64,000 bases of DNA, from contig NZ_JWJH01000019.1 in NCBI RefSeq assembly GCF_000949865.1, forward strand, positions 124,001-188,000, read 5' to 3'. Origin of the DNA: Rhizobium nepotum 39/7. Lineage in GTDB: Bacteria; Pseudomonadota; Alphaproteobacteria; Rhizobiales; Rhizobiaceae. Both the position numbers and the translations under genes were made by a program. This document shows positions 1 to 64,000 of the stretch, piece by piece; within the stretch, counting starts at the first letter, position 1, and each line of letters starts with the position of its first letter. Below the pieces are notes generated by a model. It ran no database searches. It was given only the letters and a program-made list of their open reading frames with translations, and was not told the DNA's origin.

Positions 1-457
1 GCGATACGGGATCGCCATGCGAGGCGAGAAGCGCCACACCGGCAATGGTGAGACAGAAACCGGCGATCTGGCCGAACAGCACGCGGGTGCGGAACAGGAC
101 GAAGTTCAGCACGAATATGACCATGGGAATGCCCGCCTGGATGACGGCGGCATTGATGGCGGAGGTGTGTTGCAGCGCCGTGTAGAGAAAGACGTTGAAG
201 GCGGTGTAGCCGACGCTGCCGAGCACGAAGAAATAGGGCAGGCGTTTTTTCACCACCGGCCAGTCCTTAATGAGCTGCGGCACGGAAATGGCGAAGATGA
301 TGGCGACGGCGAAGACCCACCGCAGGAAGGTGAAGGCCATGGGGCTGATGTGGCCGACGGCGAGCTTTCCGGCAACGGTGTTGCCGCCCCAGCAGAGCGT
401 GGCGATGATGAGGGCGATATAGGCTTTCGAAGGCACGCTGATGTTTCGCTTCTTCAA
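1..457 (-). CDS. EamA/DMT-family permease, N-terminal part (runs off left edge)
   Basis: The minus strand reads through about 150 hydrophobic residues with the drug/metabolite-transporter pattern: an N-terminal segment containing IALIIATLCWGGNTVAGKLA, then HISPMAFTFLRWVFAVA and further membrane helices. This matches the first EamA half of an inner-membrane exporter; the substrate cannot be told. The gene is truncated by the window edge. The start is uncertain: a TTG at 457 or a GTG at 436 are both in frame, and GTG436 has a weak GAAG upstream. It is divergent from purA, with about 220 bp between them holding both promoters. Confidence 0.75.
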   Translation of the reverse strand, partial: MKKRNISVPSKAYIALIIATLCWGGNTVAGKLAVGHISPMAFTFLRWVFAVAIIFAISVPQLIKDWPVVKKRLPYFFVLGSVGYTAFNVFLYTALQHTSAINAAVIQAGIPMVIFVLNFVLFRTRVLFGQIAGFCLTIAGVALLASHGDPVS

Positions 458-679
458 GGGGGGCGGAAAAACGAGAGGGGGTGAACGGCGGCCTCGCGCC
501 CGCGCTTGTCCTCCCCACGGGGCGAGATAATGCGGAATTCGGCATTTTGTCACGGAAAAAGCAAAATTCACCATAAGAAACAGGGTCGCTTTCCGTAAAA
601 CAACACAGTATACATTCGCGGGTTTGGGTTTCCCATCGGGTTATCGGGCGCGCAAGCGCCATGAGCAGGAAAGCAAGAA

Positions 680-1978
680 ATGACGAATGTTGTGGTGGTC
701 GGCTCGCAATGGGGCGACGAAGGCAAAGGCAAGATTGTCGACTGGCTGTCCGAGCGGGCAGATGTCGTCGTGCGGTATCAGGGCGGCCACAATGCCGGCC
801 ATACGCTTGTCATCGATGGCATCAGCTACAAGCTTTCGCTTCTGCCTTCCGGCGTCGTGCGTCCCGGCAAACTCGCCGTCATCGGTAATGGCGTCGTGGT
901 CGATCCGCATGCGCTGATTGCTGAAATCGGCCGTCTGGAAGTGCAGGGCGTCACGGTAACGCCTGAAAACCTGCGCATTGCCGACAATGCCACGCTCATT
1001 CTTTCCCTGCATCGCGAGCTGGACGGCATGCGTGAAGACGCCGCCTCCAACAGCGGCACCAAGATCGGCACCACGCGTCGCGGCATCGGCCCGGCTTACG
1101 AAGACAAGGTCGGCCGCCGCGCCATCCGCGTCATGGATCTTGCCGACATGGAGGCGCTTTCCGCCAAGGTCGATCGCATCCTGACACATCACAACGCCCT
1201 TCGCCGTGGTTTCAGCGCCGCTGAAGTCTCGCATGAGACCATCATGGAAGAGTTGAGCTCGGTTGCCGAGCGCATCCTGCCGTTCAGCGAAACCGTGTGG
1301 CTGCTGCTCGACAAGAAGCGCCGGGCCGGTGCACGCATCCTGTTCGAAGGCGCACAGGGTTCGCTGCTCGATATCGACCACGGCACCTATCCTTACGTGA
1401 CCTCTTCCAACACGGTTGCCGGCCAGGCCGCTGCCGGTTCGGGCATGGGTCCGGGTTCGCTCGGCTATATTCTCGGCATCACCAAGGCCTATACGACCCG
1501 TGTGGGCGAAGGCCCGTTCCCGACCGAGCTGCATGACGAGATCGGCCAGTTCCTGGGCGAAAAGGGCCATGAATTCGGCACCGTCACCGGCCGCAAGCGC
1601 CGCTGCGGCTGGTTCGATGCGGCACTGGTGCGCCAGTCGGTCGCCACCAACGGCATTACCGGCATCGCGCTGACCAAGCTTGACGTTCTCGACGGTCTGG
1701 ATGAGCTGAAAATCTGCGTCGGCTACAAGCTCGACGGCCAGGAAATCGACCATCTTCCGGCAAGCCAGGGCGCGCAGGCGCGCGTCGAGCCGATTTACGT
1801 CACGCTGGAAGGCTGGAAAGAATCTACCGTCGGTGCCCGAAAATGGGCGGATTTGCCTGCTCAGGCAATCAAATATGTCCGTCAGGTCGAGGAATTGATC
1901 GGTGCGCCTGTCGCGCTTCTGTCGACAAGTCCGGAGCGTGACGACACCATACTTGTGACTGATCCGTTTGAGGACTAA
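680..1978 (+). CDS. purA: adenylosuccinate synthetase
   Basis: This enzyme makes adenylosuccinate from IMP and aspartate with GTP, the first committed step to AMP, in the cytoplasm. The 432-residue length is normal. The N-terminal [16 protein letters not shown]-loop region, GHNAGHTLV, the [17 protein letters not shown] region, [20 protein letters not shown] and [13 protein letters not shown] are all classic PurA motifs. The ATG at 680 is preceded by a purine-rich AGCAGGAAAG. It is a single gene with no obvious partner, and no strong terminator is seen before the next gene. Confidence 0.98.
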
Positions 1979-2048
1979 TGTCCTCGACGATCTAGATTCA
2001 TAAACCATATCGGGCCGGTACGTCGCCGGTCACGACGAGAAAGTGCTT

Positions 2049-4322
2049 ATGGCGGATTTTGTAGCAGTCATTCGCAAGGCCGTGGATGGCTTGGCGAACA
2101 ATACTCCCGAAAACCGGGCGAAGGTTTACGACAAGGCGCGCAGTGCGGTTGTGCGCCAGCTCGAGAATATGAAGCCACGTCCGCCGGAAGAATTGTTGCG
2201 TCGGCAGATCGCCAAGCTCGATGCCGCAATCGCCGAGGTGGACAGCGAATATGCCGAGGCCTTGCCAGCGCTGGAGGAGGATGAAGCCTTCTCCCCCGCT
2301 GCGGAAGAGGCGGCAGCGCCGTACCAGCAGGACTTTGCCGACGAGCCTACGGTCCAAGCCGGGGAGCAGGATGAGCGGCACGAGCCGGTTGAAGAAGAAC
2401 CTGCTCCGGTTGAACCCGCAGAGCCTGAGCCGGTTTACGAAGAGCCTGCCCGTGAGGAAGAGCCTCTGCACGAGGCGCATGTTTCCGCTGTCATCCCGCA
2501 TGAGGAGCAGCGTTACGGGCAGCACCAGCCGGAAGAGCTTTACGACGCGCCGGAACCTGTTCATACCGCCCCTTCTCACGAAGAGGTTGGCACCTATTTC
2601 ACCCGCGCGGATGAAGAGCCGGCTCATCAGCCGGAAGACGAGCGTGTTGGCGATGTGGAGCCCCATGCCGACGATTCCGTTCCGCCCCATTGGGCGCAGC
2701 CGGTAGACGAGGACGACTGGCGCAAGCTCGACAAGGCCGATGACGAAGATGTCCGCCCGGCCGCCGAGGAATATGCCGAAGTGCGCAACGAGGCGGGCGA
2801 CCATTCCGTCGTTGCCGGCTATTCCGCGCAGCATTATCAGGCACCGGATGTCAGCTTCGAGCCGGAAAGGCGCGACGAGGACGACCATGCCGACCACCGC
2901 GCCAGCGTCGATCCGGTTTTTGGTGGACGGGACGATTTTTCCGAACCTCGCCAGACGGAAGACACAGCCCCGAAAAAGGCGGCTGTCGTCGAGGATTTCT
3001 CGTCCTATTTCGAGGACACGGATCTCGCCATTCCCGCGAAGGATGCTCCGGCGCTTCCGCGCGCTGATAACGATCCCTTCGGTGACCGGACCGCAGTCAA
3101 GGACAACAAGGAACGCACGCCCTGGGACGACCTGGACGAGCTGATCGGTTATGACGGCGCGTCGTCTTCCAGCCGGGCAACTGCGGATGAAACGCCTGCT
3201 TTGGGTACTGCGGCTGCGACGCCGGCTTACATGGTCAAGAAGAAGCCGCGCCGCAATTATGCGTCGCTGGTGCTTGCCCTTGTCGGTGCCGGGCTTCTCG
3301 CCGGTGGCGGTTACGCGCTCTGGCAGAATCGCGACGCGCTGAACGACATGGTCGGCGGACTGGTGCAATCGGCGCAGAATGGCGGGGGAACCCAGACGCC
3401 TTCGACCGATACGACGCAGCCGCAGACATCCACCCCGCCCGCTGGCCAGCAGCCGCCTGCGGCCGGGCAGCAGCCGGCAACAAACCCGACCAATCACCAG
3501 GCGCAGCCCCATGGCGATGACGGTTCCGTCACCGGCACGAAGTTCACCCAGCGGCTTCTGGCCGACGGGACCGAACGTGACGAGGGGCCTGCACCGGGCG
3601 CCAACGGCCAGCCGGTCACGGCGGAAGGCCAGTCGGTCTACGAACAGAATGTCGCGGCGCCGCCTGCGGGCGAGGCTCCGGCCAACACAGCGCCCGCGCC
3701 CGCTGGCGCGCCCACGGGAACGCCTGCCGGTACGCCGCCTGCCCAGCAGCCTGCCGCTGCCGCCACCGGCGACCGCATGTTCCTTTACGAGGAAGTGCTG
3801 GGCCAGACGGTTCCGACCGCCATTCAGGGCAGCGTTTCCTGGTCGTTGCAGCAGGAAAACGACAATGAGGGCCGTCCGTCTCCAACGGTGCAGGGCCAGA
3901 TCACGGTTCCCGGCCGTGGCCTCAGCGCGCTCATCACCTTCAAGCGCAACACCGACCCGTCCCTGCCGGCAAGCCATCTGATCGAAATCGTCTTCTCGGT
4001 TTCGCCCGGCTTCGAAGGCGGCGCTATCGACAGCGTCCAGCGCATCGCGATGAAGAGCACGGAACAGGATCGCGGCAACGCCCTGATCGCGGTTCCGGCC
4101 AAGATCACCGACGATTTCCACATGATCGCGCTCAATGACTTCCCGGATGCGATGAAGACCAATCTGGAGCTGCTGAAGAGCCGCAACTGGATCGATATTC
4201 CGGTCTCCTATCGCAACGGCCGCCGTGCGCTTCTGACCCTGCAAAAGGGTACCGACGGCATCGCCGCCTTCGATACGGCGCTGCGCGAATGGGCGGCTGC
4301 AAAGCCGGCGACCGGACAGTGA
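2049..4322 (+). CDS. large acidic single-span membrane protein, function unknown
   Basis: This 757-residue protein has four zones. Residues 1-75 are a charged helical domain (MADFVAVIRKAVDGLANNTP). Residues ~80-390 are Glu/Pro-rich and probably disordered. A KKKPRRNY stop-transfer patch at ~397-404 precedes one membrane helix (ASLVLALVGAGLLAGGGYAL). After it comes a Gln/Pro/Thr/Ala-rich linker and a folded domain of ~190 residues at the C-terminus (from DRMFLYEEVLGQTVPTAIQG). By the positive-inside rule the acidic half is cytoplasmic and the last domain periplasmic. The ATG at 2049 is preferred over an in-frame GTG at 2043 because GAGAAAG sits ~6 nt upstream. I recognise no named family; the shape suggests an envelope or polar scaffold, which is only an inference. 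Confidence 0.85.
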   Translation: MADFVAVIRKAVDGLANNTPENRAKVYDKARSAVVRQLENMKPRPPEELLRRQIAKLDAAIAEVDSEYAEALPALEEDEAFSPAAEEAAAPYQQDFADEPTVQAGEQDERHEPVEEEPAPVEPAEPEPVYEEPAREEEPLHEAHVSAVIPHEEQRYGQHQPEELYDAPEPVHTAPSHEEVGTYFTRADEEPAHQPEDERVGDVEPHADDSVPPHWAQPVDEDDWRKLDKADDEDVRPAAEEYAEVRNEAGDHSVVAGYSAQHYQAPDVSFEPERRDEDDHADHRASVDPVFGGRDDFSEPRQTEDTAPKKAAVVEDFSSYFEDTDLAIPAKDAPALPRADNDPFGDRTAVKDNKERTPWDDLDELIGYDGASSSSRATADETPALGTAAATPAYMVKKKPRRNYASLVLALVGAGLLAGGGYALWQNRDALNDMVGGLVQSAQNGGGTQTPSTDTTQPQTSTPPAGQQPPAAGQQPATNPTNHQAQPHGDDGSVTGTKFTQRLLADGTERDEGPAPGANGQPVTAEGQSVYEQNVAAPPAGEAPANTAPAPAGAPTGTPAGTPPAQQPAAAATGDRMFLYEEVLGQTVPTAIQGSVSWSLQQENDNEGRPSPTVQGQITVPGRGLSALITFKRNTDPSLPASHLIEIVFSVSPGFEGGAIDSVQRIAMKSTEQDRGNALIAVPAKITDDFHMIALNDFPDAMKTNLELLKSRNWIDIPVSYRNGRRALLTLQKGTDGIAAFDTALREWAAAKPATGQ

Positions 4323-4353
4323 TGGTTTGTGGGGGGCGTTCCACCGATAGCTC

Positions 4354-4535
4354 GCCCCCTCATCGCCTCGCTACGCTCCGGCACTTCTCCCCGGCGGGGA
4401 GAAGAATTTGCCGCGCCCTCTCGACCTCTCAACGCGCAACCCTGAAGTTTCATGCGGAATGAGACAGTGCTCCAGCTTCTTCTCCCCGGTCGGGGAGAAG
4501 TGCCGGAGCGTAGCGAGGCGATGAGGGGGAGCGCT
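4354..4535. repeat. intergenic palindromic repeat, family A (variant with long outer arms)
   Basis: Two inverted copies of a GC-rich unit flank a short centre. Each contains the inner palindrome CTTCTCCCCGGCGGGGAGAAG. The outer arms, CCTCATCGCCTCGCTACG and its complement, end near 4354 and 4535. The element lies between the convergent envelope-protein gene and rpoH. Together with the rpoH terminator it fills most of the gap 4323-4663. Confidence 0.85.
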
Positions 4536-4562
4536 CCCGTTTCTTCGCAAGGGTGCGTCTAA

Positions 4563-4593
4563 CAAAAAACCCGCAGACCTTGCGATCTGCGGG
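4563..4593 (-). terminator. rho-independent terminator of rpoH
   Basis: On the minus strand an 8-bp stem, CCCGCAGA with TCTGCGGG, is followed directly by TTTTTTG. It lies ~70 nt after the rpoH stop codon. Confidence 0.85.
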
Positions 4594-4616
4594 ACTAGCT
4601 CATTCCTAAATTCGAC

Positions 4617-4645
4617 GTCATCCCCGGGCTTGACCCGGGGATCCA
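4617..4645. repeat. short palindrome, family C (CCCCGGG-CTTGA-CCCGGGG)
   Basis: A perfect hairpin, TCCCCGGG-CTTGA-CCCGGGGA, lies in the rpoH 3' region between the stop codon and the terminator. A related pair of such units occurs at 48498-48584. Confidence 0.7.
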
Positions 4646-4663
4646 TACCGCCGGAAGGCTTCC

Positions 4664-5566
4664 TTAAGCATCCACCACGCGCAGCGCGCGGGCGGCTTCG
4701 AGGGCTTCCTTCTGAACGGCTTCCTGCACCTTCTCGAAGGCGCGAACCTCGATCTGGCGCACGCGTTCGCGGCTGATGTCGAACTCGGAGGAGAGTTCTT
4801 CCAGCGTTACCGGGTCTTCGGCGAGGCGGCGAGCCTCGAAGATGCGGCGTTCGCGTTCGTTCAGCACGCCCATGGCCTTGGCCAGCATGCGGCGGCGGGT
4901 TTCCAGCTCGTCCTGCTCGATCAGCACGGCTTCCTGGCTTTCATGGCCGTCCACCAGCCAGTCCTGCCACTGGCCGGATTCGCCTTCGGACGCCTTGATC
5001 GGCGCATTCAGCGACGCGTCGCCATGCAGGCGGCGGTTCATCGAGATGACTTCTTCCTCGGAAACCTGCAGCTTGGTAGCGATTTCCTTGACGTGTTCCG
5101 GCTTCAGATCGCCCTCGTCGATCGCCTGGATGCGGCCTTTCAGCCGGCGCAGGTTGAAGAACAGGCGTTTCTGGTTGGCCGTCGTGCCCATCTTCACCAG
5201 CGACCACGAACGCAGGATGTATTCCTGGATCGAGGCCTTGATCCACCACATGGCATAGGTGGCAAGACGGAAACCGCGTTCAGGATCGAACTTCTTCACC
5301 GCCTGCATCAGGCCGACATTGCCTTCGGACACGACTTCGCCGATCGGCAGGCCGTAACCGCGGTAACCCATGGCGATCTTGGCGACGAGACGCAGATGGC
5401 TGGTGACGAGCTTATGGGCGGCGTCGCGGTCGCCATGCTCGGCGTAACGCTTGCCAAGCATGTACTCTTCCTGCGGCTCCAGCATCGGAAATTTGCGGAT
5501 GTCGTCGAGATATCTATTGAGACCGGCTTCACCGGCCGTAATCGTAGGCAAACTATTGCGGGCCAT
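4664..5566 (-). CDS. rpoH: heat-shock sigma factor sigma-32
   Basis: This 300-residue alternative sigma factor directs RNA polymerase to heat-shock promoters. Region 2 is clear (LVTSHLRLVAKIAMGYRGYG, then DPERGFRLATYAMWWIKASI). It is followed by the RpoH-specific box QKRLFFNLR and a region 4.2 helix-turn-helix (LEELSSEFDISRERVRQIEV). The ATG at 5566 follows a strong GGGGGG ribosome site. A sigma-32-like promoter lies ~107 nt upstream (5680-5708), pointing to autoregulation. The Agrobacterium rpoH gene is known to be heat-inducible. A terminator follows at 4563-4593. Confidence 0.97.
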   Translation of the reverse strand: MARNSLPTITAGEAGLNRYLDDIRKFPMLEPQEEYMLGKRYAEHGDRDAAHKLVTSHLRLVAKIAMGYRGYGLPIGEVVSEGNVGLMQAVKKFDPERGFRLATYAMWWIKASIQEYILRSWSLVKMGTTANQKRLFFNLRRLKGRIQAIDEGDLKPEHVKEIATKLQVSEEEVISMNRRLHGDASLNAPIKASEGESGQWQDWLVDGHESQEAVLIEQDELETRRRMLAKAMGVLNERERRIFEARRLAEDPVTLEELSSEFDISRERVRQIEVRAFEKVQEAVQKEALEAARALRVVDA

Positions 5567-5679
5567 AAAGCACCCCCTTATCTATGGTCTGGAACGGCAC
5601 CCTCCTGAATTGACGATTACTCGCCCGAGGCACACCGCTAGTGGCGGGTCGTTACCGACCCCGCACGAACCCATGTAAC

Positions 5680-5708
5680 AAATATGTACGCGCCCGCCGC
5701 GTTTCAAG
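5680..5708 (-). promoter_or_regulatory. candidate RpoH-dependent promoter of rpoH
   Basis: The minus strand shows CTTGAAAC (-35 side, ending near 5703), a 16-nt spacer, and CATATTT (5686-5680) as the -10. The alphaproteobacterial sigma-32 consensus is roughly CTTGAAA and CYTATNT; one position differs in the -10. The promoter would start transcription ~107 nt before the rpoH start codon. Confidence 0.55.
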
Positions 5709-5731
5709 CGAAGGGGGCGTTCACACATGCG

Positions 5732-6556
5732 TTATGTTCCGGCGACACTGTCTCTGACCTGTTTAACTTTCGAGCGGTAGATTCGTTCCGAAAATCCGCC
5801 GAGGCCGGAGCGCACCATCAGTTCATACATCACCCGCCTGCGCATGGGATTGTGCAGTCGCACGACGGCGGAGCCGAGAAATTGCGTTTCGACATGGCCA
5901 AGCGCCTGCAAATCGGGTTCGTCGGCGATGGCGCCGGCGTAAACCGCGTGAAATTCGCGGTGGCAGACATAGGTCTTGTATTTGGTCATGGCGAAGCAGG
6001 CGAGGCTGTGGCCATGCGTGCGCAGAAAATCGGCGACGCCAACAGTCACTTCCGGCCAGGCAGGGTTGAAGGTGTCGTCGAAGACGATGACGCCGTGCGG
6101 GGCGATCGCCTCCATCGCCAGTTTCGCATCGGCCAGCACATGATGCAGGTGGTGCCCGCCATCGATGCTGAAGAACCGAACCGGGCCGATCTTCGAGGTG
6201 ATGTCGGCGGCTGCGAGCCGGGTGCTGTCACCCTTGATGATCAGGTCCCTGTCCATGGCAAAACCCAGCCGCCGGCCGTTTTCCATCAGACGGTCATACT
6301 GGTCGAGGCTGCCATCCTCCGGCGGGTCCATTTCGAACAGGTCGACGCCAAGTACCTTCTCCTGCACCTGCGCGAATTTGCGCAGCAGAAAATAGGAGCG
6401 GCCATAATAGACGCCGATTTCCGCCATGCCGCCCTCAAGGCCGTCTCTCGTCTGCGCCTGCAGAAGCGCCTTGAAGACAAGGGCGTCGGGTGGATCGATA
6501 TAGCCTTCGACGCTGCGTAGATCCTGAAATATAAACCGGCGTTCATCGATGTTCAT
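5732..6556 (-). CDS. class I SAM-dependent methyltransferase (Methyltransf_24 type)
   Basis: This soluble 274-residue protein has a Rossmann-like methyltransferase core. Motif I is EIGVYYGRSYFLL (~44-56), followed by an acidic GVDLFEMDPPEDGS, the FFSIDGGHHLHHVLADAKLA segment (~145-165), and IVFDDTFNPAWPEV. This arrangement is seen in stand-alone methyltransferases of sugar or secondary-metabolite pathways. The substrate is unknown, and the neighbours rpoH and the pseudouridine synthase give no clue. The ATG at 6556 is the only sensible start. Confidence 0.8.
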   Translation of the reverse strand: MNIDERRFIFQDLRSVEGYIDPPDALVFKALLQAQTRDGLEGGMAEIGVYYGRSYFLLRKFAQVQEKVLGVDLFEMDPPEDGSLDQYDRLMENGRRLGFAMDRDLIIKGDSTRLAAADITSKIGPVRFFSIDGGHHLHHVLADAKLAMEAIAPHGVIVFDDTFNPAWPEVTVGVADFLRTHGHSLACFAMTKYKTYVCHREFHAVYAGAIADEPDLQALGHVETQFLGSAVVRLHNPMRRRVMYELMVRSGLGGFSERIYRSKVKQVRDSVAGT

Positions 6557-6842
6557 GCGCGATAGATCCCGTCATCATGCCGGTTTCGTTCAGCTCTGCG
6601 GATCGAACGAAAAGCGTCCCTTGCGGCGTTTGTATTCGGCAAGCTCGTTATGCGGCCACGGTATTTACGGGGACGATTTCAAGCAGGCCGGGGGGCCGAG
6701 GAGGTGCGATGATTGAAGCGGAATTGGGGCGGTCTACAAAAAGGACCATTCGTGGAATATCGCTATCCGCTAATCTTTTTTTATTATCCGGGGCTTCCGG
6801 CAAGATGCATGGCGCGGTTTTTTGCCGCGCCATGCGGCTTTT
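6557..6842. other. 286-bp intergenic stretch, possible plus-strand transcript
   Basis: There is no convincing gene here. A plus-strand ATG at 6711 has a good GAGGAGG site, but its frame runs through the hairpin at 6807-6835 and into rluD, so I do not call it. The stretch ends in a strong plus-strand terminator-like hairpin, leaving room for a small RNA. Confidence 0.4.
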
Positions 6843-6843
6843 T
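6807..6843 (+). terminator. strong stem-loop with plus-strand U tract
   Basis: An 11-bp perfect stem, GCATGGCGCGG with CCGCGCCATGC, has a loop of T6G and is followed on the plus strand by GGCTTTTTC. On the minus strand it lies immediately after the rluD stop but lacks a T tract there. As a classical terminator it therefore fits a plus-strand transcript with no annotated gene. Confidence 0.6.
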
Positions 6844-7865
6844 CAGCCGCGCAGGGCGGTGATCAGTTCCTGCATGTCATCCGGCATGTCGGTTTCGAAC
6901 TCCATCACCTCGCCGGTGCGGGGGTGTTCGAAGGCGAGCAGATAGGCATGCAGCGCCTGTCGCGGGAAGGCGTTGACGGTGCTTCTGGCCGGTTCGTCCA
7001 GCAGGTTCGCCTTGGTGCGGAAGGCTGCGCCATATTCCGGATCGCCGATCAGCGGGTGGCCGATATGGGCCATGTGCACGCGGATCTGGTGGGTGCGGCC
7101 GGTTTCCAGGCGGCATTCCACCATGGAGGCGAGGCAGGACGCATCCGGCCTTTCATGGAAGCGCTCCATCACTTCGTAATGGGTGATTGCCTCGCGGGCA
7201 TCGTAGGTATCCTCGCGCTTGACGGCACGTTTGGTGCGGTCGGCGCCGCGGCCGAGTGCTGCGTCGATAGTGCCGCGCAGCGTGCGCGGCCGACCCCAGA
7301 CCACGGCCTTGTAGGCGCGTTCCAGCGGGCCGGTGCGGCCATGGTCGGCAAATTGCGCGGCGAGATGGCGATGGGCGTTGTCGTTCTTGGCCACGACCAT
7401 GACGCCGGAGGTTTCCTTGTCCAGCCGGTGCACGATGCCCGGCCGCTTCACGCCGCCGATGCCGGAGAGGCTGTCGCCGCAATGGTGAATGAGGGCATTG
7501 ACCAGCGTTCCCGTCCAGTTGCCGGCACCCGGATGCACGACGAGACCGGCGGGCTTGATGAGCACGATCAGGTCCTCGTCCTCATATTCCACGTCGAGCG
7601 GGATATCCTCGCCCTTGGGTTCGGGGTCTTCCGGCTCCGGCATCACGATCTCGATGCGGTCCTGCGGGTGCACCTTCTTTTTCGGTTCGGTCACCGGCGT
7701 CCCGTTCAGGAAAACCGCGCCCTGCTCGATCAGCGCCTTCAGGCGGCTGCGCGACAGGTCGCCGCCAACTTCGGCCGCCAGCCAGGAATCGAGGCGGCCT
7801 TCGGCGTCTTCCCCGGCAATCAGGACTTTCCTTGCGTCTCCGCCTTGTTTAAAGGGGTCGTTCAT
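6843..7865 (-). CDS. RluA-family 23S rRNA pseudouridine synthase (RluD-like)
   Basis: This ~340-residue cytoplasmic enzyme isomerises uridines in large-subunit rRNA. An N-terminal S4 RNA-binding domain (SRSRLKALIEQGAVFLNGTPV) precedes the catalytic domain. The signature HRLDKETSGVMVVAK contains the catalytic aspartate, and ETGRTHQIRVHMAHIGHPLIGD is the second family motif. The ATG at 7865 (MNDPFKQGG) is preferred to an upstream TTG at 7883. It starts only 38 bp from the divergent gene at 7904, so the two promoter regions must overlap. Confidence 0.92.
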   Translation of the reverse strand: MNDPFKQGGDARKVLIAGEDAEGRLDSWLAAEVGGDLSRSRLKALIEQGAVFLNGTPVTEPKKKVHPQDRIEIVMPEPEDPEPKGEDIPLDVEYEDEDLIVLIKPAGLVVHPGAGNWTGTLVNALIHHCGDSLSGIGGVKRPGIVHRLDKETSGVMVVAKNDNAHRHLAAQFADHGRTGPLERAYKAVVWGRPRTLRGTIDAALGRGADRTKRAVKREDTYDAREAITHYEVMERFHERPDASCLASMVECRLETGRTHQIRVHMAHIGHPLIGDPEYGAAFRTKANLLDEPARSTVNAFPRQALHAYLLAFEHPRTGEVMEFETDMPDDMQELITALRG

Positions 7866-7903
7866 TCTTATTTTTCCGATCAATCAGCATTTCAGGGAAC
7901 CCG

Positions 7904-8296
7904 ATGACGCAGATCGAGCAAGACGAACAGGAAGACAAACCGCTTGATCCGGCCATGGATAAAGTTCGCCGCAAGATGATCCGTTTGCAGATCGTGTCTG
8001 GCTCCGTGATGTTTATCAGCCTTATGGCCGTCTTCGGCGCGGTTGTCTACAAGGCGGTGGGGCCGTCGAAAACCGTTGCGACGCAGAGCGTACCGCAAAA
8101 TCTGGGCGTTCCCACCGGCAATGGACCGCTTGCCGTGACCGCCAGCCTGCCACAGGGCTTTACGATCGACAATGTCAGCTATTCCGGCGGCGACATGCTG
8201 TTTTACGGCAAGCTTGCCAACGGCACCCGCAAGGCATTGGTCTTCAACGTCGCGACCGGCCGGTTCCTCGCCGATGTGACGGTCGATGCCCAGTGA
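7904..8296 (+). CDS. small single-span membrane protein (DUF6476-like)
   Basis: This 130-residue protein has an acidic N-terminus (TQIEQDEQEDKPLDPAMDKV), one membrane helix (~29-50, IVSGSVMFISLMAVFGAVVY) and a small periplasmic C-terminal domain. It resembles a Rhizobiales-conserved family that I recall as DUF6476; function unknown. Its stop codon overlaps the start of the RNA methyltransferase gene, so the two are translationally coupled. Confidence 0.8.
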   Translation: MTQIEQDEQEDKPLDPAMDKVRRKMIRLQIVSGSVMFISLMAVFGAVVYKAVGPSKTVATQSVPQNLGVPTGNGPLAVTASLPQGFTIDNVSYSGGDMLFYGKLANGTRKALVFNVATGRFLADVTVDAQ

Positions 8297-9146
8297 GGGT
8301 ATTAATCCGGCGCTCCTCGACGGGCGGACGCTGATCCCGGTCGAAGACCCGGCCGATCCGCGCATTGCCGCCTTTCGCGACATTCGCGAGCGCGACCTGA
8401 CCGGCCGGCAGGGCCGCTTCATCGCGGAAGGCACGGTCGTGCTGCGCATGCTGGCCGCCGCGCACAAAACGGGCGGCGCCTTTGCGGCGGAAAGCATCCT
8501 CATCCTCAAAAACCGGCTTTCCGGTGTGGCCGATATCCTTGCTGATTTTCCGCCCGATGTCCCGGTCTATGTGGCGGAAGCACCGGTTCTGGACGGTATC
8601 GTCGGTTTTCACCTGCATCGCGGCATTCTGGCGCTCGGCCGCCGGGTGCGTGACATGACGCTGGACGGATTGACGGACACGCTTCCCGTCTCGTCGCTGG
8701 TGCTGGTAGGCTGCGGCATTTCCAACCACGACAATCTGGGTGCGATGTTCCGCAACGCGGCGGCTTTTTACGCCGATGCGGTGTTTCTGGACGAGACCTC
8801 ATGCGATCCGCTGTATCGCAAGGCGCTCAGGGTGTCCGTCGGTTCGGTTCTGTCGGTTCCCTATCATCGCGGCGGCGGCGCGGTGGAAATGCTGGAGCGG
8901 CTCGCTGCCGCTGGTTTTGCGATCTGGAGCCTTTCGCCCAACGGAACGACCGAGATACGCGACATTCCCCGTTCCGAGCGCATGGCGCTGGTCATCGGCA
9001 CGGAAGGCGAGGGGCTGCCGCAATCGGTGCTGTCTCGGTTCCATACCGCGCGGATTGCGCAGTCGCCGCAGCTGGACAGTTTGAATGCGGGGACGGCTTC
9101 GGGGCTGGCGCTTTATCAGATGGCGGGGGCGATAGGGCGGGTGTAA
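8286..9146 (+). CDS. TrmH/SpoU-family RNA 2'-O-methyltransferase
   Basis: This 286-residue SPOUT methyltransferase modifies ribose 2'-OH of tRNA or rRNA. An N-terminal substrate-binding part (EDPADPRIAAFRDIRERDLT, RFIAEGTVVLRML) precedes the trefoil-knot domain, with LVGCGISNHDNLGAMFRNAA (motif 1), ALVIGTEGEGLP (motif 2) and LNAGTASGLALYQM (motif 3). The exact target is not predictable. The ATG at 8286 overlaps the previous gene by 11 nt. Repeat element B1 follows the stop. Confidence 0.92.
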   Translation: MPSEGINPALLDGRTLIPVEDPADPRIAAFRDIRERDLTGRQGRFIAEGTVVLRMLAAAHKTGGAFAAESILILKNRLSGVADILADFPPDVPVYVAEAPVLDGIVGFHLHRGILALGRRVRDMTLDGLTDTLPVSSLVLVGCGISNHDNLGAMFRNAAAFYADAVFLDETSCDPLYRKALRVSVGSVLSVPYHRGGGAVEMLERLAAAGFAIWSLSPNGTTEIRDIPRSERMALVIGTEGEGLPQSVLSRFHTARIAQSPQLDSLNAGTASGLALYQMAGAIGRV

Positions 9147-9195
9147 ATCTTGCGGCGTTTGTGGGGGAGGGGTTATCCCTTAGCGAATGCCGCTC

Positions 9196-9351
9196 ACCCC
9201 CCTCTGTCCTGCCGGACATCTCCCCCACAAGGAGGGAGATCGACCCGAGGCGGGGTCCCGCCCATCTCGACGTTTGAGAATGAAGTGACGGTAAAGCTTC
9301 TTGCCGATCTCCCTCCTTGTGGGGGAGATGCCCGGCAGGGCAGAGGGGGGT
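9196..9351. repeat. intergenic palindromic repeat, family B, copy B1
   Basis: This 156-bp inverted-repeat element begins ACCCCCCTCTGTCCTGCC and ends GGCAGGGCAGAGGGGGGT. Inner arms (CTCCCCCACAAGG with CCTTGTGGGGGAG) flank a ~65-bp centre. The left arm has TGTCC-TGCC-GGACA, and the right has TGCCC-GGCA-GGGCA. It lies between two convergent genes. Confidence 0.9.
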
Positions 9352-9403
9352 AAACCTCACGCGCAAAGGCGAGGATAAGCTCACCCGCCGAAGACCCGTA
9401 GTA

Positions 9404-10594
9404 TCAACCCTTCCGCTTACCCATCAATTCACTCGCCCGCGTCGCGAGACTATCGCGGCCGGTCGAAGCGGCGGCTTTGGCGAGAATTCCCGGAATCGGC
9501 GATTTGTCGCCCTCCTGCGCAGCGGTGAGTGCGATCATCTGGGCGGCGATGCGGGCGATTTCGCGGCGGATCGGTTCGTCATTGCCGGTGCCGCGCACGT
9601 TCAGCAGGCGTTCGGTGAGCGCCGTTCCCTGATTGCGGATATCCTCGATCTCCTGCGCCAGACCTTCCGGGGGCGGTGTCGCCGGTTCCACGATGGGGGA
9701 GGTGTCTGCCGGAACGACGGGCGCGATTTCGGGGGCCGGGACCGCCTTTTGCGGCGGCGTTACGGTTTTCTCAACGGGCACGGCGGGGTTCGGCAGGCGG
9801 ATGATCATGTCGTTGGCGCGGCCGCCGGTTGCCGCAAGCTGTTCCTTCAGGCGGGCGACCTCCTGATTGCGCAGCGTCAGCATGGTGTCGAGATCGGCGT
9901 TTTTCGCCATGAGACTGGCGAGCTGGTCCTCCAGCCGGGTAACCTTGCGGCTCTCTCGCGCAACCGCTGTCATGGCTTCCTTGTTGCGGGCCGCCACATC
10001 CTGCAATTCGCGGCTTGCCGTCTCGCCTTCCTTGCGGAAACGGGAAGCGCTCTGTTTTGCCTGCTCGGCCTCCAGATCGCGGGTGGCGGCGAGGATTTTC
10101 GAATCATCCAGCTCGCGCGTCAGATTGGTGAGGCGGGCGGTGATTTCCGACATCTGGCCGGCGCGCTCGTTTGCGGCCTTTTCCTGCTCCAGAAGACTTG
10201 CCTGTATCACGCCGGCGCGTTCCTCGCTGGTGTCGAGGGCGGCGCGCAGGTCGCCGATCTCCAGCGTCAGCTCCTCGATTTTCAGCAAAAGGCCACGGTT
10301 TTGTTCGCCGAGGCGGTAGGCATCGCTGGAAGCGGCCTCGTTGGCGAGGCGAAGCGAGGTGTTTTTTTCCCGCTCCGTATCCAGTTCCTGGCGGGCCTTG
10401 GCGTTTTCGGCGGCGTAGAGGGCGCGGGCCATGTCCTTCTGGGCGCGGACTTCCTGCGGGCTGATGGGCATCGTCGCGCGCAGGCGGTTTTCCGTATAGG
10501 CGACGATGCGGCGATGGATCGCGGGCGCGATCAGCAAGGCCAGCAGGGTTGCGGTGAGAAAACCCAATCCGAAAAGAATGGCATATTCAATCAC
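9404..10594 (-). CDS. membrane-anchored coiled-coil protein, function unknown
   Basis: From a GTG at 10594 this encodes ~396 residues. An N-terminal membrane helix (VIEYAILFGLGFLTATLLAL) is followed by a long heptad-rich coiled coil (~50-270, Glu/Arg/Leu/Ala-rich with many ARQELDTEREK-type stretches). A Pro-rich linker and a C-terminal helical region (ALTERLLNVRGTGNDEPIRR) end the protein. The GTG is chosen because GGAG lies 10 nt upstream and the upstream extension lacks any hydrophobic or conserved sequence. It probably organises something at the inner membrane, but no specific function can be supported. Confidence 0.8.
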   Translation of the reverse strand: MIEYAILFGLGFLTATLLALLIAPAIHRRIVAYTENRLRATMPISPQEVRAQKDMARALYAAENAKARQELDTEREKNTSLRLANEAASSDAYRLGEQNRGLLLKIEELTLEIGDLRAALDTSEERAGVIQASLLEQEKAANERAGQMSEITARLTNLTRELDDSKILAATRDLEAEQAKQSASRFRKEGETASRELQDVAARNKEAMTAVARESRKVTRLEDQLASLMAKNADLDTMLTLRNQEVARLKEQLAATGGRANDMIIRLPNPAVPVEKTVTPPQKAVPAPEIAPVVPADTSPIVEPATPPPEGLAQEIEDIRNQGTALTERLLNVRGTGNDEPIRREIARIAAQMIALTAAQEGDKSPIPGILAKAAASTGRDSLATRASELMGKRKG

Positions 10595-10727
10595 GCGAGA
10601 CAGTCTCCGAAACTCAGATACGCGCGCATTCGGAAAGAGGGCGCGAACGCACGTTACGCTATTATTGCAACCGTGGGGAGGGGGCTCCGCCAAGGCGTTG
10701 ATAGAGGGCGACGGGGCTGCCGCTTGT

Positions 10728-10852
10728 TTCTTCTCCCCGCAGGGGAGAAGGTCGCGGCAGCGGGATGAGGGGGCGAGCGTTCCGAAATCCAGAGAGGGTG
10801 CCCCCTCATCCGACCCTTCGGGCCACCTTCTCCCCCACGGGGAGAAGAAACA
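10728..10852. repeat. intergenic palindromic repeat, family A, copy A2
   Basis: The element begins near CCGCTTGTTTCTTCTCCCC and ends GGGGAGAAGAAACATG. Internal segments include GGTCGCGGCAGCGGGATGAG and the inverted TGCCCCCTCATCCGACCC. It shares most of its length with copies at 26932, 34243 and 53729, and lies between the coiled-coil gene and the EipA-like gene. Confidence 0.85.
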
Positions 10853-10898
10853 TGCCGCGACGTCTTGCCCTAGGTCAAATCCCTCAGGTGCCGGTCAA

Positions 10899-11495
10899 TC
10901 AGAAGGGGTTCCAGGTCGGCTGCTGGGTGAGCTTCAGGTAGCCGACATTGATGCCGAGGCGCGCGCCGATGCCGGTGCGGATGGGCGCCAGCGTGACATC
11001 GCTGCTCTTGAGATAGGTCATGCCGACGCCGGCGACGATGAAGGCGGAACCGCTGACGCCGCCATAACGGCGGTAAAGCGCATCGACCGAAGGCAGGTTG
11101 TAGACCAGCATCATGGCGCGGGTGCCCTGGCCACCGTAATCGAGGCCGAGCGACGGACCCTGCCAGAAGACCGGATGCTGGCCGGCATTCTTGGTATAAA
11201 GTGTGCCTTCGCCATAGGTGAGGCCCGCGACGAAAGCGCCGGAGCCTTCCTGACCCAGAATATAACCGTTCGGAAGACCGTATTGCTGGAAGGCGCGTTC
11301 CACCACCTTGGCAAGGCCGCCGGTGGTTTCCCCAAAGAATCCGTGGCCTGCATCCACGACTTCCTGGAAAGAATATTGATCGCTGTTCTGGGCCGAGGCC
11401 GGCGCGACCCACATCAGGAGGCTGGCAAGGAGCGCAAAAATCTTTCCCAGTCCGAGGCGTGCAATGGTGCGGGTTTTCGTAAGGCGCATCGTCAT
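10899..11495 (-). CDS. periplasmic envelope-integrity protein, DUF1134 (EipA-like)
   Basis: This 198-residue exported protein has a Sec signal peptide (KIFALLASLLMWVAPASAQN, cleavage near residue 36). Its DUF1134 domain shows EVVDAGHGFFGETTGGLAKV, the GPSLGLDYGGQGTRAMMLVY core and a C-terminal PTWNPF. The Brucella member EipA is known to be periplasmic and needed for cell-envelope integrity. The start is the ATG at 11495 or the in-frame ATG six bases later; both leave the signal peptide intact. It is divergent from chpT, sharing a 251-bp regulatory region. Confidence 0.85.
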   Translation of the reverse strand: MTMRLTKTRTIARLGLGKIFALLASLLMWVAPASAQNSDQYSFQEVVDAGHGFFGETTGGLAKVVERAFQQYGLPNGYILGQEGSGAFVAGLTYGEGTLYTKNAGQHPVFWQGPSLGLDYGGQGTRAMMLVYNLPSVDALYRRYGGVSGSAFIVAGVGMTYLKSSDVTLAPIRTGIGARLGINVGYLKLTQQPTWNPF

Positions 11496-11660
11496 GTCCG
11501 TCCGTCTGTTCGTTGGTGCATCAGTCCGAAAATCCGGATTCGATTTTCGACAGGACCGATGCGCAGATTCAAAGTGCTGGAACATTCCTTGTCCGTCCGA
11601 ACGGATGCGGGGCGCTCCAGGGTGGCCTGTTAAGGCATTTGGCATTTTGAAACCATCCTA

Positions 11661-11675
11661 TTAACAATCGGTTTA
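11661..11675. promoter_or_regulatory. near-consensus CtrA box upstream of chpT
   Basis: TTAA-CAATCGG-TTTA matches 7 of 8 fixed positions of the CtrA consensus TTAA-N7-TTAA. It lies ~72 bp before the chpT start and in the divergent eipA-like/chpT intergenic region. A further TTAAC half-site follows at 11698. Confidence 0.4.
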
Positions 11676-11746
11676 CCAAATATGGTGTCATTATGGCTTA
11701 ACAATTTCCACACCGTCCGCGCCTCCCTTGCGCAGGAGAGAATTTT

Positions 11747-12394
11747 ATGACGAGCAAACTCAATATCACGCTGTCCGGTCCCGATCTGGCGGCTCTTCTG
11801 TGCAGTCGTGTGTGCCATGACGTGATCTCTCCTGTCGGCGCCATCAATAATGGCCTCGAATTGCTGGACGAGGGCGGCACCGATGACGATGCGATGGATC
11901 TCATCCGTACTTCGGCCCTTAACGCATCCGTGCGGCTGAAGTTCGCACGGCTGGCTTTCGGCGCCTCCGGTTCCGCCGGCGCTTCCATCGATACCGGCGA
12001 GGCCGAAAAGGCCGCCAAGGATTTCGCCGCCGCCGAAAAGAAGGCCGAAGTGAGCTGGAACGGCCCACGCGCCATCGTTGCGAAAAATCGTGTCAAACTT
12101 TTGCTCAACCTCTTTCTCGTCTCCTACAGCGCCATCCCGCGCGGCGGCAATGTGGATGTGGTGCTGGAAAACCCTGAGGGTGACGCCAAGTTCGAAATCA
12201 CCGTCAAGGGAAAGATGATGCGTATTCCGGCGAAATTCGCCGAGATTTACGAAGGCAGGCTGGAAGAGGCGGTCGACGCTCATTCCGTGCAGCCCTATTA
12301 CACGCTGCTCTTGGCGGAAGAGGCCGATATGGCGGTGGAATACAAGGTGCATGAGGATCGCATCGTGTTTACCGCAAAGACGATTGCCGCGTGA
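11747..12394 (+). CDS. chpT: histidine phosphotransferase of the CtrA phosphorelay
   Basis: ChpT passes phosphate from the CckA kinase to CtrA (and CpdR). At 215 residues it has the expected length. The dimerisation/phosphotransfer helix contains the acceptor histidine in CSRVCHDVISPVGAINNGLE (His24, followed by Asp). The C-terminal half is a degenerate ATPase-like fold (NRVKLLLNLFLVSYSAIPRG). ctrA lies 2.4 kb downstream on the other strand and sciP 5 kb away, so the module is physically clustered. A terminator follows at 12422. Confidence 0.93.
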   Translation: MTSKLNITLSGPDLAALLCSRVCHDVISPVGAINNGLELLDEGGTDDDAMDLIRTSALNASVRLKFARLAFGASGSAGASIDTGEAEKAAKDFAAAEKKAEVSWNGPRAIVAKNRVKLLLNLFLVSYSAIPRGGNVDVVLENPEGDAKFEITVKGKMMRIPAKFAEIYEGRLEEAVDAHSVQPYYTLLLAEEADMAVEYKVHEDRIVFTAKTIAA

Positions 12395-12421
12395 TCGTTC
12401 AATTGCAGAGGTGAGTTTTCG

Positions 12422-12459
12422 AAAGGTCGGGCCCGCATCTGTCGGTACGCCGACCTTTT
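12422..12459 (+). terminator. terminator of chpT
   Basis: AAGGTCGG and CCGACCTT form a stem around a ~19-nt loop, followed by TTC, 28 nt after the chpT stop. Confidence 0.65.
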
Positions 12460-12478
12460 CTGTCCGGGGAACAGGTTC

Positions 12479-13006
12479 ATGACACGTCTGACAACCGCTC
12501 GCCTCGTCTTGCGGCCGCACGTCATCACGGATGAAGCGCTTTATCGCGCGTTCTGGGGCGCGGACGTTCACCCCATCGAAGGGGTCAGATCGATTGCTCC
12601 GCTCGACCCTGAACTCGCTTTTGCCCGGCTTTTACGCTTCATCGGCCATTGGTCCGCTTTCGGCTTCGGCCCCTTTGTCGTGGAGGAGGCAAGCACCGGA
12701 CGTATCGTGGGTGAGGTGGGTTTCGCCCATATGCGCCGTGGAAACGGGACCGATTTTGATGGCGTGCCCGAGGCGATGTGGAAAATCGACGCGGAACTGA
12801 CCGGCAAGGGCGTGGCGACGGAAGCGGTGGCGGCGGCAACGGAGTGGTTCGACAGCAGCGGGATTTCGCAGCGCACCGTCTGCATGATCGATCCGCTCAA
12901 CACCCCTTCGCTCGCCATCGCCGCCCGTTTCGGCTTTCGCCCGTTTCGCGACACGACGTTCAGGGACAGCCCGGTCCGGCTTTTCGAGCGGATGGTGGAG
13001 ATTTAG
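12479..13006 (+). CDS. GNAT-family N-acetyltransferase (RimJ/RimL type)
   Basis: This 175-residue acetyltransferase starts LTTARLVLRPHVITDEALYR and has the typical fold: FGFGPFVVEEASTGRIVGEV (strands 2-4), KIDAELTGKGVATEAVAAAT (acetyl-CoA-binding motif A) and IAARFGFRPFRD (motif B). The target amine is unknown. A paralogue lies at 14208-14723. Confidence 0.85.
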   Translation: MTRLTTARLVLRPHVITDEALYRAFWGADVHPIEGVRSIAPLDPELAFARLLRFIGHWSAFGFGPFVVEEASTGRIVGEVGFAHMRRGNGTDFDGVPEAMWKIDAELTGKGVATEAVAAATEWFDSSGISQRTVCMIDPLNTPSLAIAARFGFRPFRDTTFRDSPVRLFERMVEI

Positions 13007-13035
13007 CGCGGCTTGCGGCCGGCCGTCTCGATCGC

Positions 13036-13055
13036 GTTTCAGGACGACCTGAAAC
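13036..13055. promoter_or_regulatory. 20-bp palindrome upstream of the lipase-like gene
   Basis: GTTTCAGG-ACGA-CCTGAAAC is a perfect inverted repeat with a 4-nt centre, 30 bp after the acetyltransferase stop and 70 bp before the next start. There is no T tract, so an operator is at least as likely as a terminator. Confidence 0.35.
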
Positions 13056-13124
13056 CTGTTTGAGGTCTCGGGCGGTGGCGGTTTGAACCAAGGGTTGGTC
13101 CAAGATCAACTCCTGGAGCTTCAC

Positions 13125-14171
13125 ATGCGCTATATTTTTCTGGTCGCAATCGCCATCCTCTCCATCGCTGCGCCCGCAATGGCGGAAACCGCCGTTGGTT
13201 TCAAACAACTTGAATTGCCCGATGATGCCGGGGCGAGAAAGCTGAACCTGTCATTGTGGTATCCGGCTGCGGCGTCCGGGAAAAGCGAGATCGTGGGTGA
13301 AAACGCGGCCTTCTATGGTCTCGAGGTCCAATCTGGTGCGTCGTTTCTGGCCGGTTCCCGCCCCCTCGTGCTGCTGTCTCACGGTTTCGGCGGAAGCTGG
13401 CGCAATCTGAACTGGATTGCCGGAGAGCTTGTGCAGCAGGGTTATGTCGTGGCCGCGCCGGATCACGCCGGCGAATCATTCACTGAAGAGAATGCGGCGG
13501 AGATCGTCCCGTTGTGGGAACGGCCGCGCGATATCAGCAGAACGCTGACGGCGCTGCTCGACAATGACCAGCTCGCCGGCAAAATCGACAGGACGCGCAT
13601 CGCCGTGATTGGCCATTCTCTTGGAGGCTGGACCGCGATGGAGCTGACTGGTGCCCGCTACAGCGCCGATCTCGCTCTAAAAGACTGCAAAACGGAGAAA
13701 GTTTTGCCGCAATGCAAGGCGCCGCGGATGCTGGGCAAGGTCGGAATCGTTAACGAGGGCAAGGCCGATCCACGCCTTTCGATGGATTTGAGCGATGTTC
13801 GCATCCGCGCGGTGGTCGCGCTCGACCTTGGCCCGGCCGCCGGTTTTCTGCCGGAAACGCTAAAACGGGTGGACGTGCCGGTTCTGGTTCTGGCCGCCGG
13901 TGTGGAAACGCCCGAGATTGCCGCCATCAAGGCCGATTCGGAATATATCGCCGGGCATCTGCCAAAGGTGACGACGGTTTATCGGGAAATACCGGATGCC
14001 AGCCACTTCAGCTTCATGCAGATATGCAAGCCAAACGGCAAAAAAATCGTCGAGGAGCTTTCGCCGGGAGAAGGTTTCGTCTGCCGTGATGGCGGCGGCA
14101 GGGACCGCGCAGCCATCCACCGGCAGATCGCGGAGGCGATTGTCGGCTTCCTGAAAGTGGAAATGCATTAA
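13125..14171 (+). CDS. secreted alpha/beta hydrolase (dienelactone-hydrolase/lipase-like)
   Basis: This 348-residue protein has a signal peptide (MRYIFLVAIAILSIAAPAMA, cut after AMA) and is probably periplasmic. The fold shows an oxyanion segment VLLSHGFGGSWRNL and the nucleophile elbow IAVIGHSLGGWTAM (Ser of GHSLGG). The catalytic His is likely in IPDASHFSFMQ. The four cysteines may form disulfides. The ATG at 13125 follows GGAG 9 nt upstream; an in-frame ATG 14 codons earlier would bury the signal peptide. The substrate is unknown. Confidence 0.85.
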   Translation: MRYIFLVAIAILSIAAPAMAETAVGFKQLELPDDAGARKLNLSLWYPAAASGKSEIVGENAAFYGLEVQSGASFLAGSRPLVLLSHGFGGSWRNLNWIAGELVQQGYVVAAPDHAGESFTEENAAEIVPLWERPRDISRTLTALLDNDQLAGKIDRTRIAVIGHSLGGWTAMELTGARYSADLALKDCKTEKVLPQCKAPRMLGKVGIVNEGKADPRLSMDLSDVRIRAVVALDLGPAAGFLPETLKRVDVPVLVLAAGVETPEIAAIKADSEYIAGHLPKVTTVYREIPDASHFSFMQICKPNGKKIVEELSPGEGFVCRDGGGRDRAAIHRQIAEAIVGFLKVEMH

Positions 14172-14183
14172 GATGGGTGTTTG

Positions 14184-14208
14184 AGACGTCGCGCGGCGTC
14201 TTGTTTTT
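14184..14208 (+). terminator. terminator of the hydrolase gene
   Basis: AGACG and CGTCT form a short GC-rich stem followed by TGTTTTT, 13 nt after the stop codon. Confidence 0.55.
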
Positions 14209-14723
14209 CAAACCGCGTTGATCTGATGATACCGATAGGCAAGGTCTTCGGGGTCGGAACGTGGTGCCGATGGGTCGAGAATGCCGCCGAGGCGCTGCGC
14301 AACCGCTGCGGATTTGCTGTTGTGCGGCGAGACATAGCTGACCAGCGTTTGCAGTTTCAGGGTCTCAAACGCCCAGTCGCGCAGTGCAGAAGCGGCTTCC
14401 GCAGCATAACCGCGGCCTTCCTGGCCGTCGTAAAGCAGCCAGCCCAGTTCTTTTTCCGGAAACAGCGGGCCGTGATTGATGCCGACCTGGCCGATACATT
14501 GCCCGGTTTCGCCAAGTTCGATCATCAGCGCGCCGTGGCCGAAAAAGTGCCAGTTGGCCAGATCGTGGCAGAAAACGCCCCAGGTCGAGGGCAGATCGTA
14601 TGGCCCGCCGACGCCGATGGAGCGGGTGGACGCCATGAAATCCCGATAGGCGGGGAAATCCGCCATGACCTGCGGGCGCAAAGTCAGGCGTTCGGTCCTG
14701 AGGGTGGGGATAGAATGATCCAT
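14208..14723 (-). CDS. GNAT-family N-acetyltransferase
   Basis: This 171-residue acetyltransferase of the RimJ/RimL group starts LRTERLTLRPQVMADFPAYR. ECs of the family are represented by IGQVGINHGPLFPEKELGWL, the acetyl-CoA loop GQEGRGYAAEAASALRDWAF, and SYVSPHNSKSAAVAQRLGG. It is convergent with the lipase-like gene, and separated from ctrA upstream by a terminator hairpin. The start ATG at 14723 is preferred over a TTG four codons earlier. Confidence 0.85.
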   Translation of the reverse strand: MDHSIPTLRTERLTLRPQVMADFPAYRDFMASTRSIGVGGPYDLPSTWGVFCHDLANWHFFGHGALMIELGETGQCIGQVGINHGPLFPEKELGWLLYDGQEGRGYAAEAASALRDWAFETLKLQTLVSYVSPHNSKSAAVAQRLGGILDPSAPRSDPEDLAYRYHQINAV

Positions 14724-14750
14724 GGCACTACCCAATCATGAAATCGCAAG

Positions 14751-14780
14751 AAAAAACCCGCTGTCACCAGCGGGTTTTTT
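14751..14780 (-). terminator. terminator of ctrA
   Basis: AAAAAACCCGCTG-TCAC-CAGCGGGTTTTTT is a perfect bidirectional hairpin with A and T runs on the two sides, 26 nt after the ctrA stop. Confidence 0.9.
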
Positions 14781-14805
14781 AAAAACTGCCATACCCTGAA
14801 AAGGA

Positions 14806-15510
14806 TCAGGCGGTTTCGAGAAATTCCGCGGCGGCATCCGGCTCGCGCAGCACATAACCACGACCCCAGACGGTTTCGATGTAATTCGCGCCGCCTGCGG
14901 CGTTTGCGAGCTTCTTGCGCAGCTTGCAGATGAAGACGTCGATGATCTTCAGTTCCGGTTCGTCCATGCCGCCATAAAGGTGGTTCAGGAACATTTCCTT
15001 GGTCAGCGTCGTGCCCTTGCGCAGCGAAAGCAGCTCAAGCATCTGATATTCCTTGCCGGTCAGGTGAACGCGCTGGCCACCCACTTCAACCGTCTTGGCA
15101 TCGAGATTGACGATCAGCTCGCCGGTGGAGATGACCGATTGCGCATGGCCCTTGGAACGGCGGACAATGGCGTGAATGCGGGCAACAAGCTCGTCCTTAT
15201 GGAAGGGCTTTGTCATATAGTCGTCTGCGCCGAAGCCGAGACCGCGAACCTTGTCCTCGATGCCGGCCATGCCGGAGAGGATGAGGATCGGTGTCTTGAC
15301 CTTGGAAAGGCGCAAGGTTCTCAAGACCTCGTAACCCGACATGTCGGGAAGATTGAGGTCGAGAAGAATAATGTCGTAATCGTAGAGCTTACCGAGGTCC
15401 ACGCCTTCCTCACCGAGGTCGGTCGTGTAGACGTTAAAACTTTCCGACTTGAGCATCAGTTCGATGCTCTGCGCTGTCGCGCTGTCGTCTTCAATAAGTA
15501 GAACCCGCAT
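14806..15510 (-). CDS. ctrA: cell-cycle master response regulator CtrA
   Basis: CtrA is an OmpR-type regulator that controls division, flagellar and replication genes in Alphaproteobacteria. The receiver domain has VLLIEDDSA, phospho-acceptor Asp51 in [17 protein letters not shown], and the conserved Lys in [13 protein letters not shown]. The winged-helix DNA-binding domain (~125-225) includes [17 protein letters not shown] and [11 protein letters not shown]. At 234 residues it is full length. The sequence after VLREP is a short variable tail. The upstream region has two GANTC sites and two near-CtrA boxes, consistent with cell-cycle control by CcrM and by CtrA itself. Confidence 0.98.
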
Positions 15511-15731
15511 AATTATCCCCTTTGCCGCCCGCAGATTGGTAAATCATTGCCTCGCGCGATGCGGATCCAGACGTTGCCTGATTTGCAGGCTGCCACCAAA
15601 TGGTTAACAAATTCTAATTGCCTTTGGCAAGGTGTATCGAATTTATTAAGCAAAGTAGGCATTTTGCTGTTTTTGCACGTGAATCCACCATCGCCAAAAT
15701 TGAAGCTTAACGTGAGGATATCGCGCTAAGT

Positions 15732-15745
15732 GATTCAATCGACTC
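15732..15745. promoter_or_regulatory. two CcrM (GANTC) methylation sites upstream of ctrA
   Basis: GATTC at 15732-15736 and GACTC at 15741-15745 lie ~225 bp upstream of the ctrA start. In Caulobacter a GANTC site in a ctrA promoter makes it respond to methylation state; the same role here is inferred. Confidence 0.4.
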
Positions 15746-15778
15746 TTACATCGTCTGGCCCGTTTTTTGGACCTGGCA

Positions 15779-15837
15779 TTTACCGACCCTTAAATGATCG
15801 TGTTTATCATTAACGATGCCCGTAAACGAAAGGTTAA
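15779..15837. promoter_or_regulatory. two near-consensus CtrA boxes, ctrA-fliJ intergenic
   Basis: TTTA-CCGACCC-TTAA (15779-15793) and TAAA-CGAAAGG-TTAA (15823-15837) each match 7 of 8 positions of TTAA-N7-TTAA with correct spacing. They lie 30 bp apart, 270-330 bp before ctrA and 150-210 bp before the fliJ-like gene. Confidence 0.4.
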
Positions 15838-15989
15838 CGGCGGCGTTTTTTTATTAACGCCCGGTAACTTTTGGGAATCATTCCGGCACAACGGGTTAAC
15901 CCGGCCGGTTGAACGGGCGGGTTAAACGGGCCGATCAGGGGGCATAGTGCCTTTTTGATCCGGGTCTCGCTATCCATGGAGTATTGCGT

Positions 15990-16340
15990 ATGAAGTCGCG
16001 TGACAGCCTGGTTCGCCTGAAGGAATTTCAGGTCAACGAAAAACGTCGGCAATTGCAGCAGTTGCAGCAGATGATGTCCGAGTTTGAACGGATGGCAAAG
16101 GAACTGGTGCATCAGATCTCTCTTGAGGAGACCAAGTCTGGAATTACCGATCCGACACATTTTGCCTATCCGACCTTCGCCAAGGCCGCGCGTCAGCGGG
16201 CGGACAATCTTCAGGTCTCGATCCGGGAACTGAAGGCCCAGCAGGAGGCCGCGGAGGCTTCTCTGGAAGAGGTGCAGGCCGAATATGAAAAGGCGGCGGC
16301 ACTGGAAAACCGCGACGGAGCGATCCGCGCCCGCGCCTGA
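15990..16340 (+). CDS. fliJ: FliJ-family flagellar export protein
   Basis: This 116-residue protein is almost entirely an alpha-helical coiled coil (LVRLKEFQVNEKRRQLQQLQ, then RQRADNLQVSIRELKAQQEA), as expected for FliJ, the stalk-like activator of the flagellar export ATPase. A gap segment around GITDPTHFAYPTFAKAA separates the two helices. Placement divergent from ctrA fits a flagellar gene under cell-cycle control. The ATG at 15990 has GGAG 9-12 nt upstream. Similarity of coiled coils is weak evidence, so the family call is moderate. Confidence 0.7.
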   Translation: MKSRDSLVRLKEFQVNEKRRQLQQLQQMMSEFERMAKELVHQISLEETKSGITDPTHFAYPTFAKAARQRADNLQVSIRELKAQQEAAEASLEEVQAEYEKAAALENRDGAIRARA

Positions 16341-16436
16341 ATATCGGCGCAAGATCAGATATGATCGTCCTCATTGACGGCTGCCAGTGGATCAGGAGGC
16401 GTCTTTCAATGACGGGATGCCATGTGTTTTTTTGAG

Positions 16437-16462
16437 AGGCCGCCCTTTGTGGCGGCCTTTCA
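16437..16462 (+). terminator. terminator downstream of fliJ-like gene
   Basis: AGGCCGCC-CTTTGT-GGCGGCCT is followed by TTCACTTT on the plus strand, ~97 nt after the fliJ stop. The remainder of 16341-16653 shows no gene; a GGGAGG site near its end serves the DUF1059 gene. Confidence 0.65.
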
Positions 16463-16653
16463 CTTTGGCGAACCGCCAACCTTTTCCAGGCAAGATTTTC
16501 CCCAGAGTGACAAGGGGCCGGGGGCATCCGGGATTTCGATTGTCCGGGGTTGGGGAAAGGCGTAATTTAACGGGGTTCCGACCGAGAGCCGGAGGCTTGT
16601 CCCACGCGCGTTCCGCGCGAACGCGGGTGGGCCAGACGCAGGGAGGAAAACAA

Positions 16654-16857
16654 ATGGCCCGCCAATATATCGATTGCCGTGAATTCCCGAGCGACAGCAA
16701 ATGCTCGATCGCCATCTCCGCCGATACGCCGGAGGAGCTTATGGAAGCGGCCGTCCAACATGCGATGACGGTGCACGGCGCAAAGGATACGCCCGAGTTC
16801 CGCGAGGAAATCCGCAGGAGCATGCATGCCGGGACACCGCCGCTGAAGGCGGCGTAA
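16654..16857 (+). CDS. small DUF1059 protein
   Basis: This 67-residue protein (MARQYIDCREFPSDSKCSIA) has the DUF1059 pattern: two cysteines (C8, C17), then DTPEELMEAAVQHAMTVHGA and a conserved FREEIRRSM. It is soluble and of unknown function. The ATG at 16654 is preceded by GGGAGGAAAACAA, a near-ideal ribosome site. Confidence 0.85.
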   Translation: MARQYIDCREFPSDSKCSIAISADTPEELMEAAVQHAMTVHGAKDTPEFREEIRRSMHAGTPPLKAA

Positions 16858-16929
16858 CGGGTGGACGATGCCCTTGTATGAATAACGCGGTCTTGGAACG
16901 ATTGCGAGGGGTCGAGTGTAGGCCGCTCG

Positions 16930-16956
16930 CTTCTTCTCCCCGGCGGGGAGAAGAAA
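16930..16956. repeat. family A palindrome, minimal copy A3
   Basis: CTTCTTCTCCCCGGCGGGGAGAAGAA is present alone, without the longer flanks of copies A2 and A4. It lies downstream of the DUF1059 gene and 52 bp beyond the stop of the convergent small acetyltransferase. Confidence 0.85.
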
Positions 16957-17008
16957 TACGCCGCGCCGCTTGTGATTATTCTGCTGTCAGGCTGAAGATG
17001 GAGCTGAC

Positions 17009-17290
17009 CTACCCCTGAATAACATCCGCCCATTCGGGGTGGCGCAGCGTCTGGGCTTTGAAGAACGGGCAGAGCGGAATGATTTTCCATCCGCCCTTGC
17101 GGGCCTCGTCGATCGCGTGGGCCGCGAGCGCCTGACCGACCCCCTTGCCGCGCAGGGCATCGGGTACGCCGGTATGGTCGATGATAACAAGGGAAGGGGA
17201 GGTGCGGGAATAGGTCATCTCCGCCGTATGGCCGTCGACGGTTGCCGAATATTCGCCGCGCGATCCGGTTTCTGTGCTGAGGATGTCCAT
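17009..17290 (-). CDS. small GNAT-like acetyltransferase (YjdJ/NATD1 type)
   Basis: This 93-residue protein belongs to the miniature GNAT group: AEMTYSRTSPSLVIIDHTGV (strands), PDALRGKGVGQALAAHAIDE (acetyl-CoA loop R/QxxGxG/A) and GWKIIPLCPFFKAQTLRHPE. The ATG at 17290 has AGGAGG 9 nt upstream, and an upstream in-frame extension has no family sequence. The substrate is unknown. Confidence 0.85.
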   Translation of the reverse strand: MDILSTETGSRGEYSATVDGHTAEMTYSRTSPSLVIIDHTGVPDALRGKGVGQALAAHAIDEARKGGWKIIPLCPFFKAQTLRHPEWADVIQG

Positions 17291-17520
17291 GGTTTGCGCC
17301 TCCTTGTTGCTGCTCGTATTCGCCACTGTAACGGCTCGCGCCTGAATTGAAACAGCGGGAATGTAAACGCAGCGGACACAAACCGGCGACAATGGTTTTT
17401 ACCAAAGTGGGCGGACATGCTTCTTTCGGGAAGACCCGACATCAATCCAAAAGCCCCGTCGATGGTCCGGCGGGGTTTTTGAAAATCCGGCTTCGGCGCG
17501 TTGGGCTCGCGCGTGCGATA

Positions 17521-17796
17521 TCAGTGACGATATTGCTGGATGCGCGTGGTGCGCAGGCCGGCAAGGCCATGATCGGAAATCGAAGACTGCCAGGACAGGA
17601 ACTCTTCGACGGTAAGCGTATAACGCTCGCAGGCTTCCTCGAGGCTCAACAGTCCTCCGCGAACCGCTGCAACCACCTCCGCCTTTCTGCGAATGACCCA
17701 GCGACGGGTATTGGCAGGCGGAAGATCCGCAATCGTCAGAGGGCTGCCATCGGGGCCGATGACATATTTAACTCGTGGGCGTATCATTTCGGTCAT
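17521..17796 (-). CDS. sciP: CtrA-inhibitory protein SciP (DUF1153)
   Basis: SciP binds CtrA or its promoters and blocks CtrA-activated transcription in swarmer cells of Caulobacter. This 91-residue protein has the hallmark sequence PRVKYVIGPDGSPLTIADLP, the helix-turn-helix RRKAEVVAAVRGGLLSLEEA and LTVEEFLSWQSSI, and ends LRTTRIQQYRH. The length is typical. A near-consensus CtrA box lies 55 bp upstream of the start, matching the known CtrA dependence of sciP. Confidence 0.93.
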   Translation of the reverse strand: MTEMIRPRVKYVIGPDGSPLTIADLPPANTRRWVIRRKAEVVAAVRGGLLSLEEACERYTLTVEEFLSWQSSISDHGLAGLRTTRIQQYRH

Positions 17797-17850
17797 TGGA
17801 CACTCTATACAAACTCAAGACCATATGACGGGAACTTTATCCCGGTACCT

Positions 17851-17865
17851 TTAAAAATTGACTAA
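17851..17865. promoter_or_regulatory. near-consensus CtrA box upstream of sciP
   Basis: TTAA-AAATTGA-CTAA matches 7 of 8 positions of TTAA-N7-TTAA. It is 55-69 bp before the sciP start. A GAGTC (CcrM) site follows at 17917-17921. Confidence 0.45.
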
Positions 17866-17987
17866 GCAGCTCGTGACAATTTATTAAGAATTTGAACGGT
17901 TTCGCCTGATTTGTTCGAGTCGCCTTATTTTGCCGGGAAAAATTTTTTCCAAAAATCGCATTTTTTATCGCCCATCGGTTGTTTGCT

Positions 17988-19031
17988 TCACAGCGCCGCA
18001 AGCGAAAGGCACGTTTTTCCGCTGCCGTGGGTAAATTCCGCCACGCCCCCATGCAGCAGCCTCAGGCGGTCGCCAGCATTGAGGGCAAGGATGACGGTGG
18101 CCGACTGCGAGGCGCCGGCATTGGATGCATTGCCGGCCACGCTGAGGTCACCTGCTGCGCCATTCACGGCAAGCGATACCCGGTGGCCGGAAGAGGACAC
18201 CAAGGCAAGCGACAGGATGGCCAGATAGAGGCCCTTTGCGGGAACGACGAGTTCCTTTCCGCCGCCGGTTCCGACCGGATCGCCCAGACTAAAACCACCC
18301 TCATCGATGAAGAGCAGGGAAAACCCCGCCGCCGAACCGTTAGCCGGCTTCGTCGTGCCCGCCGGCAGGCCCGCCAGAACCACGGGCCGGTTGGGCATCG
18401 AGACCCTGCCGTCGCCGCCGCAGACTAGGGCGGTGCGCCAGGAAACGCCGTCCGTGCTGGTCTTGATCGAAAAACCGTCATTGCCGGCAAGGCCAATTTC
18501 CGCGCGTCCGCTCCAGCCGGACTGGAACAGCAGCGATGCGGTATCGGCCTTCGCCGCCTTGTTGATCGTCATGCGGTGGCTGCCATCCTCTTGGGCGTGG
18601 CTGAAGAGGCTGGCGGGGGAGGCAAGCGCCAGGCGGTTGGCGGCATCGGCCTGCGTGCCGATGCCGAGCCTTTCGAACCTGCCTGTCGCGGGCAGCGGCA
18701 TGTCCCGCCATGCGCCGTCCCGCAGGACGCGGTGTTTGTTCTCAGCGGCAAACCACGCCGTCCAGCCGGGCTGCGGCGTGATCAGCAGCCACGCGCCATC
18801 CTGCCGGAAGGCGAGCTTTCCGCCCTTGCCGGCCCAGTCGCCGGCGGCGTCCACGGACAGGAGGAAACAATCGGCTTCCGGGGAATTGTCAGGCGGTGCG
18901 GCGACCACGTCCCCGATGACCAGTTGCACAATCGCGTCCAGCCTTTGCAGCGCCTCGTTATGGGTGACATGTTTCTGCGCCTGCGAGGGCAGGATGTAAG
19001 GAAGCCGAAGTCTCGCCGTCTGTTCCGTCAT
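17988..19031 (-). CDS. DUF2793 protein, phage/GTA-tail-like
   Basis: The N-terminal ~110 residues (RLRLPYILPSQAQKHVTHNE, then LQRLDAIVQLVIGD, GKGGKLAFRQDGAWLLITPQ) match the DUF2793 domain found in alphaproteobacterial phage and gene-transfer-agent tail regions. The C-terminal half is beta-rich with a TNF/C1q-like look (NGSAAGFSLLFIDEGGFSLG, KGLYLAILSLALVSSSGHRV). At 347 residues it may be a receptor-binding or fibre-type protein. No other phage gene is near. The ATG at 19031 has GGAAGAG upstream; the in-frame sequence beyond it comes from repeat B2. Confidence 0.75.
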   Translation of the reverse strand: MTEQTARLRLPYILPSQAQKHVTHNEALQRLDAIVQLVIGDVVAAPPDNSPEADCFLLSVDAAGDWAGKGGKLAFRQDGAWLLITPQPGWTAWFAAENKHRVLRDGAWRDMPLPATGRFERLGIGTQADAANRLALASPASLFSHAQEDGSHRMTINKAAKADTASLLFQSGWSGRAEIGLAGNDGFSIKTSTDGVSWRTALVCGGDGRVSMPNRPVVLAGLPAGTTKPANGSAAGFSLLFIDEGGFSLGDPVGTGGGKELVVPAKGLYLAILSLALVSSSGHRVSLAVNGAAGDLSVAGNASNAGASQSATVILALNAGDRLRLLHGGVAEFTHGSGKTCLSLAAL

Positions 19032-19188
19032 GATGTCTCTTCCGCGCTCGATTTGCCGTTCGCCAGCGATTGTGATGCGGCGGGGATGAGCGGGGATGAA
19101 ATTATTTTTGGCGGCTTCGGCGGGAGTGTGTTTAGTGGTTGTGGGCGAGCGGGAGAGGCGATGTCTTTGCTTCGGTGTATGCGGCTTC

Positions 19189-19344
19189 ACCCCCCTCTGC
19201 CCTGCCGGGCATCTCCCCCACAAGGGTGGAGATCGACTCGTGGCGAGGTCCCGTCAATCTCGACGTTTGAGAACGAAGCGGTGGTAGCGCATCTTGCTGA
19301 TCTCCCTCCTTGTGGGGGAGATGCCCGGCAGGGCAGAGGGGGGT
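19189..19344. repeat. intergenic palindromic repeat, family B, copy B2
   Basis: This 156-bp inverted repeat has ACCCCCCTCTGCCCTGCC and GGCAGGGCAGAGGGGGGT at its ends. Outer flanks extend the symmetry: CGGTGTATGCGGCTT on the left pairs with AAGCCGCATACACCG on the right. It fills most of the 386-bp gap between cysQ and the DUF2793 gene; the rest shows nothing. Confidence 0.9.
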
Positions 19345-19417
19345 AAGCCGCATACACCGAGGCGAACGTCTAAAAACGCCCAATCACCCAAGCCAGCACC
19401 GCCGCTTCGCCGCAAAC

Positions 19418-20209
19418 CTATCCCGCGATTTCCACCGCCGCCATTGCGCCCTCGGCAATAAAATCCGGGTTGGCCAGCGCATCCTCACTGTCGCCTCTCA
19501 CCTCATAGGTAAGCGGACGGCCTTCACAATCGAGCGTTCGGCCGCCGGCGGCGCGCAGCACGGCGTCGCCGGCCGCCGTGTCCCACATCATGGTGCGGCT
19601 GAAGCGGGGATAGATATCGGCGACGCCTTCCGCGAGCATACAGAATTTCAGCGAGGAACCGACGGAAATACAGTCCTTCAGGCCGTGTTCGGCCACGAAG
19701 GCTTCCGTTTTCGCGGTGCAATGCGAGCGGCTGATCAGCGCCACCGGAGATGCGCCGCGTCGGCGCGCACGGATGGGGTGGCGCGCAAGGATCGCGCCTT
19801 CGCCGGAGATTGCGAGCTTTTCGGCGCTGTCGTCCTTGCCGGTCCAGGCTTGCCCGCGACAGGGGGCGTAAACCACACCGGCGACCGGAACGCCGTTTCG
19901 GATCAGGGCGATATTGACGGTGAAGTCATCCTTGCCGGAAATGAATTCCTTGGTCCCATCAAGCGGATCGACCAGAAAGAATTCCGTGCCCGTCTCCGGC
20001 AGGATGCCGTTCGAGACCGCTTCTTCGGCTATCACCGGGATTTCGGGAAAATGGGCGGCCAGCGCCTCGAGAATGATCGTCTCGGCGCGCTGATCGGCTT
20101 CTGTCACCGGCGAGCAATCATCCTTGTAGGACACATGCGGGCCAGCGCGATGGACCGCCATGATCGCCTGTCCGGCGTCCAGCGCCGCTTTCGTCAATAT
20201 GTCGATCAT
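19418..20209 (-). CDS. cysQ: 3'(2'),5'-bisphosphate nucleotidase
   Basis: CysQ removes the 3'-phosphate of PAP/PAPS, recycling the by-product of sulfate assimilation. It belongs to the inositol-monophosphatase fold. In 263 residues, motif A is VDPLDGTKEFISG, motif B is MMWDTAAGDAVLRAAGG, and an early SPVTEADQRAE plus IPVIAEEAV supply metal ligands. The ATG at 20209 is chosen because the longer in-frame N-terminus (from 20365) shows no family sequence. Confidence 0.92.
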   Translation of the reverse strand: MIDILTKAALDAGQAIMAVHRAGPHVSYKDDCSPVTEADQRAETIILEALAAHFPEIPVIAEEAVSNGILPETGTEFFLVDPLDGTKEFISGKDDFTVNIALIRNGVPVAGVVYAPCRGQAWTGKDDSAEKLAISGEGAILARHPIRARRRGASPVALISRSHCTAKTEAFVAEHGLKDCISVGSSLKFCMLAEGVADIYPRFSRTMMWDTAAGDAVLRAAGGRTLDCEGRPLTYEVRGDSEDALANPDFIAEGAMAAVEIAG

Positions 20210-20556
20210 CTCTGTGCCGTTGCCATCTCGTGACGGAATATTGCGATCTTCAATGTCGCTACTCCTTTGCCCGCCGTCCGTCAAACAATGCGGCGTACAA
20301 TGCGTCAGGCAATGCTTAAATAAGGGTTCGGACGCCGTTTTTTTAGCACTTCCTGCCAAAATCATGGCTTATTTGATGGGGAAAAGGGCAGCGGATGTGG
20401 AAATTCCAAATTTTGTGCAGGATCGCCCGTTTTTGACTTCACATTTTTAGCGAACACGATATGGATTTTGCAGGTGGGGGGCTGCCTGAAAGGGTTCCCT
20501 CTATAATTAACATAAACGAGGCGTGGCTCATTTGAGGTCATGCCCAGGGGAAAGAC
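20210..20556. other. 347-bp divergent region before livH
   Basis: No gene is seen. A TATAAT at 20502-20507 is a possible -10 for livH but has no good -35. GGGGAAAGAC gives livH its ribosome site. No operator-like palindrome was found by eye. Confidence 0.4.
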
Positions 20557-21459
<903 letters not shown>

Positions 21460-21463
21460 TCCC

Positions 21464-22861
21464 ATGACCAATATCGCTTCCGAAACCGATACTTCCAGCC
21501 CAAGCCCGATGGCGGCGGCCGTGAAAGAAGGCTTGATTGCGGGCGTTGTCTCGTTCGGCATGTTCATTCTTTACGTCGGCATCGTCACCTATCAGGATAT
21601 CAACAACCAGCTCATCTGGGGCACCCGCTGGGGGCTTCTGGCGATCTTCGTCGCCATCGCCGCTATCGGCCGCTTCCTCGTGGTCGGCTTCATCAAGCCG
21701 TCTCTGGATCGTCGCCGGCTTGCCAAGGCAAAAAGCGGCATTCTGGAAATCTCCGAGGAAAAGGGCTTTTTCCACAAGCACTTCCTGAAAATCGCGCTGG
21801 TTCTGCTGCTGCTTTACCCCATTATCGCCGTTCAGCTGTTCGGCTTTCAGGGTTCCCTGAAATTCGTCGACAATTTCGGCATCCAGATCCTGATCTACGT
21901 GATGCTGGCCTGGGGCCTCAACATCGTCGTCGGTCTGGCCGGCCTGCTCGATCTGGGTTACGTGGCCTTCTACGCGGTGGGCGCTTATTCCTATGCGCTG
22001 CTGTCAAGCTATTTCGGCCTGTCCTTCTGGGTGCTGTTGCCGCTTGCCGGCATTCTGGCGGGCTTCTGGGGCGTCATCCTCGGTTTTCCCGTGCTGCGGC
22101 TTCGCGGTGACTATCTGGCGATCGTCACGCTTGCCTTCGGTGAAATCATCCGTCTCGTGCTTTTGAACTGGACGGCCGTGACCAAGGGCACTTTCGGCAT
22201 TTCCAGCATCGCCAAAGCCTCGGTCTTCGGCATCTGGTCCTTCGATGTCAGCGCGCCGAACAATTTCGCCAAGGCCTTCGGCCTGCCAATGTCGTCGGCC
22301 TATTACAAGATCTTCCTGTTCTACGTGATCCTGCTTCTGTGCATGCTGACGGCCTATGTCACCATAAAGCTGCGCCGCATGCCGATCGGCCGGGCGTGGG
22401 AAGCGTTGCGTGAGGATGAGATCGCCTGCCGTTCGCTCGGCATCGACACCGTCATCACCAAGCTCACCGCCTTTGCGACGGGGGCGATGTTCGGCGGTTT
22501 CGCCGGTTCGTTCTTCGCCGCGCGCCAGGGTTTCGTGTCGCCGGAAAGCTTCGTCTTCCTGGAATCGGCCGTCATCCTTGCCATCGTCGTTCTCGGCGGC
22601 ATGGGGTCGCTGACGGGTATCGCCATTGCCGCCCTCGTCATGGTCGGCGGTACGGAGCTTCTGCGCGAAATGGAGTTCCTGAAACATGTCTTCGGACCGG
22701 ATTTCACGCCGGAACTCTACCGCATGCTGCTCTTCGGCCTCGCCATGGTCATCGTCATGCTGTTCAAGCCGCGCGGTTTCGTCGGCTCGCGTGAACCCAC
22801 GGCCTTCCTCAAGAAACGCAAGGCCGTTTCCGGCAGCTTTACCAAGGAAGGTCACGGTTGA
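21464..22861 (+). CDS. livM: branched-chain amino acid ABC permease LivM
   Basis: This 465-residue second permease has an N-terminal extension of ~140 residues with two extra membrane segments ([20 protein letters not shown] and [20 protein letters not shown]) before the family core ([40 protein letters not shown]). Long LivM forms are common in rhizobia. The ATG at 21464 lies 4 nt after the livH stop. The stop overlaps livG (TGATG). Confidence 0.95.
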
Positions 22862-23727
22862 TGGCTTCCGGAACGACAACAATGACAACTGACACGATCC
22901 TCAAGGTCGAACATCTCTCGATGCGCTTCGGCGGCCTGATGGCCATCAACGACTTCTCCTTCGAGGCGAAGCGTGGCGAGATCACCGCGCTGATCGGCCC
23001 GAACGGGGCCGGAAAGACCACGGTTTTCAACTGCATCACCGGTTTCTACAAGCCGACGATGGGCATGATCACCATGCGTCAGCAAACCGGCGAGGCGCAT
23101 CTTCTGGAGCGCCTGCCGGATTTCGAGATCACCAAGAAGGCGAAGGTGGCGCGCACCTTCCAGAATATCCGCCTGTTTTCAGGCCTGACGGTTCTGGAAA
23201 ACCTGCTGGTGGCGCAGCACAATGCGCTGATGAGGGCCTCCGGCTACACCATTCTCGGCCTTCTCGGCCTGCCCACCTACCGGCGGGCGGTGGATGCCTC
23301 GATCGAGAAAGCCAAATACTGGCTGGACAAGGCCGACCTGACCGAGCGCGCCGACGATCCGGCCGGCGATCTGCCCTATGGCGCCCAGCGCCGTCTGGAA
23401 ATCGCCCGCGCCATGTGCACGGGGCCGGAGCTTCTGTGCCTCGACGAACCGGCGGCCGGTCTCAACCCCAAGGAATCGCTGGCGCTCAACGCGCTGCTGC
23501 GCGGCATCCGCGATGAAGGTACGTCGCTGCTTTTGATCGAGCACGACATGTCGGTGGTGATGCAGATCTCCGACCACGTCGTGGTTCTGGAATACGGCCA
23601 GAAGATTTCCGACGGCTCGCCGGACCATGTGAAAAACGACCCGAAGGTCATCGCCGCCTATCTGGGTGTCGAGGATGATGAAGTGGAAGACGTGATTGCG
23701 GAAGAACTCGACGGAGGAGCGGCCTGA
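22861..23727 (+). CDS. livG: branched-chain amino acid ABC ATPase LivG
   Basis: This 288-residue ATPase has Walker A GPNGAGKTT, the signature LPYGAQRRLEIARAM and Walker B LLCLDEPAAGLNP, then the switch histidine in LLLIEHDMSVVM. The LivG-specific insertion between Walker A and signature is present. The ATG at 22861 overlaps the livM stop. A later ATG at 22882 is possible. The acidic C-terminal tail (EDDEVEDVIAEELDGGAA) is longer than in E. coli. Confidence 0.95.
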   Translation: MASGTTTMTTDTILKVEHLSMRFGGLMAINDFSFEAKRGEITALIGPNGAGKTTVFNCITGFYKPTMGMITMRQQTGEAHLLERLPDFEITKKAKVARTFQNIRLFSGLTVLENLLVAQHNALMRASGYTILGLLGLPTYRRAVDASIEKAKYWLDKADLTERADDPAGDLPYGAQRRLEIARAMCTGPELLCLDEPAAGLNPKESLALNALLRGIRDEGTSLLLIEHDMSVVMQISDHVVVLEYGQKISDGSPDHVKNDPKVIAAYLGVEDDEVEDVIAEELDGGAA

Positions 23728-24455
23728 TGTCCGGTGAACCGCTTCTCAAAGTACAGGGTGTCGAAACCTATTATGGCAACATCCGGGCGCTGGCCGGTGT
23801 CGATGTCGAGGTCAACAAGGGCGAGATCGTCAGCCTGATCGGCGCCAACGGCGCCGGCAAATCGACGCTGATGATGACGATCTGCGGCAGCCCGCAGGCG
23901 CGGGTGGGCCAGGTGACCTTCGACGGCGAGGATATCACCCATCTGCCGACACATCTCATCGCCCGCAGGCGCATCGCCCAGTCTCCCGAAGGCCGCCGGA
24001 TTTTCCCGCGCATGACGGTGCTGGAAAACCTGCAGATGGGCGCCAATCTCGACAACCTCAAATATTTCAAAGAGGACGTCGAGAAAATCTTCGTCATGTT
24101 CCCGCGGCTGAAAGAACGCCAGAGCCAGCGCGGCGGCACGCTTTCCGGCGGCGAGCAGCAGATGCTCTCCATCGGCCGCGCGCTGATGGCAAGGCCGAAG
24201 CTTCTGCTGCTCGACGAACCCTCGCTGGGTCTCGCGCCGCTGATCGTCAAGGGCATCTTCGAGGCGATCAAGAAGCTCAACCAGGAGGAGGGGCTGACCG
24301 TCTTCCTCGTCGAGCAGAACGCCTTTGCCGCGCTGAAGCTTTCCGACCGCGCTTACGTGATGGTCAACGGCAAGGTGACGATGAGCGGTTCGGGCAGGGA
24401 ACTGCTCGCCGATCCGCAGGTGCGCGCCGCTTATCTGGAAGGCGGACGGCACTGA
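23727..24455 (+). CDS. livF: branched-chain amino acid ABC ATPase LivF
   Basis: This 242-residue second ATPase has Walker A GANGAGKST, signature LSGGEQQMLSIGRAL, Walker B LLLLDEPSLGLAP, and ends RAAYLEGGRH. The ATG overlaps the livG TGA. After the stop a stem-loop (24465-24491) may separate it from the small membrane gene. Confidence 0.95.
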   Translation: MSGEPLLKVQGVETYYGNIRALAGVDVEVNKGEIVSLIGANGAGKSTLMMTICGSPQARVGQVTFDGEDITHLPTHLIARRRIAQSPEGRRIFPRMTVLENLQMGANLDNLKYFKEDVEKIFVMFPRLKERQSQRGGTLSGGEQQMLSIGRALMARPKLLLLDEPSLGLAPLIVKGIFEAIKKLNQEEGLTVFLVEQNAFAALKLSDRAYVMVNGKVTMSGSGRELLADPQVRAAYLEGGRH

Positions 24456-24464
24456 AAGATTTTA

Positions 24465-24491
24465 CTTGCGCCGGGGATTTTGCGGCGCAAG
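24465..24491 (+). other. stem-loop after livF
   Basis: CTTGCGCC and GGCGCAAG form an 8-bp stem around an 11-nt loop, 10 nt after the livF stop. There is no T tract, so it may protect or punctuate the mRNA instead of terminating it. Confidence 0.45.
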
Positions 24492-24624
24492 ACTGCAAAC
24501 GGTGTCCTGTCGGCCCTGGGGGCAAGTGGCGGGATGCAAACAATAAAATGCCTGCCGGGAAAACGGCGGGACGACAGACAAGGCAGGGTCTGGGCATTCA
24601 CGCCCGGCACTGATGGGGAAAGCG

Positions 24625-24978
24625 ATGCAGGGCCTTTTTTTCGAAACAGATAGCGGCGTGCGTTATATTCTGCGCGCACTGGTTGTTCTTCTGGGTTTCT
24701 GGACGGCGTGGCGCACGGGGAAATCCGTGGCCGATAGCTGGGGCGATTATCCGCGTGTGGTCATCTACACGCTGGCATTAGGGTGCGTCATGCGGTTTCT
24801 GCATTACGCGCTCTTCAACGGGCCGTTCATCAACGGCTTTTACTACGTGTTTGACGTCGTGCTTCTTCTGGCATTTTCCAGCATCGGTTTCCGCATGCGT
24901 CGGACGAGCCAGATGGTCAATAACTACTATTGGCTTTACGACAGGACGTCGGCATTCTCCTACAAGAAGAAAGATTGA
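24625..24978 (+). CDS. small integral membrane protein between livF and livK
   Basis: This 117-residue protein has about three membrane helices (YILRALVVLLGFWTAWRTGK, VVIYTLALGCVMRFLHYALF, GFYYVFDVVLLLAFSSIGFR) and a basic C-terminus (YDRTSAFSYKKKD). I recall a Rhizobiales family at this position (DUF6867-like), but am not sure of the name. The start at 24625 is preferred over 24613 because GGGGAAAG lies just upstream of it. Its location suggests a link to Liv transport, which is inference. Confidence 0.75.
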   Translation: MQGLFFETDSGVRYILRALVVLLGFWTAWRTGKSVADSWGDYPRVVIYTLALGCVMRFLHYALFNGPFINGFYYVFDVVLLLAFSSIGFRMRRTSQMVNNYYWLYDRTSAFSYKKKD

Positions 24979-25095
24979 CAGGCGGATTCTTCCGGCTGCA
25001 AAATACTCGTTAAAGTGGAACGATTTCTGTTCGGTGAAGGTGGGTACTGAACAGGTCCTTGCAATCAACCCATCCAAGGAACTGGGAGTAAAATA

Positions 25096-26214
25096 ATGAA
25101 GAAGTCTCTTCTTTCCGCTGTTGCGCTGACCGCCATGGTCGCGTTTGGCGGTTCGGCCTGGGCCGACGTCGTGATCGCTGTCGGCGCACCGCTGACCGGC
25201 CCGAATGCTGCTTTCGGCGCTCAGATCCAGAAGGGTGCCGAACAGGCTGCGAAAGACATCAATGCCGCCGGCGGCATCAATGGCGAGCAGATCAAGATCG
25301 TCCTCGGCGATGACGTATCCGACCCCAAGCAGGGTATCTCGGTCGCCAACAAATTCGTTGCCGACGGCGTGAAATTCGTCATCGGTCACTTCAACTCCGG
25401 CGTTTCCATTCCGGCTTCCGAAGTTTACGCGGAAAACGGCATTCTGGAAGTGACGCCGGCCGCGACCAACCCGGTCTTTACCGAGCGCGGCCTGTGGAAC
25501 ACCTTCCGCACCTGCGGTCGTGACGACCAGCAGGGCGGCATCGCCGGCAAGTATCTGGCCGACCACTTCAAGGACGCCAAGGTCGCCATCATTCACGACA
25601 AGACCCCTTATGGTCAGGGCCTTGCCGATGAAACCAAGAAGGCAGCCAATGCGGCCGGCGTGACGGAAGCCATGTATGAAGGCGTCAATGTCGGCGACAA
25701 GGACTTCTCCGCGCTGATCTCCAAGATGAAGGAAGCCGGCGTCACGGTCATCTATTGGGGTGGCCTGCACACCGAAGCCGGCCTGATCATCCGCCAGGCG
25801 GCCGATCAGGGCCTCAAGGCAAAGCTCGTTTCGGGCGACGGTATCGTCTCGAACGAACTGGCCTCCATCGCCGGCGACGCCGTCGAAGGCACGCTCAACA
25901 CCTTCGGTCCCGATCCGACGCTGCGTCCTGAAAACAAGGAACTGGTAGAGAAGTTCAAGGCCGCCGGCTTCAACCCGGAAGCCTACACGCTCTACTCCTA
26001 TGCAGCGCTGCAGGCGATCGCAGGTGCCGCAAAGGCTGCCGGTTCCGTTGAGCCGGAAAAGGTTGCCGAAGCTCTGAAGAAGGGCTCCTTCCCGACCGCG
26101 CTCGGCGAAATCTCCTTCGACGAAAAGGGCGACCCGAAGCTTCCCGGCTACGTCATGTACGAGTGGAAGAAGGGCCCGGACGGCAAGTTCACCTACATCC
26201 AGCAAGGGACGTAA
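25096..26214 (+). CDS. livK: branched-chain amino acid ABC substrate-binding protein
   Basis: This periplasmic 372-residue binding protein has a signal peptide ([20 protein letters not shown]) and the peripla_BP_6 fold ([60 protein letters not shown]). It delivers Leu/Ile/Val or related amino acids to LivHMGF. The start has GGGAG upstream. A separate promoter is likely in the 117-bp gap before it, since binding proteins are usually made in excess. A strong terminator follows. Confidence 0.93.
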
Positions 26215-26239
26215 GTCTTAGCCGGATCATAATCCATCG

Positions 26240-26267
26240 AAGCCCGGCAGCGATGCCGGGCTTTTTT
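26240..26267 (+). terminator. terminator of livK
   Basis: AAGCCCGGCA-GCGA-TGCCGGGCTTTTTT is a perfect GC-rich stem followed by six Ts, 25 nt after the stop. Confidence 0.92.
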
Positions 26268-26336
26268 GCTTTTACGGCGGAGCGGCTGCCGGGTTTGCGG
26301 GGCACTTAGCCCCGAATAGCCGTTGCACATCCCGTC

Positions 26337-26873
26337 TCACCCGCTTTTCGCCGCCAGTCTCTCCAGCACGATATCGGCGCGTTCCGAAACCGTAGCTTTC
26401 AGCAATATCACCGTTTCATAGTCCAGCCGGGCATAGTCCCGCAGCAGGCGTTCATATTCCTCGACCGCAGCATCGAAACCATGCTTGCGCTCGCTGTCGC
26501 CCCGGTAAATTTCCGGCCAGGGCGGGGTCAGGAAGACCAGCCTGTTGTAGCGATGTGCGTGCCGCAGCGTTTCGATGAAAGTGTCACCGGTCACATGGTG
26601 AAGTGCGGAGGCGGCGTCGATCAGGCCGCGGTCAAAAAAGACGAGGCCGTCTGATGGTGCTTTCTGCCGGTCTTCGAGGGCCATGGCGATCGCCCGGCGG
26701 GCAAAGGCCTCGATGTCGATCCAGGGCAGGGCGGTGCCATTATCACGGGTCTCCTCAATGACGATGCGGCGTCCCGGCTCCTCGACGGTTGCAAAGCCGC
26801 GCCGGGCAAGCTCGGCAAGAAGGGTGGACTTGCCGCCGCCGGAACAGCCGGAGAGAATGATGAAACGGTCCAT
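26337..26873 (-). CDS. P-loop ATPase/kinase of AAA_28 type
   Basis: This 178-residue soluble protein has a Walker A in FIILSGCSGGGKSTLLAELA and a Walker B-like GLVFFDRGLIDAAS. LVFLTPPWPEIYRGDSERKH lies in the lid region. The family resembles small nucleotide kinases but its substrate is unknown. It stands alone, convergent with livK, with a family A repeat upstream. Confidence 0.85.
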   Translation of the reverse strand: MDRFIILSGCSGGGKSTLLAELARRGFATVEEPGRRIVIEETRDNGTALPWIDIEAFARRAIAMALEDRQKAPSDGLVFFDRGLIDAASALHHVTGDTFIETLRHAHRYNRLVFLTPPWPEIYRGDSERKHGFDAAVEEYERLLRDYARLDYETVILLKATVSERADIVLERLAAKSG

Positions 26874-26931
26874 GGGAGGTCCTCCTTGGTCGGGTTTTAG
26901 GGGGATATTCGAGGAATGGTCTGCGGCGTCG

Positions 26932-27068
26932 CCGCTTGTTTCTTCTCCCCGAGGGGGAGAAGGTCGCGGCAGCGGGATGAGGGGGCGAGGGTAGAGATAT
27001 TCGGTGAGGGTGCCCCCTCATCCGACCCTTCGGGCCACCTTCTCCCCGGCGGGGAGAAGAAACAAGCG
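26932..27068. repeat. intergenic palindromic repeat, family A, copy A4
   Basis: The element starts CCGCTTGTTTCTTCTCCCC and ends with the near-perfect complement GGGGAGAAGAAACAAGCGG, giving ~19-bp terminal inverted repeats around ~100 bp that is also partly symmetric. It occupies the 280-bp gap between the ATPase and the response regulator. Confidence 0.88.
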
Positions 27069-27153
27069 GCCCTCACTCGGCCAATAAATTGGTGCTCTGC
27101 GCTCAAGCGGAAAATATATGTTGGCGAAACCCTACCACATCACGCGTTGCTAT

Positions 27154-28083
27154 TCACCCCTGATGCAGGATATGCGCGGCCTTGACGGCGGCGGAGGCGC
27201 GGTTTTCGACGCCGAGTTTCACATAGATCTGTTCCAGATGTTTGTTCACGGTTCTGGCGGAAAGGCCGAGAATATCGCCGATATCGCGGTTGGATTTGCC
27301 CTTGGCGATCCATAGCAGCACTTCCGATTCCCGCGTCGTCAGGGCGAAATGGCTTTTGAGCAGATGGTCGTCGGATTTCTCGTTGGCGGCGGTCAGGCGG
27401 AAGAGGTATTCGTCCGGCCCCATCGCGCCGAGGAAGGAGAGTTGCAGGGCGGGACGCCCGGCCTCTGTGATCGTCAGCGGCGCGTCACGGACGGCATCCA
27501 CCGACGCCCTGTCTGCAAGCCAGCCGGAAATATGGGCAACGACGATCTCCAGCCCATCATCGCGGCCGGTGGCGGCGTTGACCAGCCTCGTCGCCTGCGG
27601 TGTGGACCAGTGGATGGCGCCATTGGCGCGCACGGCGAGCAGGTGGCGGCCGGCGGCATCGAGCGCCACGCGGGCGCTCTGCGCCGAGCGGGCATTGGAG
27701 AGGTGAACGCGGATGCGGGCGCGCAGCTCATCGATATTGATCGGCTTGGTCAGATAATCCACGCCGCCGGATTCCAGCGCCCGCACTACATGTTCGGTCT
27801 CCGTCAGCCCGGTCATGAAAATCACCGGCACCTGCGCCACGGCCGCATTGGCCTTCAGGCGGCGGCAGGTCTCGAAACCGTCCATGGCCGGCATGACGGC
27901 GTCGAGCAGGATGATATCGGGGGTGATGCGTTCGGCAATGTTGAGTGCGGCCTGACCCGAGGTGGCGATCAGCGCCGAAAAGCCGGATTGCTCCAGCGCT
28001 TCGGTCAGGAAACCGAGCGTTTCGGGGCTGTCATCCACCAGCAATACGATGTCTCTCGGCAGTGCCGCACCTGGCCCGCTCAT
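27154..28083 (-). CDS. response regulator with LuxR-type DNA-binding domain
   Basis: In this 309-residue regulator, residues 10-125 are a receiver domain (VLLVDDSPETL, phospho-acceptor Asp61 in IILLDAVMPAMDGF, Lys in YLTKPINIDEL). Residues ~130-235 form a middle PAS-like region. The end is a LuxR/NarL helix-turn-helix (LTTRESEVLLWIAKGKSNRD, GLSARTVNKHLEQIYVKLGV). It overlaps the 3' end of the preceding hybrid kinase by 4 nt (ATGA), so it is very likely that kinase's partner. The arrangement resembles CrbS/CrbR-type transporter-kinase systems. Confidence 0.92.
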   Translation of the reverse strand: MSGPGAALPRDIVLLVDDSPETLGFLTEALEQSGFSALIATSGQAALNIAERITPDIILLDAVMPAMDGFETCRRLKANAAVAQVPVIFMTGLTETEHVVRALESGGVDYLTKPINIDELRARIRVHLSNARSAQSARVALDAAGRHLLAVRANGAIHWSTPQATRLVNAATGRDDGLEIVVAHISGWLADRASVDAVRDAPLTITEAGRPALQLSFLGAMGPDEYLFRLTAANEKSDDHLLKSHFALTTRESEVLLWIAKGKSNRDIGDILGLSARTVNKHLEQIYVKLGVENRASAAVKAAHILHQG

Positions 28084-31000
28084 GCCTTGCCGTCTCCCCT
28101 GTCGCTATCTTCAAACCGCTTGAGAAAATGGGCGTAACCGGCCAGATCGAAGGCCTGGACATAGGCGCCAAGCTCTTGCGTAAAGGGTAGGTTATCCGTG
28201 TTGCGGGCAAGATCGGCGAGTTTCGCCTCTATGCCGCGTATGTAGCCTATTTCGCCGAGCCGCTGCAAATCCTTGATATGAATTACGCCCGGATGGACGA
28301 TCTGCGCCGGTGGCTGCGGTGCGGGTGCCGGAGGCAGGTCCGTATCGTAAACCCATTTCAGGCCGAGATGAACGGCGAGCCTGTCGCAAAGCTGGCGGAT
28401 ATCGACCGGTTTGGCGATGGCGTCGTTGTGATTGTCTTCGCCAGCACTTCCACTCCCACTGGCAATAGCGCCGTCACCGATATTGGCGGAGAGCATGATG
28501 AGCGGGGCCGTCTGGCCGGCTTCGCGCAGCTTCGTCACGAGCTGCCAGCCGGTCATGCCGGGCATGGAAATATCGATGAGGAAGAGATCCGGCTTCACGC
28601 CTTCGATCAGGGTCAGGCATTCCGGTGCGCTCTGGGCGGTCAGCACCACGAAATCCAGCGGCACCAGCACCTGCCGCATCAACTCGCGGTGATCCTCATT
28701 GTCATCAACCACGACGATGGTGCGGCGCGGGCCGGAATAGGAACGGATGGTCTTTTCCAGCGCAGGCGCTGTGCTTGGCCGGTGAATGGCGGACAGCATG
28801 AGGCGGACGCGGAAGGTGGAACCCTCGTCCTTTTCGCTGGAGACCGAAATCTCGCCGCCGAGCGTATTGGTCAGAAGCCTTGTGATGGTGAGCCCGAGGC
28901 CGAGACCTGGCATGGGCCGCACGCTTTCGGCCTCGCCGCGCTGGAAGGGCTCGTAGATGCGGGGAAGGTCCTTCTCGGCGATGCCGCGCCCGGTGTCGGA
29001 CACGGTGAAGCTCGCGACCTGGCTGCGATAGGCGACATCGAAGGTGACGCTGCCTTCATCGGTAAACTTGATGGCGTTGGAAAGCAGGTTGACGAGTATC
29101 TGGCGCAGGCGCTTCTCGTCCGTGCGCACATATTGCGGCAAAGCGCGGGTGCGCTCATGGCGGAATTCCAGTCCCTTGGCCTGCGCCTGCGGGCGGAACA
29201 TGTCGACGATCTGGTCGAGGAAATCCTGAATGTTGATCTCGTTGGAATAGACCTGCAACCGGCCCGCCTCGATCTTGGAGATATCCAGAAGCCCGTCGAT
29301 CAGGCCGGAGAGATGGTCGGCGGAGCGGCGGATGACCTTGATGGCCGATTGCCGGGGCGGCGGAATGGTCTCGTCGCGTTCGAGGATCTGGGCGTAACCT
29401 AACACGGCATTGAGAGGGGTGCGCAATTCGTGGCTGAGGCCGACCACGTAACGGCTCTTGGCGCGGTTGGCGGCCTCGGCCGTTTCCTTGGCGTCCTGAA
29501 GGGCGGCGTCGGTCTTCTTGTGGGCCGCGATTTCTTTCAGGAGCAGCGTATTCTGGCGCGAGGATTCCTCTTCCGCCACCACCCGGCTGTCATGGGCAAG
29601 AACGAGGAACCAGCAGACGATGCCGGCGATGACCGCGAAGACGAAAAACACGACGAGGATGGTGCGGTTGACCACATCAGCGGTTTCCGGCGAGGCGGTG
29701 CCGACCTGATGGGCGATCAGCGCCAATATGCCGCCGATGGCGGTGACGGCAATCGCCGCCGCCATGCCGTAACGCCCGAGCCGGGTGGCGAGCTTCGCCA
29801 CCAGTTGATGGGGTAGGAAGGATTTCGCGACGGTCGCGACCTGATAATTCAGCTTCGCTTTCGGCTTGCACATGTCATGGCAGCGGCTGTCCAGCGAGCA
29901 GCAGAGCGAACAGATCGGCGCGGCATAGGCCGGGCACCATGCCATGTCCTCCGGTTCGAACGGGTGTTCGCAGATCGAGCAGGTGATGGCGCTCAGCTCG
30001 CGCCATTTCTGCCGCGGCTTGCGGGCCAGATAGAACTTGCCCTTCGTGCCCCAGGCGATCAGCGGCGAGGCGATGAAGGCGACGATGAGGGTCAGATAGG
30101 GTGCGAGCGAGGCGGCGAGTGCGCCGAAGGTGCCGAAATGCGCCATCAGCGCGATGGTGGCCGAAAGCGCCATGGAGCCGACGCCGACCGGATTGATATC
30201 GTAGAGATGGGCGCGTTTGAACTCGATGCCGGGTGGGGCAAGGCCTAACGGCTTGTTGATGAAAAGATCGGCGGAAATGGTGCAGAGCCACGCCATGGCG
30301 ATGATGGAGAAGATGCCGAGCGTTTCTTCCAGCAGGCGGTAGATGCCGAGTTCCATCAACAGCAGCGCGATCGCCACATTGAAGACCAGCCAGACGACGC
30401 GGCCGGGGTGGCTGTGGGTGAGGCGCGAGAAGAAGTTGGACCAGGCGAGCGAGCCCGCATAGGCGTTCATGACGTTGATCTTCAGCTGCGACACGACCAC
30501 GAAGGCGACCATCAGCAGCATGGCGGCCGTGTGGTTGGGGATCATGTAGCCGAAGGCGGTCAGATACATCTGGGCCGGATCGGCGGCGCGGTCCACGGAA
30601 ACGCCGGAACTGAAGGTCAGCACCACCAGGAAGGAGCCGGCCAGAAGCTTCGGCACGCCGACGACGACCCAGCCCGCACCCGCCAGAAAGACGGCGATGC
30701 GGTGGCGAAGCCTGCTCTGGCCTTCGGCGGGCAGGAAGCGCAGGAAGTCCACCTGTTCGCCGATCTGCGACATCAGCGCGAGGATGACGGCGGAAGCCGC
30801 GCCGAACTCGACCAGATTGAAATCCGCCAGGGTGCCGGGTGGGCCGGAGGCATGATGAATGCCGGCAAAGGCCCGCCAGAGATCATATTTTTCCCAGTCC
30901 ATCAAAGCGATGAAGATGAAGGGCAGCACGTTCAGAACGATCCAGAAGGGCTGGGTGATGATCTGGAAGCGGCTGATGAGGCGCACGCCATGGGTGACGA

Positions 31001-31487
31001 GCGGAATGACCATGACGGCGGAAATGATGTAGCCGATCCACAGGGGAATGCCGAGTGCCAGTTCCAGCGCGCCGGACATGATCGACGCCTCGATGGCGAA
31101 AAGCATGAAGGTGAAGGAGGCGTAGATCAACGAGGTGATGGTGGAGCCGATGTAACCGAAACTTGCGCCGCGCGTCAGAAGATCGATGTCGACGCCATGG
31201 CGAATGGCATAGCGGCTGATCGGCAGGCCGACGGCAAGCATGGCGACGGCCGCGACGATGATGGCGTAAAAGGCGTTGGTGGTGCCGTAGGACAGCGTGA
31301 TCGCGCCGCCGATGGCTTCCAGCGCCAGAAAGGAAATCGCGCCGATGGCGGTGTGGGAAATGCGGTTCGACGAAAATTGCCGGGCGCTTTTGGCGGTGAA
31401 GCGCAGCGCATAATCTTCCAGCGTCTGGTTGGCGACCCAGCGGTTATATTCGCGCCTGACGGGGATGATGCGTTGCCGTGCGGCCAT
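28080..31487 (-). CDS. hybrid histidine kinase fused to an NCS1-like permease
   Basis: This ~1135-residue protein has five parts. Residues 1-~480 form a ~12-helix permease of the NCS1 (purine/cytosine/allantoin) type (LTRGASFGYIGSTITSLIYA, QLKINVMNAYAGSLAWSNFF). A cytoplasmic cluster of eight cysteines follows (C503, 506, 518, 526, 529, 530, 536, 540). Two more helices (~575-640) come next. The kinase core has H686 in GLSHELRTPLNAVLGY, LVNLLSNAIKFTDEG, DTGRGIAEKDLP and GLGLGLTITRLL. A receiver has Asp972 in FLIDISMPGMTGWQL. A helical tail of ~70 residues ends it. The ATG at 31487 is chosen; an ATG at 31556 would overlap the SDR gene. It probably senses or imports a small solute; ligand unknown. 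Confidence 0.88.
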   Translation of the reverse strand: MAARQRIIPVRREYNRWVANQTLEDYALRFTAKSARQFSSNRISHTAIGAISFLALEAIGGAITLSYGTTNAFYAIIVAAVAMLAVGLPISRYAIRHGVDIDLLTRGASFGYIGSTITSLIYASFTFMLFAIEASIMSGALELALGIPLWIGYIISAVMVIPLVTHGVRLISRFQIITQPFWIVLNVLPFIFIALMDWEKYDLWRAFAGIHHASGPPGTLADFNLVEFGAASAVILALMSQIGEQVDFLRFLPAEGQSRLRHRIAVFLAGAGWVVVGVPKLLAGSFLVVLTFSSGVSVDRAADPAQMYLTAFGYMIPNHTAAMLLMVAFVVVSQLKINVMNAYAGSLAWSNFFSRLTHSHPGRVVWLVFNVAIALLLMELGIYRLLEETLGIFSIIAMAWLCTISADLFINKPLGLAPPGIEFKRAHLYDINPVGVGSMALSATIALMAHFGTFGALAASLAPYLTLIVAFIASPLIAWGTKGKFYLARKPRQKWRELSAITCSICEHPFEPEDMAWCPAYAAPICSLCCSLDSRCHDMCKPKAKLNYQVATVAKSFLPHQLVAKLATRLGRYGMAAAIAVTAIGGILALIAHQVGTASPETADVVNRTILVVFFVFAVIAGIVCWFLVLAHDSRVVAEEESSRQNTLLLKEIAAHKKTDAALQDAKETAEAANRAKSRYVVGLSHELRTPLNAVLGYAQILERDETIPPPRQSAIKVIRRSADHLSGLIDGLLDISKIEAGRLQVYSNEINIQDFLDQIVDMFRPQAQAKGLEFRHERTRALPQYVRTDEKRLRQILVNLLSNAIKFTDEGSVTFDVAYRSQVASFTVSDTGRGIAEKDLPRIYEPFQRGEAESVRPMPGLGLGLTITRLLTNTLGGEISVSSEKDEGSTFRVRLMLSAIHRPSTAPALEKTIRSYSGPRRTIVVVDDNEDHRELMRQVLVPLDFVVLTAQSAPECLTLIEGVKPDLFLIDISMPGMTGWQLVTKLREAGQTAPLIMLSANIGDGAIASGSGSAGEDNHNDAIAKPVDIRQLCDRLAVHLGLKWVYDTDLPPAPAPQPPAQIVHPGVIHIKDLQRLGEIGYIRGIEAKLADLARNTDNLPFTQELGAYVQAFDLAGYAHFLKRFEDSDRGDGKA

Positions 31488-31530
31488 GCCTAATATCCAG
31501 CGCCTTTCCGCAAAGTGGGTCCCGTTATCC

Positions 31531-32301
31531 TCATAGCCGCACCGACATGCCGCCATCCACCGTCAGCACATGACCGTTGACGAAGGAGGCCGCGTCGCTG
31601 GCCAGGAACAGGGCCGCGCCGGCGATTTCATCCGGCCTGCCCCAGCGCTCCAGCGGCACGCGCAGCTTTGCAAAAGCGACCATCTCAGGGTTTTCGGAAA
31701 GGGCGGCGTTGGTTTCCGTGGCGAACATGCCGGGGGCGATTGCGTTGCTGGTGATGCCACGCGCGCCATATTCCACGGCGATGGCGCGCATCAGCCCGGT
31801 CAGCCCCTGTTTGGCAACGGGATAGATCGCATCGCCCGGGCGGACGATATGGCCGAGAATGGAGGTGATGGTGATGATGCGGCCGTAGCCGTTGGTGTTC
31901 ATCGCTTCAGCCGCGTCGCGCGACAGCGAGATGGAGGAGGTGAGGTCGGTACGGATAAGGTCCAGCACGTCCTCGTCATTAAATTCGGCAAGCGGGCGGC
32001 GGTCGCGCGCGCCGACATTGTTGACGAGAATGTCGAGATGGCCGAACTCGTCCATGATGCGGCGGATAAGGGCGCTTCCAGCGGCGGTATCGGCGATATC
32101 GAAGGCCGCATAATCGGCCTTTCCACCCGCTTGCCGAAGAATGCCGACCGCCTGTTCCAGCGTCTGTGCATTACGGCCGGTCAGCCACACATGGGCGCCA
32201 GCTTCGGCAAAGGCGCTGGCGATTTCGAAACCGAGGCCGCGGCCGCTGCCGGTGATGACGGCGATGCGGTTTTCGAGAGAGAACTTGTCGAGAATGCCCA
32301 T
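31531..32301 (-). CDS. short-chain dehydrogenase/reductase (gluconate 5-dehydrogenase-like)
   Basis: This 256-residue NAD(P)-dependent oxidoreductase has the cofactor motif TGSGRGLGFEIA (TGxxxGxG), NNVGARDRR (NNAG-type), the catalytic Ser in ITSILGHIV and YPVAKQG (YxxxK). The C-terminus LTVDGGMSVRL is standard. It resembles sugar-acid dehydrogenases of the gluconate 5-dehydrogenase group. It lies directly upstream of the permease-kinase gene, 43 nt away, so they may be co-transcribed and its substrate may relate to the signal sensed. Confidence 0.88.
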   Translation of the reverse strand: MGILDKFSLENRIAVITGSGRGLGFEIASAFAEAGAHVWLTGRNAQTLEQAVGILRQAGGKADYAAFDIADTAAGSALIRRIMDEFGHLDILVNNVGARDRRPLAEFNDEDVLDLIRTDLTSSISLSRDAAEAMNTNGYGRIITITSILGHIVRPGDAIYPVAKQGLTGLMRAIAVEYGARGITSNAIAPGMFATETNAALSENPEMVAFAKLRVPLERWGRPDEIAGAALFLASDAASFVNGHVLTVDGGMSVRL

Positions 32302-32473
32302 CGCTCACCTTTTTGCTTCAGAGCATCGGATCGAAAAGCGCGTAGCGGTTTTCGCAAAAGCCGATGCGGTTGCTCAAAGCCACGCAACATTTGAATTTGC
32401 GCATAGGGAAGACTATGCCGCGCTGGGCAGATGGCGAAAGGTCACCTGTCCGGTCCGGTGGTTCGGTGGACAC

Positions 32474-32507
32474 AAAAATGGCGTCGCCCGGCTCGGGGCG
32501 ACGCCAT
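32474..32507 (-). terminator. terminator of glnII
   Basis: On the minus strand ATGGCGTCGCCC and GGGCGACGCCAT form a 12-bp perfect stem, followed by TTTTG. It lies 12 nt after the glnII stop. Confidence 0.9.
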
Positions 32508-32518
32508 GTCTTGGTTTA

Positions 32519-33553
32519 TCAGGCAGCAGCCGACTTTGCGAGCGGCACTTCTGCAATCGTCTTCAGAACGACGGAAGCGATCTGGTAAGGGCAGCCCTGC
32601 GAATTCGGACGGCGGTCTTCGAGGTAACCACGGTAACCGTTGTTGACGAAGGAGTGCGGAACGCGGATCGAAGCGCCACGGTCGGCAACGCCGTAGGAGA
32701 ACTTGTTCCACGGAGCGGTTTCGTGCTTGCCGGTCAGGCGCAGATGGTTGTCCGGACCGTAAACGTCGATGTGCTCCTGCCAGTTCTTGGCGAAAGCGGC
32801 CATGAGGGCTTCGAAATATTCCTTACCGCCAACTTCACGCAGGAACTTGGTGGAGAAGTTGCAATGCATGCCGGAGCCGTTCCAGTCGGTATCGCCGAGC
32901 GGCTTGCAATGGAATTCGACGTCGATGCCGTACTGTTCGCAAAGGCGTACCAGCAGGTAGCGGGCGATCCAGATCTGGTCGGCGGCGCGCTTGGAGCCCT
33001 TGCCGAATACCTGGAATTCCCACTGACCCTTGGCCACTTCGGCGTTGATGCCTTCGTGGTTGATGCCTGCTTCGAGGCAGAGGTCGAGATGTTCTTCAAC
33101 GATTTCGCGGGCAACCGAGCCGACGTTCTTGAAGCCGACGCCGGTGTAATACGGACCCTGGGGAGCCGGGTAACCCTGCTCGGGGAAGCCGAGCGGACGG
33201 CCGTCCTGGTAGAAGAAATATTCCTGTTCGAAACCGAACCATGCGTCCTCGTCGTCGAGGATGGTCGCGCGGCTGTTCGATGCATGCGGGGTGACGCCGT
33301 CAGGCATCATGACTTCGCACATGACGAGCACGCCGTTGGTGCGGGCCGGATCGGGATAGATCGCAACGGGCTTCAGCACGCAATCCGACGAGTGGCCTTC
33401 GGCCTGCTGGGTGGACGAGCCATCAAAACCCCAAAGCGGCAGCTGCTCGAGCGTCGGGAATTCGTCGAATTCCTTGACCTGTGTCTTGCCGCGCAGGTTA
33501 GGGACCGGCTTATAACCGTCAAGCCAGATGTACTCGAGTTTGAACTTAGTCAT
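32519..33553 (-). CDS. glnII: glutamine synthetase II (eukaryote-type)
   Basis: GlnII makes glutamine from glutamate, ammonia and ATP. It is the octameric eukaryote-like form found besides GlnA in rhizobia. The 344 residues show LEYIWLDGYKPVPNLRGKTQ, GFDGSSTQQAEGHSSDC, the metal/ATP segments GQWEFQVFGKG and NGSGMHCNFSTKFLR, NKFSYGVADRGASIRVP and YLEDRRPNSQGCPYQ. The ATG at 33553 follows GAGAGG 6 nt upstream. A sigma-54-type promoter at 33648-33663 indicates nitrogen control, as known for rhizobial glnII. Confidence 0.97.
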   Translation of the reverse strand: MTKFKLEYIWLDGYKPVPNLRGKTQVKEFDEFPTLEQLPLWGFDGSSTQQAEGHSSDCVLKPVAIYPDPARTNGVLVMCEVMMPDGVTPHASNSRATILDDEDAWFGFEQEYFFYQDGRPLGFPEQGYPAPQGPYYTGVGFKNVGSVAREIVEEHLDLCLEAGINHEGINAEVAKGQWEFQVFGKGSKRAADQIWIARYLLVRLCEQYGIDVEFHCKPLGDTDWNGSGMHCNFSTKFLREVGGKEYFEALMAAFAKNWQEHIDVYGPDNHLRLTGKHETAPWNKFSYGVADRGASIRVPHSFVNNGYRGYLEDRRPNSQGCPYQIASVVLKTIAEVPLAKSAAA

Positions 33554-34042
33554 TACGAACCTCTCATAGGTAAAGATGCGAAGCCTTGAGGCCCCGGTGG
33601 CTTTCGCCGCCGGAAGCGCTTTCGCGTTCAAGGGCTGACGGGTTAGATGCATGCCGCGTGCCAGATTGGCGATGTTTTGCGAATTCTTCGAAAAATCTTT
33701 CAGGCGCGCGTGAGGCCAATGGGGCCGATATGGCCGTCGTCCACTCGTGCTGCGCTGCGGCAGACAAATCGAACCCCAATGTTTCGTCAGTGATTCCTAA
33801 CAGATAGCGGGTAGCATCGCCTAAAATGCCCTGTTGCGGTGCAATGTTTTCGATTGCGAGCGACGGATCGGCATTTGCCCCAAAAACCGGCGCTTCCGGA
33901 ATGGTTTTCCTTGCCGAACGACCATTTAATGCCTATATTTTTTGCAACGTGATTTTTTTTTAATCAGATGGAGCGAATCCGATCTTTGCGGGTTTGCTTC
34001 AAGACCAAAGTGCTTCGATGCAAACAAAGTGAGATGTTCGAT
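33554..34042. other. 489-bp divergent region glnII / DUF2735
   Basis: No gene is seen. It holds the glnII sigma-54 promoter and 5' leader of ~85 nt. A GGTGCA half-word at 33839-33844 could be part of an NtrC site, but I see no full dyad. The right part (33900-33965) is rich in T runs. Confidence 0.5.
33648..33663 (-). promoter_or_regulatory. sigma-54 (-24/-12) promoter of glnII
   Basis: The minus strand reads TGGCACG-CGGC-ATGCA. It matches TGGCACG-RNNN-TTGCW at 11 of 13 defined positions, with both invariant GG and GC doublets and the exact spacing. The expected start would be ~85 nt before the glnII ATG. Confidence 0.75.
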
Positions 34043-34231
34043 ATGGCAACTGGCTTTCATCGCGAAACGGCAACGATCTACCAATTCCCGGTCGGCGGGC
34101 GCGCTGGCGTTCCCAAGTTCCGCAAGAGCGATCTCGAGGAACAGGCGAAAGCGCCGCATATCGACTTTGGCTCCTGGTATCACGACGACGCGATCCGTGA
34201 CGAAGATCGGGACGACAAGCCTCACGCTTGA
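34043..34231 (+). CDS. small DUF2735 protein next to glnII
   Basis: This 62-residue soluble protein (MATGFHRETATIYQFPVGGR, ending FGSWYHDDAIRDEDRDDKPH) matches DUF2735, a family commonly found beside glnII in Rhizobiales. Function unknown; a role in nitrogen control is plausible from context. The ATG at 34043 is preferred, with GAG 9 nt upstream. An ATG at 34034 is also in frame. Confidence 0.8.
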   Translation: MATGFHRETATIYQFPVGGRAGVPKFRKSDLEEQAKAPHIDFGSWYHDDAIRDEDRDDKPHA

Positions 34232-34242
34232 TATGAGACGTT

Positions 34243-34383
34243 GCCGCTTATTTCTTCTCCCCGCCGGGGAGAAGATGCCCCGAAGGGGTAGATGAGGGGG
34301 CAACCTCTCAGTCTATATCTAACCTCGCCCCCTCATCCCGCTGCCGCGACCTTCTCCCCGGCGGGGAGAAGAAACAAGCGGCG
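34243..34383. repeat. intergenic palindromic repeat, family A, copy A5
   Basis: It starts GCCGCTTATTTCTTCTCCCC and ends CGGGGAGAAGAAACAAGCGG, so the termini are near-perfect inverted repeats. The left inner part differs from A2/A4 (ATGCCCCGAAGGGGTAGATG), whereas the right half is the shared CCTCATCCCGCTGCCGCGAC. It lies between DUF2735 and urtA. Confidence 0.88.
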
Positions 34384-34484
34384 CTCCCTTGCTCCACGGG
34401 CAAGCGTTGATTGGAGCGAGAATGTGTTTTCATTCTTTCGCGCTCCCCCCAAATCTCCCCTTCTGCACCTTTCGCCACCCCGCC

Positions 34485-34504
34485 TACGTCAATTGACGTA
34501 TACG
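34485..34504. promoter_or_regulatory. 16-bp palindrome upstream of urtA
   Basis: TACGTCAATTGACGTA (34485-34500) is a perfect palindrome. It overlaps a second one, CGTATACG (34497-34504). It lies ~100 bp before the urtA start codon, a good position for a dimeric regulator. Confidence 0.5.
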
Positions 34505-34538
34505 GTTTCTCACCCACGAGATCGATAGTCCCTTCCAG

Positions 34539-34575
34539 CAGCGGTCAACGATACCGCTGAGGCCCGACGAGGGCT
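34539..34575 (+). ncRNA. two tandem hairpins with ACGA loops before urtA (guanidine-II-like?)
   Basis: Hairpin 1 is CAGCGGT-CAACGAT-ACCGCTG (34539-34559) and hairpin 2 is GGCCC-GACGA-GGGCT (34561-34575). Both loops contain ACGA, and AAGGAGAGG follows at 34580. The guanidine-II (mini-ykkC) riboswitch is two hairpins with ACGR loops just before a ribosome site. Against this, the linker is one base, shorter than usual, and the closing pairs differ from the family members I remember. Confidence 0.35.
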
Positions 34576-34598
34576 AAACAAGGAGAGGGGTTCTTCCG

Positions 34599-35888
34599 AT
34601 GATATTCCGCAAGACGCTTAGCGCCGCGCTGCTTGGCGCGATCATGTCCACCACTGCCTTCCACGGCGCATTCGCCGCCGATGACACGATCAAGGTCGGC
34701 GTGCTGCATTCGCTTTCCGGCACCATGGCGATTTCAGAGACGACGCTGAAGGACGCCATGCTGATGCTCATCGACGAGCAGAACAAGAAGGGCGGCGTTC
34801 TCGGCAAGAAACTGGAAGCCGTCGTGGTCGATCCGGCTTCGGACTGGCCGCTATTTGCCGAAAAGGCCCGCCAGCTGATTTCGCAGGACAAGGTCGCCGC
34901 CGTTTTCGGCTGCTGGACGTCTTCGTCGCGCAAATCCGTACTGCCGGTTTTCGAGGAGCTGAATTCCCTCCTGTTCTACCCCGTGCAGTATGAGGGTGAG
35001 GAATCCTCCCGCAACATCTTCTATACCGGTGCTGCGCCGAACCAGCAGGCCATTCCGGCCGTCGATTATCTCGCCAGCACCGAAGGCGTCGAGCGCTGGG
35101 TTCTGGCCGGCACGGACTATGTCTATCCGCAGACCACAAATAAGATCCTGAAGGCCTACCTGATGTCCAAGGGCGTCAAGGAAGAGGACATCATGATCAA
35201 CTACACGCCGTTCGGCCAGTCCGACTGGCAGACGATCGTGTCCGACATCAAGAAGTTCGGCTCGGCCGGCAAGAAGACCGCCGTGGTTTCCACCATCAAC
35301 GGCGATGCCAACGTGCCGTTCTACAAGGAACTGGCGAACCAGGGCATCAAGGCCGAGGATATTCCGGTCGTCGCCTTCTCGGTCGGCGAAGAAGAGCTGG
35401 CCGGTCTCGATACGACGCCGCTGGTCGGCCACCTTGCCGCCTGGAACTACTTCCAGTCCGTCGATACCGAGGTCAACGCCGAGTTCATCAAGACCTGGCA
35501 TGCGTTTACCAAGAACGACAAGCGCGTGACGAACGACCCGATGGAAGCCGCCTATATCGGCTTCAGCGCCTGGGTAAAGGCCGTGGAATCCGCCGGCACG
35601 ACCGATACGGACGCGGTTCTCGACAGCATCATCGGCGTTTCGGTGCCAAACCTTTCGGGCGGTTATTCCACCGTCATGCCTAACCACCACATCACCAAGC
35701 CGGTGCTGATCGGCGAAATCCAGGCCGACGGCCAGTTCGAAATCGTGCAGCAGACCCCGCAGGTCGTGGGCGACGAATGGTCCGACTACCTGCCGGATTC
35801 GAAGGACCTGATCTCGGATTGGCGCAAGCCGATGTCCTGCGGCAACTTCAATGTCGCCACGGGCAAGTGCGGCGGCAAGGGTAGCTGA
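34599..35888 (+). CDS. urtA: urea ABC transporter substrate-binding protein
   Basis: This 429-residue periplasmic protein has a signal peptide (LLGAIMSTTAFHGAFAAD) and the UrtA fold: TIKVGVLHSLSGTMAISETT, VFGCWTSSSRKSVLPVFEEL, LLFYPVQYEGEESSRNIFYT and NHHITKPVLIGEIQADGQFE. The family binds urea or short-chain amides. It heads the urt operon and is separated from urtB by repeat B3. Confidence 0.95.
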   Translation: MIFRKTLSAALLGAIMSTTAFHGAFAADDTIKVGVLHSLSGTMAISETTLKDAMLMLIDEQNKKGGVLGKKLEAVVVDPASDWPLFAEKARQLISQDKVAAVFGCWTSSSRKSVLPVFEELNSLLFYPVQYEGEESSRNIFYTGAAPNQQAIPAVDYLASTEGVERWVLAGTDYVYPQTTNKILKAYLMSKGVKEEDIMINYTPFGQSDWQTIVSDIKKFGSAGKKTAVVSTINGDANVPFYKELANQGIKAEDIPVVAFSVGEEELAGLDTTPLVGHLAAWNYFQSVDTEVNAEFIKTWHAFTKNDKRVTNDPMEAAYIGFSAWVKAVESAGTTDTDAVLDSIIGVSVPNLSGGYSTVMPNHHITKPVLIGEIQADGQFEIVQQTPQVVGDEWSDYLPDSKDLISDWRKPMSCGNFNVATGKCGGKGS

Positions 35889-35966
35889 TAAACGGGGACG
35901 GTTGCCGCCCCCTTGTTTGGGGGGCGGGCAATTTGTTCTCCGATAGTTGAAAACTGAGCCAGAACG

Positions 35967-36120
35967 CCCCCCTCTGCCCTGCCGGGCATCTCCCCCACAG
36001 GTGGGGAGATCGATTTGCGGCAAGGTTTCGCCCTTCTCGTCGTTCGAGATTGAGCAATGCAGGCGCGTCTTACCGATCTCCCTCCTTGTGGGGGAGATGT
36101 CCGGCAGGACAGAGGGGGGT
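35967..36120. repeat. family B repeat, copy B3, between urtA and urtB
   Basis: This 154-bp inverted repeat has its left arm with TGCCC-TGCC-GGGCA and its right arm with TGTCC-GGCA-GGACA. It occupies most of the 282-bp urtA-urtB gap, inside an operon. Confidence 0.9.
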
Positions 36121-36170
36121 GGCGGCACCCACAGACGGCGCTTTTACCGGAAACGCTCTAAGGAACCGAC

Positions 36171-37784
36171 ATGACGATCCGATCTTTTCTCGGAGCTGTT
36201 TTTTTCTGGCTCACCCTTGGGATCGCGGCCCAATCCGTGGCGCAAAGCGATCCGAAGGCGTTGATCGATGCGCTCGGCACTGCGGATTTCAAGCAGGCCG
36301 AAACTTTGATCGGCCAGATCGCCGCCACCGGCGATGCGCGGGTCGTGCCGGCGCTCGAGGCTTTCGCTTCGGGTGATCTTTACGTGCGCAAGACCGACAA
36401 TCTGGTTTTCATGACGCGGCCCGCCGGGTCCAACTTCACGCTGATCGATCCGCTGTCGGGCGAAAGTGCAGGCGAAGCGCCGAAGGCTACGGTTACCAAG
36501 ATCAGGGTCAATAATAATCTTCGCCGCGTCATTCGCGCCGCAATGGGCGGGCTGACCCTGCTCAGCCCGGAAAAATCCGTGCGACTTTCGGCGGCCGATG
36601 CCGTTCTGAAGGCACCGAGCGCGGAAAATCTCGAATTGCTGGAAACGGCCATCGCCAAGGAAACCGACAATGAAGTGCGGACCCGGATGGAGGAGGCGCG
36701 GGCCGTTTCGCTGCTTTCCTCCGACCGCCCGCTCGAACAGAAGAAAGACGCGATCGCGACCATCAAGAAGCTGGGCGGGCGCGACGCGATCGGCATTCTG
36801 ATGGCGGCGTCCGCTTCCGTCGATCCAAGCCTGAAACCCGATATCGACAGTGCGATATCAGGCATTCAAAGCTCGCTTGCGTTCTGGGACTACGCGCAGA
36901 ACATCTGGTACGGCCTGTCGCTCGGTTCCGTACTTCTGCTCGCCGCCATCGGCCTTGCCATCACCTTCGGCGTGATGGGCATCATCAACATGGCGCATGG
37001 CGAGATGGTGATGATCGGCGCTTACTCCACCTTCATGGTGCAGGAGGTGATCCGTTCGAATTTCCCCGGCCTGTTCGACTGGTCGCTGGCCATCGCTCTG
37101 CCCGTCGCCTTTCTGGTCACGGCCTTTGTCGGCCTCGTCATGGAACGCGGCGTCATCCGCTTCCTTTACGGGCGACCGCTGGAGACGCTGCTGGCCACCT
37201 GGGGCATCTCGCTGATGCTGCAACAGGGCGTGCGCTCCATCTTCGGCCCGACCAATCGCGAAGTCGGCAGCCCCGGCTGGATGTCGGGTTCCTTCAGCGT
37301 CGGTTACCTCAATTTCACCTGGAACCGGGTGTGGATCGTCTGCTTCTCGCTGTCGGTGTTCTTCGCGCTGCTGGTGCTCCTGAAGCGCTCCTCCTTCGGC
37401 CTGCAGATGCGCGCCGTGACCCAGAACCGCCGCATGGCCTCCTCCATGGGCATTCGCACGCCCTGGGTGGATGCCTTCACCTTCGCGCTCGGTTCCGGCG
37501 TTGCCGGCCTTGCGGGCGTGGCGCTTTCGCAGATCGACAATGTCTCGCCCAATCTCGGCCAGAGCTACATCATCGACAGTTTCATGGTGGTGGTGTTCGG
37601 CGGTGTCGGCAATCTCTGGGGAACGCTGGTCGGCGCGCTGTCTCTCGGCGTGCTCAACAAGTTCCTTGAGCCGACTGTCGGCGCCGTGCTCGGCAAGATC
37701 CTCGTGCTCGTCCTCATCATCCTGTTCATCCAGAAGCGGCCGCGTGGTCTCTTCGCACTCAAGGGAAGGGCGATCGAAGCATGA
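36171..37784 (+). CDS. urtB: urea ABC transporter permease UrtB
   Basis: This 537-residue protein has a signal-like N-terminus (SFLGAVFFWLTLGIAAQSVA) and a ~220-residue extracytoplasmic region of helical repeats (FKQAETLIGQIAATGDARVV). A LivH-like membrane domain from ~240 follows (LGSVLLLAAIGLAITFGVMG, GIINMAHGEMVMIGAYSTFM, MRAVTQNRRMASSMGIRTPW). The long N-terminal domain is a known feature of many proteobacterial UrtB proteins. The stop overlaps urtC (ATGA). Confidence 0.94.
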   Translation: MTIRSFLGAVFFWLTLGIAAQSVAQSDPKALIDALGTADFKQAETLIGQIAATGDARVVPALEAFASGDLYVRKTDNLVFMTRPAGSNFTLIDPLSGESAGEAPKATVTKIRVNNNLRRVIRAAMGGLTLLSPEKSVRLSAADAVLKAPSAENLELLETAIAKETDNEVRTRMEEARAVSLLSSDRPLEQKKDAIATIKKLGGRDAIGILMAASASVDPSLKPDIDSAISGIQSSLAFWDYAQNIWYGLSLGSVLLLAAIGLAITFGVMGIINMAHGEMVMIGAYSTFMVQEVIRSNFPGLFDWSLAIALPVAFLVTAFVGLVMERGVIRFLYGRPLETLLATWGISLMLQQGVRSIFGPTNREVGSPGWMSGSFSVGYLNFTWNRVWIVCFSLSVFFALLVLLKRSSFGLQMRAVTQNRRMASSMGIRTPWVDAFTFALGSGVAGLAGVALSQIDNVSPNLGQSYIIDSFMVVVFGGVGNLWGTLVGALSLGVLNKFLEPTVGAVLGKILVLVLIILFIQKRPRGLFALKGRAIEA

Positions 37785-38959
37785 TTACCGGCTTCCTCCT
37801 GCGCGCGCTCGATCGCCGCATTTCCATCGCCATCGCCATCATCCTGGCCATCGCCGTGCTGGTGCCCGCCTCCAACCTGTTGCTGCCGGCTGACAGCGCA
37901 TTCCGTATCCCCACCTACATCATGTCGATGCTCGGCAAATATCTGGCCTATGCGCTGCTCGCGCTGGCGCTTGATCTGGTCTGGGGTTATTGCGGCATTC
38001 TCTCGCTTGGCCACGCCGCCTTCTTCGCGCTCGGCGGTTATGCCATGGGCATGTATCTGATGCGGCAGATCGGCACGCGCGGCGTCTACGGCCATCCCGT
38101 GCTGCCGGATTTCATGGTGTTCCTCAACTGGAAGGAACTGCCGTGGTTCTGGCACGGCTTCGACATGTTCTGGTTTGCGGCGCTGATGGTGCTGGTGGTG
38201 CCGGGTCTTCTCGCCTTCGTGTTCGGCTGGTTTGCCTTCCGCTCGCGCGTCAACGGCGTTTATCTCTCCATCATCACCCAGGCCATGACCTACGCCCTGC
38301 TGCTTGCCTTCTTCCGCAACGACATGGGCTTCGGCGGCAATAATGGGCTGACCGATTTCAAGGACATTCTCGGCTTTTCCGTGCAGGCGGACGGCACCCG
38401 TGCCGTGCTGTTTGCCATGACGGCGGTGATGCTCGCGATCTCGCTGCTGATCGCGTCCGGCATCGTCAATTCCAAATTCGGCAAGGTGCTGGTGGGCGTG
38501 CGTGACGCTGAAAGCCGGGTGCGCTTCCTCGGTTTCCGGGTGGAAAACATCAAGCTCTTTACCTTCGTCGTCTCGGCCATGATGGCGGGCATTGCCGGCG
38601 CGCTGTTCGTGCCGCAGGTCGGCATCATCAATCCGGGCGAATTTTCTCCCGCCAATTCCATTGAAGTAGTGGTGTGGACGGCGGTGGGCGGGCGCGGCAC
38701 GCTGATCGGGCCGATCATCGGCGCTATTCTGGTCAATGGCGGCAAGAGCTATTTCACCGGCGCTTTCCCCGAATTCTGGCTGTTTGCGCTGGGTGGCCTG
38801 TTCATCGCGGTGACGCTGTTCTTCCCGAAGGGCATCGTCGGCACCGTGCAGCATTATCTGGCCGGACGTCGCGAAAAACGCATCGCGCGGGCGGCGAGCA
38901 AGGCCGCGCAGCCGGGCAATGACGGTGCCGCGACAGTGTCCCAACAGGCGGCGGAGTGA
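37781..38959 (+). CDS. urtC: urea ABC transporter permease UrtC
   Basis: This 392-residue second permease is LivM-like: LALDLVWGYCGILSLGHAAF, ALGGYAMGMYLMRQI, FGGNNGLTDFKDILGF and GVRDAESRVRFLGFRVENIK (coupling helix). About ten membrane helices are visible. It overlaps urtB by 4 nt and ends 7 nt before urtD. Confidence 0.95.
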   Translation: MITGFLLRALDRRISIAIAIILAIAVLVPASNLLLPADSAFRIPTYIMSMLGKYLAYALLALALDLVWGYCGILSLGHAAFFALGGYAMGMYLMRQIGTRGVYGHPVLPDFMVFLNWKELPWFWHGFDMFWFAALMVLVVPGLLAFVFGWFAFRSRVNGVYLSIITQAMTYALLLAFFRNDMGFGGNNGLTDFKDILGFSVQADGTRAVLFAMTAVMLAISLLIASGIVNSKFGKVLVGVRDAESRVRFLGFRVENIKLFTFVVSAMMAGIAGALFVPQVGIINPGEFSPANSIEVVVWTAVGGRGTLIGPIIGAILVNGGKSYFTGAFPEFWLFALGGLFIAVTLFFPKGIVGTVQHYLAGRREKRIARAASKAAQPGNDGAATVSQQAAE

Positions 38960-38966
38960 GACGGAT

Positions 38967-39728
38967 ATGAACACGATTTCCGAAAACAGAACCAAAAGCC
39001 TGCTTTATCTGGATGGCGTTTCCGTCTCCTTCGATGGGTTCAGGGCGCTCAATTCTCTTTCCTTCGTGGTGGAGCCGGGCGAGCTTCGCGCCATCATCGG
39101 CCCGAATGGTGCGGGCAAGACGACGATGATGGATATCATCACCGGCAAGACGAGGCCGGATAGCGGCACGGTGCTGTTCGAAGACAGCGTCGATCTCACG
39201 AAAAAGGACGAGGCGGATATCGCCCAGCTCGGCATCGGCCGGAAATTTCAGAAGCCGACGGTGTTTGAAAGCCACACCGTCTGGGACAATCTGGAACTGG
39301 CGCTGAACCGCAAGCGCGGTGTTTTCGCCACGCTGTTCTACCGGCTGACGGAAGAGGACAAGGCGCGCATCGAGGAAATCCTCGCCACCGTGCGCCTCAG
39401 CCACCGCCGCAGCGATCTTGCCGCCAATCTCTCGCACGGTCAGAAACAATGGCTGGAAATCGGCATGCTCTTGGCGCAAGAGCCGAAGCTGCTGCTGGTG
39501 GACGAGCCGGTGGCCGGCATGACGGATGCGGAGACAGCCGAGACCGCCGTGCTTCTGAAAGAAATCGCCAAGACCCGGTCGGTGGTGGTGGTGGAGCACG
39601 ACATGGGCTTCATCCGCGAGTTGGGCGTGAAGGTGACGTGTCTGGCCGAAGGCTCGGTGCTCGCCGAAGGGTCGATCGATTTCGTGTCCAGCGATCCGAA
39701 GGTGATCGAGAATTATCTGGGGCGGTGA
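38967..39728 (+). CDS. urtD: urea ABC transporter ATPase UrtD
   Basis: This 253-residue ATPase has Walker A GPNGAGKTT, signature LSHGQKQWLEIGMLL and Walker B LLLVDEPVAGMTD; VVVVEHDMGFIR carries the switch His. ELAL-NRKRGVF is a UrtD-type insertion. The ATG at 38967 is chosen, with GGAG ~11 nt upstream; the in-frame extension lies within urtC and lacks family sequence. Confidence 0.95.
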   Translation: MNTISENRTKSLLYLDGVSVSFDGFRALNSLSFVVEPGELRAIIGPNGAGKTTMMDIITGKTRPDSGTVLFEDSVDLTKKDEADIAQLGIGRKFQKPTVFESHTVWDNLELALNRKRGVFATLFYRLTEEDKARIEEILATVRLSHRRSDLAANLSHGQKQWLEIGMLLAQEPKLLLVDEPVAGMTDAETAETAVLLKEIAKTRSVVVVEHDMGFIRELGVKVTCLAEGSVLAEGSIDFVSSDPKVIENYLGR

Positions 39729-39750
39729 TGGAAGCGTCTGCGTTGGCCAT

Positions 39751-39904
39751 ACCCCCCTCTGCCCTGCCGGGCATCTCCCCCTCAAGGGGGGAGATCAGAT
39801 GCCGCACCCGCTCGCTCCATCGCCAAGGTGTTATGGGGCAGGGTGTCGGCCGCTTGCCGATCTCCCCCCTTGTGGGGGAGATGCCCGGCAGGGCAGAGGG
39901 GGGT
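39751..39904. repeat. family B repeat, copy B4, between urtD and urtE
   Basis: This 154-bp inverted repeat has arms ACCCCCCTCTGCCCTGCC and GGCAGGGCAGAGGGGGGT, with a centre unlike the other copies. It fills the urtD-urtE gap, 35 bp before the urtE start. Confidence 0.9.
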
Positions 39905-39939
39905 AGCGCCTCCCACCAATGCGCCAATGGAGTTTCACC

Positions 39940-40635
39940 ATGCTGAACGTCGAAAACATCAACCTCCACTACGGCGCGGCACAAGCCCTGCGCGGCGTGT
40001 CGCTCACGGCAGAGATGGGCAAAATCACCTGTGTTCTCGGTCGCAATGGTGTGGGCAAAAGCTCGCTGCTGCGCGCCGTTACCGGTCAGCATGCCATCAG
40101 TGGCGGGTCGATCAGCTTCGAAGGGGCGGCACTGGATGGGCTGGCGCCCTATCATCGGGCCAAGCGCGGCGTCGGTTACGTGCCGCAGGGTCGTGAAATC
40201 TTCCCGCTGCTCAGCGTGCAGGAGAACCTCGAAAGCGGTTATGCGCCGTTGCCGCGCAAGGAGCGTTTCATTCCCGACGATATTTTCAGCCTGTTTCCGG
40301 TGCTGCAAACCATGCTGGGCAGGCGCGGCGGCGATCTCTCCGGCGGGCAGCAGCAGCAGCTGGCAATCGGCCGGGCGCTGGTGACGCGGCCGAAAATTCT
40401 GGTCCTCGACGAGCCGACCGAGGGCATCCAGCCGTCGATCATCAAGGATATCGGCCGGGCGATCAAATATCTGCGCGATTCAACCGGCATGGCCATTCTG
40501 CTCGTCGAGCAATATCTGGATTTCTGCCGCGAGCTTGCCGACTATGTCTACATCATGGACCGGGGCGAGATCGTGCATGAGGGGCTTGCCGAAACACTGG
40601 ATACGCCCGAGGCACGGCGTCATCTGACAGTATAA
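39940..40635 (+). CDS. urtE: urea ABC transporter ATPase UrtE
   Basis: This 231-residue ATPase has Walker A GRNGVGKSS, signature LSGGQQQQLAIGRAL and Walker B ILVLDEPTEGIQPS. LLVEQYLDFCRELADYVYIM follows. The GIQPS pattern is characteristic of UrtE. The ATG at 39940 has GGAG 8 nt upstream. It is separated from urtD by repeat B4 but is surely the same functional unit. Confidence 0.95.
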   Translation: MLNVENINLHYGAAQALRGVSLTAEMGKITCVLGRNGVGKSSLLRAVTGQHAISGGSISFEGAALDGLAPYHRAKRGVGYVPQGREIFPLLSVQENLESGYAPLPRKERFIPDDIFSLFPVLQTMLGRRGGDLSGGQQQQLAIGRALVTRPKILVLDEPTEGIQPSIIKDIGRAIKYLRDSTGMAILLVEQYLDFCRELADYVYIMDRGEIVHEGLAETLDTPEARRHLTV

Positions 40636-40886
40636 TTCGAGACTAAACCGGCGCGCGCCGATCACGGCGTGCAAACGGCCGATTAATATTTTGAAAGCCT
40701 ATGCGCCTCTGCATGGCTTTCATGCTTGATTTAACATTTCATTGAATAAAAGCCTGTGATATTGGCAGCGGAAATGCTGCATGCGAGACACAGGAAAAGT
40801 CTATTCGCACGCCGCGACAGTTGATCCCTTACATTCCATGCACGTCCGACGTATCGTCGGAGAAATAGTGCCAAAAAGGCGTGTCA
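40636..40886. other. gap urtE - esterase, with stem-loop
   Basis: No gene is seen. An imperfect stem-loop, TGAAAGCCTATGC/GCATGGCTTTCA, lies at 40692-40722. A candidate sigma-54 promoter follows at 40763. Confidence 0.4.
40763..40778 (+). promoter_or_regulatory. candidate sigma-54 promoter before the esterase-ureD-urease genes
   Basis: TGGCAGC-GGAA-ATGCT matches TGGCACG-RNNN-TTGCW at 10 of 13 defined positions, with GG and GC correctly spaced. It lies ~110 bp before the esterase start, whose 3' end contains the ureD start, so it could drive the urease operon. Confidence 0.4.
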
Positions 40887-42140
40887 ATGCATCAAGACTT
40901 TGCCCCTGGCCGGGCCGTCCGGCTGTTCCGCTCCGTCCGCACCCTCGTTCTGGGCCTTGCGATATGCGCGAGCGTTGGCGCCGCAGCGTCGGCATCGACC
41001 TGCGGTCAGGTTTCCGGACCCGGCATGGCGCCGGGCAGGCATGATTTTTCCATTCTCTCCAGTGGTCAAAAACGCGACGGCGTCTATTTCGTTCCCTCTG
41101 CCTATGACGGAAAAAAGCCGTTGCCGGTGGTGTTCGATTTCCACGGTTCCAACAGCAATCCGCACGGCCAGCTGAACCGCAGCGGCTGGGACAAGCTTGC
41201 CGAGCGCGACGGCCTTGTCGTGGTGGCGCTGGCGGGCAGCCTCAATGGCGAAATGCCCGGCACCCATGCCTGGAACGTTCCGGGCGTCACCACGCGCCCC
41301 GGTGGGCTGGACGAGGTGAGTTTCATTCGCGATACGATCGACATGGTGAAGGGCAAGTTCTGCGTCGACGAGGAGCGTTTTTACGGTTCCGGTTATTCCG
41401 GCGGCGGGCGCATGCTGTCGCAATTCATCTGCAACGGCAGCGCGGATTTTACCGCCGCCGGCTTCGTCGCGTCGCTGCGTGCCGGTTATCCGCTGGAGAC
41501 CGAGGGCAAATGGGGACCGGATGCGGCAAGCTGCAAGCCGGCGCGGCCGATGTCGATCATCGCCTTTGCCGGGTTGAAGGATCCCGCCAATCCCTATCAG
41601 GGCGGCGGCAAGTCCTATTGGCAATATGGCGGCGAGACGGCGCTGAAGCGCTGGGCCGAAATTGACGGCTGCAAGGGCGGCGCAAAAAGCAGGACGGGCG
41701 AGAGTTTCACCCTCAATTCCTACGATGTCTGCAAGGGCGGCGCGCGCATCCAGTCCTATCTTATCGAGAATTGGGACCATGCCTGGCCGCGCGCCACCAT
41801 GAAGGCGGAAGTGCTGGCCGCCAGCGCCGTCCTCACCCGCAAACCGGGCGGCGAACAGACGCCGAAGGCGGAACCCGCCGTGGAGCGCAAGATGCCCACA
41901 GGTGAAGTGACGCGCACGGTTGATGCAGCGGAAAGAATGTGGGACTTCTTCCGCAACACGGAAGGACAGCTGGTGGTGGACGCCGTTGTCAAAAAGGATT
42001 GCGGCGCCAAGGCCGGGTCCGCTTCCGCAACCGCTTCGGAGACCGCGTGCAGCCAGAACAGCAAGTCATCCGCCCTTCCGGTATCCAAGACGCTGAACCT
42101 GTCCGGCAGCAACGCGCCCGTGGCAGAGGACGCATTGTAA
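40887..42140 (+). CDS. secreted esterase, PHB depolymerase/feruloyl esterase-like
   Basis: This 417-residue exported hydrolase has a signal peptide ([19 protein letters not shown]). The esterase core shows [20 protein letters not shown] (oxyanion HGxxxN), nucleophile [18 protein letters not shown] (Ser in GYSGG) and a late NWDHAWPR for the catalytic His. The C-terminal ~110 residues are Lys/Ala/Ser-rich and not family-like. COG3509-type enzymes cleave polyhydroxybutyrate or acetyl/feruloyl esters. Its 3' end overlaps ureD by 94 nt in another frame. Confidence 0.83.
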
Positions 42141-42898
42141 CCAAGGCAGTCGAAGGGCGCAGCCGGCTGGACCAGTTGTTTCAGGAAGGTTGCGCCAAGA
42201 TCCGCCTGCCGGATACGTTTTCCAATGAGATCGAGGCTATTCTCATCAATTCCTCCGGCGGTTTGACCGGCGGAGATGAAATCGAGTGGCAGGCGGTTGC
42301 CGGTGCCGGCACATCGCTGGTGGTGACGACGCAAGCCTGCGAGAAGGTCTACAAGGCATCCTCCGGAACCGCCACCGTCACCGCCCGCGCTACCGCCGGG
42401 CCGGGTGCGAGATTGCACTGGCTGCCGCAGGAAACCATTCTTTTCGATCGCGCATCGCTGACCCGCAGGCTGGAAGCCGATCTCGACGCATCTTCCGAAT
42501 TCATCGCCGTCGAAGCTGTGCTGCTCGGGCGTCAGGCCATGGGCGAGGCCATGGAGCATGGCCTGTTCCGGGATCGCTGGCGCATTCGCCATGGCGGCCG
42601 GCTGGTGCATGCCGAAGAGCTGCTGCTTGCGGGCGAAGTGGCGGAACTGACCGCGAAACCGGCGGTGCTTGCCGGCCAGGTGGCCTTCGCCACGCTTCTC
42701 TATATCGGGCCTCTGGCCGAGGCGCTTTTGCCTAAAATCCGGGCTATTGCCGGGGAAAGCGGCGGCGCCAGCGAATGGCAGGGCAAGCTTGTCGTGCGCG
42801 TTTCCGCCACTGACGGTTTCTCCCTCAGAAAAATACTTTTTCCGATCATTTCGCTCTTGCGAAACGGTGCGCCAGTGCCGAAAGTCTGGAATCTGTAA
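42047..42898 (+). CDS. ureD: urease accessory protein UreD
   Basis: UreD is the scaffold that binds apo-urease and recruits UreF and UreG for nickel insertion. The 283 residues show [78 protein letters not shown] and [10 protein letters not shown]-type sequence. A GTG start at 42047 is inferred from GGAG at 42038-42041 with 5-nt spacing. It places the start inside the esterase gene. Confidence 0.92.
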
Positions 42899-43007
42899 AG
42901 CTCCGGATTGCCGGTTATCGGCAACGTCCGGGGTCTGTCAAACAAGTCGGATTTTGCCCCGGAACGTTACCGGTAAAAGGGGCTGATGCGAAAGCTGCGG
43001 GACGACG

Positions 43008-43310
43008 ATGAACCTTACTCCGAGAGAAAAAGACAAGCTGCTGATTTCCATGGCCGCCATGGTGGCGCGCCGCCGGCTGGAGCGTGGCGTGAAGCTGAAC
43101 TATCCCGAAGCGATTGCGCTGATTAGCGATTTCGTGGTCGAGGGTGCGCGCGATGGCCGTGCCGTGGCCGACCTGATGGAAGCCGGCGCGCATGTCATTT
43201 CCCGCGATCAGGTGATGGAAGGTATCGCCGAGATGATCCATGATGTGCAGGTGGAGGCGACGTTTCCTGATGGCACCAAGCTTGTGACCGTTCACGAACC
43301 GATACGGTAA
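43008..43310 (+). CDS. ureA: urease gamma subunit
   Basis: This 100-residue structural subunit ([51 protein letters not shown]-type [15 protein letters not shown]) is full length. It assembles with UreB and UreC into the cytoplasmic nickel enzyme that splits urea to ammonia and carbamate. Confidence 0.98.
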
Positions 43311-43320
43311 GGGGGCAGAT

Positions 43321-43575
43321 ATGGCGCTGGAACTTCGGCCCAATTGCGAATGCTGCGACCGGGATTTGCCGCCCGCGAGCGAGGCGATGATCTGCTCGTT
43401 CGAATGCACCTTCTGCGCCGATTGCGCGACGGATGTGCTTCACGGAGCCTGCCCGAATTGCGGCGGTGAGCTGGTTCGCAGGCCCATCCGCCCCTTGGCC
43501 AAGCTCGTCAACAATCCGGCATCGACGAAGCGGGTCCTGAAGGCCGAAGGCTGCGCGACAGTCACGGCCGCTTGA
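43321..43575 (+). CDS. DUF1272 small zinc-ribbon-like protein
   Basis: This 84-residue protein has a dense cysteine pattern: [39 protein letters not shown]. It fits the DUF1272 family, probably a zinc-binding fold. It lies between ureA and ureB, in the same direction with 10-20 nt gaps, so it is co-transcribed with urease. Its function is unknown; a metal-handling role is only suggested by the cysteines. Confidence 0.88.
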
Positions 43576-43595
43576 GAGAGATAAAGGGGAGCACC

Positions 43596-43901
43596 ATGAA
43601 ACCAGGCGAAATCATTGCCGCAGAAGGCACCATCGAACTCAACGCCGGCCAGCCGACGGTGACGATCGAGGTGGCCAATACCGGAGACCGGCCGGTTCAG
43701 GTGGGCAGCCACTACCATTTCTTCGAGACCAATGCGGGTCTGGTCTTCGACCGCGACAAGGTTCGCGGCATGCGTCTCGATATTCCGGCGGGAACTGCGG
43801 TTCGTTTCGAACCCGGCCAGAAGCGGGAAGTGACGCTGGTGCCGCTTGCCGGCAAACGCGAGGTTTACGGTTTTCGTCAACAGATCATGGGGAAGCTCTG
43901 A
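43596..43901 (+). CDS. ureB: urease beta subunit
   Basis: This 101-residue structural subunit ([72 protein letters not shown]) is complete. The ATG at 43596 follows GGGAG and removes eight non-family residues of the upstream extension. The next gene begins 2 nt after the stop. Confidence 0.98.
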
Positions 43902-43902
43902 C

Positions 43903-44259
43903 ATGGCCACGGCGCATTATCATGGAAGCTGCCAGTGCGGCGACGTCAGCTTCGAGGTCGATGCCGATCTCGACCACACCGTTGTGTGCAATTGCTCGCG
44001 CTGCAAGCGCCTCGGCTCGACGCTTGCCTTTGCGCCGCGTGACAAGTTCACCCTGCTTTCCGGCGAGGACAAGCTGACGGAATATCTGTTCAACAAACAC
44101 CACATCCGTCATCTCTTCTGCTCCACCTGCGGCATTGAAAGTTTTGCCTATGCCGACGGGCCGGACGGAACGCCGATGGTGGCGGTGAATGCCAATTGTC
44201 TCGATGGTGTCGATCCGCGTGCGCTGAAGCCGCAGGCTTTCGATGGCGCGGCTGCCTGA
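43903..44259 (+). CDS. GFA/CENP-V-family zinc protein
   Basis: This 118-residue protein has the glutathione-dependent formaldehyde-activating (GFA) zinc motifs: GSCQCGDVSFEVD, VVCNCSRCKRLG and LFCSTCGIESFAY. The family is broad and most members have no proven reaction. It is packed 2 nt after ureB and 3 nt before the next gene, in the urease operon. Confidence 0.9.
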   Translation: MATAHYHGSCQCGDVSFEVDADLDHTVVCNCSRCKRLGSTLAFAPRDKFTLLSGEDKLTEYLFNKHHIRHLFCSTCGIESFAYADGPDGTPMVAVNANCLDGVDPRALKPQAFDGAAA

Positions 44260-44262
44260 GCG

Positions 44263-44676
44263 ATGGCTGTGACTGTGCAAAAACTCCATGCCGCAGCGGC
44301 GCTGCTGTTTCTGGCCGTTGGCCCAGCACTTGCCGACGATGCGCCCGATTGCACATCGCCGCAAACCCAGACCGACATGACCGAGTGCGCCGGCGAGGAT
44401 TACGAAAAGGCCGACAGGCAACTGAACGCCGAGTACCAGAAGGTTCGCAAGCAGCTTGCCGAGCGTGACAGAAGCGCGGAGGAGAGCGACAAGGGCGCAA
44501 CCGACGCATTGATTACCGCCCAGCGCGCCTGGGTGGCGTTTCGTGATGCCAATTGCGATGCCTTCGGCTTTCAGGCGCGCGGCGGCACGATGGAGCCGAT
44601 GCTGGTTTCCGCCTGCCTTGCCGATATGAGCAGCAAACGCGCCGACGAATTGCGCCAATTTTCGGAAGGTTTCTGA
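44263..44676 (+). CDS. secreted LprI-like (DUF1311) protein
   Basis: This 137-residue protein has a signal peptide (AAAALLFLAVGPALADD) and the LprI domain: DCTSPQTQTDMTECAGEDYE, LNAEYQKVRKQLAERDRSAE and ALITAQRAWVAFRDANCDAF. Four cysteines are placed for two disulfides. The mycobacterial LprI inhibits lysozyme; most members are uncharacterised. It sits in the urease operon. Confidence 0.87.
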   Translation: MAVTVQKLHAAAALLFLAVGPALADDAPDCTSPQTQTDMTECAGEDYEKADRQLNAEYQKVRKQLAERDRSAEESDKGATDALITAQRAWVAFRDANCDAFGFQARGGTMEPMLVSACLADMSSKRADELRQFSEGF

Positions 44677-44681
44677 CCGGC

Positions 44682-45326
44682 ATGGGGCGACGGATCACGA
44701 TTGTCGGAAACGGGGAACTGCCGCAGGGCGTGGCGGATCTTATCGACCTTTCCGACGTCGTCATCCGCTTCAACGATTGCCGTTCGCTGGGCGTTGGCGG
44801 CAGCCGCACGGATGTGGTGGCCGTCTGCAATACCGGGCGGCCCGGCCGCGAGATGAGCGAAGGGACCGAATGGCGTGAGAGTGACGGGGTGCGGCAGGCT
44901 TCCGCCATCTGGTCGGTTCGCGACCCGGCGAAGTTTGCCGAAATGGAGCCGGATATTCGCGCGCACTGGCCCGAACTCACTGACTTCTGCGCCGATTATA
45001 CGCCCCGTTTCGCCGCGATCGCCGAGGAAACCGGCAAGAGCCACATCGTCATTCCGCGCGGCGTGCATGAGCGGCTGGACCGCGCGTTGCAGGCCTATGC
45101 GCCGGCCCCTTACGTCTGCCCGAGCACCGGACTTTTGGCGATTGCCCATGTTCTGGAAAGCCTGAGCGGCGATGATGACGAGGTGGCTATTGCCGGTTTT
45201 GGTCATCACGGCTGGAACGGCCATCCGTTTGCCGCCGAAAAACAACTGGTCGAGGCCCTCACACACGAGGGCAGACTGACACGAATTTCTCCCACATCGA
45301 TTTTCTCCGCGTCCGAAGGAGCCTGA
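44682..45326 (+). CDS. urease-operon accessory protein with GT29-like sequence
   Basis: This 214-residue protein ([40 protein letters not shown], then [20 protein letters not shown] and [20 protein letters not shown]) recalls the GT29 sialyltransferase fold (SVVxRFN, ending GxxxxxxH). In rhizobia similar genes are labelled urease operon accessory protein. No function is established. It ends 4 nt before ureC. Confidence 0.75.
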
Positions 45327-45330
45327 ACCC

Positions 45331-47040
45331 ATGCCTTACAAGATTTCCCGCGCCGCCTATGCCGGCATGTTCGGTCCGACCGTTGGCGACAAGGTGCGCC
45401 TTGCCGATACCGAACTCTTCATCGAGATCGAGAAGGACTACACGACCTATGGCGAGGAGGTGAAATTCGGTGGCGGCAAGGTCATTCGCGACGGCATGGG
45501 CCAGAGCCAGGCGACACGGGCCGAGGGCGCCGTCGATACCGTCATCACCAATGTCGTGATCGTCGACCACAGCGGCATCTACAAGGCGGATGTCGGCCTG
45601 AAGAACGGGCGCATCCACGCCATCGGCAAGGCGGGCAACCCCGATACGCAGCCGGGCGTCACGATCATCGTCGGCCCCTCGACGGAGGCAATCGCCGGCG
45701 AAGGCAAGATCCTGACGGCCGGCGGCATGGATGCGCATATTCACTTCATCTGCCCGCAGCAGACCGAGGAAGCGCTGATGAGCGGCGTCACCTGCATGCT
45801 GGGCGGCGGTTCCGGCCCGGCGCATGGCACGCTCGCCACCACCTGCACCGGCGCATGGCACATCGAGCGGATGATCGAAAGTTTCGATGGATTTCCGATG
45901 AATCTGGCGCTGGCCGGCAAGGGTAATGCCTCGCTGCCAGCACCTCTGGAAGAGATGATACTTGCCGGCGCATCCTCGCTGAAGCTGCATGAGGACTGGG
46001 GCACGACACCGGCCGCCATCGACAATTGCCTGACGGTGGCCGACGAATATGATGTGCAGGTGATGATCCACACCGATACGCTGAACGAGAGCGGCTTCGT
46101 GGAAGACACGATTGCCGCCATCAAGGGCCGCACCATCCATGCCTTCCATACCGAAGGGGCGGGCGGCGGCCATGCGCCTGATATCATCAAGGTCTGCGGC
46201 AATCCGAACGTCATTCCGTCTTCCACCAACCCGACGCGGCCTTACACTATCAATACGCTTGCCGAGCATCTGGATATGCTGATGGTGTGCCACCATCTGT
46301 CGTCGTCCATTCCCGAAGACATCGCCTTTGCCGAAAGCCGTATCCGCAAGGAAACCATCGCGGCTGAGGATATTCTCCACGATATTGGCGCGTTTTCGAT
46401 CATTTCCTCCGACAGTCAGGCCATGGGCCGTGTCGGCGAAGTGGCGATCCGCACCTGGCAGACGGCCGACAAGATGAAGCGCCAGCGCGGCCGCCTGAAG
46501 GAAGAGACCGGCGAAAACGACAATTTCCGCGTCCGCCGTTATATCGCCAAATACACCATCAACCCTGCCATCGCCCAGGGCGTCAGCCACGAGATCGGCT
46601 CGATCGAAGTCGGTAAACGCGCCGATCTGGTGCTGTGGAACCCGGCCTTTTTCGGCGTGAAGCCCGAAATGGTGCTGCTTGGCGGCTCCATCGCGGCAGC
46701 GCCGATGGGCGATCCGAATGCGTCCATTCCCACACCGCAGCCGATGCACTACCGGCCGATGTTTGCCGCCCATGGCAAGCTGCGCACCAATTCCTCCGTT
46801 ACGTTCGTCAGTCAGGCGTCGCTGGATGCCGGGCTGGCCCAGCGTCTCGGCGTTGCAAAGAAGCTTTTGGCGGTGAAGAATGTGCGCGGCGGTATTTCCA
46901 AGGCGTCGATGATCCACAATTCGCTCACCCCGCATATCGAGGTCGATCCGGAAACCTACGAGGTGCGCGCCGATGGCGAGCTTCTGACCTGCGAACCGGC
47001 GTCGGTATTGCCGATGGCGCAGCGTTATTTCCTGTTTTAA
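45331..47040 (+). CDS. ureC: urease alpha (catalytic) subunit
   Basis: This 569-residue catalytic subunit is full length. It has nickel ligands in [14 protein letters not shown], the carbamylated lysine in [27 protein letters not shown], and the active-site flap region [15 protein letters not shown], plus [20 protein letters not shown]. The start [20 protein letters not shown] is typical. It is co-directional with ureD-A-B, with three or four extra genes between ureB and ureC. Confidence 0.98.
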
Positions 47041-47049
47041 CGGCGTTTC

Positions 47050-47721
47050 GTGTTGAGATTTATCACAAGGTGGATCGGCGGTGGCCTGCTGCTGATCGTC
47101 CTGCTTCTGGTGCTCGGCACCGTCGTGCCGCGTCCCTTTTTCTCTGACGATGCAAGTGGAGGCGCGGGGGATCGCGAAATCCTGCTATTGTCCAACCCGA
47201 TCCACACCGATATCGCCCTGCCGGTCGATGACGGTCTGCGGCAGACCTTTTCCGAATTGCAGGAGGGCGGTATCGCGGTCAACCATCCCGCCGCTGCCTA
47301 TCTGGTGTTCGGCTGGGGCGGCAGGTCGTTCTATATACAGACGCCTACCTGGGCCGACCTGAAACCCATGCCTGTCCTGCGCTCGTTGACGCTGGACCGG
47401 TCGGTTATGCATGTGGACGTGACGGGCGGCCTTCCCGCCGACCTTGTCGGGGCAAAACGCCTTCGCATTTCCGAAACCGGCTATCAGCGTCTTGTGGCGG
47501 GCATTCGCGCGAGTTTCCTGCGGGACAATGGCAAGGTCCTGATGGTGCCGGGTGTTACCTACTATCTTACGGACTCGTTTTTCGAGGCGAGTGGCTGGTT
47601 CAATGCGTTCGCCGGCTGCAACACATGGTCGGCCGCCATGCTGCGCGAAGCAGGCATTCGCACCGGTTGGTGGACGCCATTGCCGCTGCTGCTGCGGTGG
47701 TCCGTCGATCTGCATAATTGA
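47050..47721 (+). CDS. DUF2459 (TIGR02117) urease-region membrane protein
   Basis: This 223-residue protein begins with one membrane helix (ITRWIGGGLLLIVLLLVLGT) and a periplasmic DUF2459 domain: LLLSNPIHTDIALPVDDGLR, AAYLVFGWGGRSFYIQTPTW, WFNAFAGCNTWSAAMLREAG. TIGR02117 was defined as a conserved protein of urease regions; function unknown, and the Cys in GCNTW and the His in HTDI suggest a cysteine-peptidase-like fold. The start is GTG 47050 or TTG 47053. Confidence 0.85.
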   Translation: MLRFITRWIGGGLLLIVLLLVLGTVVPRPFFSDDASGGAGDREILLLSNPIHTDIALPVDDGLRQTFSELQEGGIAVNHPAAAYLVFGWGGRSFYIQTPTWADLKPMPVLRSLTLDRSVMHVDVTGGLPADLVGAKRLRISETGYQRLVAGIRASFLRDNGKVLMVPGVTYYLTDSFFEASGWFNAFAGCNTWSAAMLREAGIRTGWWTPLPLLLRWSVDLHN

Positions 47722-47889
47722 TCTTTTGCCGATGCGACGTTTCGCTCATTTGACGTCTGGTAATCCCATTTTTATGCTGCACCGCAATGCATCTTGCGCT
47801 ATGGAAGCGCCAAAAGAATTCCGTGCGGAGCGATCCCAAGCAATCCGTGCGAAACGCTGGAAAATTGACGACAGATCAGGAGACAAGAC

Positions 47890-48426
47890 ATGCTCGGCAA
47901 AAAAGTGCCCGCCGTTACATTTCGCACCCGTGTTCGTGATGAGGCCGTTGGCGGCCCGAACCCTTTCCGTTGGCAGGACATGACCTCCGACGATTATTTC
48001 AAGGGCAGACGAGTCGTTCTCTTCTCGCTGCCCGGCGCTTTCACGCCGACCTGCTCGACCTTCCAGCTTCCCGATTTCGAAAAGCTTGCGGGCGAATTCC
48101 GCGCGCTCGGCGTCGATGAAATCTATTGCCTGTCGGTCAACGATGCCTTCGTGATGAATGCCTGGGCCAAGGGCCAGAACCTCGAAAACGTCAAGGTCAT
48201 TCCTGACGGTTCGGGCGAGTTCACCCGCAAGATGGGCATGCTGGTCGCCAAGGACAATCTCGGTTTCGGCATGCGCTCCTGGCGTTACGCCGCTGTCATC
48301 AACGACGGTCTGGTGGAGCAGTGGTTCGAGGAAGAGGGCTATTGCGACAATAGCGATACCGACCCTTACGGCGTTTCCTCGCCGCAGAACATTCTGGAAC
48401 ACCTCAAGAGCCGCGCTGCGGCCTGA
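47890..48426 (+). CDS. Prx5-type peroxiredoxin
   Basis: This 178-residue thiol peroxidase reduces H2O2 or organic peroxides. It has LFSLPGAFTPTCSTFQLPDF with peroxidatic Cys55. A second Cys80 lies in EIYCLSVNDAFVMNAWAKGQ, and GYCDNSDTDPYGVSSPQNIL is near the end. It interrupts the urease accessory genes between DUF2459 and ureE, and has its own terminator, so it is probably a separate unit. Confidence 0.93.
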   Translation: MLGKKVPAVTFRTRVRDEAVGGPNPFRWQDMTSDDYFKGRRVVLFSLPGAFTPTCSTFQLPDFEKLAGEFRALGVDEIYCLSVNDAFVMNAWAKGQNLENVKVIPDGSGEFTRKMGMLVAKDNLGFGMRSWRYAAVINDGLVEQWFEEEGYCDNSDTDPYGVSSPQNILEHLKSRAAA

Positions 48427-48497
48427 TTGCGGATTTGCGAAGACCCGGCGATGATGCCGGGTCCGTCTTGGTTGGTGAGGACTGAAAACCTCTCCTC

Positions 48498-48584
48498 CGT
48501 CATGCTCGGGCCTGTCCCGGGCATCTGCAACCGATTGATTTCATTGAACGGTGATAGATCCTCGGGACAAGCCCGTGGATGACG
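48498..48584. repeat. family C palindromic repeat pair
   Basis: CGTCATGCTCGGGCCTGTCC and, inverted, GGGACAAGCCCGTGGATGACG flank a ~30-bp centre. The unit resembles the CCCGGGCTTGACCCGGGG hairpin at 4617. It lies in the 325-bp gap between the peroxiredoxin gene and ureE. Confidence 0.75.
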
Positions 48585-48610
48585 TCGCGTTCGAAGGGAC
48601 GCTCGTAAAC

Positions 48611-48646
48611 AGGGTGCACCCCGCCCGGCACCCTTTCGGTTTTTTC
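48611..48646 (+). terminator. terminator downstream of the peroxiredoxin gene
   Basis: GGGTGC and GCACCC flank a 10-nt C-rich loop, followed by TTTCGGTTTTTT. A weaker hairpin (ACCCGGC/GCCGGGT, 48443-48462) lies closer to the gene but has no T run. Confidence 0.6.
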
Positions 48647-48751
48647 ATGCTCCGTGGCGTATCCCATTCGTCTTGAAATCACGCCTTGAAATCACCCCGC
48701 CTATCCGTCAAAAATCGAAACCCCAAGACTGTTTCTGAAACGGATCATCCC

Positions 48752-49234
48752 ATGCTGCGCGTCACCTCCTATCACCCCGCCGGAACTCCTGCCGACGAGC
48801 CTTCCGGTTATGTCACTCTGGCGCATGACCAGCGGCATCTGCGTCGCAAACTGCTGCATTTGCAGAATGACGAGATGGTGATGCTGGATTTGAAGGAAGC
48901 CGTGCTTTTTGCCCATGGCGATCTTCTGGTGGTGGAGAACGGTGATTTGGTGGAGGTTCGCGCGGCGGATGAAAAGCTGTTCGAAATCAAGGCGAAAGAT
49001 CGCCTTCACCTGATCGAGCTGGCTTGGCACCTGGGCAACCGGCACCTTTCCGCGCAGATCGAGGAGGAGCGTATTCTCATCCTGCGCGACCACGTCATCC
49101 GCGCCATGCTGGAAGGTCTCGGCGCAACCGTGCGCGATGTCGAGGAACCTTTCCAGCCGGCCCGCGGTGCTTACCACGCCCATGGCGGCCATTCCCACGG
49201 GCACGATCATGGCCACCATCACGACCATGGCTGA
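48752..49234 (+). CDS. ureE: urease accessory nickel metallochaperone UreE
   Basis: This 160-residue UreE has the N-terminal peptide-binding domain ([20 protein letters not shown]), the metal-binding domain with [20 protein letters not shown], and a His-rich C-terminal tail [19 protein letters not shown] able to bind several nickel ions. The ATG at 48752 (MLRVTSYHP) is the family start; the in-frame extension upstream lacks conservation. It delivers nickel to UreG. Confidence 0.95.
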
Positions 49235-49289
49235 AGCATGGGCGAAGATCGCGGCGTCGCCGCGATTAAATGCCATGAAAGGGGAGGAG

Positions 49290-49991
49290 ATGCCAACTAA
49301 TCTGCCAAGCAATTCTGCGGCTGAGACAGGGCTGAACACGAGGGCGCTCCTGCGCTTGATGGCGTGGCTGTCACCTGCCTTTCCAATTGGGGGATTCGTG
49401 TGGTCAGGCGGTTTGGAGAGGGCGGTCGCGGACGGGCTGATAAAAGACGCTGCGGATTTGGAGTCTTGGCTGGCAACGTTGCTCGGCCACGGTTCGCTGT
49501 GGAACGATGCGGTACTGTTCGCTGAGGCCTGGCGGCAGACAGGAGAAAGCTGCGGCCTTCACGACGTGGCAGCGCTTGGCTTGGCTCTTGCTGGATCGGC
49601 GGAACGCCACATGGAGACCTCCTCGTTGGCAAAGGCTTTCTGCGCTGCAGCGTCAGCCTGGCCAACTCCGGTTCTTCAGCGCCTTCCCGCAGACGCGCCA
49701 TTTCCCATTGCCGTTGCCGCAGTTGCATCGGGCCATGATGTGCCGCTGGTTCAGGCGCTTGCCGCCTATTTGCACGCGGCTGTGTCGCAGGCTGTCTCGG
49801 CGAGCATCAGGCTAGGTGTAACGGGCCAGAGAGACGCCGTGGCAATCATTGCATCTCTTGAAACGCAAGTAGAAGATATCTCCCGGCGCGCAGCGGAAAC
49901 GACACTCGACGATCTGGGCACCGCAACTGTTCAGGCGGAGATCGCCTCGCTCCGGCACGAAACGTTGCACGTCAGGCTGTTCCGTTCCTGA
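49290..49991 (+). CDS. ureF: urease accessory protein UreF
   Basis: This ~233-residue helical protein (LRLMAWLSPAFPIGGFVWSG, ERAVADGLIKDAADLESWLA, ETSSLAKAFCAAASAW, SAIRLG-type SASIRLGVTGQRDAVAIIAS) acts with UreD and UreG in urease maturation. The ATG at 49290 has GGGGAGGAG just upstream. By eye it uses more TTG, GGA and TCA codons than ureE or ureG, possibly marking a different history. Its usual downstream partner ureG is displaced by an opposite-strand glycosyltransferase. Confidence 0.92.
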   Translation: MPTNLPSNSAAETGLNTRALLRLMAWLSPAFPIGGFVWSGGLERAVADGLIKDAADLESWLATLLGHGSLWNDAVLFAEAWRQTGESCGLHDVAALGLALAGSAERHMETSSLAKAFCAAASAWPTPVLQRLPADAPFPIAVAAVASGHDVPLVQALAAYLHAAVSQAVSASIRLGVTGQRDAVAIIASLETQVEDISRRAAETTLDDLGTATVQAEIASLRHETLHVRLFRS

Positions 49992-50010
49992 GCGGTTGGG
50001 CGGCGTCTGG

Positions 50011-51036
50011 CTAATCGAGGGAGGCGGCCACCTCACCCATTATAGTCCACAATAGTGTCGCCGACCGATCCCAGGAGTACTTCTTGGCCTGATCGTTGCC
50101 CTTTTCTATCAGTTCAGCTCGTAATGTTTCATCTAGGCAAACCCGATGGATGGCGTCGGCGATCGAAGGGACTGAAAAGGGATCGACAAGAACAGCTGCA
50201 TCCCCTGCTACCATAGGCATTGAAGTGACATTGGAGGTCACAACGGGGACGCCGGCAGCCATACCTTCGATGATCGGGAGGCCGAAGCCCTCTGCCAGAG
50301 AGACATAAGCTATCATGTGGGCGCCCTGATAGAGTTCGGGCATGTCGTTCGCGGCATATTCGCCCAGAAAATGCACGAACGATGTGAGGCCCGCATTCCG
50401 GATTTGGGTTTCGAAATGCGCTGTCATGGATGTCGTCAGAACAAGGTGGATGTCTTGTTCCCAAACCCTGGAAACCGAATAGGCTTCAATCAACCGCTCA
50501 AGATTCTTGTACTTGCGCGCATTGCCGGGATACAGAATGTATCTGTAGCCCAATTGCACCCGGACGGCTGGGGCGACCTTGAAGAAGGCGTCGTCGACTC
50601 CGTTCGGAACGACGAACACTTTCCGCTCCGGCATCTGCGACCATTGCAGGAATTCCCGCTTTACGAAATCAGAAACACAGATCACTGCGGCGCAGCGACG
50701 ATACAGACGACGCAGTATTACGGTAAAGTACACTCTGTGGAAAACTGTATAGTGTCGAAGATGAGTTAAATCATGTATCACGACTACTGATTTCCTGCAT
50801 CCCAGCAGTGGCGGGACGAAGCCGGGATTCCAGAACAGCTTTGTGTTCTTTCCATGGGTTTTTAAAGAAATATACAAAAGCAACGGGCCGAAAATACTGC
50901 CGATCCGCCCGGAAACCGGCAAGGCGACGATCTCGAAAGGCTCCGGCATTCGTTTGGTCATTTCATTTTGAACTCGGCCGATACCGGTTGTATCTGGCCA
51001 GCGTGTATCTGCGGCAACGCGGATTTTACAATTCAT
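50011..51036 (-). CDS. GT4-family glycosyltransferase inserted in the urease operon
   Basis: This 341-residue glycosyltransferase of the GT4 type has an N-terminal domain (KIRVAADTRWPDTTGIGRVQ, SVVVIHDLTHLRHYTVFHRV, AVICVSDFVKREFLQW). Its C-terminal nucleotide-sugar domain has YPGNARKYKNLERLIEAYSV and the EGFGLPIIEGMAAGVPVVTS motif with the two conserved glutamates (EX7E). It lies on the opposite strand, between ureF and ureG. Its promoter region is extremely AT-rich and its own composition is lower in GC than its neighbours, which suggests horizontal gain. Acceptor unknown; polysaccharide synthesis is likely. Confidence 0.88.
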   Translation of the reverse strand: MNCKIRVAADTRWPDTTGIGRVQNEMTKRMPEPFEIVALPVSGRIGSIFGPLLLYISLKTHGKNTKLFWNPGFVPPLLGCRKSVVVIHDLTHLRHYTVFHRVYFTVILRRLYRRCAAVICVSDFVKREFLQWSQMPERKVFVVPNGVDDAFFKVAPAVRVQLGYRYILYPGNARKYKNLERLIEAYSVSRVWEQDIHLVLTTSMTAHFETQIRNAGLTSFVHFLGEYAANDMPELYQGAHMIAYVSLAEGFGLPIIEGMAAGVPVVTSNVTSMPMVAGDAAVLVDPFSVPSIADAIHRVCLDETLRAELIEKGNDQAKKYSWDRSATLLWTIMGEVAASLD

Positions 51037-51348
51037 ATTTATATCTTTAAAAGTAAATTCTAAAATTATTTTTGTAATTTTAATATTTAAGGCACTGTAT
51101 CCAGATATATACTTGAATTGAAAGTTTCAATAGTAAATATATTATAAGTATTTTTGTATATATTAATATGATATATTTCTATATTCTAGCGCTATTATTT
51201 ATTTGGTAGGGTTGGAGTCGCAAGTGATGAAGGGATAGAAAATCTGGGCGCCCCTGATCCTATTGGGGTTTTCTCGTTGCACGCGGTCGTTGGGGTGATA
51301 TTGTCTGTTTTCCAGAATATTGAAGAAAACAGAGTGGAGAAATCAGGC
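51037..51348. other. very AT-rich intergenic island between the glycosyltransferase and ureG
   Basis: About 150 bp (51040-51200) are almost pure A/T (for example TAATATTTAAGGCACTG, TATATTAATATGATATAT), unlike anything else in the window. No gene is seen. It could be the glycosyltransferase promoter or the trace of an insertion. The GGAG before ureG lies at 51336. Confidence 0.6.
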
Positions 51349-51960
<612 letters not shown>

Positions 51961-52111
51961 GATAAGGCCACGCCCCGCCGTTTCGGTCCCTGTCGTTTCC
52001 CTCTTCGTCGCCGGTGTCCACAAGGCACCGGCGGCCATCTGATCCATCGGCAAAGCGAGGCGTTCTGCCTCGTGCTGCAACCGGCCTGGTGATGGCTTCG
52101 ATGGGAAAAGA

Positions 52112-52600
52112 TTATTTCAGCGCGAATGAGTCCGCGCTGCATGCGCCGAGAGAATTGGGGTTATATTTGTGCCAGTCCTTGATGCTGAGCATGCCGACGC
52201 GAATGGCGCCTGCACCAAGGGTATCGCTTGAATCCTTGACTGTGACCCACCGGACCGGCTGATCACAAAAGCCGTTCTTGCCCTTGTTCAGCGAGAAAAA
52301 CGCATCTGCGTTCAGCACCTGATAGACGTCTCCGCCGAATTCCGTATCGCCGCTGTTTTTCCAGGTATCGGAATACTGAAGCTTCATTTCCCCCTTCAAC
52401 AGGGAAAAATGTGCGGAGGTGCGGCTGAGTTTCATTGTTTCTCCGAGCGTTGCCGAAGTCCCGTTAGACACGGCCACATAGGTGCGCGGGCTGTTCGTCG
52501 GCATGGCTTTCACACTCGATTGGGCTACAGCACTATGCTCCATGAACGCACTCAGCGAAGCTGCGGCAAACAGGCCTGTCAAATGTCGGTAGCGTGGCAT
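52112..52600 (-). CDS. small secreted protein, function unknown
   Basis: This 162-residue protein has a signal peptide (GLFAAASLSAFMEHSAVAQ) and a basic, beta-rich mature part (TYVAVSNGTSATLGETMKLS, HFSLLKGEMKLQYSDTWKNS, DAFFSLNKGKNGFCDQPVRW, LGACSADSF). Two cysteines could form one disulfide. The ATG at 52600 has AGAGGGAC upstream. I do not recognise a family. It lies convergent with ureG and downstream of the sinR-like gene. Confidence 0.75.
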   Translation of the reverse strand: MPRYRHLTGLFAAASLSAFMEHSAVAQSSVKAMPTNSPRTYVAVSNGTSATLGETMKLSRTSAHFSLLKGEMKLQYSDTWKNSGDTEFGGDVYQVLNADAFFSLNKGKNGFCDQPVRWVTVKDSSDTLGAGAIRVGMLSIKDWHKYNPNSLGACSADSFALK

Positions 52601-52791
52601 GGACGTCCCTCTTCAACGTTGCGGCTGCATATTTTTTGCAATGCTATTATAGCGGGCGGCCGGGTAAAGCGGAATGGGCAACCAATTCAATGCTTAAGAT
52701 AGTCTTGTGATCTGATGTGAGGGCAGTCTCGCCAGGCCTCTGCTGCGGCGCCCTGCGGAAGGGTGGCGCCGGCACGTTTCTCGTCAGCCTG

Positions 52792-53574
52792 CTAGATACG
52801 CTTCAGCGCCGCGACATCGTTGACCTGTACGATGCGGCCGCGCACGGAGACACCTACCTTCTTCAAGGTCGAGAATGCGCGCGACAGGGCTTCCGGCGCA
52901 AGGCCGAGCTTGCCGGCGAGCAGGCTTTTCTGGAAGGGCAGCCGCAGCGAAAAGGAAGTGGCGTCACGCGGACCCTCATTGATGAGATAATGGGCGACGC
53001 GCTGCGGCGCGGTTTGCAGCCGGTCGTTGGCGATACAATCCAAGGTTCCGAGCAGGCTGTTGGAAAGGCAACGCATGACGGCCTTGGCGATTGCCGGCTC
53101 CTGATCGATGAGGTTTCGGATTCGTGTCAGATCGAAACGCGCAAGCGTGCAGTTCTCCGCCACCTGCGCATTGTAGCGATAGCTGTCGCTGCCGAAGATC
53201 AGGCATTCGTTGAAACTCTCGCCCGGGCCGCTGACACGCACATCCGCCTCGCGCCCGTGCCTGTCCAGCCGGTAAAGCCGCACATAACCCGAAAGCACGC
53301 AGTAGAAATATTGCGCTGCCTCGCCTTCCTTGAAGAGCACATGACGGGCATTGAGACTGGTGACTGTCGCCGCCTCCATCAGCTTCAGCGCCGCCGCGTC
53401 ATCGGCAATCCCTATCAGGGGCGCGCGCAACAGAATGTTCCTGTCCCTGTTGCTCAGCTTCACGGTCTTGTTCACGTCCATCCGGCTCCCGCCCAAACCT
53501 TTTGCCGGGTTGTCCGAAGCGATATGAAACCGGGGATGTTCCTTTTCCCGCGCGCCTATCTGAAAAGAACTCAT
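52792..53574 (-). CDS. sinR: Crp/Fnr-family regulator, SinR-like
   Basis: This ~260-residue regulator has an N-terminal cyclic-nucleotide-binding-like domain (LLRAPLIGIADDAAALKLME, HVLFKEGEAAQYFYCVLSGY, GPGESFNECLIFGSDSYRYN) and a C-terminal Crp helix-turn-helix (LPFQKSLLAGKLGLAPEALS, SRAFSTLKKVGV). It lacks the N-terminal cysteines of Fnr, so it is not itself an iron-sulfur sensor. The start at 53574 has AAGGA 7 nt upstream. A perfect FNR box lies 65 bp upstream. Both features match A. tumefaciens SinR, a biofilm-maturation regulator under FnrN control; the name rests on memory. Confidence 0.75.
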   Translation of the reverse strand: MSSFQIGAREKEHPRFHIASDNPAKGLGGSRMDVNKTVKLSNRDRNILLRAPLIGIADDAAALKLMEAATVTSLNARHVLFKEGEAAQYFYCVLSGYVRLYRLDRHGREADVRVSGPGESFNECLIFGSDSYRYNAQVAENCTLARFDLTRIRNLIDQEPAIAKAVMRCLSNSLLGTLDCIANDRLQTAPQRVAHYLINEGPRDATSFSLRLPFQKSLLAGKLGLAPEALSRAFSTLKKVGVSVRGRIVQVNDVAALKRI

Positions 53575-53638
53575 CGCATTATCCTTCGACCGGCAATTCC
53601 CGATGCGAGGGAGATTAGCAGCCGGGTCGAAAAGCGAA

Positions 53639-53652
53639 TTGATTTCGATCAA
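53639..53652. promoter_or_regulatory. perfect FNR/FixK box upstream of sinR-like gene
   Basis: TTGAT-TTCG-ATCAA matches the FNR consensus TTGAT-N4-ATCAA at every position, 65-78 bp before the start codon. Confidence 0.85.
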
Positions 53653-53728
53653 ATGGGTTTTGGTGTTGTTGTGCGGGCTAGGCCATTCGTGCTCCAGACC
53701 GCAGGGGGAAATATGGAGCGAGTGTGTG

Positions 53729-53868
53729 CCGCTTATTCTTCTGCCCGCCGGGGAGAAGGTCGCGGCAGCGGGATGAGGGGGCGAGGGTTCGGTTCATCAC
53801 TGGCGTTGCCCCCCTCTTCTGACCCTTCGGGCCATCTTTTCCCCGGCGGGGAGAAGAAATATGCGGCG
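53729..53868. repeat. intergenic palindromic repeat, family A, copy A6 (diverged)
   Basis: It carries the shared GGTCGCGGCAGCGGGATGAG and the inverted GACCCTTCGGGCCATCTTTT, and ends CGGGGAGAAGAAATATG. The left palindrome is altered (TTCTTCTGCCCGCCGG). It lies between the sinR-like gene and the RND pump. Confidence 0.8.
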
Positions 53869-53891
53869 ACGCTGCGCATTTCGAATTCGTC

Positions 53892-53925
53892 AGAAAAAGA
53901 AACGCCGGGCACTGGACCCGGCGTT
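53892..53925 (-). terminator. terminator of the RND pump operon
   Basis: On the minus strand AACGCCGGG and CCCGGCGTT form the stem, followed by TCTTTTTCTG, just after the RND gene stop. Confidence 0.8.
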
Positions 53926-53932
53926 GTAACTT

Positions 53933-56900
53933 TTACTCAGCCGCGAGTGGCGGTAGCCGCAGGATGTTGCTGCCCTTGTCTCCGGATTTTTCACCGGAGC
54001 CCTTTTCCATGCTGGCGACACGCGCCTCCAGCGAGGAGAGCGCCAGGCTGTTTTCGCGGGCGATGTCGGAGAGTTTCTCGTTGGAGAGGGACTCTTCCTC
54101 CTCTTCCTTCTTGCCGACGAAGCGGCCGAAGAGGTGAGCGAGCAGGCGCGACAGGTCGTCCATGATCAGGAAGAAGGCCGGGACCACGATCAGGGACAGC
54201 ACCGTCGAGACGATGATGCCGCCGATCACTGCGATCGCCATCGGCGCGCGGAAGGAGCCGCCTTCGCCGACGCCGAGTGCGGAGGGCAACATGCCCGCCG
54301 ACATGGCGATGGAGGTCATGATGATCGGGCGGGCGCGCTTGCGGCCGGCCTCGACCATGGCATGCACCCGTTCCATGCCGTGCCGGCGCATCTCGATGGC
54401 GAAGTCCACCAGCAGGATGGCGTTTTTCGTCACGATACCCATCAGCATCAGGATGCCGATGAGAACGGGCATGGAAAGCGCGTTCTGCGTGATGATGAGC
54501 GCCACGGCCACGCCGCCGATGGCGAGCGGCAGCGAGAACAGGATGGTGAAGGGCTGGATGACATCCTTGAACAGAAGGATGAGCACCACCAGCACCAGCA
54601 ACAGGCCGAGCAGCATGGCGTTGACGAAGCCCTGCTGCATTTCGCCCTGCACCTTGGCGTCGCCGCTTTCGGCGAGGCGAACGCTGGCCGGCAGATCGGT
54701 TTCCGAAACGATCCGCTTGAACTCGGCCGTCGAGGTATCGAGCGCCGTGCCGAAGGGCACGTCGGAGCCGATGGAGACGACGCGGTTGCGGTCGTTGCGC
54801 TTGATCGAGCTTGGACCTTCCGAATAGTCGATATCGGCAACGCTGTAGAGCGGCACCAGCGAGCCGGAGGCGGTCTTGATCTTCAGCGCGCGGATGGTGG
54901 CGAGGTCGCGTCGGGCATCGATGGATGCCTGCACGCGGATCGGGATCTGCCGGTCATCCAGCGAAATCTTCGTCAGCTGTGCGTCGATATCGCCAATGGT
55001 GGCGACACGCACGGTCTGCGAGATCTGCTGCGGCGTGATGCCGAGGCGGGCGATTTCATCCTTGCGCGGGCGGATCTGCAGTTCGGGACGGGGAAGCGCG
55101 CCTTCCGAGCTGACATTGGCGAGGATGGGCGAAGCGCGCAGGCGGCTTTCAAGCACACCGACGGCGTCGTTCAGATCCTTTTCGTTCGACGACAGGAAGT
55201 TGAAGCTCAGTTCGCGTTCCGCACGGTCGTTCAGCTTGATGATGCGCACATCCGGAATGCCACGAACCTGTGCGAAAATATCCCGCTCCACATCCCATTG
55301 CGGACGTGTACGGCCCTTTTCCTCCACCTTCGGAAGATATTCGCCGATGAGCGGAATAGAACCGAGACCCTTGTTGATGAGCATCTTCAGCAGCGAATGG
55401 TCGATATGCTCGAGAATGACGTTGACCGTTGCGCGGCGAAGCTCCAGATCGCCCTTCGGCGATGCGCCGCCGAGGATGAAGACGCTTTCCACACCGTTGA
55501 TATCGCGGATCGCCTGGTTGATCGCGGTCGTTGTCCGGTCGGTTTCGTCCAGCGTCGCATTGGGCGGCAGTTCCACCGAAAGCGTCACGCGCGAGGCGTC
55601 GTCCGGCGGCAGGAAGCTGCCCGGCACCTGGGCGAGAAGCATGACGGAAGCGACGAGGAAGCCGATGGCGCCGACCAGCGTCAGATAACGCGCCCACCAC
55701 TTGCGGGTGGTGGCGGAAACCATGCGGGTATAGGCTTTCATCAGCCAGCCGTCATTGTCGGCGTGGTCGTCCATCGCGTCTTCGGCGCGCATCAGATAGG
55801 CCGCCATCAGGGGTGTGATGAGGCGGGCCACCGCCAGCGAGAAGAACACCGAGAAGGCGACGGTGAGGCCGAACTGGATGAAGTACTGGCCGGGAATGCC
55901 GGGCATGAACGAGACAGGCACGAAGACGGCGATGATGGTGAAGCTGGTCGCGATGACGGCGAGGCCGATTTCGTCGGCGGCCTCCAGCGAGGCGCGATAC
56001 GGCGTCTTGCCCATCTTGATGTGGCGGGCGATGTTCTCGATTTCCACGATGGCGTCGTCCACGAGAATACCCGTGGCGAGCGTCAATGCCAGGAAGCTGA
56101 CGAGATTGAGCGAGAAGCCCATCAGGTCCATGATCCAGAAGGTCGGGATCGCGGAGAGCGGCAGGGCGACGGCGGCAATCAGGGTCGCGCGCCAGTTCCT
56201 GAGGAAAAGCAGAACCACGATGACGGCGAGGATCGCGCCTTCGATCAGCGTATCGAGCGCCGCCTTGTAGTTGCCATAGGTGAAATAGACGGCGTCATCG
56301 ACCATCTCAATCGATACGTCAGGATGGTCCTTGCGGACCTGATCGAGGCTTTCCGCCACCGTTTCGGCGACCGAAACCTCGCTTGCGCCCTTGGAGCGGA
56401 ACACCGCGAAGGTGACGGCGGGGTTGCCGTTGAACCGCGAGAAGGACTTCTGCTCCTCATAGGTGTCCGTGACCGTGCCGAGTTCGGAAAGCTTCACGAA
56501 GCGGCCGTTGGAGAGCGCGATGGTGGTGTTGGCAAGCTGGGTGACGTCGCGGGTGTCGCCTAGCGTGCGGATCGTCTGCTCGTTGCCGCCGACCTGGCCG
56601 CGGCCGGAACCGAGATCGATATTCGTGCCGCGCAGCTGGCTGTTCACCTCGGTGGCGGTGATGCCGTAGGCATCGAGTTTCTGGGGGCTGAGCGAAACGC
56701 GCACCTCGCGGTCCGCGCCGCCGTAGCGGTCGATCTTGCCGATGCCTGACTTGCCCTGCAATGCGCGCTTGATGGTGTCATCCACGAACCAGGACAGTTC
56801 TTCCAGCGTCATGTTCGGTGAGGAGACGGCGAAGGTCTGGATCGCCTGGCCTTCCACGTCGATCTTGCTGACGATCGGCTCCTCGATATCGGCCGGCAGA

Positions 56901-57253
56901 TCGCTGCGGATCTTGTCGATCGCGTCCTTGGTGTCCTGAACCGCCTCTTCCGTCGGCTTTTCGATGCGGAAGATCACGGTCGTGGTCGACTGGCCGTCAA
57001 CCACGGAGGACTGGATTTCGTCGACGCCACTGATGGCGGCGACGGCGTCCTCGATTTCCTTCGTCACCTGCATTTCCAGCTCGGAGGGCGAAGCGCCGCT
57101 CTGGGTCACGGTGACGGCGACGACGGGAACGTCGATATTCGGAAAACGGGTGATCGGCAGGGCGTTGAAGGCCTGTATGCCGAGGAACATCAAAAGCGCG
57201 AAGCCGAGCAGCGGCGCAATCGGGTTACGGATTGACCATGCGGAGAAGTTCAT
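53933..57253 (-). CDS. RND-family multidrug efflux permease
   Basis: This 1106-residue inner-membrane proton antiporter is of the AcrB/HAE1 type. The start MNFSAWSIRNPIAPLLGFAL and ITRFPNIDVPVVAVTVTQSG are typical. Two large periplasmic loops separate the membrane blocks. The conserved charged helix is in LTLATGILVDDAIVEIENIA (paired Asp). C-terminal TM segments include GILMLMGIVTKNAILLVDFA. A ~60-residue cytoplasmic tail with a coiled-coil look follows. It is co-transcribed with the adaptor upstream; no outer-membrane factor is present. Confidence 0.93.
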   Translation of the reverse strand: MNFSAWSIRNPIAPLLGFALLMFLGIQAFNALPITRFPNIDVPVVAVTVTQSGASPSELEMQVTKEIEDAVAAISGVDEIQSSVVDGQSTTTVIFRIEKPTEEAVQDTKDAIDKIRSDLPADIEEPIVSKIDVEGQAIQTFAVSSPNMTLEELSWFVDDTIKRALQGKSGIGKIDRYGGADREVRVSLSPQKLDAYGITATEVNSQLRGTNIDLGSGRGQVGGNEQTIRTLGDTRDVTQLANTTIALSNGRFVKLSELGTVTDTYEEQKSFSRFNGNPAVTFAVFRSKGASEVSVAETVAESLDQVRKDHPDVSIEMVDDAVYFTYGNYKAALDTLIEGAILAVIVVLLFLRNWRATLIAAVALPLSAIPTFWIMDLMGFSLNLVSFLALTLATGILVDDAIVEIENIARHIKMGKTPYRASLEAADEIGLAVIATSFTIIAVFVPVSFMPGIPGQYFIQFGLTVAFSVFFSLAVARLITPLMAAYLMRAEDAMDDHADNDGWLMKAYTRMVSATTRKWWARYLTLVGAIGFLVASVMLLAQVPGSFLPPDDASRVTLSVELPPNATLDETDRTTTAINQAIRDINGVESVFILGGASPKGDLELRRATVNVILEHIDHSLLKMLINKGLGSIPLIGEYLPKVEEKGRTRPQWDVERDIFAQVRGIPDVRIIKLNDRAERELSFNFLSSNEKDLNDAVGVLESRLRASPILANVSSEGALPRPELQIRPRKDEIARLGITPQQISQTVRVATIGDIDAQLTKISLDDRQIPIRVQASIDARRDLATIRALKIKTASGSLVPLYSVADIDYSEGPSSIKRNDRNRVVSIGSDVPFGTALDTSTAEFKRIVSETDLPASVRLAESGDAKVQGEMQQGFVNAMLLGLLLVLVVLILLFKDVIQPFTILFSLPLAIGGVAVALIITQNALSMPVLIGILMLMGIVTKNAILLVDFAIEMRRHGMERVHAMVEAGRKRARPIIMTSIAMSAGMLPSALGVGEGGSFRAPMAIAVIGGIIVSTVLSLIVVPAFFLIMDDLSRLLAHLFGRFVGKKEEEEESLSNEKLSDIARENSLALSSLEARVASMEKGSGEKSGDKGSNILRLPPLAAE

Positions 57254-57266
57254 TTCATTCCCTCAG

Positions 57267-58460
57267 TCAGTTGGACGCAGCCGTCTGGGCTTCCACCGGT
57301 CTTATCCGGTCACCATCACGCACGAATGCTCCAGCTTTCTCGACAACCTTGTCACCAGCGGCAAGCCCGCTGACGATCTCAATGAAACCGCTGTCTTCGA
57401 TGCCGGTCTCGATCTTCACCTGCTTGACGATGTCGCCTTCCACCCTGCGGGTGGTCGAGCCTTCACGCCCGGCAGTAACGGCCGAAAGCGGCAGGGCAAG
57501 CGCATTCGTCTCTTCGACGATGATTTCCGCGCTGGCATACATGCCGGACCGCGCTGGGCCATCGCCGGGCAGGATCACATGCACGGAACCGAGGCGCGTC
57601 GACGGATCGACGGTGGGCGAAACGAGGCGCACCGTGCCCTCTATTTTTCTGGCTCCGCCCGCAACCGTCAAATAGGCTTTCTGGCCGGGCTTGACCTTCA
57701 TGATGTCGGTCTCGGAAAGATCGGCGACCAGCTCGATCGCGCCGTCCTTGATGACGGTGAAAAGCGGGTTGCCGGCGCCGCTGGCAATGGCGCCCACCTT
57801 GGCATTCTTGGCCGATACGATGCCGGCGACCGGGGTTTTCACCCCTGTGCGCGTCAGCTTCAGATCGATGTCTTCGATCTGTGCATCGACGACCTTGATG
57901 TCGGCCTCACCGGCGGTAACGGTCTGTTTGGCCGCGTCGAGGCGGGCCTGCGCAACCTGGGCGGCTGCTTCGGTCTTTTCCGTCTCGGAAACCGAACCGG
58001 AGCCGCTCTGGCCGAGTTTGGCGGCGCGGTCGCGCTGGCGAAGGGCGTCGGCCAGATTGGCCTGCGCCTCCAGCACCTGCGCCTTCGTCTGGGTGACGGC
58101 GGCTTCGGCCTTGGCCCTGTTGGCCTCAAGCTGGCTTTTTTCCAGGAGAAGACTGTCGGAAGAGAGCACGGCCAGAACCGCATTGGCCTCCACCCTGTCG
58201 CCGATATCGACATTCAGCCTGTCGATCGACAGGCCGTCGACCAGCGGCTGGACATAGATCTCGTCCACCGGCCGGATCGTGCCCGTGGCGATGATGCGGT
58301 CGACAAGGTCCCGTTTCGTAGCGTGCGCCACGATGATGGAGGGCAGGTTCTGCTGTTTGACCGGCGCCTGTGCTTCTCCCTCGGCCGCAGCCGAAAAGGG
58401 CAGGGCCGTTGCGGAAAGAAGAAGGAAAACAAAGCGGTTAAACGTAAATCTATGCTGCAT
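57267..58460 (-). CDS. RND efflux periplasmic adaptor (membrane fusion protein)
   Basis: This 397-residue exported adaptor has a signal peptide (FVFLLLSATALPFSAAAEG), the beta-barrel/lipoyl halves (TIRPVDEIYVQPLVDGLSID and GVKTPVAGIVSAKNAKVGAI), and a ~110-residue alpha-hairpin between them rich in AKAEAAVTQTKAQVLEAQAN. It links the RND permease 13 nt downstream with an outer-membrane channel. The ATG at 58460 is preferred over a TTG at 58478. An AT-rich inverted repeat lies upstream. Confidence 0.92.
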   Translation of the reverse strand: MQHRFTFNRFVFLLLSATALPFSAAAEGEAQAPVKQQNLPSIIVAHATKRDLVDRIIATGTIRPVDEIYVQPLVDGLSIDRLNVDIGDRVEANAVLAVLSSDSLLLEKSQLEANRAKAEAAVTQTKAQVLEAQANLADALRQRDRAAKLGQSGSGSVSETEKTEAAAQVAQARLDAAKQTVTAGEADIKVVDAQIEDIDLKLTRTGVKTPVAGIVSAKNAKVGAIASGAGNPLFTVIKDGAIELVADLSETDIMKVKPGQKAYLTVAGGARKIEGTVRLVSPTVDPSTRLGSVHVILPGDGPARSGMYASAEIIVEETNALALPLSAVTAGREGSTTRRVEGDIVKQVKIETGIEDSGFIEIVSGLAAGDKVVEKAGAFVRDGDRIRPVEAQTAASN

Positions 58461-58713
58461 GTGTCTTGGCTCGCGCAATATTCATTGGCATGTCCTGCAG
58501 CCCGTAGGCGTATATTAGAAGGTCATGCGGCAACGAATGTGAAACAAGGGATCACAATACTTCCTTCTCGATCCTCCCGATTCAAACGCCCCTCAACGCG
58601 AATCTTAAGCACCTTTGCCCAGTGCTTTTTTACAAGATCAAATTCGGCAGTCTTGTTGGCGGGGACTCTAATTGTTGTTGTCGTACAAATCAATCCGCAT
58701 AGCCACGAGGGTT

Positions 58714-58731
58714 GATATACATTTTTGTATA
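58714..58731. promoter_or_regulatory. AT-rich inverted repeat upstream of the RND operon
   Basis: ATATACA-TTTT-TGTATAT is a perfect 7-bp dyad. It lies ~255 bp before the adaptor start, with no repressor gene adjacent. An operator is possible. Confidence 0.35.
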
Positions 58732-58767
58732 TGTCAGGATATTGCAATTCATGAAACGGGGTACCAA

Positions 58768-58801
58768 TGAAAAAAGAACGCGCGGGCAGCGCCGCGCGTT
58801 C
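58768..58801 (-). terminator. terminator of the pyrimidine-type ABC operon
   Basis: On the minus strand GAACGCGCGG-CGCTGC-CCGCGCGTTC is followed by TTTTTTC, ~20 nt after the binding-protein stop. Confidence 0.92.
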
Positions 58802-58820
58802 CATGGTTGGAGCTTGATTT

Positions 58821-59813
58821 CTATTTCAGCGCCGCATCGGTGATTTCGGTGGTGTAGGCACCTGTCGGCTCCTTGGTGATAACAGGATCGGAACCGCCGC
58901 CGAGCAGCGTCTTGACGGTGCGCTCGTAATCCGCCTTGTCCAGCGCGCCTTTCGAACCGGCCGTCAGCTTGGCGACCTCGCCCATCATGCGCTTCTGGTG
59001 CTTTTCGGTCTGGGCGCCCGAGGCGTCGTTTTCGAGAACGATACCGGCGGCATCGTCAGGGTTTTCTTCCGCCCATTTCCAGCCCTTCATGGAAGCGCGG
59101 ACGAATTTGACCATGTCTTCCTTGAATTTGGCGTCCTTCAGCTTGTCTTCCAGAACGTAAAGCCCGTCTTCCAGCGTCGCCACGCCTTCCGCCTCGTATT
59201 TGAAGGTGACGAGTTCCTCCGGCTTGATGCCGGCATCGAGGACCTGTCCGTATTCATTGTAGGTCATGGTGGAAATGCAGGCGGCCTGCTTTTGCAGCAG
59301 CGGATCGACGTTGAAACCCTGCTTGAGAACCGTGACGCCATCCGCGCCGCCGGTGGTCGGGATTTTCAGGTGCGCCATCCACGACAGGAACGGATATTCA
59401 TTGCCGAAGAACCATACGCCGAGTGTCTTGCCCTTGAAATCCTCAGGCTTGGTGATGCCGGTTTCCTTGAGGCAGGTCAGCATCATGCCGGAGGATTTGA
59501 ACGGCTGGGCGATGTTGACGAGCGGAACGCCCTTTTCGCGGGTGGCGAGCGCCGACGGCAGCCAGTCGACGATCACATCCGCACCGCCGCCGGCCAGAAC
59601 CTGCGCAGGCGCGATATCCGGCCCACCGGGCTTGATGTCGACGTCTAGGCCTTCGGCTTCATAAAAGCCCTTGTCCTTGGCGACGTAATAACCGGCGAAT
59701 TGCGCCTGGGTCACCCATTTCAGCTGAAGGGTAATCTTGTCGGCGGCCTGAGCCCCAAATGCGGTCAGAAGTGACGCGCCGGCAAGAAGCATGGAGGCAA
59801 GTTTCATTTTCAT
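58821..59813 (-). CDS. NMT1/THI5-like ABC substrate-binding protein
   Basis: This 330-residue periplasmic protein has a signal peptide (LASMLLAGASLLTAFGAQAA) and an NMT1-type domain (ITLQLKWVTQAQFAGYYVAK, DKGFYEAEGLDVDIKPGGPD, TLGVWFFGNEYPFLSWMAHL). The family binds pyrimidine-like or thiamine-precursor molecules. Because the operon begins with a dihydropyrimidinase gene, the ligand here is probably a pyrimidine, hydantoin or degradation product. No TPP riboswitch is seen. It is the last gene of the operon. Confidence 0.88.
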   Translation of the reverse strand: MKMKLASMLLAGASLLTAFGAQAADKITLQLKWVTQAQFAGYYVAKDKGFYEAEGLDVDIKPGGPDIAPAQVLAGGGADVIVDWLPSALATREKGVPLVNIAQPFKSSGMMLTCLKETGITKPEDFKGKTLGVWFFGNEYPFLSWMAHLKIPTTGGADGVTVLKQGFNVDPLLQKQAACISTMTYNEYGQVLDAGIKPEELVTFKYEAEGVATLEDGLYVLEDKLKDAKFKEDMVKFVRASMKGWKWAEENPDDAAGIVLENDASGAQTEKHQKRMMGEVAKLTAGSKGALDKADYERTVKTLLGGGSDPVITKEPTGAYTTEITDAALK

Positions 59814-59834
59814 CGCTGTTCCCTTTTTCGTTAT

Positions 59835-60707
59835 TTACGTTCGTCCCCCACGGACGGACGGATGCCAGAAGGTGACGGCCCGCTCGATGAGCGCCACCAG
59901 ACCATAAAAGCCCGAGCCTGCGAGCGCCGCTACAGCGATTTCGGCCCAGACCATATCGACATTGCTGCGGCCCATTTCCGCCGAGATGCGGAAACCCATG
60001 CCGACAATGGGCGTGCCGAAGAATTCCGCGACGATGGCGCCGATCAGCGCCAGTGTGGAATTGATCTTCAGCGCGTTGAAGATGAAGGGCCAGGCGGCCG
60101 GAAGGCGCAGTTTCAGCAATGTCTGCCCCCAGCCGGCGGCATAGGTTTGCATCAGGTCGCGCTCCATGTGGCTGGAAGCGGCAAGCCCCTGCACCGTGTT
60201 CACCAGCATCGGGAAAAACGTCATGATGACGACGACGGCCACTTTCGACTGCCAGTCGAAGCCGAACCACATGACCATAATCGGCGCGATGCCGACGACA
60301 GGCAAAGCGGAGACGAAATTGCCGATGGGCAGAAGCCCGCGCTGGAGGAAGGGCGAACGGTCGATGAGGATGGCGACAACGAAACCGAGGCCGCAGCCGA
60401 GCACATAACCCGTCAGCACCGCCTTGATGAATGTCTGGCGGAAATCCGCCCACAGGATCGGCAGCGACGTGAGAAGACGCGCAAGAATGGCGCTCGGGGC
60501 AGGCAGCAGAATGGGCGGGACGGAGAAGCCGCGCACCACGCCTTCCCATAGCGCGATAATGGCAAGTCCGAAGAGGATGGGGACTGCGATGCGGCTCAGG
60601 CGTTTTGCTGGAGCAGAGGCGAAGGAGCGGCGCACCAGCCATTCGTTGAAGGCCCAGGCGGCAAGCCAGAACAGGATTGCACCGATAAACCAGACGGGGT
60701 GGGTCAT
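59835..60707 (-). CDS. ABC transporter permease (SsuC/TauC type), second
   Basis: This 290-residue inner-membrane permease has the EAA-like coupling region LMQTYAAGWGQTLLKLRLPA and typical BPD_transp_1 sequence (VVGIAPIMVMWFGFDWQSKV, LALIGAIVAEFFGTPIVGMG). About seven membrane helices are visible. The ATG at 60707 overlaps the stop of the upstream permease by 4 nt. It pairs with that permease as a heterodimer. Confidence 0.9.
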   Translation of the reverse strand: MTHPVWFIGAILFWLAAWAFNEWLVRRSFASAPAKRLSRIAVPILFGLAIIALWEGVVRGFSVPPILLPAPSAILARLLTSLPILWADFRQTFIKAVLTGYVLGCGLGFVVAILIDRSPFLQRGLLPIGNFVSALPVVGIAPIMVMWFGFDWQSKVAVVVIMTFFPMLVNTVQGLAASSHMERDLMQTYAAGWGQTLLKLRLPAAWPFIFNALKINSTLALIGAIVAEFFGTPIVGMGFRISAEMGRSNVDMVWAEIAVAALAGSGFYGLVALIERAVTFWHPSVRGGRT

Positions 60708-61588
60708 GGCCGGGCTCCCATTCTTTTGAGGACGGCCGCGTGGGCGATGCCGATGATCGACACCAGAATGGCCGCCACACCAGCCGCCATGAACAGCGCC
60801 GCCCATATCTGCACCGTCTGGCCGTAATAGGAGCCGGAGAGCAGGCGAGCGCCAAGACCGGCAACCGCCCCTGTCGGCAATTCGCCGACGATTGCGCCGA
60901 CCAGCGCAATCGCGATGGCGATCTTCAGCGAGGTGAAGAGATAGGGCAGGGCCGAGGGCCAGCGCAGCTTCCAGAAGATCTGGCCAGGTGAAGCATTATA
61001 GGTGTGCATCAGGTCCAGCTGGATGGTTTCGGGGCTTCTGAGGCCCTTCACCATGCCGACGACGATCGGGAAGAAGGAGAGATAGGTGGAGATCAGCGCC
61101 TTGGGCAATAGCCCGGAAATGCCGATGGAGTTCAGGACGACGATGATCATCGGCGCGACGGCGAGGATCGGGATGGTCTGGCTGGCGATGATCCACGGCA
61201 TGACGGAGCGGTCCATGGCGCGGTTATGCACGATGGCCATGGCAAGCAGGATGCCGAGCACCGCGCCGATGGCGAAACCGAGCAGCGTGGCCGAGAGCGT
61301 GACGCCGGCGTGATAAACGAGGCTGCGCTTGGAGGTGATCGCCTTGTTGACAGTGGTGTCCCACAGTTCGGCGGCAATCTGGTGCGGGGCGGGGAGAACC
61401 GGGCGCTCCTGCGCGAAGGTTTGCGGCAGGAGTTCTGAGAAGCTCGGCGTTTGCCCGGCACGGTTTGCCTGATCGCGGGCGAAGGGCATGTTGAGATAGA
61501 CGACGGCGAGGTGCCAGATGACGAGAATGGCGAGGAGGACGGTGAGGATGGGGAGGATGCGGTGGATGCGGTGGCGGATGAGGGTCAT
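60704..61588 (-). CDS. ABC transporter permease (SsuC/TauC type), first
   Basis: This 294-residue permease has one N-terminal helix (ILTVLLAILVIWHLAVVYLN), a ~70-residue periplasmic loop, then the BPD_transp_1 core (SQTIPILAVAPMIIVVLNSI, DLMHTYNASPGQIFWKLRWP, AIAIALVGAIVGELPTGAVA). It is separated from the ATPase gene by repeat B5 but is in the same direction. Confidence 0.9.
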   Translation of the reverse strand: MTLIRHRIHRILPILTVLLAILVIWHLAVVYLNMPFARDQANRAGQTPSFSELLPQTFAQERPVLPAPHQIAAELWDTTVNKAITSKRSLVYHAGVTLSATLLGFAIGAVLGILLAMAIVHNRAMDRSVMPWIIASQTIPILAVAPMIIVVLNSIGISGLLPKALISTYLSFFPIVVGMVKGLRSPETIQLDLMHTYNASPGQIFWKLRWPSALPYLFTSLKIAIAIALVGAIVGELPTGAVAGLGARLLSGSYYGQTVQIWAALFMAAGVAAILVSIIGIAHAAVLKRMGARP

Positions 61589-61638
61589 CGCGGCGCCCTC
61601 GGTGGGTGGGGGTTACCCTCACTCCGTGGGTGCGGCTT

Positions 61639-61795
61639 ACCCCCCTCTGTCCTGCCGGACATCTCCCCCACAAGGGGGGAGATCGATCTGAGGTGAGGTT
61701 TCGCCCATATCGAAGTGTGAGATTGAAGCGATGTTAGCGCGTCTTGCCGATCTCCCCCCTTGTGGGGGAGATGCCCGGCAGGGCAGAGGGGGGTA
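61639..61795. repeat. family B repeat, copy B5, between permease and ATPase genes
   Basis: This 157-bp inverted repeat has its left arm with TGTCC-TGCC-GGACA and its right arm with TGCCC-GGCA-GGGCA, and a centre similar to copies B1-B3. It lies inside the ABC operon. Confidence 0.9.
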
Positions 61796-61810
61796 ATGCT
61801 GGCGCTGACC

Positions 61811-62605
61811 TCACCCCTCATAGCTATGCCCCGCCTTCAACCCCTCACGCACACGATGCGCAATCGCCAGAAACTCCGGCGTTTCGCGGATTTCAAGCGG
61901 CCGTTCCCTCGGCAGCGTGGATTCGATCACATCCGTCACCCGGCCGGGCCGTGGCGACATCACGACGATTTTTGTCGAGAGATAGACCGCTTCCGGGATG
62001 GAATGGGTGACGAAGCAGATGGTCTTGCCGGTCGTATCCCACAGTTTAAGCAGCTGCTCGTTCAGATGGTCGCGGACGATCTCGTCCAGCGCGCCGAAGG
62101 GTTCGTCCATCAGCAGCAGGTCGGCATCGAAGGCGAGTGCGCGGGCGATGGAGGCGCGCTGCTGCATGCCGCCGGAAAGCTGCCAGGGATATTTCTTGCT
62201 GAAACCGCTGAGATTGACGAGATCGAGGGTGCGTTCGATGCGCTCGCGCTGTTCGGCCTTCGTATAGCCCATGATTTCAAGCGGCAGCGCGATGTTCTTT
62301 TCAATGGTCCGCCAGGGATAAAGGGCGGCGGCCTGAAAGACGTAACCGTAGGAGCGGTCCTTGCGGGCGTTTTCCGGTGTCGTGCCGTTGACGGTGATGT
62401 CTCCGGATGTGTGCTTTTCGAGATCGGCGATGACCCGGAGGAAGGTCGTCTTGCCGCAGCCGGAAGGACCGATGAAGGAAACGAAATCGCCCTTGCCGAC
62501 CTCCAGATCGACATTGGAGAGCGCGTGCACCGGGCCATCGCCGGTCTCGAAGGTGAGGCCGAGATTTTTGGCGGAAACAACGGAATAGGACGAGGTTTGG
62601 TTCAT
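61811..62605 (-). CDS. ABC transporter ATPase (SsuB/TauB type)
   Basis: This 264-residue ATPase has Walker A GPSGCGKTT, Q-loop YVFQAAALYPWRT, signature LSGGMQQRASIARAL, Walker B LLLMDEPFGALDE and the H-loop in FVTHSIPEAVYLS. It energises the two permeases downstream. It overlaps the NUDIX gene by 4 nt (ATGA). Confidence 0.93.
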   Translation of the reverse strand: MNQTSSYSVVSAKNLGLTFETGDGPVHALSNVDLEVGKGDFVSFIGPSGCGKTTFLRVIADLEKHTSGDITVNGTTPENARKDRSYGYVFQAAALYPWRTIEKNIALPLEIMGYTKAEQRERIERTLDLVNLSGFSKKYPWQLSGGMQQRASIARALAFDADLLLMDEPFGALDEIVRDHLNEQLLKLWDTTGKTICFVTHSIPEAVYLSTKIVVMSPRPGRVTDVIESTLPRERPLEIRETPEFLAIAHRVREGLKAGHSYEG

Positions 62606-63045
62606 CGTGGCTTGTTTCCACTTTCCGTCAGGGCTGCGCGTGCCAGCGGCAGCATACGGGTTTCCGTGAGTTTGGCGATCGGCAGATTTGAGGCCGCATC
62701 CAGATCGAGCCAGCGCACCTCCTCTATTTCCGCCTGCGGGGCGACGTCGGTATTCAGATGGGCGACGAAGGCATGGGCGACGACTTCCGCGCCCGTCTCA
62801 TTGGCGGCTTCTTCACGAAAGACGCCCTCATATCGCGCGGCATTTTCGGGAAGCGTCAGGCCGATTTCCTCGGCAAGCTCCCGGTGCAGCGCCTGTTCAG
62901 GCGTTTCGCCCGGATCGATCTTGCCGCCCGGCTGCATGAATTGCGTGGTGCCGCGCTTGCGCACGACAAGCATTTGCCGCCGCGCATTCAAGAGAACGGC
63001 CGCGGCAATGACGATTTCACGTTTCTGCCCGGTGCTCACGGTCAT
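62602..63045 (-). CDS. NUDIX hydrolase
   Basis: This 147-residue hydrolase has the Nudix box GGKIDPGETPEQALHRELAE-EIGL (G-x5-E-x7-REL-x-EE-x-GL) at ~50-73. The substrate is unknown; it could clean up a nucleotide derivative. It is squeezed between hydA and the ATPase gene with 4-nt overlaps at both ends, so it clearly belongs to the operon. The ATG at 63045 (MTVSTGQKRE) overlaps the hydA stop. Confidence 0.92.
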   Translation of the reverse strand: MTVSTGQKREIVIAAAVLLNARRQMLVVRKRGTTQFMQPGGKIDPGETPEQALHRELAEEIGLTLPENAARYEGVFREEAANETGAEVVAHAFVAHLNTDVAPQAEIEEVRWLDLDAASNLPIAKLTETRMLPLARAALTESGNKPR

Positions 63046-64000
63046 ACACCCGATGCCGGAATGCCGCTGCGCTCCACCTTGCGCGGCGCGACGAGTTCCT
63101 TCCATGTGGAGAGCGCTTTGCTGACGGCGGGATAGGGATCACGGGCGACGAACCGGCCGTGGCCTTCCTGGGTTTTGATGGTGTTTTCCTCGATGCTGAC
63201 AACGCCGCGCGACAGGGTGAAGCGCGGCAGACCCTTGACCTTCTGCCCTTCGAACACGTTGTAATCGATGGCAGATTGCTGGTTGGCCGCGCTGATGGTC
63301 TTTTCCCGCGCCGGATCCCAGACGACGATATCGGCATCGCTGCCGACGAGGATCGCGCCTTTTTTCGGGTAGATGTTCAGGATCTTGGCGATGTTGGTGG
63401 AGGTGACGGCGACGAATTCGTTCATCGTCAGGCGACCCGTTGCCACGCCATGGGTCCAGAGCAGCGGCATGCGATCTTCCAGCCCGCCGGTGCCGTTCGG
63501 TATCCTGCGGAAATCGCCGAGGCCGAAACGTTTCTGCTCGGTGGTGAAGGCGCAATGGTCGGTCGCCACGCATTGCAGCGAGCCGGAGGCGAGACCCGCC
63601 CACAGGCTGTCCTGATGCTGGCGGCTGCGGAAGGGCGGCGACATGACCCGGCGGGCGGCATGATCCCAGTCCGCATTGGCATATTCGCTTTCGTCTAGGA
63701 TCAGATGTTGGATCAGCGGCTCGCCATACACGCGCATGCCGTTCTGACGCGCGCGGCGGATCGCCTCGTGCGCCTGCTCACAGGAGGTGTGGACGACATA
63801 AAGCGGTGCGCCTGCCATATCGGCGATGATGATGGCGCGGTTGGTCGCCTCGCCCTCTACGGCAGGAGGCCGGGAATAGGCATGTGCCTCCGGGCCGACA
63901 TTGGCTTCGGCCATCAGTTTTTCCTGCATCTGCGCGACGATATCGCCGTTTTCCGCATGCACGAAGGGAATGGCGCCAAGTTCGGCGCAACGCGAGAAGG
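63042..64000 (-). CDS. hydA: dihydropyrimidinase / D-hydantoinase, C-terminal part (cut by right edge)
   Basis: The visible ~319 residues belong to a cyclic amidohydrolase that opens the ring of dihydrouracil, dihydrothymine or hydantoins. They include IPFVHAENGDIVAQ (metal-ligand His), LYVVHTSCEQAHEAIRRARQ, LQCVATDHCAFTTEQK (metal Asp in ATDHC), NGTGGLEDRMPLL and KGAILVGSDADIVVWDP. The N-terminus lies beyond the window. It leads the NUDIX-ABC operon. Confidence 0.94.
   Translation of the reverse strand, partial: FSRCAELGAIPFVHAENGDIVAQMQEKLMAEANVGPEAHAYSRPPAVEGEATNRAIIIADMAGAPLYVVHTSCEQAHEAIRRARQNGMRVYGEPLIQHLILDESEYANADWDHAARRVMSPPFRSRQHQDSLWAGLASGSLQCVATDHCAFTTEQKRFGLGDFRRIPNGTGGLEDRMPLLWTHGVATGRLTMNEFVAVTSTNIAKILNIYPKKGAILVGSDADIVVWDPAREKTISAANQQSAIDYNVFEGQKVKGLPRFTLSRGVVSIEENTIKTQEGHGRFVARDPYPAVSKALSTWKELVAPRKVERSGIPASGV

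Follow-up and report, generated by a model that had tools for sequence, protein, structure and literature searches.

To our knowledge, little is known about the sensors with which bacteria detect urea or formamide in their surroundings and turn on high-affinity uptake; one point of reference is the AraC-type UreR of some enterobacteria. The closest described designs are sensors in which a transporter is fused to a kinase. The SLC5/STAC kinases CbrA, CrbS and RpuS each join a transporter to a (hybrid) histidine kinase. LuxR-type regulators are the partners of CrbS and RpuS, and CrbR depends on an inverted repeat that immediately precedes the promoter (PMC5715377, PMC9100948). Ks-Amt5 likewise senses through the domain of a nitrogen-nutrient transporter, to which its kinase is fused (PMC5764959). 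The fmdCABDEF operon of Methylophilus methylotrophus encodes formamidase and an ABC transporter for urea and short amides and is reported to be induced by formamide and urea; the excerpted description names a putative positive regulator and no sensor (PMC10781810).

The stretch of DNA analysed here (64,000 nucleotides, hereafter the window) encodes a protein of comparable design, in which an NCS1-type domain is fused to a hybrid histidine kinase; this supports the parallel to CbrA and CrbS drawn in the initial annotation. We consider it reasonably probable, judging from sequence and gene context, that this protein is a transporter-derived receptor kinase (a 'transceptor') that recognises urea or, in the case of many relatives, formamide or other short amides, and that it switches on genes for their uptake.

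Architecture of the permease-kinase fusion

The open reading frame of the sensor spans 28080-31556 on the minus strand; because conservation begins at 31487 we placed the start there, giving a protein of 1135 residues (28080..31487). Its homologues (n=137 examined) come from Alphaproteobacteria and other Pseudomonadota, 99 in a first alignment and 38 in a wider one, and their loci were counted as 80 from Rhizobiaceae and 57 wider ones. The Rhizobiaceae loci are the best 80 of 428 relatives and are closely related to one another. The wider 38 were fetched with flanks from 56 full-length sensor places (a hand count that includes our own); partial matches (G491, G503, G462, G306 and G562) were left out, L180 and L181 are not sensors, and the stand-alone permease P0002/L121 lies outside the 19 distant alphaproteobacterial homologues. 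A more diverse alignment, A4, covers sequences with 48-91% identity to the query. Because flanks vary in length and some stop at a contig end, neighbouring genes may be missed.

All domains lie on the minus strand. A permease domain (residues 12-490; 30018..31454) with 12 hydropathy peaks, read as transmembrane helices between about 45 and 472, is followed by an eight-cysteine module (C503-C540; 29868..29981), a two-helix transmembrane linker (residues 560-640; 29568..29810) with peaks at 574-592 and 610-628, a histidine kinase core (28794..29459) comprising HisKA (677-742, with H686) and HATPase_c (789-898), a receiver (Response_reg 924-1037, with D972; 28377..28718) and a C-terminal helical tail (residues 1072-1130; 28098..28274); the hydropathy peaks were grouped by hand. 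HisKA, HATPase_c and receiver thus occur in one chain, as defines a hybrid histidine kinase (Pfam). H686 is histidine in 19/19 distant alphaproteobacterial homologues and 38/38 wider ones; D972 is aspartate in 19/19 and 36/38, the remaining two being a receiver-less form. The linker profile (TM2) is present in all 38 wider sensors and also in L181, a kinase without a permease, and the tail profile (TAIL) in 31 of the 38. Pfam, hydropathy and the tail profile therefore confirm the layout first annotated: permease, two helices, H686 kinase, D972 receiver and tail.

By profile comparison the permease domain is a divergent member of NCS1, and not of SLC5. Profile A1 aligned by hhalign to a five-member NCS1 set over 429 columns (probability 99.7, E 9.4e-27), a set that itself matches Mhp1 at 9e-42, and the joint profile A6 matched Mhp1 at 3.4e-40 and CodB at 3.4e-16. 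The NCBIfam cytosine permease model matched 8 of 23 sensor members (best 1.5e-7). Pfam PF02133 matched none of the 23 at E up to 10 and nothing in the own genome; L180, a stand-alone relative, scores over its cut-off. No PDB chain was found with a profile built from sensors alone; PDB matches of the query's first 500 residues, and a single match of L180, were to G-protein chains, look like chance and were rejected. A model of residues 1-640 built from 36 close homologues (mean pLDDT 42) was too poor for assessment of a LeuT-type fold. The initial annotation had called an NCS1-type permease of about 12 helices, an assignment that the homology to Mhp1 and CodB upholds and that the 12 peaks would fit, and had named SLC5 as the family to set against it; PF00474 had no match in the sensor protein (E up to 1) or in its own genome, and we rejected an SLC5 identity.

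Alignment to Mhp1 suggests what has become of the binding site. Trp117 and Trp220 of Mhp1 align to L/F129 and to F228 or A231, respectively, so the tryptophan stack for a ring appears to be lost. Gln121 aligns to E133, which is kept in 137/137 homologues. Ser312 of the Na2 site aligns to Lys336. E57 is present in 137/137 sensors, but the two close stand-alone permeases both have phenylalanine there, a difference suggestive of a change specific to the sensors. These substitutions bear on a reading that we consider somewhat unlikely, in which the targets are the same but the permease still transports, the kinase responding to its flux or cycling state, as proposed for CbrA. Retention of a whole 12-peak permease, with 84 positions invariant across the 137 homologues and the query, would suit such a transporter, and CbrA has been described as a transporter-kinase transceptor (PMC13022988). 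It fits less well with E57 and with the loss of the Na2-site serine, although stand-alone relatives have Lys336 too, or with the dedicated ABC transporter that adjoins the sensor in most loci and the permease paralogue in Acinetobacter. In our view the domain is more likely to sense occupancy than to be a bulk transporter.

The cysteines at 503, 506, 518, 526, 529, 530, 536 and 540 place eight within 38 residues, with the originally annotated spacing CxxC-x11-C-x7-CxxCC-x5-CxxxC. Each is cysteine in 99/99 and 38/38 homologues, so the cluster is not a chance occurrence; loss of the cysteines in homologues, which the initial annotation had named as a result that would tell against it, did not occur. 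Among 289 alphaproteobacterial genomes the cysteine profile gave 20 strong matches, all within the same 20 sensors (own included), and three further marginal, short ones (E about 0.006). A FYVE match reached E 0.082 in 1 of 19 homologues only. A model of the module (40 homologues, pLDDT 67) had no Foldseek match at 0.001, and its best scores in a VIA search were Z 4.2 (HNH) and 3.4 (FYVE-type), with LIM and RING likewise low. Zinc-finger repeats returned by a PDB search with the cysteine profile (8.5e-5) matched in several weak stretches and were taken as chance. The module probably holds two metal sites, and would be cytoplasmic if the count of 12 helices holds. By alignment with the four-cysteine permeases, C518, C530, C536 and C540 are predicted to make up one of the two.

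Genes beside the sensor and its stand-alone relatives

A LuxR/FixJ-type response regulator (27154..28083, minus strand; Pfam Response_reg and GerE) follows the kinase, its start overlapping the kinase stop by four bases (ATGA). In 132 of 137 loci a match over 60% of the regulator's length adjoins the kinase, and none was present at the other 5; this bears out the linkage first proposed for this gene. The SDR enzyme that had been proposed with it did not hold up as a conserved partner: a match to the SDR gene (31531-32301) occupies that position in 12/80 Rhizobiaceae loci (best 80 of 428 relatives), and the matches in 4/57 wider loci are of 30-32% identity and located elsewhere. We rejected it as lineage-specific, as we did the GlnA-like gene at 32519-33652 (17/80 and 0/57, respectively).

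The conserved neighbours missed by the initial annotation are genes for the uptake and hydrolysis of urea and formamide. In the window, urtABCDE and then urease genes lie 3-20 kb from the kinase start, all on the plus strand. The urea-type ABC transporter binding protein gene urtA (34599..35888) corresponds to a same-place gene annotated urtA in Rhizobium locus L223; urtB follows at 36171..37784, and urtC (37781..38959), urtD (38919..39728, start not refined) and urtE (39919..40635) were assigned by order and by eye. They are followed by a gene that we take to be ureD (41939..42898, by eye, the true start lying inside the frame), ureA (43008..43310, 64% to a UreA), ureB (43572..43901, by eye), ureC for the urease alpha subunit (45331..47040, 69-71% to two UreC), ureE and ureF (48686..49991, by eye, starts not refined) and ureG (51370..51975, 64% to a UreG). 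An FmdA query found no formamidase in the window.

A urtA match was found in 80/80 Rhizobiaceae loci (best 80 of 428 relatives), and urt, ure, fmdA or amiS genes in 53 of the 57 wider loci; the remaining four have no urea or amide gene in the fetched flank, with urtA elsewhere in their genomes. Where a genome carries two sensors their contexts can differ, as in G492, with one beside urease (L186) and the other beside urt-fmdA (L187), and a form of the sensor with another kinase (L182, L184) adjoins formamidase and an AmiS/UreI-like gene. Gene order varies: divergent, same strand, urease side or formamidase side.

Urease requires nickel, and together with the constancy of the eight cysteines in 137/137 homologues this could favour a module that senses a metal (nickel or zinc, for example) or redox and gates the kinase, with the permease as a membrane scaffold. 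The module is, however, equally constant in the 32/57 wider loci that have urt and fmdA but no urease in the flank, and half of it (four cysteines) occurs in stand-alone permeases that have no kinase; we regard this account as very improbable.

The ligands known for NCS1 members include ureides and nucleobases. The signal by which the sensor controls the urea and amide genes might thus be one of the classical NCS1 ligands (allantoin, hydantoin, uracil or cytosine), ammonium or the general nitrogen state, and the linkage, taken by itself, could equally belong to a sensor for another signal, nitrogen status for example. Allantoin and pyrimidines are reported as NCS1 ligands (PMC11633122), and in Paracoccus aminophilus a distant stand-alone relative adjoins hydantoinase genes. 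Yet no nucleobase, allantoin or hydantoin gene was recognised by eye in the recurrent clusters of 29 loci, the aromatic-stacking tryptophans are absent, and gene contexts track urea, formamide and amides. Such a ligand therefore seems to us unlikely, and the conserved neighbours, with the palindrome before urtA described below, point to urea and short amides as the ligand class. Comparison of urea-type with amide-type contexts yielded no discriminating alignment column (the best balanced score, 0.90, falls in the receiver and is unconvincing), so the alignment gives no account of specificity within the class.

Stand-alone permeases that share about 40% identity with the permease domain of the sensor occur in a urease cluster of Klebsiella and in Acinetobacter, where the gene lies opposite the sensor with the dyad between them. 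Both have a CxxC...CxxC tail with four of the eight cysteines, and E133, Q241, E244, Q245, K336 and N341 are common to sensor and stand-alone relatives. No close stand-alone permease was found in 398 Pseudomonadota at E 1e-20, except the remoter L180 type, and E. coli genomes have no near DNA match. In a plasmid collection, matches occur in 342 Klebsiella records, in at least one of them (CP125156.1) to the stand-alone permease; among the 60 matches listed, 'ATP-binding protein', 'response regulator' or 'ArcB' is the name given to the sensor in most Klebsiella rows. Sinorhizobium meliloti 1021 carries an 83% match to residues 1-640, on NC_003078.1. Two records named 'Acinetobacter phage' in a phage collection, each longer than 300 kb, also match the cysteine module.

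The palindrome upstream of urtA

A predicted operator, TACGTCAATTGACGTA (34485..34500, no strand assigned), lies 99 bp before urtA. The dyad TACG-N8-CGTA precedes urtA in 80/80 Rhizobiaceae loci (best 80 of 428 relatives; a held-out test), 77 of the 80 dyads falling in one 10-bp bin relative to urtA. Outside Rhizobiaceae, loci with urtA yielded 44 sensor upstream regions, of which 28 contain it, compared with 5-7 for the top dyad in each of 10 block shuffles. The perfect dyad is absent within -100..500 of urtA in 17/44 wider urtA loci, some of which have one-mismatch forms. Since the window contains 8 one-mismatch dyads where 8.2 are expected by chance, we counted perfect dyads alone as evidence. 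For the four loci that lack flanking urea or amide genes, the best four urtA stretches retrieved contain neither a perfect nor a one-mismatch dyad.

A refined pattern matches once in the 5.3-Mb own genome, at the urtA site. Across 14 related genomes it matches at 20 places, with 0-4 per genome; four of the five that carry a hybrid sensor have a match 157 bp to 6.4 kb from it (the latter in G531). G571, with a hybrid sensor, has no match near the sensor, and G465, with the receiver-less form, has none in its genome. A possible promoter abuts the operator on the plus strand (34501..34529), with a -35-like TACGGT (34501-34506), 17 bp and a -10-like GATAGT (34524-34529). Of 10 Rhizobiaceae upstream regions inspected, 8 have GATAGT in this position and one has GATATT; the remaining region (L080) had been cut at another dyad.

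Linkage might also reflect nothing more than inherited gene order without functional meaning: the 80 Rhizobiaceae loci are closely related, and the sensor tree (63 rows, including 5 of those 80 loci) lacks resolution in parts. Gene order nevertheless differs among loci, two kinase types have the same context, and even with SDR and GlnA genes between kinase and urtA the dyad is found at urtA. We therefore consider mere ancestry extremely unlikely.

A putative urea and amide receptor among transporter-kinase fusions

Because the sensor adjoins urea or formamide genes in many bacteria and a putative matching DNA switch precedes the urea-uptake genes, it is probably how these bacteria detect these nitrogen sources. 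In the mechanism that we propose, a small amide would bind in the central site of the NCS1-type domain, and the change of state would run through the eight-cysteine module and the two transmembrane helices to the kinase, which would autophosphorylate at H686. Phosphate would then pass to the LuxR-type regulator, with the built-in receiver (D972) tuning the signal or storing phosphate. The regulator would bind the 16-bp palindrome just upstream of the urtA -35 region, and switch on genes for uptake (urt) and hydrolysis (ure, or fmdA).

A broader reading, which we hold to be evenly poised, is that of a Pseudomonadota-wide family of urea and short-amide receptors built on an NCS1 permease. It would share ancestry with an unrecognised NCS1 urea permease, of which the Klebsiella 'cytosine permease' would be the representative. 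Three gains would have made it a sensor: another Cys4 site interleaved with the first, an acidic TM1 residue, and two helices linking it to the kinase. It would act on its regulon through a dedicated TACG-N8-CGTA operator, and its input module would serve two kinase types. The family supplies sensor, regulator, predicted operator and putative target genes together.

Among top-ranked matches in the open-licence literature we found no earlier description of an NCS1-kinase fusion. With Mhp1 and CodB the sensor shares profile homology over most of its permease domain, but it is unrecognised by PF02133, its tryptophan stack and Na2 hydroxyls are replaced, and it carries a C-terminal cysteine module. 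The Klebsiella 'cytosine permease' and its Acinetobacter relative differ in having no kinase, four cysteines and phenylalanine for E57; permease and sensor, at about 40% identity, make a natural pair for asking what makes a transporter a receptor. Ks-Amt5 belongs to the Amt family, and neither a receiver nor a cysteine module appears in the excerpted description (PMC5764959). CbrA, CrbS and RpuS have SLC5 where this protein has NCS1, and STAC where it has the eight-cysteine module and two extra transmembrane helices (the Pfam copy used reports no domain between permease and kinase); the palindrome is another one, and the genes nearby concern urea and amides here, carboxylates or amino acids there. 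The sensor is a further form of transporter-kinase fusion beside CbrA/CrbS and Ks-Amt5, and adds NCS1 to the transporter families that have been reused in this way.

Domain composition and ancestry of the sensor

The minus strand of the window encodes, at 28080-31487, a protein of 1135 residues; the open frame extends to 31556, and the alignment of homologues starts at the ATG at 31487. Pfam reported HisKA (residues 677-742), HATPase_c (789-898) and receiver (924-1037) domains, and no domain in residues 1-640. Hydropathy peaks, grouped by us, give 12 helices, the last ending at residue 472, and two further helices at 574-592 and 610-628; between these sets lie eight cysteines (residues 503, 506, 518, 526, 529, 530, 536 and 540). 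The adjoining regulator gene (27154-28083), whose product has receiver and GerE domains (Pfam), overlaps the kinase stop by 4 bases. The nearest relatives bearing a name belong to Agrobacterium.

The initial annotation's assignment of the permease to the NCS1 type was borne out in steps. PF02133 had no match in the source genome or among 23 family members (Pfam), a profile built from the sensors alone found no PDB chain, and the NCBIfam cytosine permease model matched 8 of the 23 members (best 1.5e-7), the window's own protein not among them. The stand-alone permease at locus L180 matched the permease profile at 2e-45 and also scored above the PF02133 cut-off. hhalign aligned the sensor family with five NCS1 proteins (probability 99.7, 429 columns), a profile search with those five found Mhp1 at 9e-42, and the joint profile reached Mhp1 at 3.4e-40 and CodB at 3.4e-16. 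Two stand-alone relatives are annotated 'cytosine permease' in their own records. The SLC5 alternative was checked with PF00474, which had no match in the source genome. From these comparisons we infer that the permease domain is NCS1 by descent, and that the protein, a hybrid kinase by domain content, lies outside the SLC5/STAC kinases.

Relatives numbered 428 in named genomes; counts for Rhizobiaceae loci rest on the best 80 of these 428, titled Agrobacterium, Rhizobium, Ferirhizobium or 'Rhizobiales bacterium'. Within a class sample of 289 genomes, full-length matches occurred in the source genome and 19 others (identity 49-59% for these 19); a stand-alone permease was present in one further genome. 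In the phylum sample, 57 of 398 genomes gave some match and 56 full-length sensor places were counted, several genomes holding two; 38 of the 56 were fetched with flanks and, with the 19 other alphaproteobacterial loci, make up 57 wider loci.

The cysteine module as part of a probable input unit

The eight cysteines, read at the outset as a metal-binding cluster, proved conserved, all being kept in 99/99 and 38/38 homologues; across the 289 class genomes the module occurred only in these sensors, besides three marginal matches. Some stand-alone permeases keep part of it. In Klebsiella pneumoniae CP125156.1, ureD, gamma, beta, ureC, ureE and ureG are directly followed by a 535-residue 'cytosine permease' (L221:7941-9548) 40% identical to the sensor's permease, a candidate urea permease. 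In Acinetobacter baumannii NZ_CP064203.1 (L254:4331-10563), a sensor-regulator pair is divergent from a stand-alone NCS1 permease 73.5% identical to the Klebsiella one, with the dyad TACGCAAAATAACGTA between them. Both permeases, and a remoter one from Paracoccus, retain four of the cysteines (C503, C506, C526 and C529), the remaining ones being absent; the L180 permease has none of the eight. Because these three permeases keep one set and lack the other, we propose two metal sites, one permease-shared (503, 506, 526, 529) and one sensor-only (518, 530, 536, 540), which would be interleaved as in cross-braced zinc modules. Fold searches with the module gave low-scoring matches, among them FYVE at E 0.082 in 1 of 19 sequences.

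Several further records were seen. After the L180 permease (7949-9442) come a frame judged by eye to be nitrilase-like and, at 25-28%, a UrtA-like match. In the plasmid collection, 342 Klebsiella records match the sensor's first 640 residues; NZ_CP098166.1 carries a sensor, labelled 'ATP-binding protein', divergent from urtABCDE-formamidase. In NZ_CP056738.1 (Enterobacter roggenkampii) the sensor-matching stretch contains an IS5-like element. Two phage-collection records named Acinetobacter phage MD-2021a (>300 kb; H101, H102) match the cysteine module at 60% in a gene labelled arcB, and may be bacterial sequence.

At loci L182 and L184 the combination of permease, cysteine module and helix pair is joined to a shorter, receiver-less kinase (885 and 894 residues). 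Beside it lie a protein in which a receiver and a kinase-like part were recognised by eye, a formamidase gene and a gene named AmiS/UreI-like by eye. One of these genomes also carries the hybrid form. Conversely, the kinase at L181:8857-10713 lacks permease and cysteine module but possesses the helix pair, core, receiver and tail. Since two kinase types carry it and a kinase exists without it, permease plus cysteine module appears to behave as an input unit.

Linkage to urea and amide genes and a predicted operator

The proposed LuxR-type partner held up: a match follows the kinase in 80/80 Rhizobiaceae, 19/19 other alphaproteobacterial and 33/38 phylum-sample loci. The SDR enzyme suggested as a linked partner did not, adjoining the kinase in just 12/80 Rhizobiaceae loci. 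Upstream of the kinase and divergent from it lies urtA in all 80; in the window, urease genes (ureC, ureA and ureG by tblastn, the rest by eye) come after urtABCDE (34599-40635), and an FmdA query had no match within the 64 kb. Flanks of the 57 wider loci held urt and fmdA (32), urease only (7), urt and urease (6), urt only (6), fmdA and an AmiS/UreI-like gene, so named by eye (2), or none of these (4); in the four genomes without linked urea/amide genes, urtA is located elsewhere. Across 137 loci the transporter subtypes separate cleanly: no flank with fmdA has the window's UrtA type, and no flank with urease has the other. On a tree of 63 rows, much of whose deep order is not settled, 12 changes are required to explain the context labels, and well-supported branches by themselves force a smaller number; the urt-fmdA label needs 9, of which 3 are forced. 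Given these required changes, locus context has changed more than once, yet stayed with urea and amides. Three loci of one genus (L111, L113, L116) have flanks without urea genes and urtA elsewhere in the genome, but the palindrome described below precedes their kinase by 52-83 bp, as if self-regulation alone had been retained.

We searched for 4-bp dyads in the 420 bp preceding each of 44 sensors, taken from the wider loci that carry urtA, the window and Rhizobiaceae loci being excluded from this discovery set. TACG-N8-CGTA was present in 28/44 regions; when the sequences were shuffled ten times within 60-bp blocks, the most frequent dyad of each shuffle reached 5-7 regions. The sole perfect dyad in the window, TACGTCAATTGACGTA (34485-34500; shuffles average 0.15), lies 99 bp before urtA and not at the kinase, SDR and GlnA genes intervening. 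A dyad occurs within 400 bp before urtA in 80/80 Rhizobiaceae loci and is centred 100-109 bp from the urtA start in 77 of them; in the wider set one lies near urtA in 27 of 44 loci with urtA and near the kinase start in 30/57, and in L204 and L208 fmdA is also preceded by a dyad, at 108 and 123 bp. In the 5.33-Mb genome the refined pattern TACGYNRNNYNRCGTA has a single occurrence, the one before urtA (reversed pattern, 15 occurrences). Because related genomes hold 0-4 matches each, a single genomic match is near background, and its position carries the weight.

Directly adjoining the window's dyad is a -35-like TACGGT, with a GATAGT box 17 bp further; GATAGT is present in 8 of 10 related upstream regions compared. 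This layout matches that of the CrbR repeat, which is reported to span -52 to -36 (PMC5715377), although the sequence differs. The urtA leader also contains a small inverted repeat, CAGCGG/CCGCTG (34539-34559), and a differently spelled repeat seems placed likewise in other Rhizobiaceae; similar GC-rich palindromic intergenic repeats (cttctccccg...cggggagaag) flank the locus at ~26940-27070 and 34250-34370. In view of linkage and operator, the sensor system very probably controls urea/amide genes.

The putative ligand pocket and comparison with known systems

Pocket residues were mapped through Mhp1 alignments. Gln121 and Asn318 align with E133 and N341, each present in 137/137 sensors. Trp117 aligns with L/F129 and Trp220 with F228 or A231 (two alignments disagree); loss of this tryptophan stack fits a small ringless ligand. 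Ser312, an Na2 residue, aligns with K336 (136 sensors, one unread), which suggests a sensor without Na2 sodium; the close stand-alone relatives also have K336. In TM1, all 137 sensors carry E57, a position occupied by F in the two close permeases that stand alone. No alignment column told urea-type from amide-type contexts. Shared recognition of -CO-NH2 would explain this; the Methylophilus fmd operon reportedly responds to both formamide and urea (PMC10781810). That the permease domain itself recognises urea or short amides is a less firm prediction than control of the genes, though one we consider reasonably likely.

Among the top-ranked entries of open-licence literature searches, none described a fusion of an NCS1 permease with a kinase. 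UrtABC and AmiF are named in a preprint dealing with the urea cluster of Klebsiella CG307 (PMC13060141), whose main text contains neither 'histidine kinase' nor 'two-component'. In its predicted mode of working, the sensor is likened to CrbS/CrbR and to Ks-Amt5.
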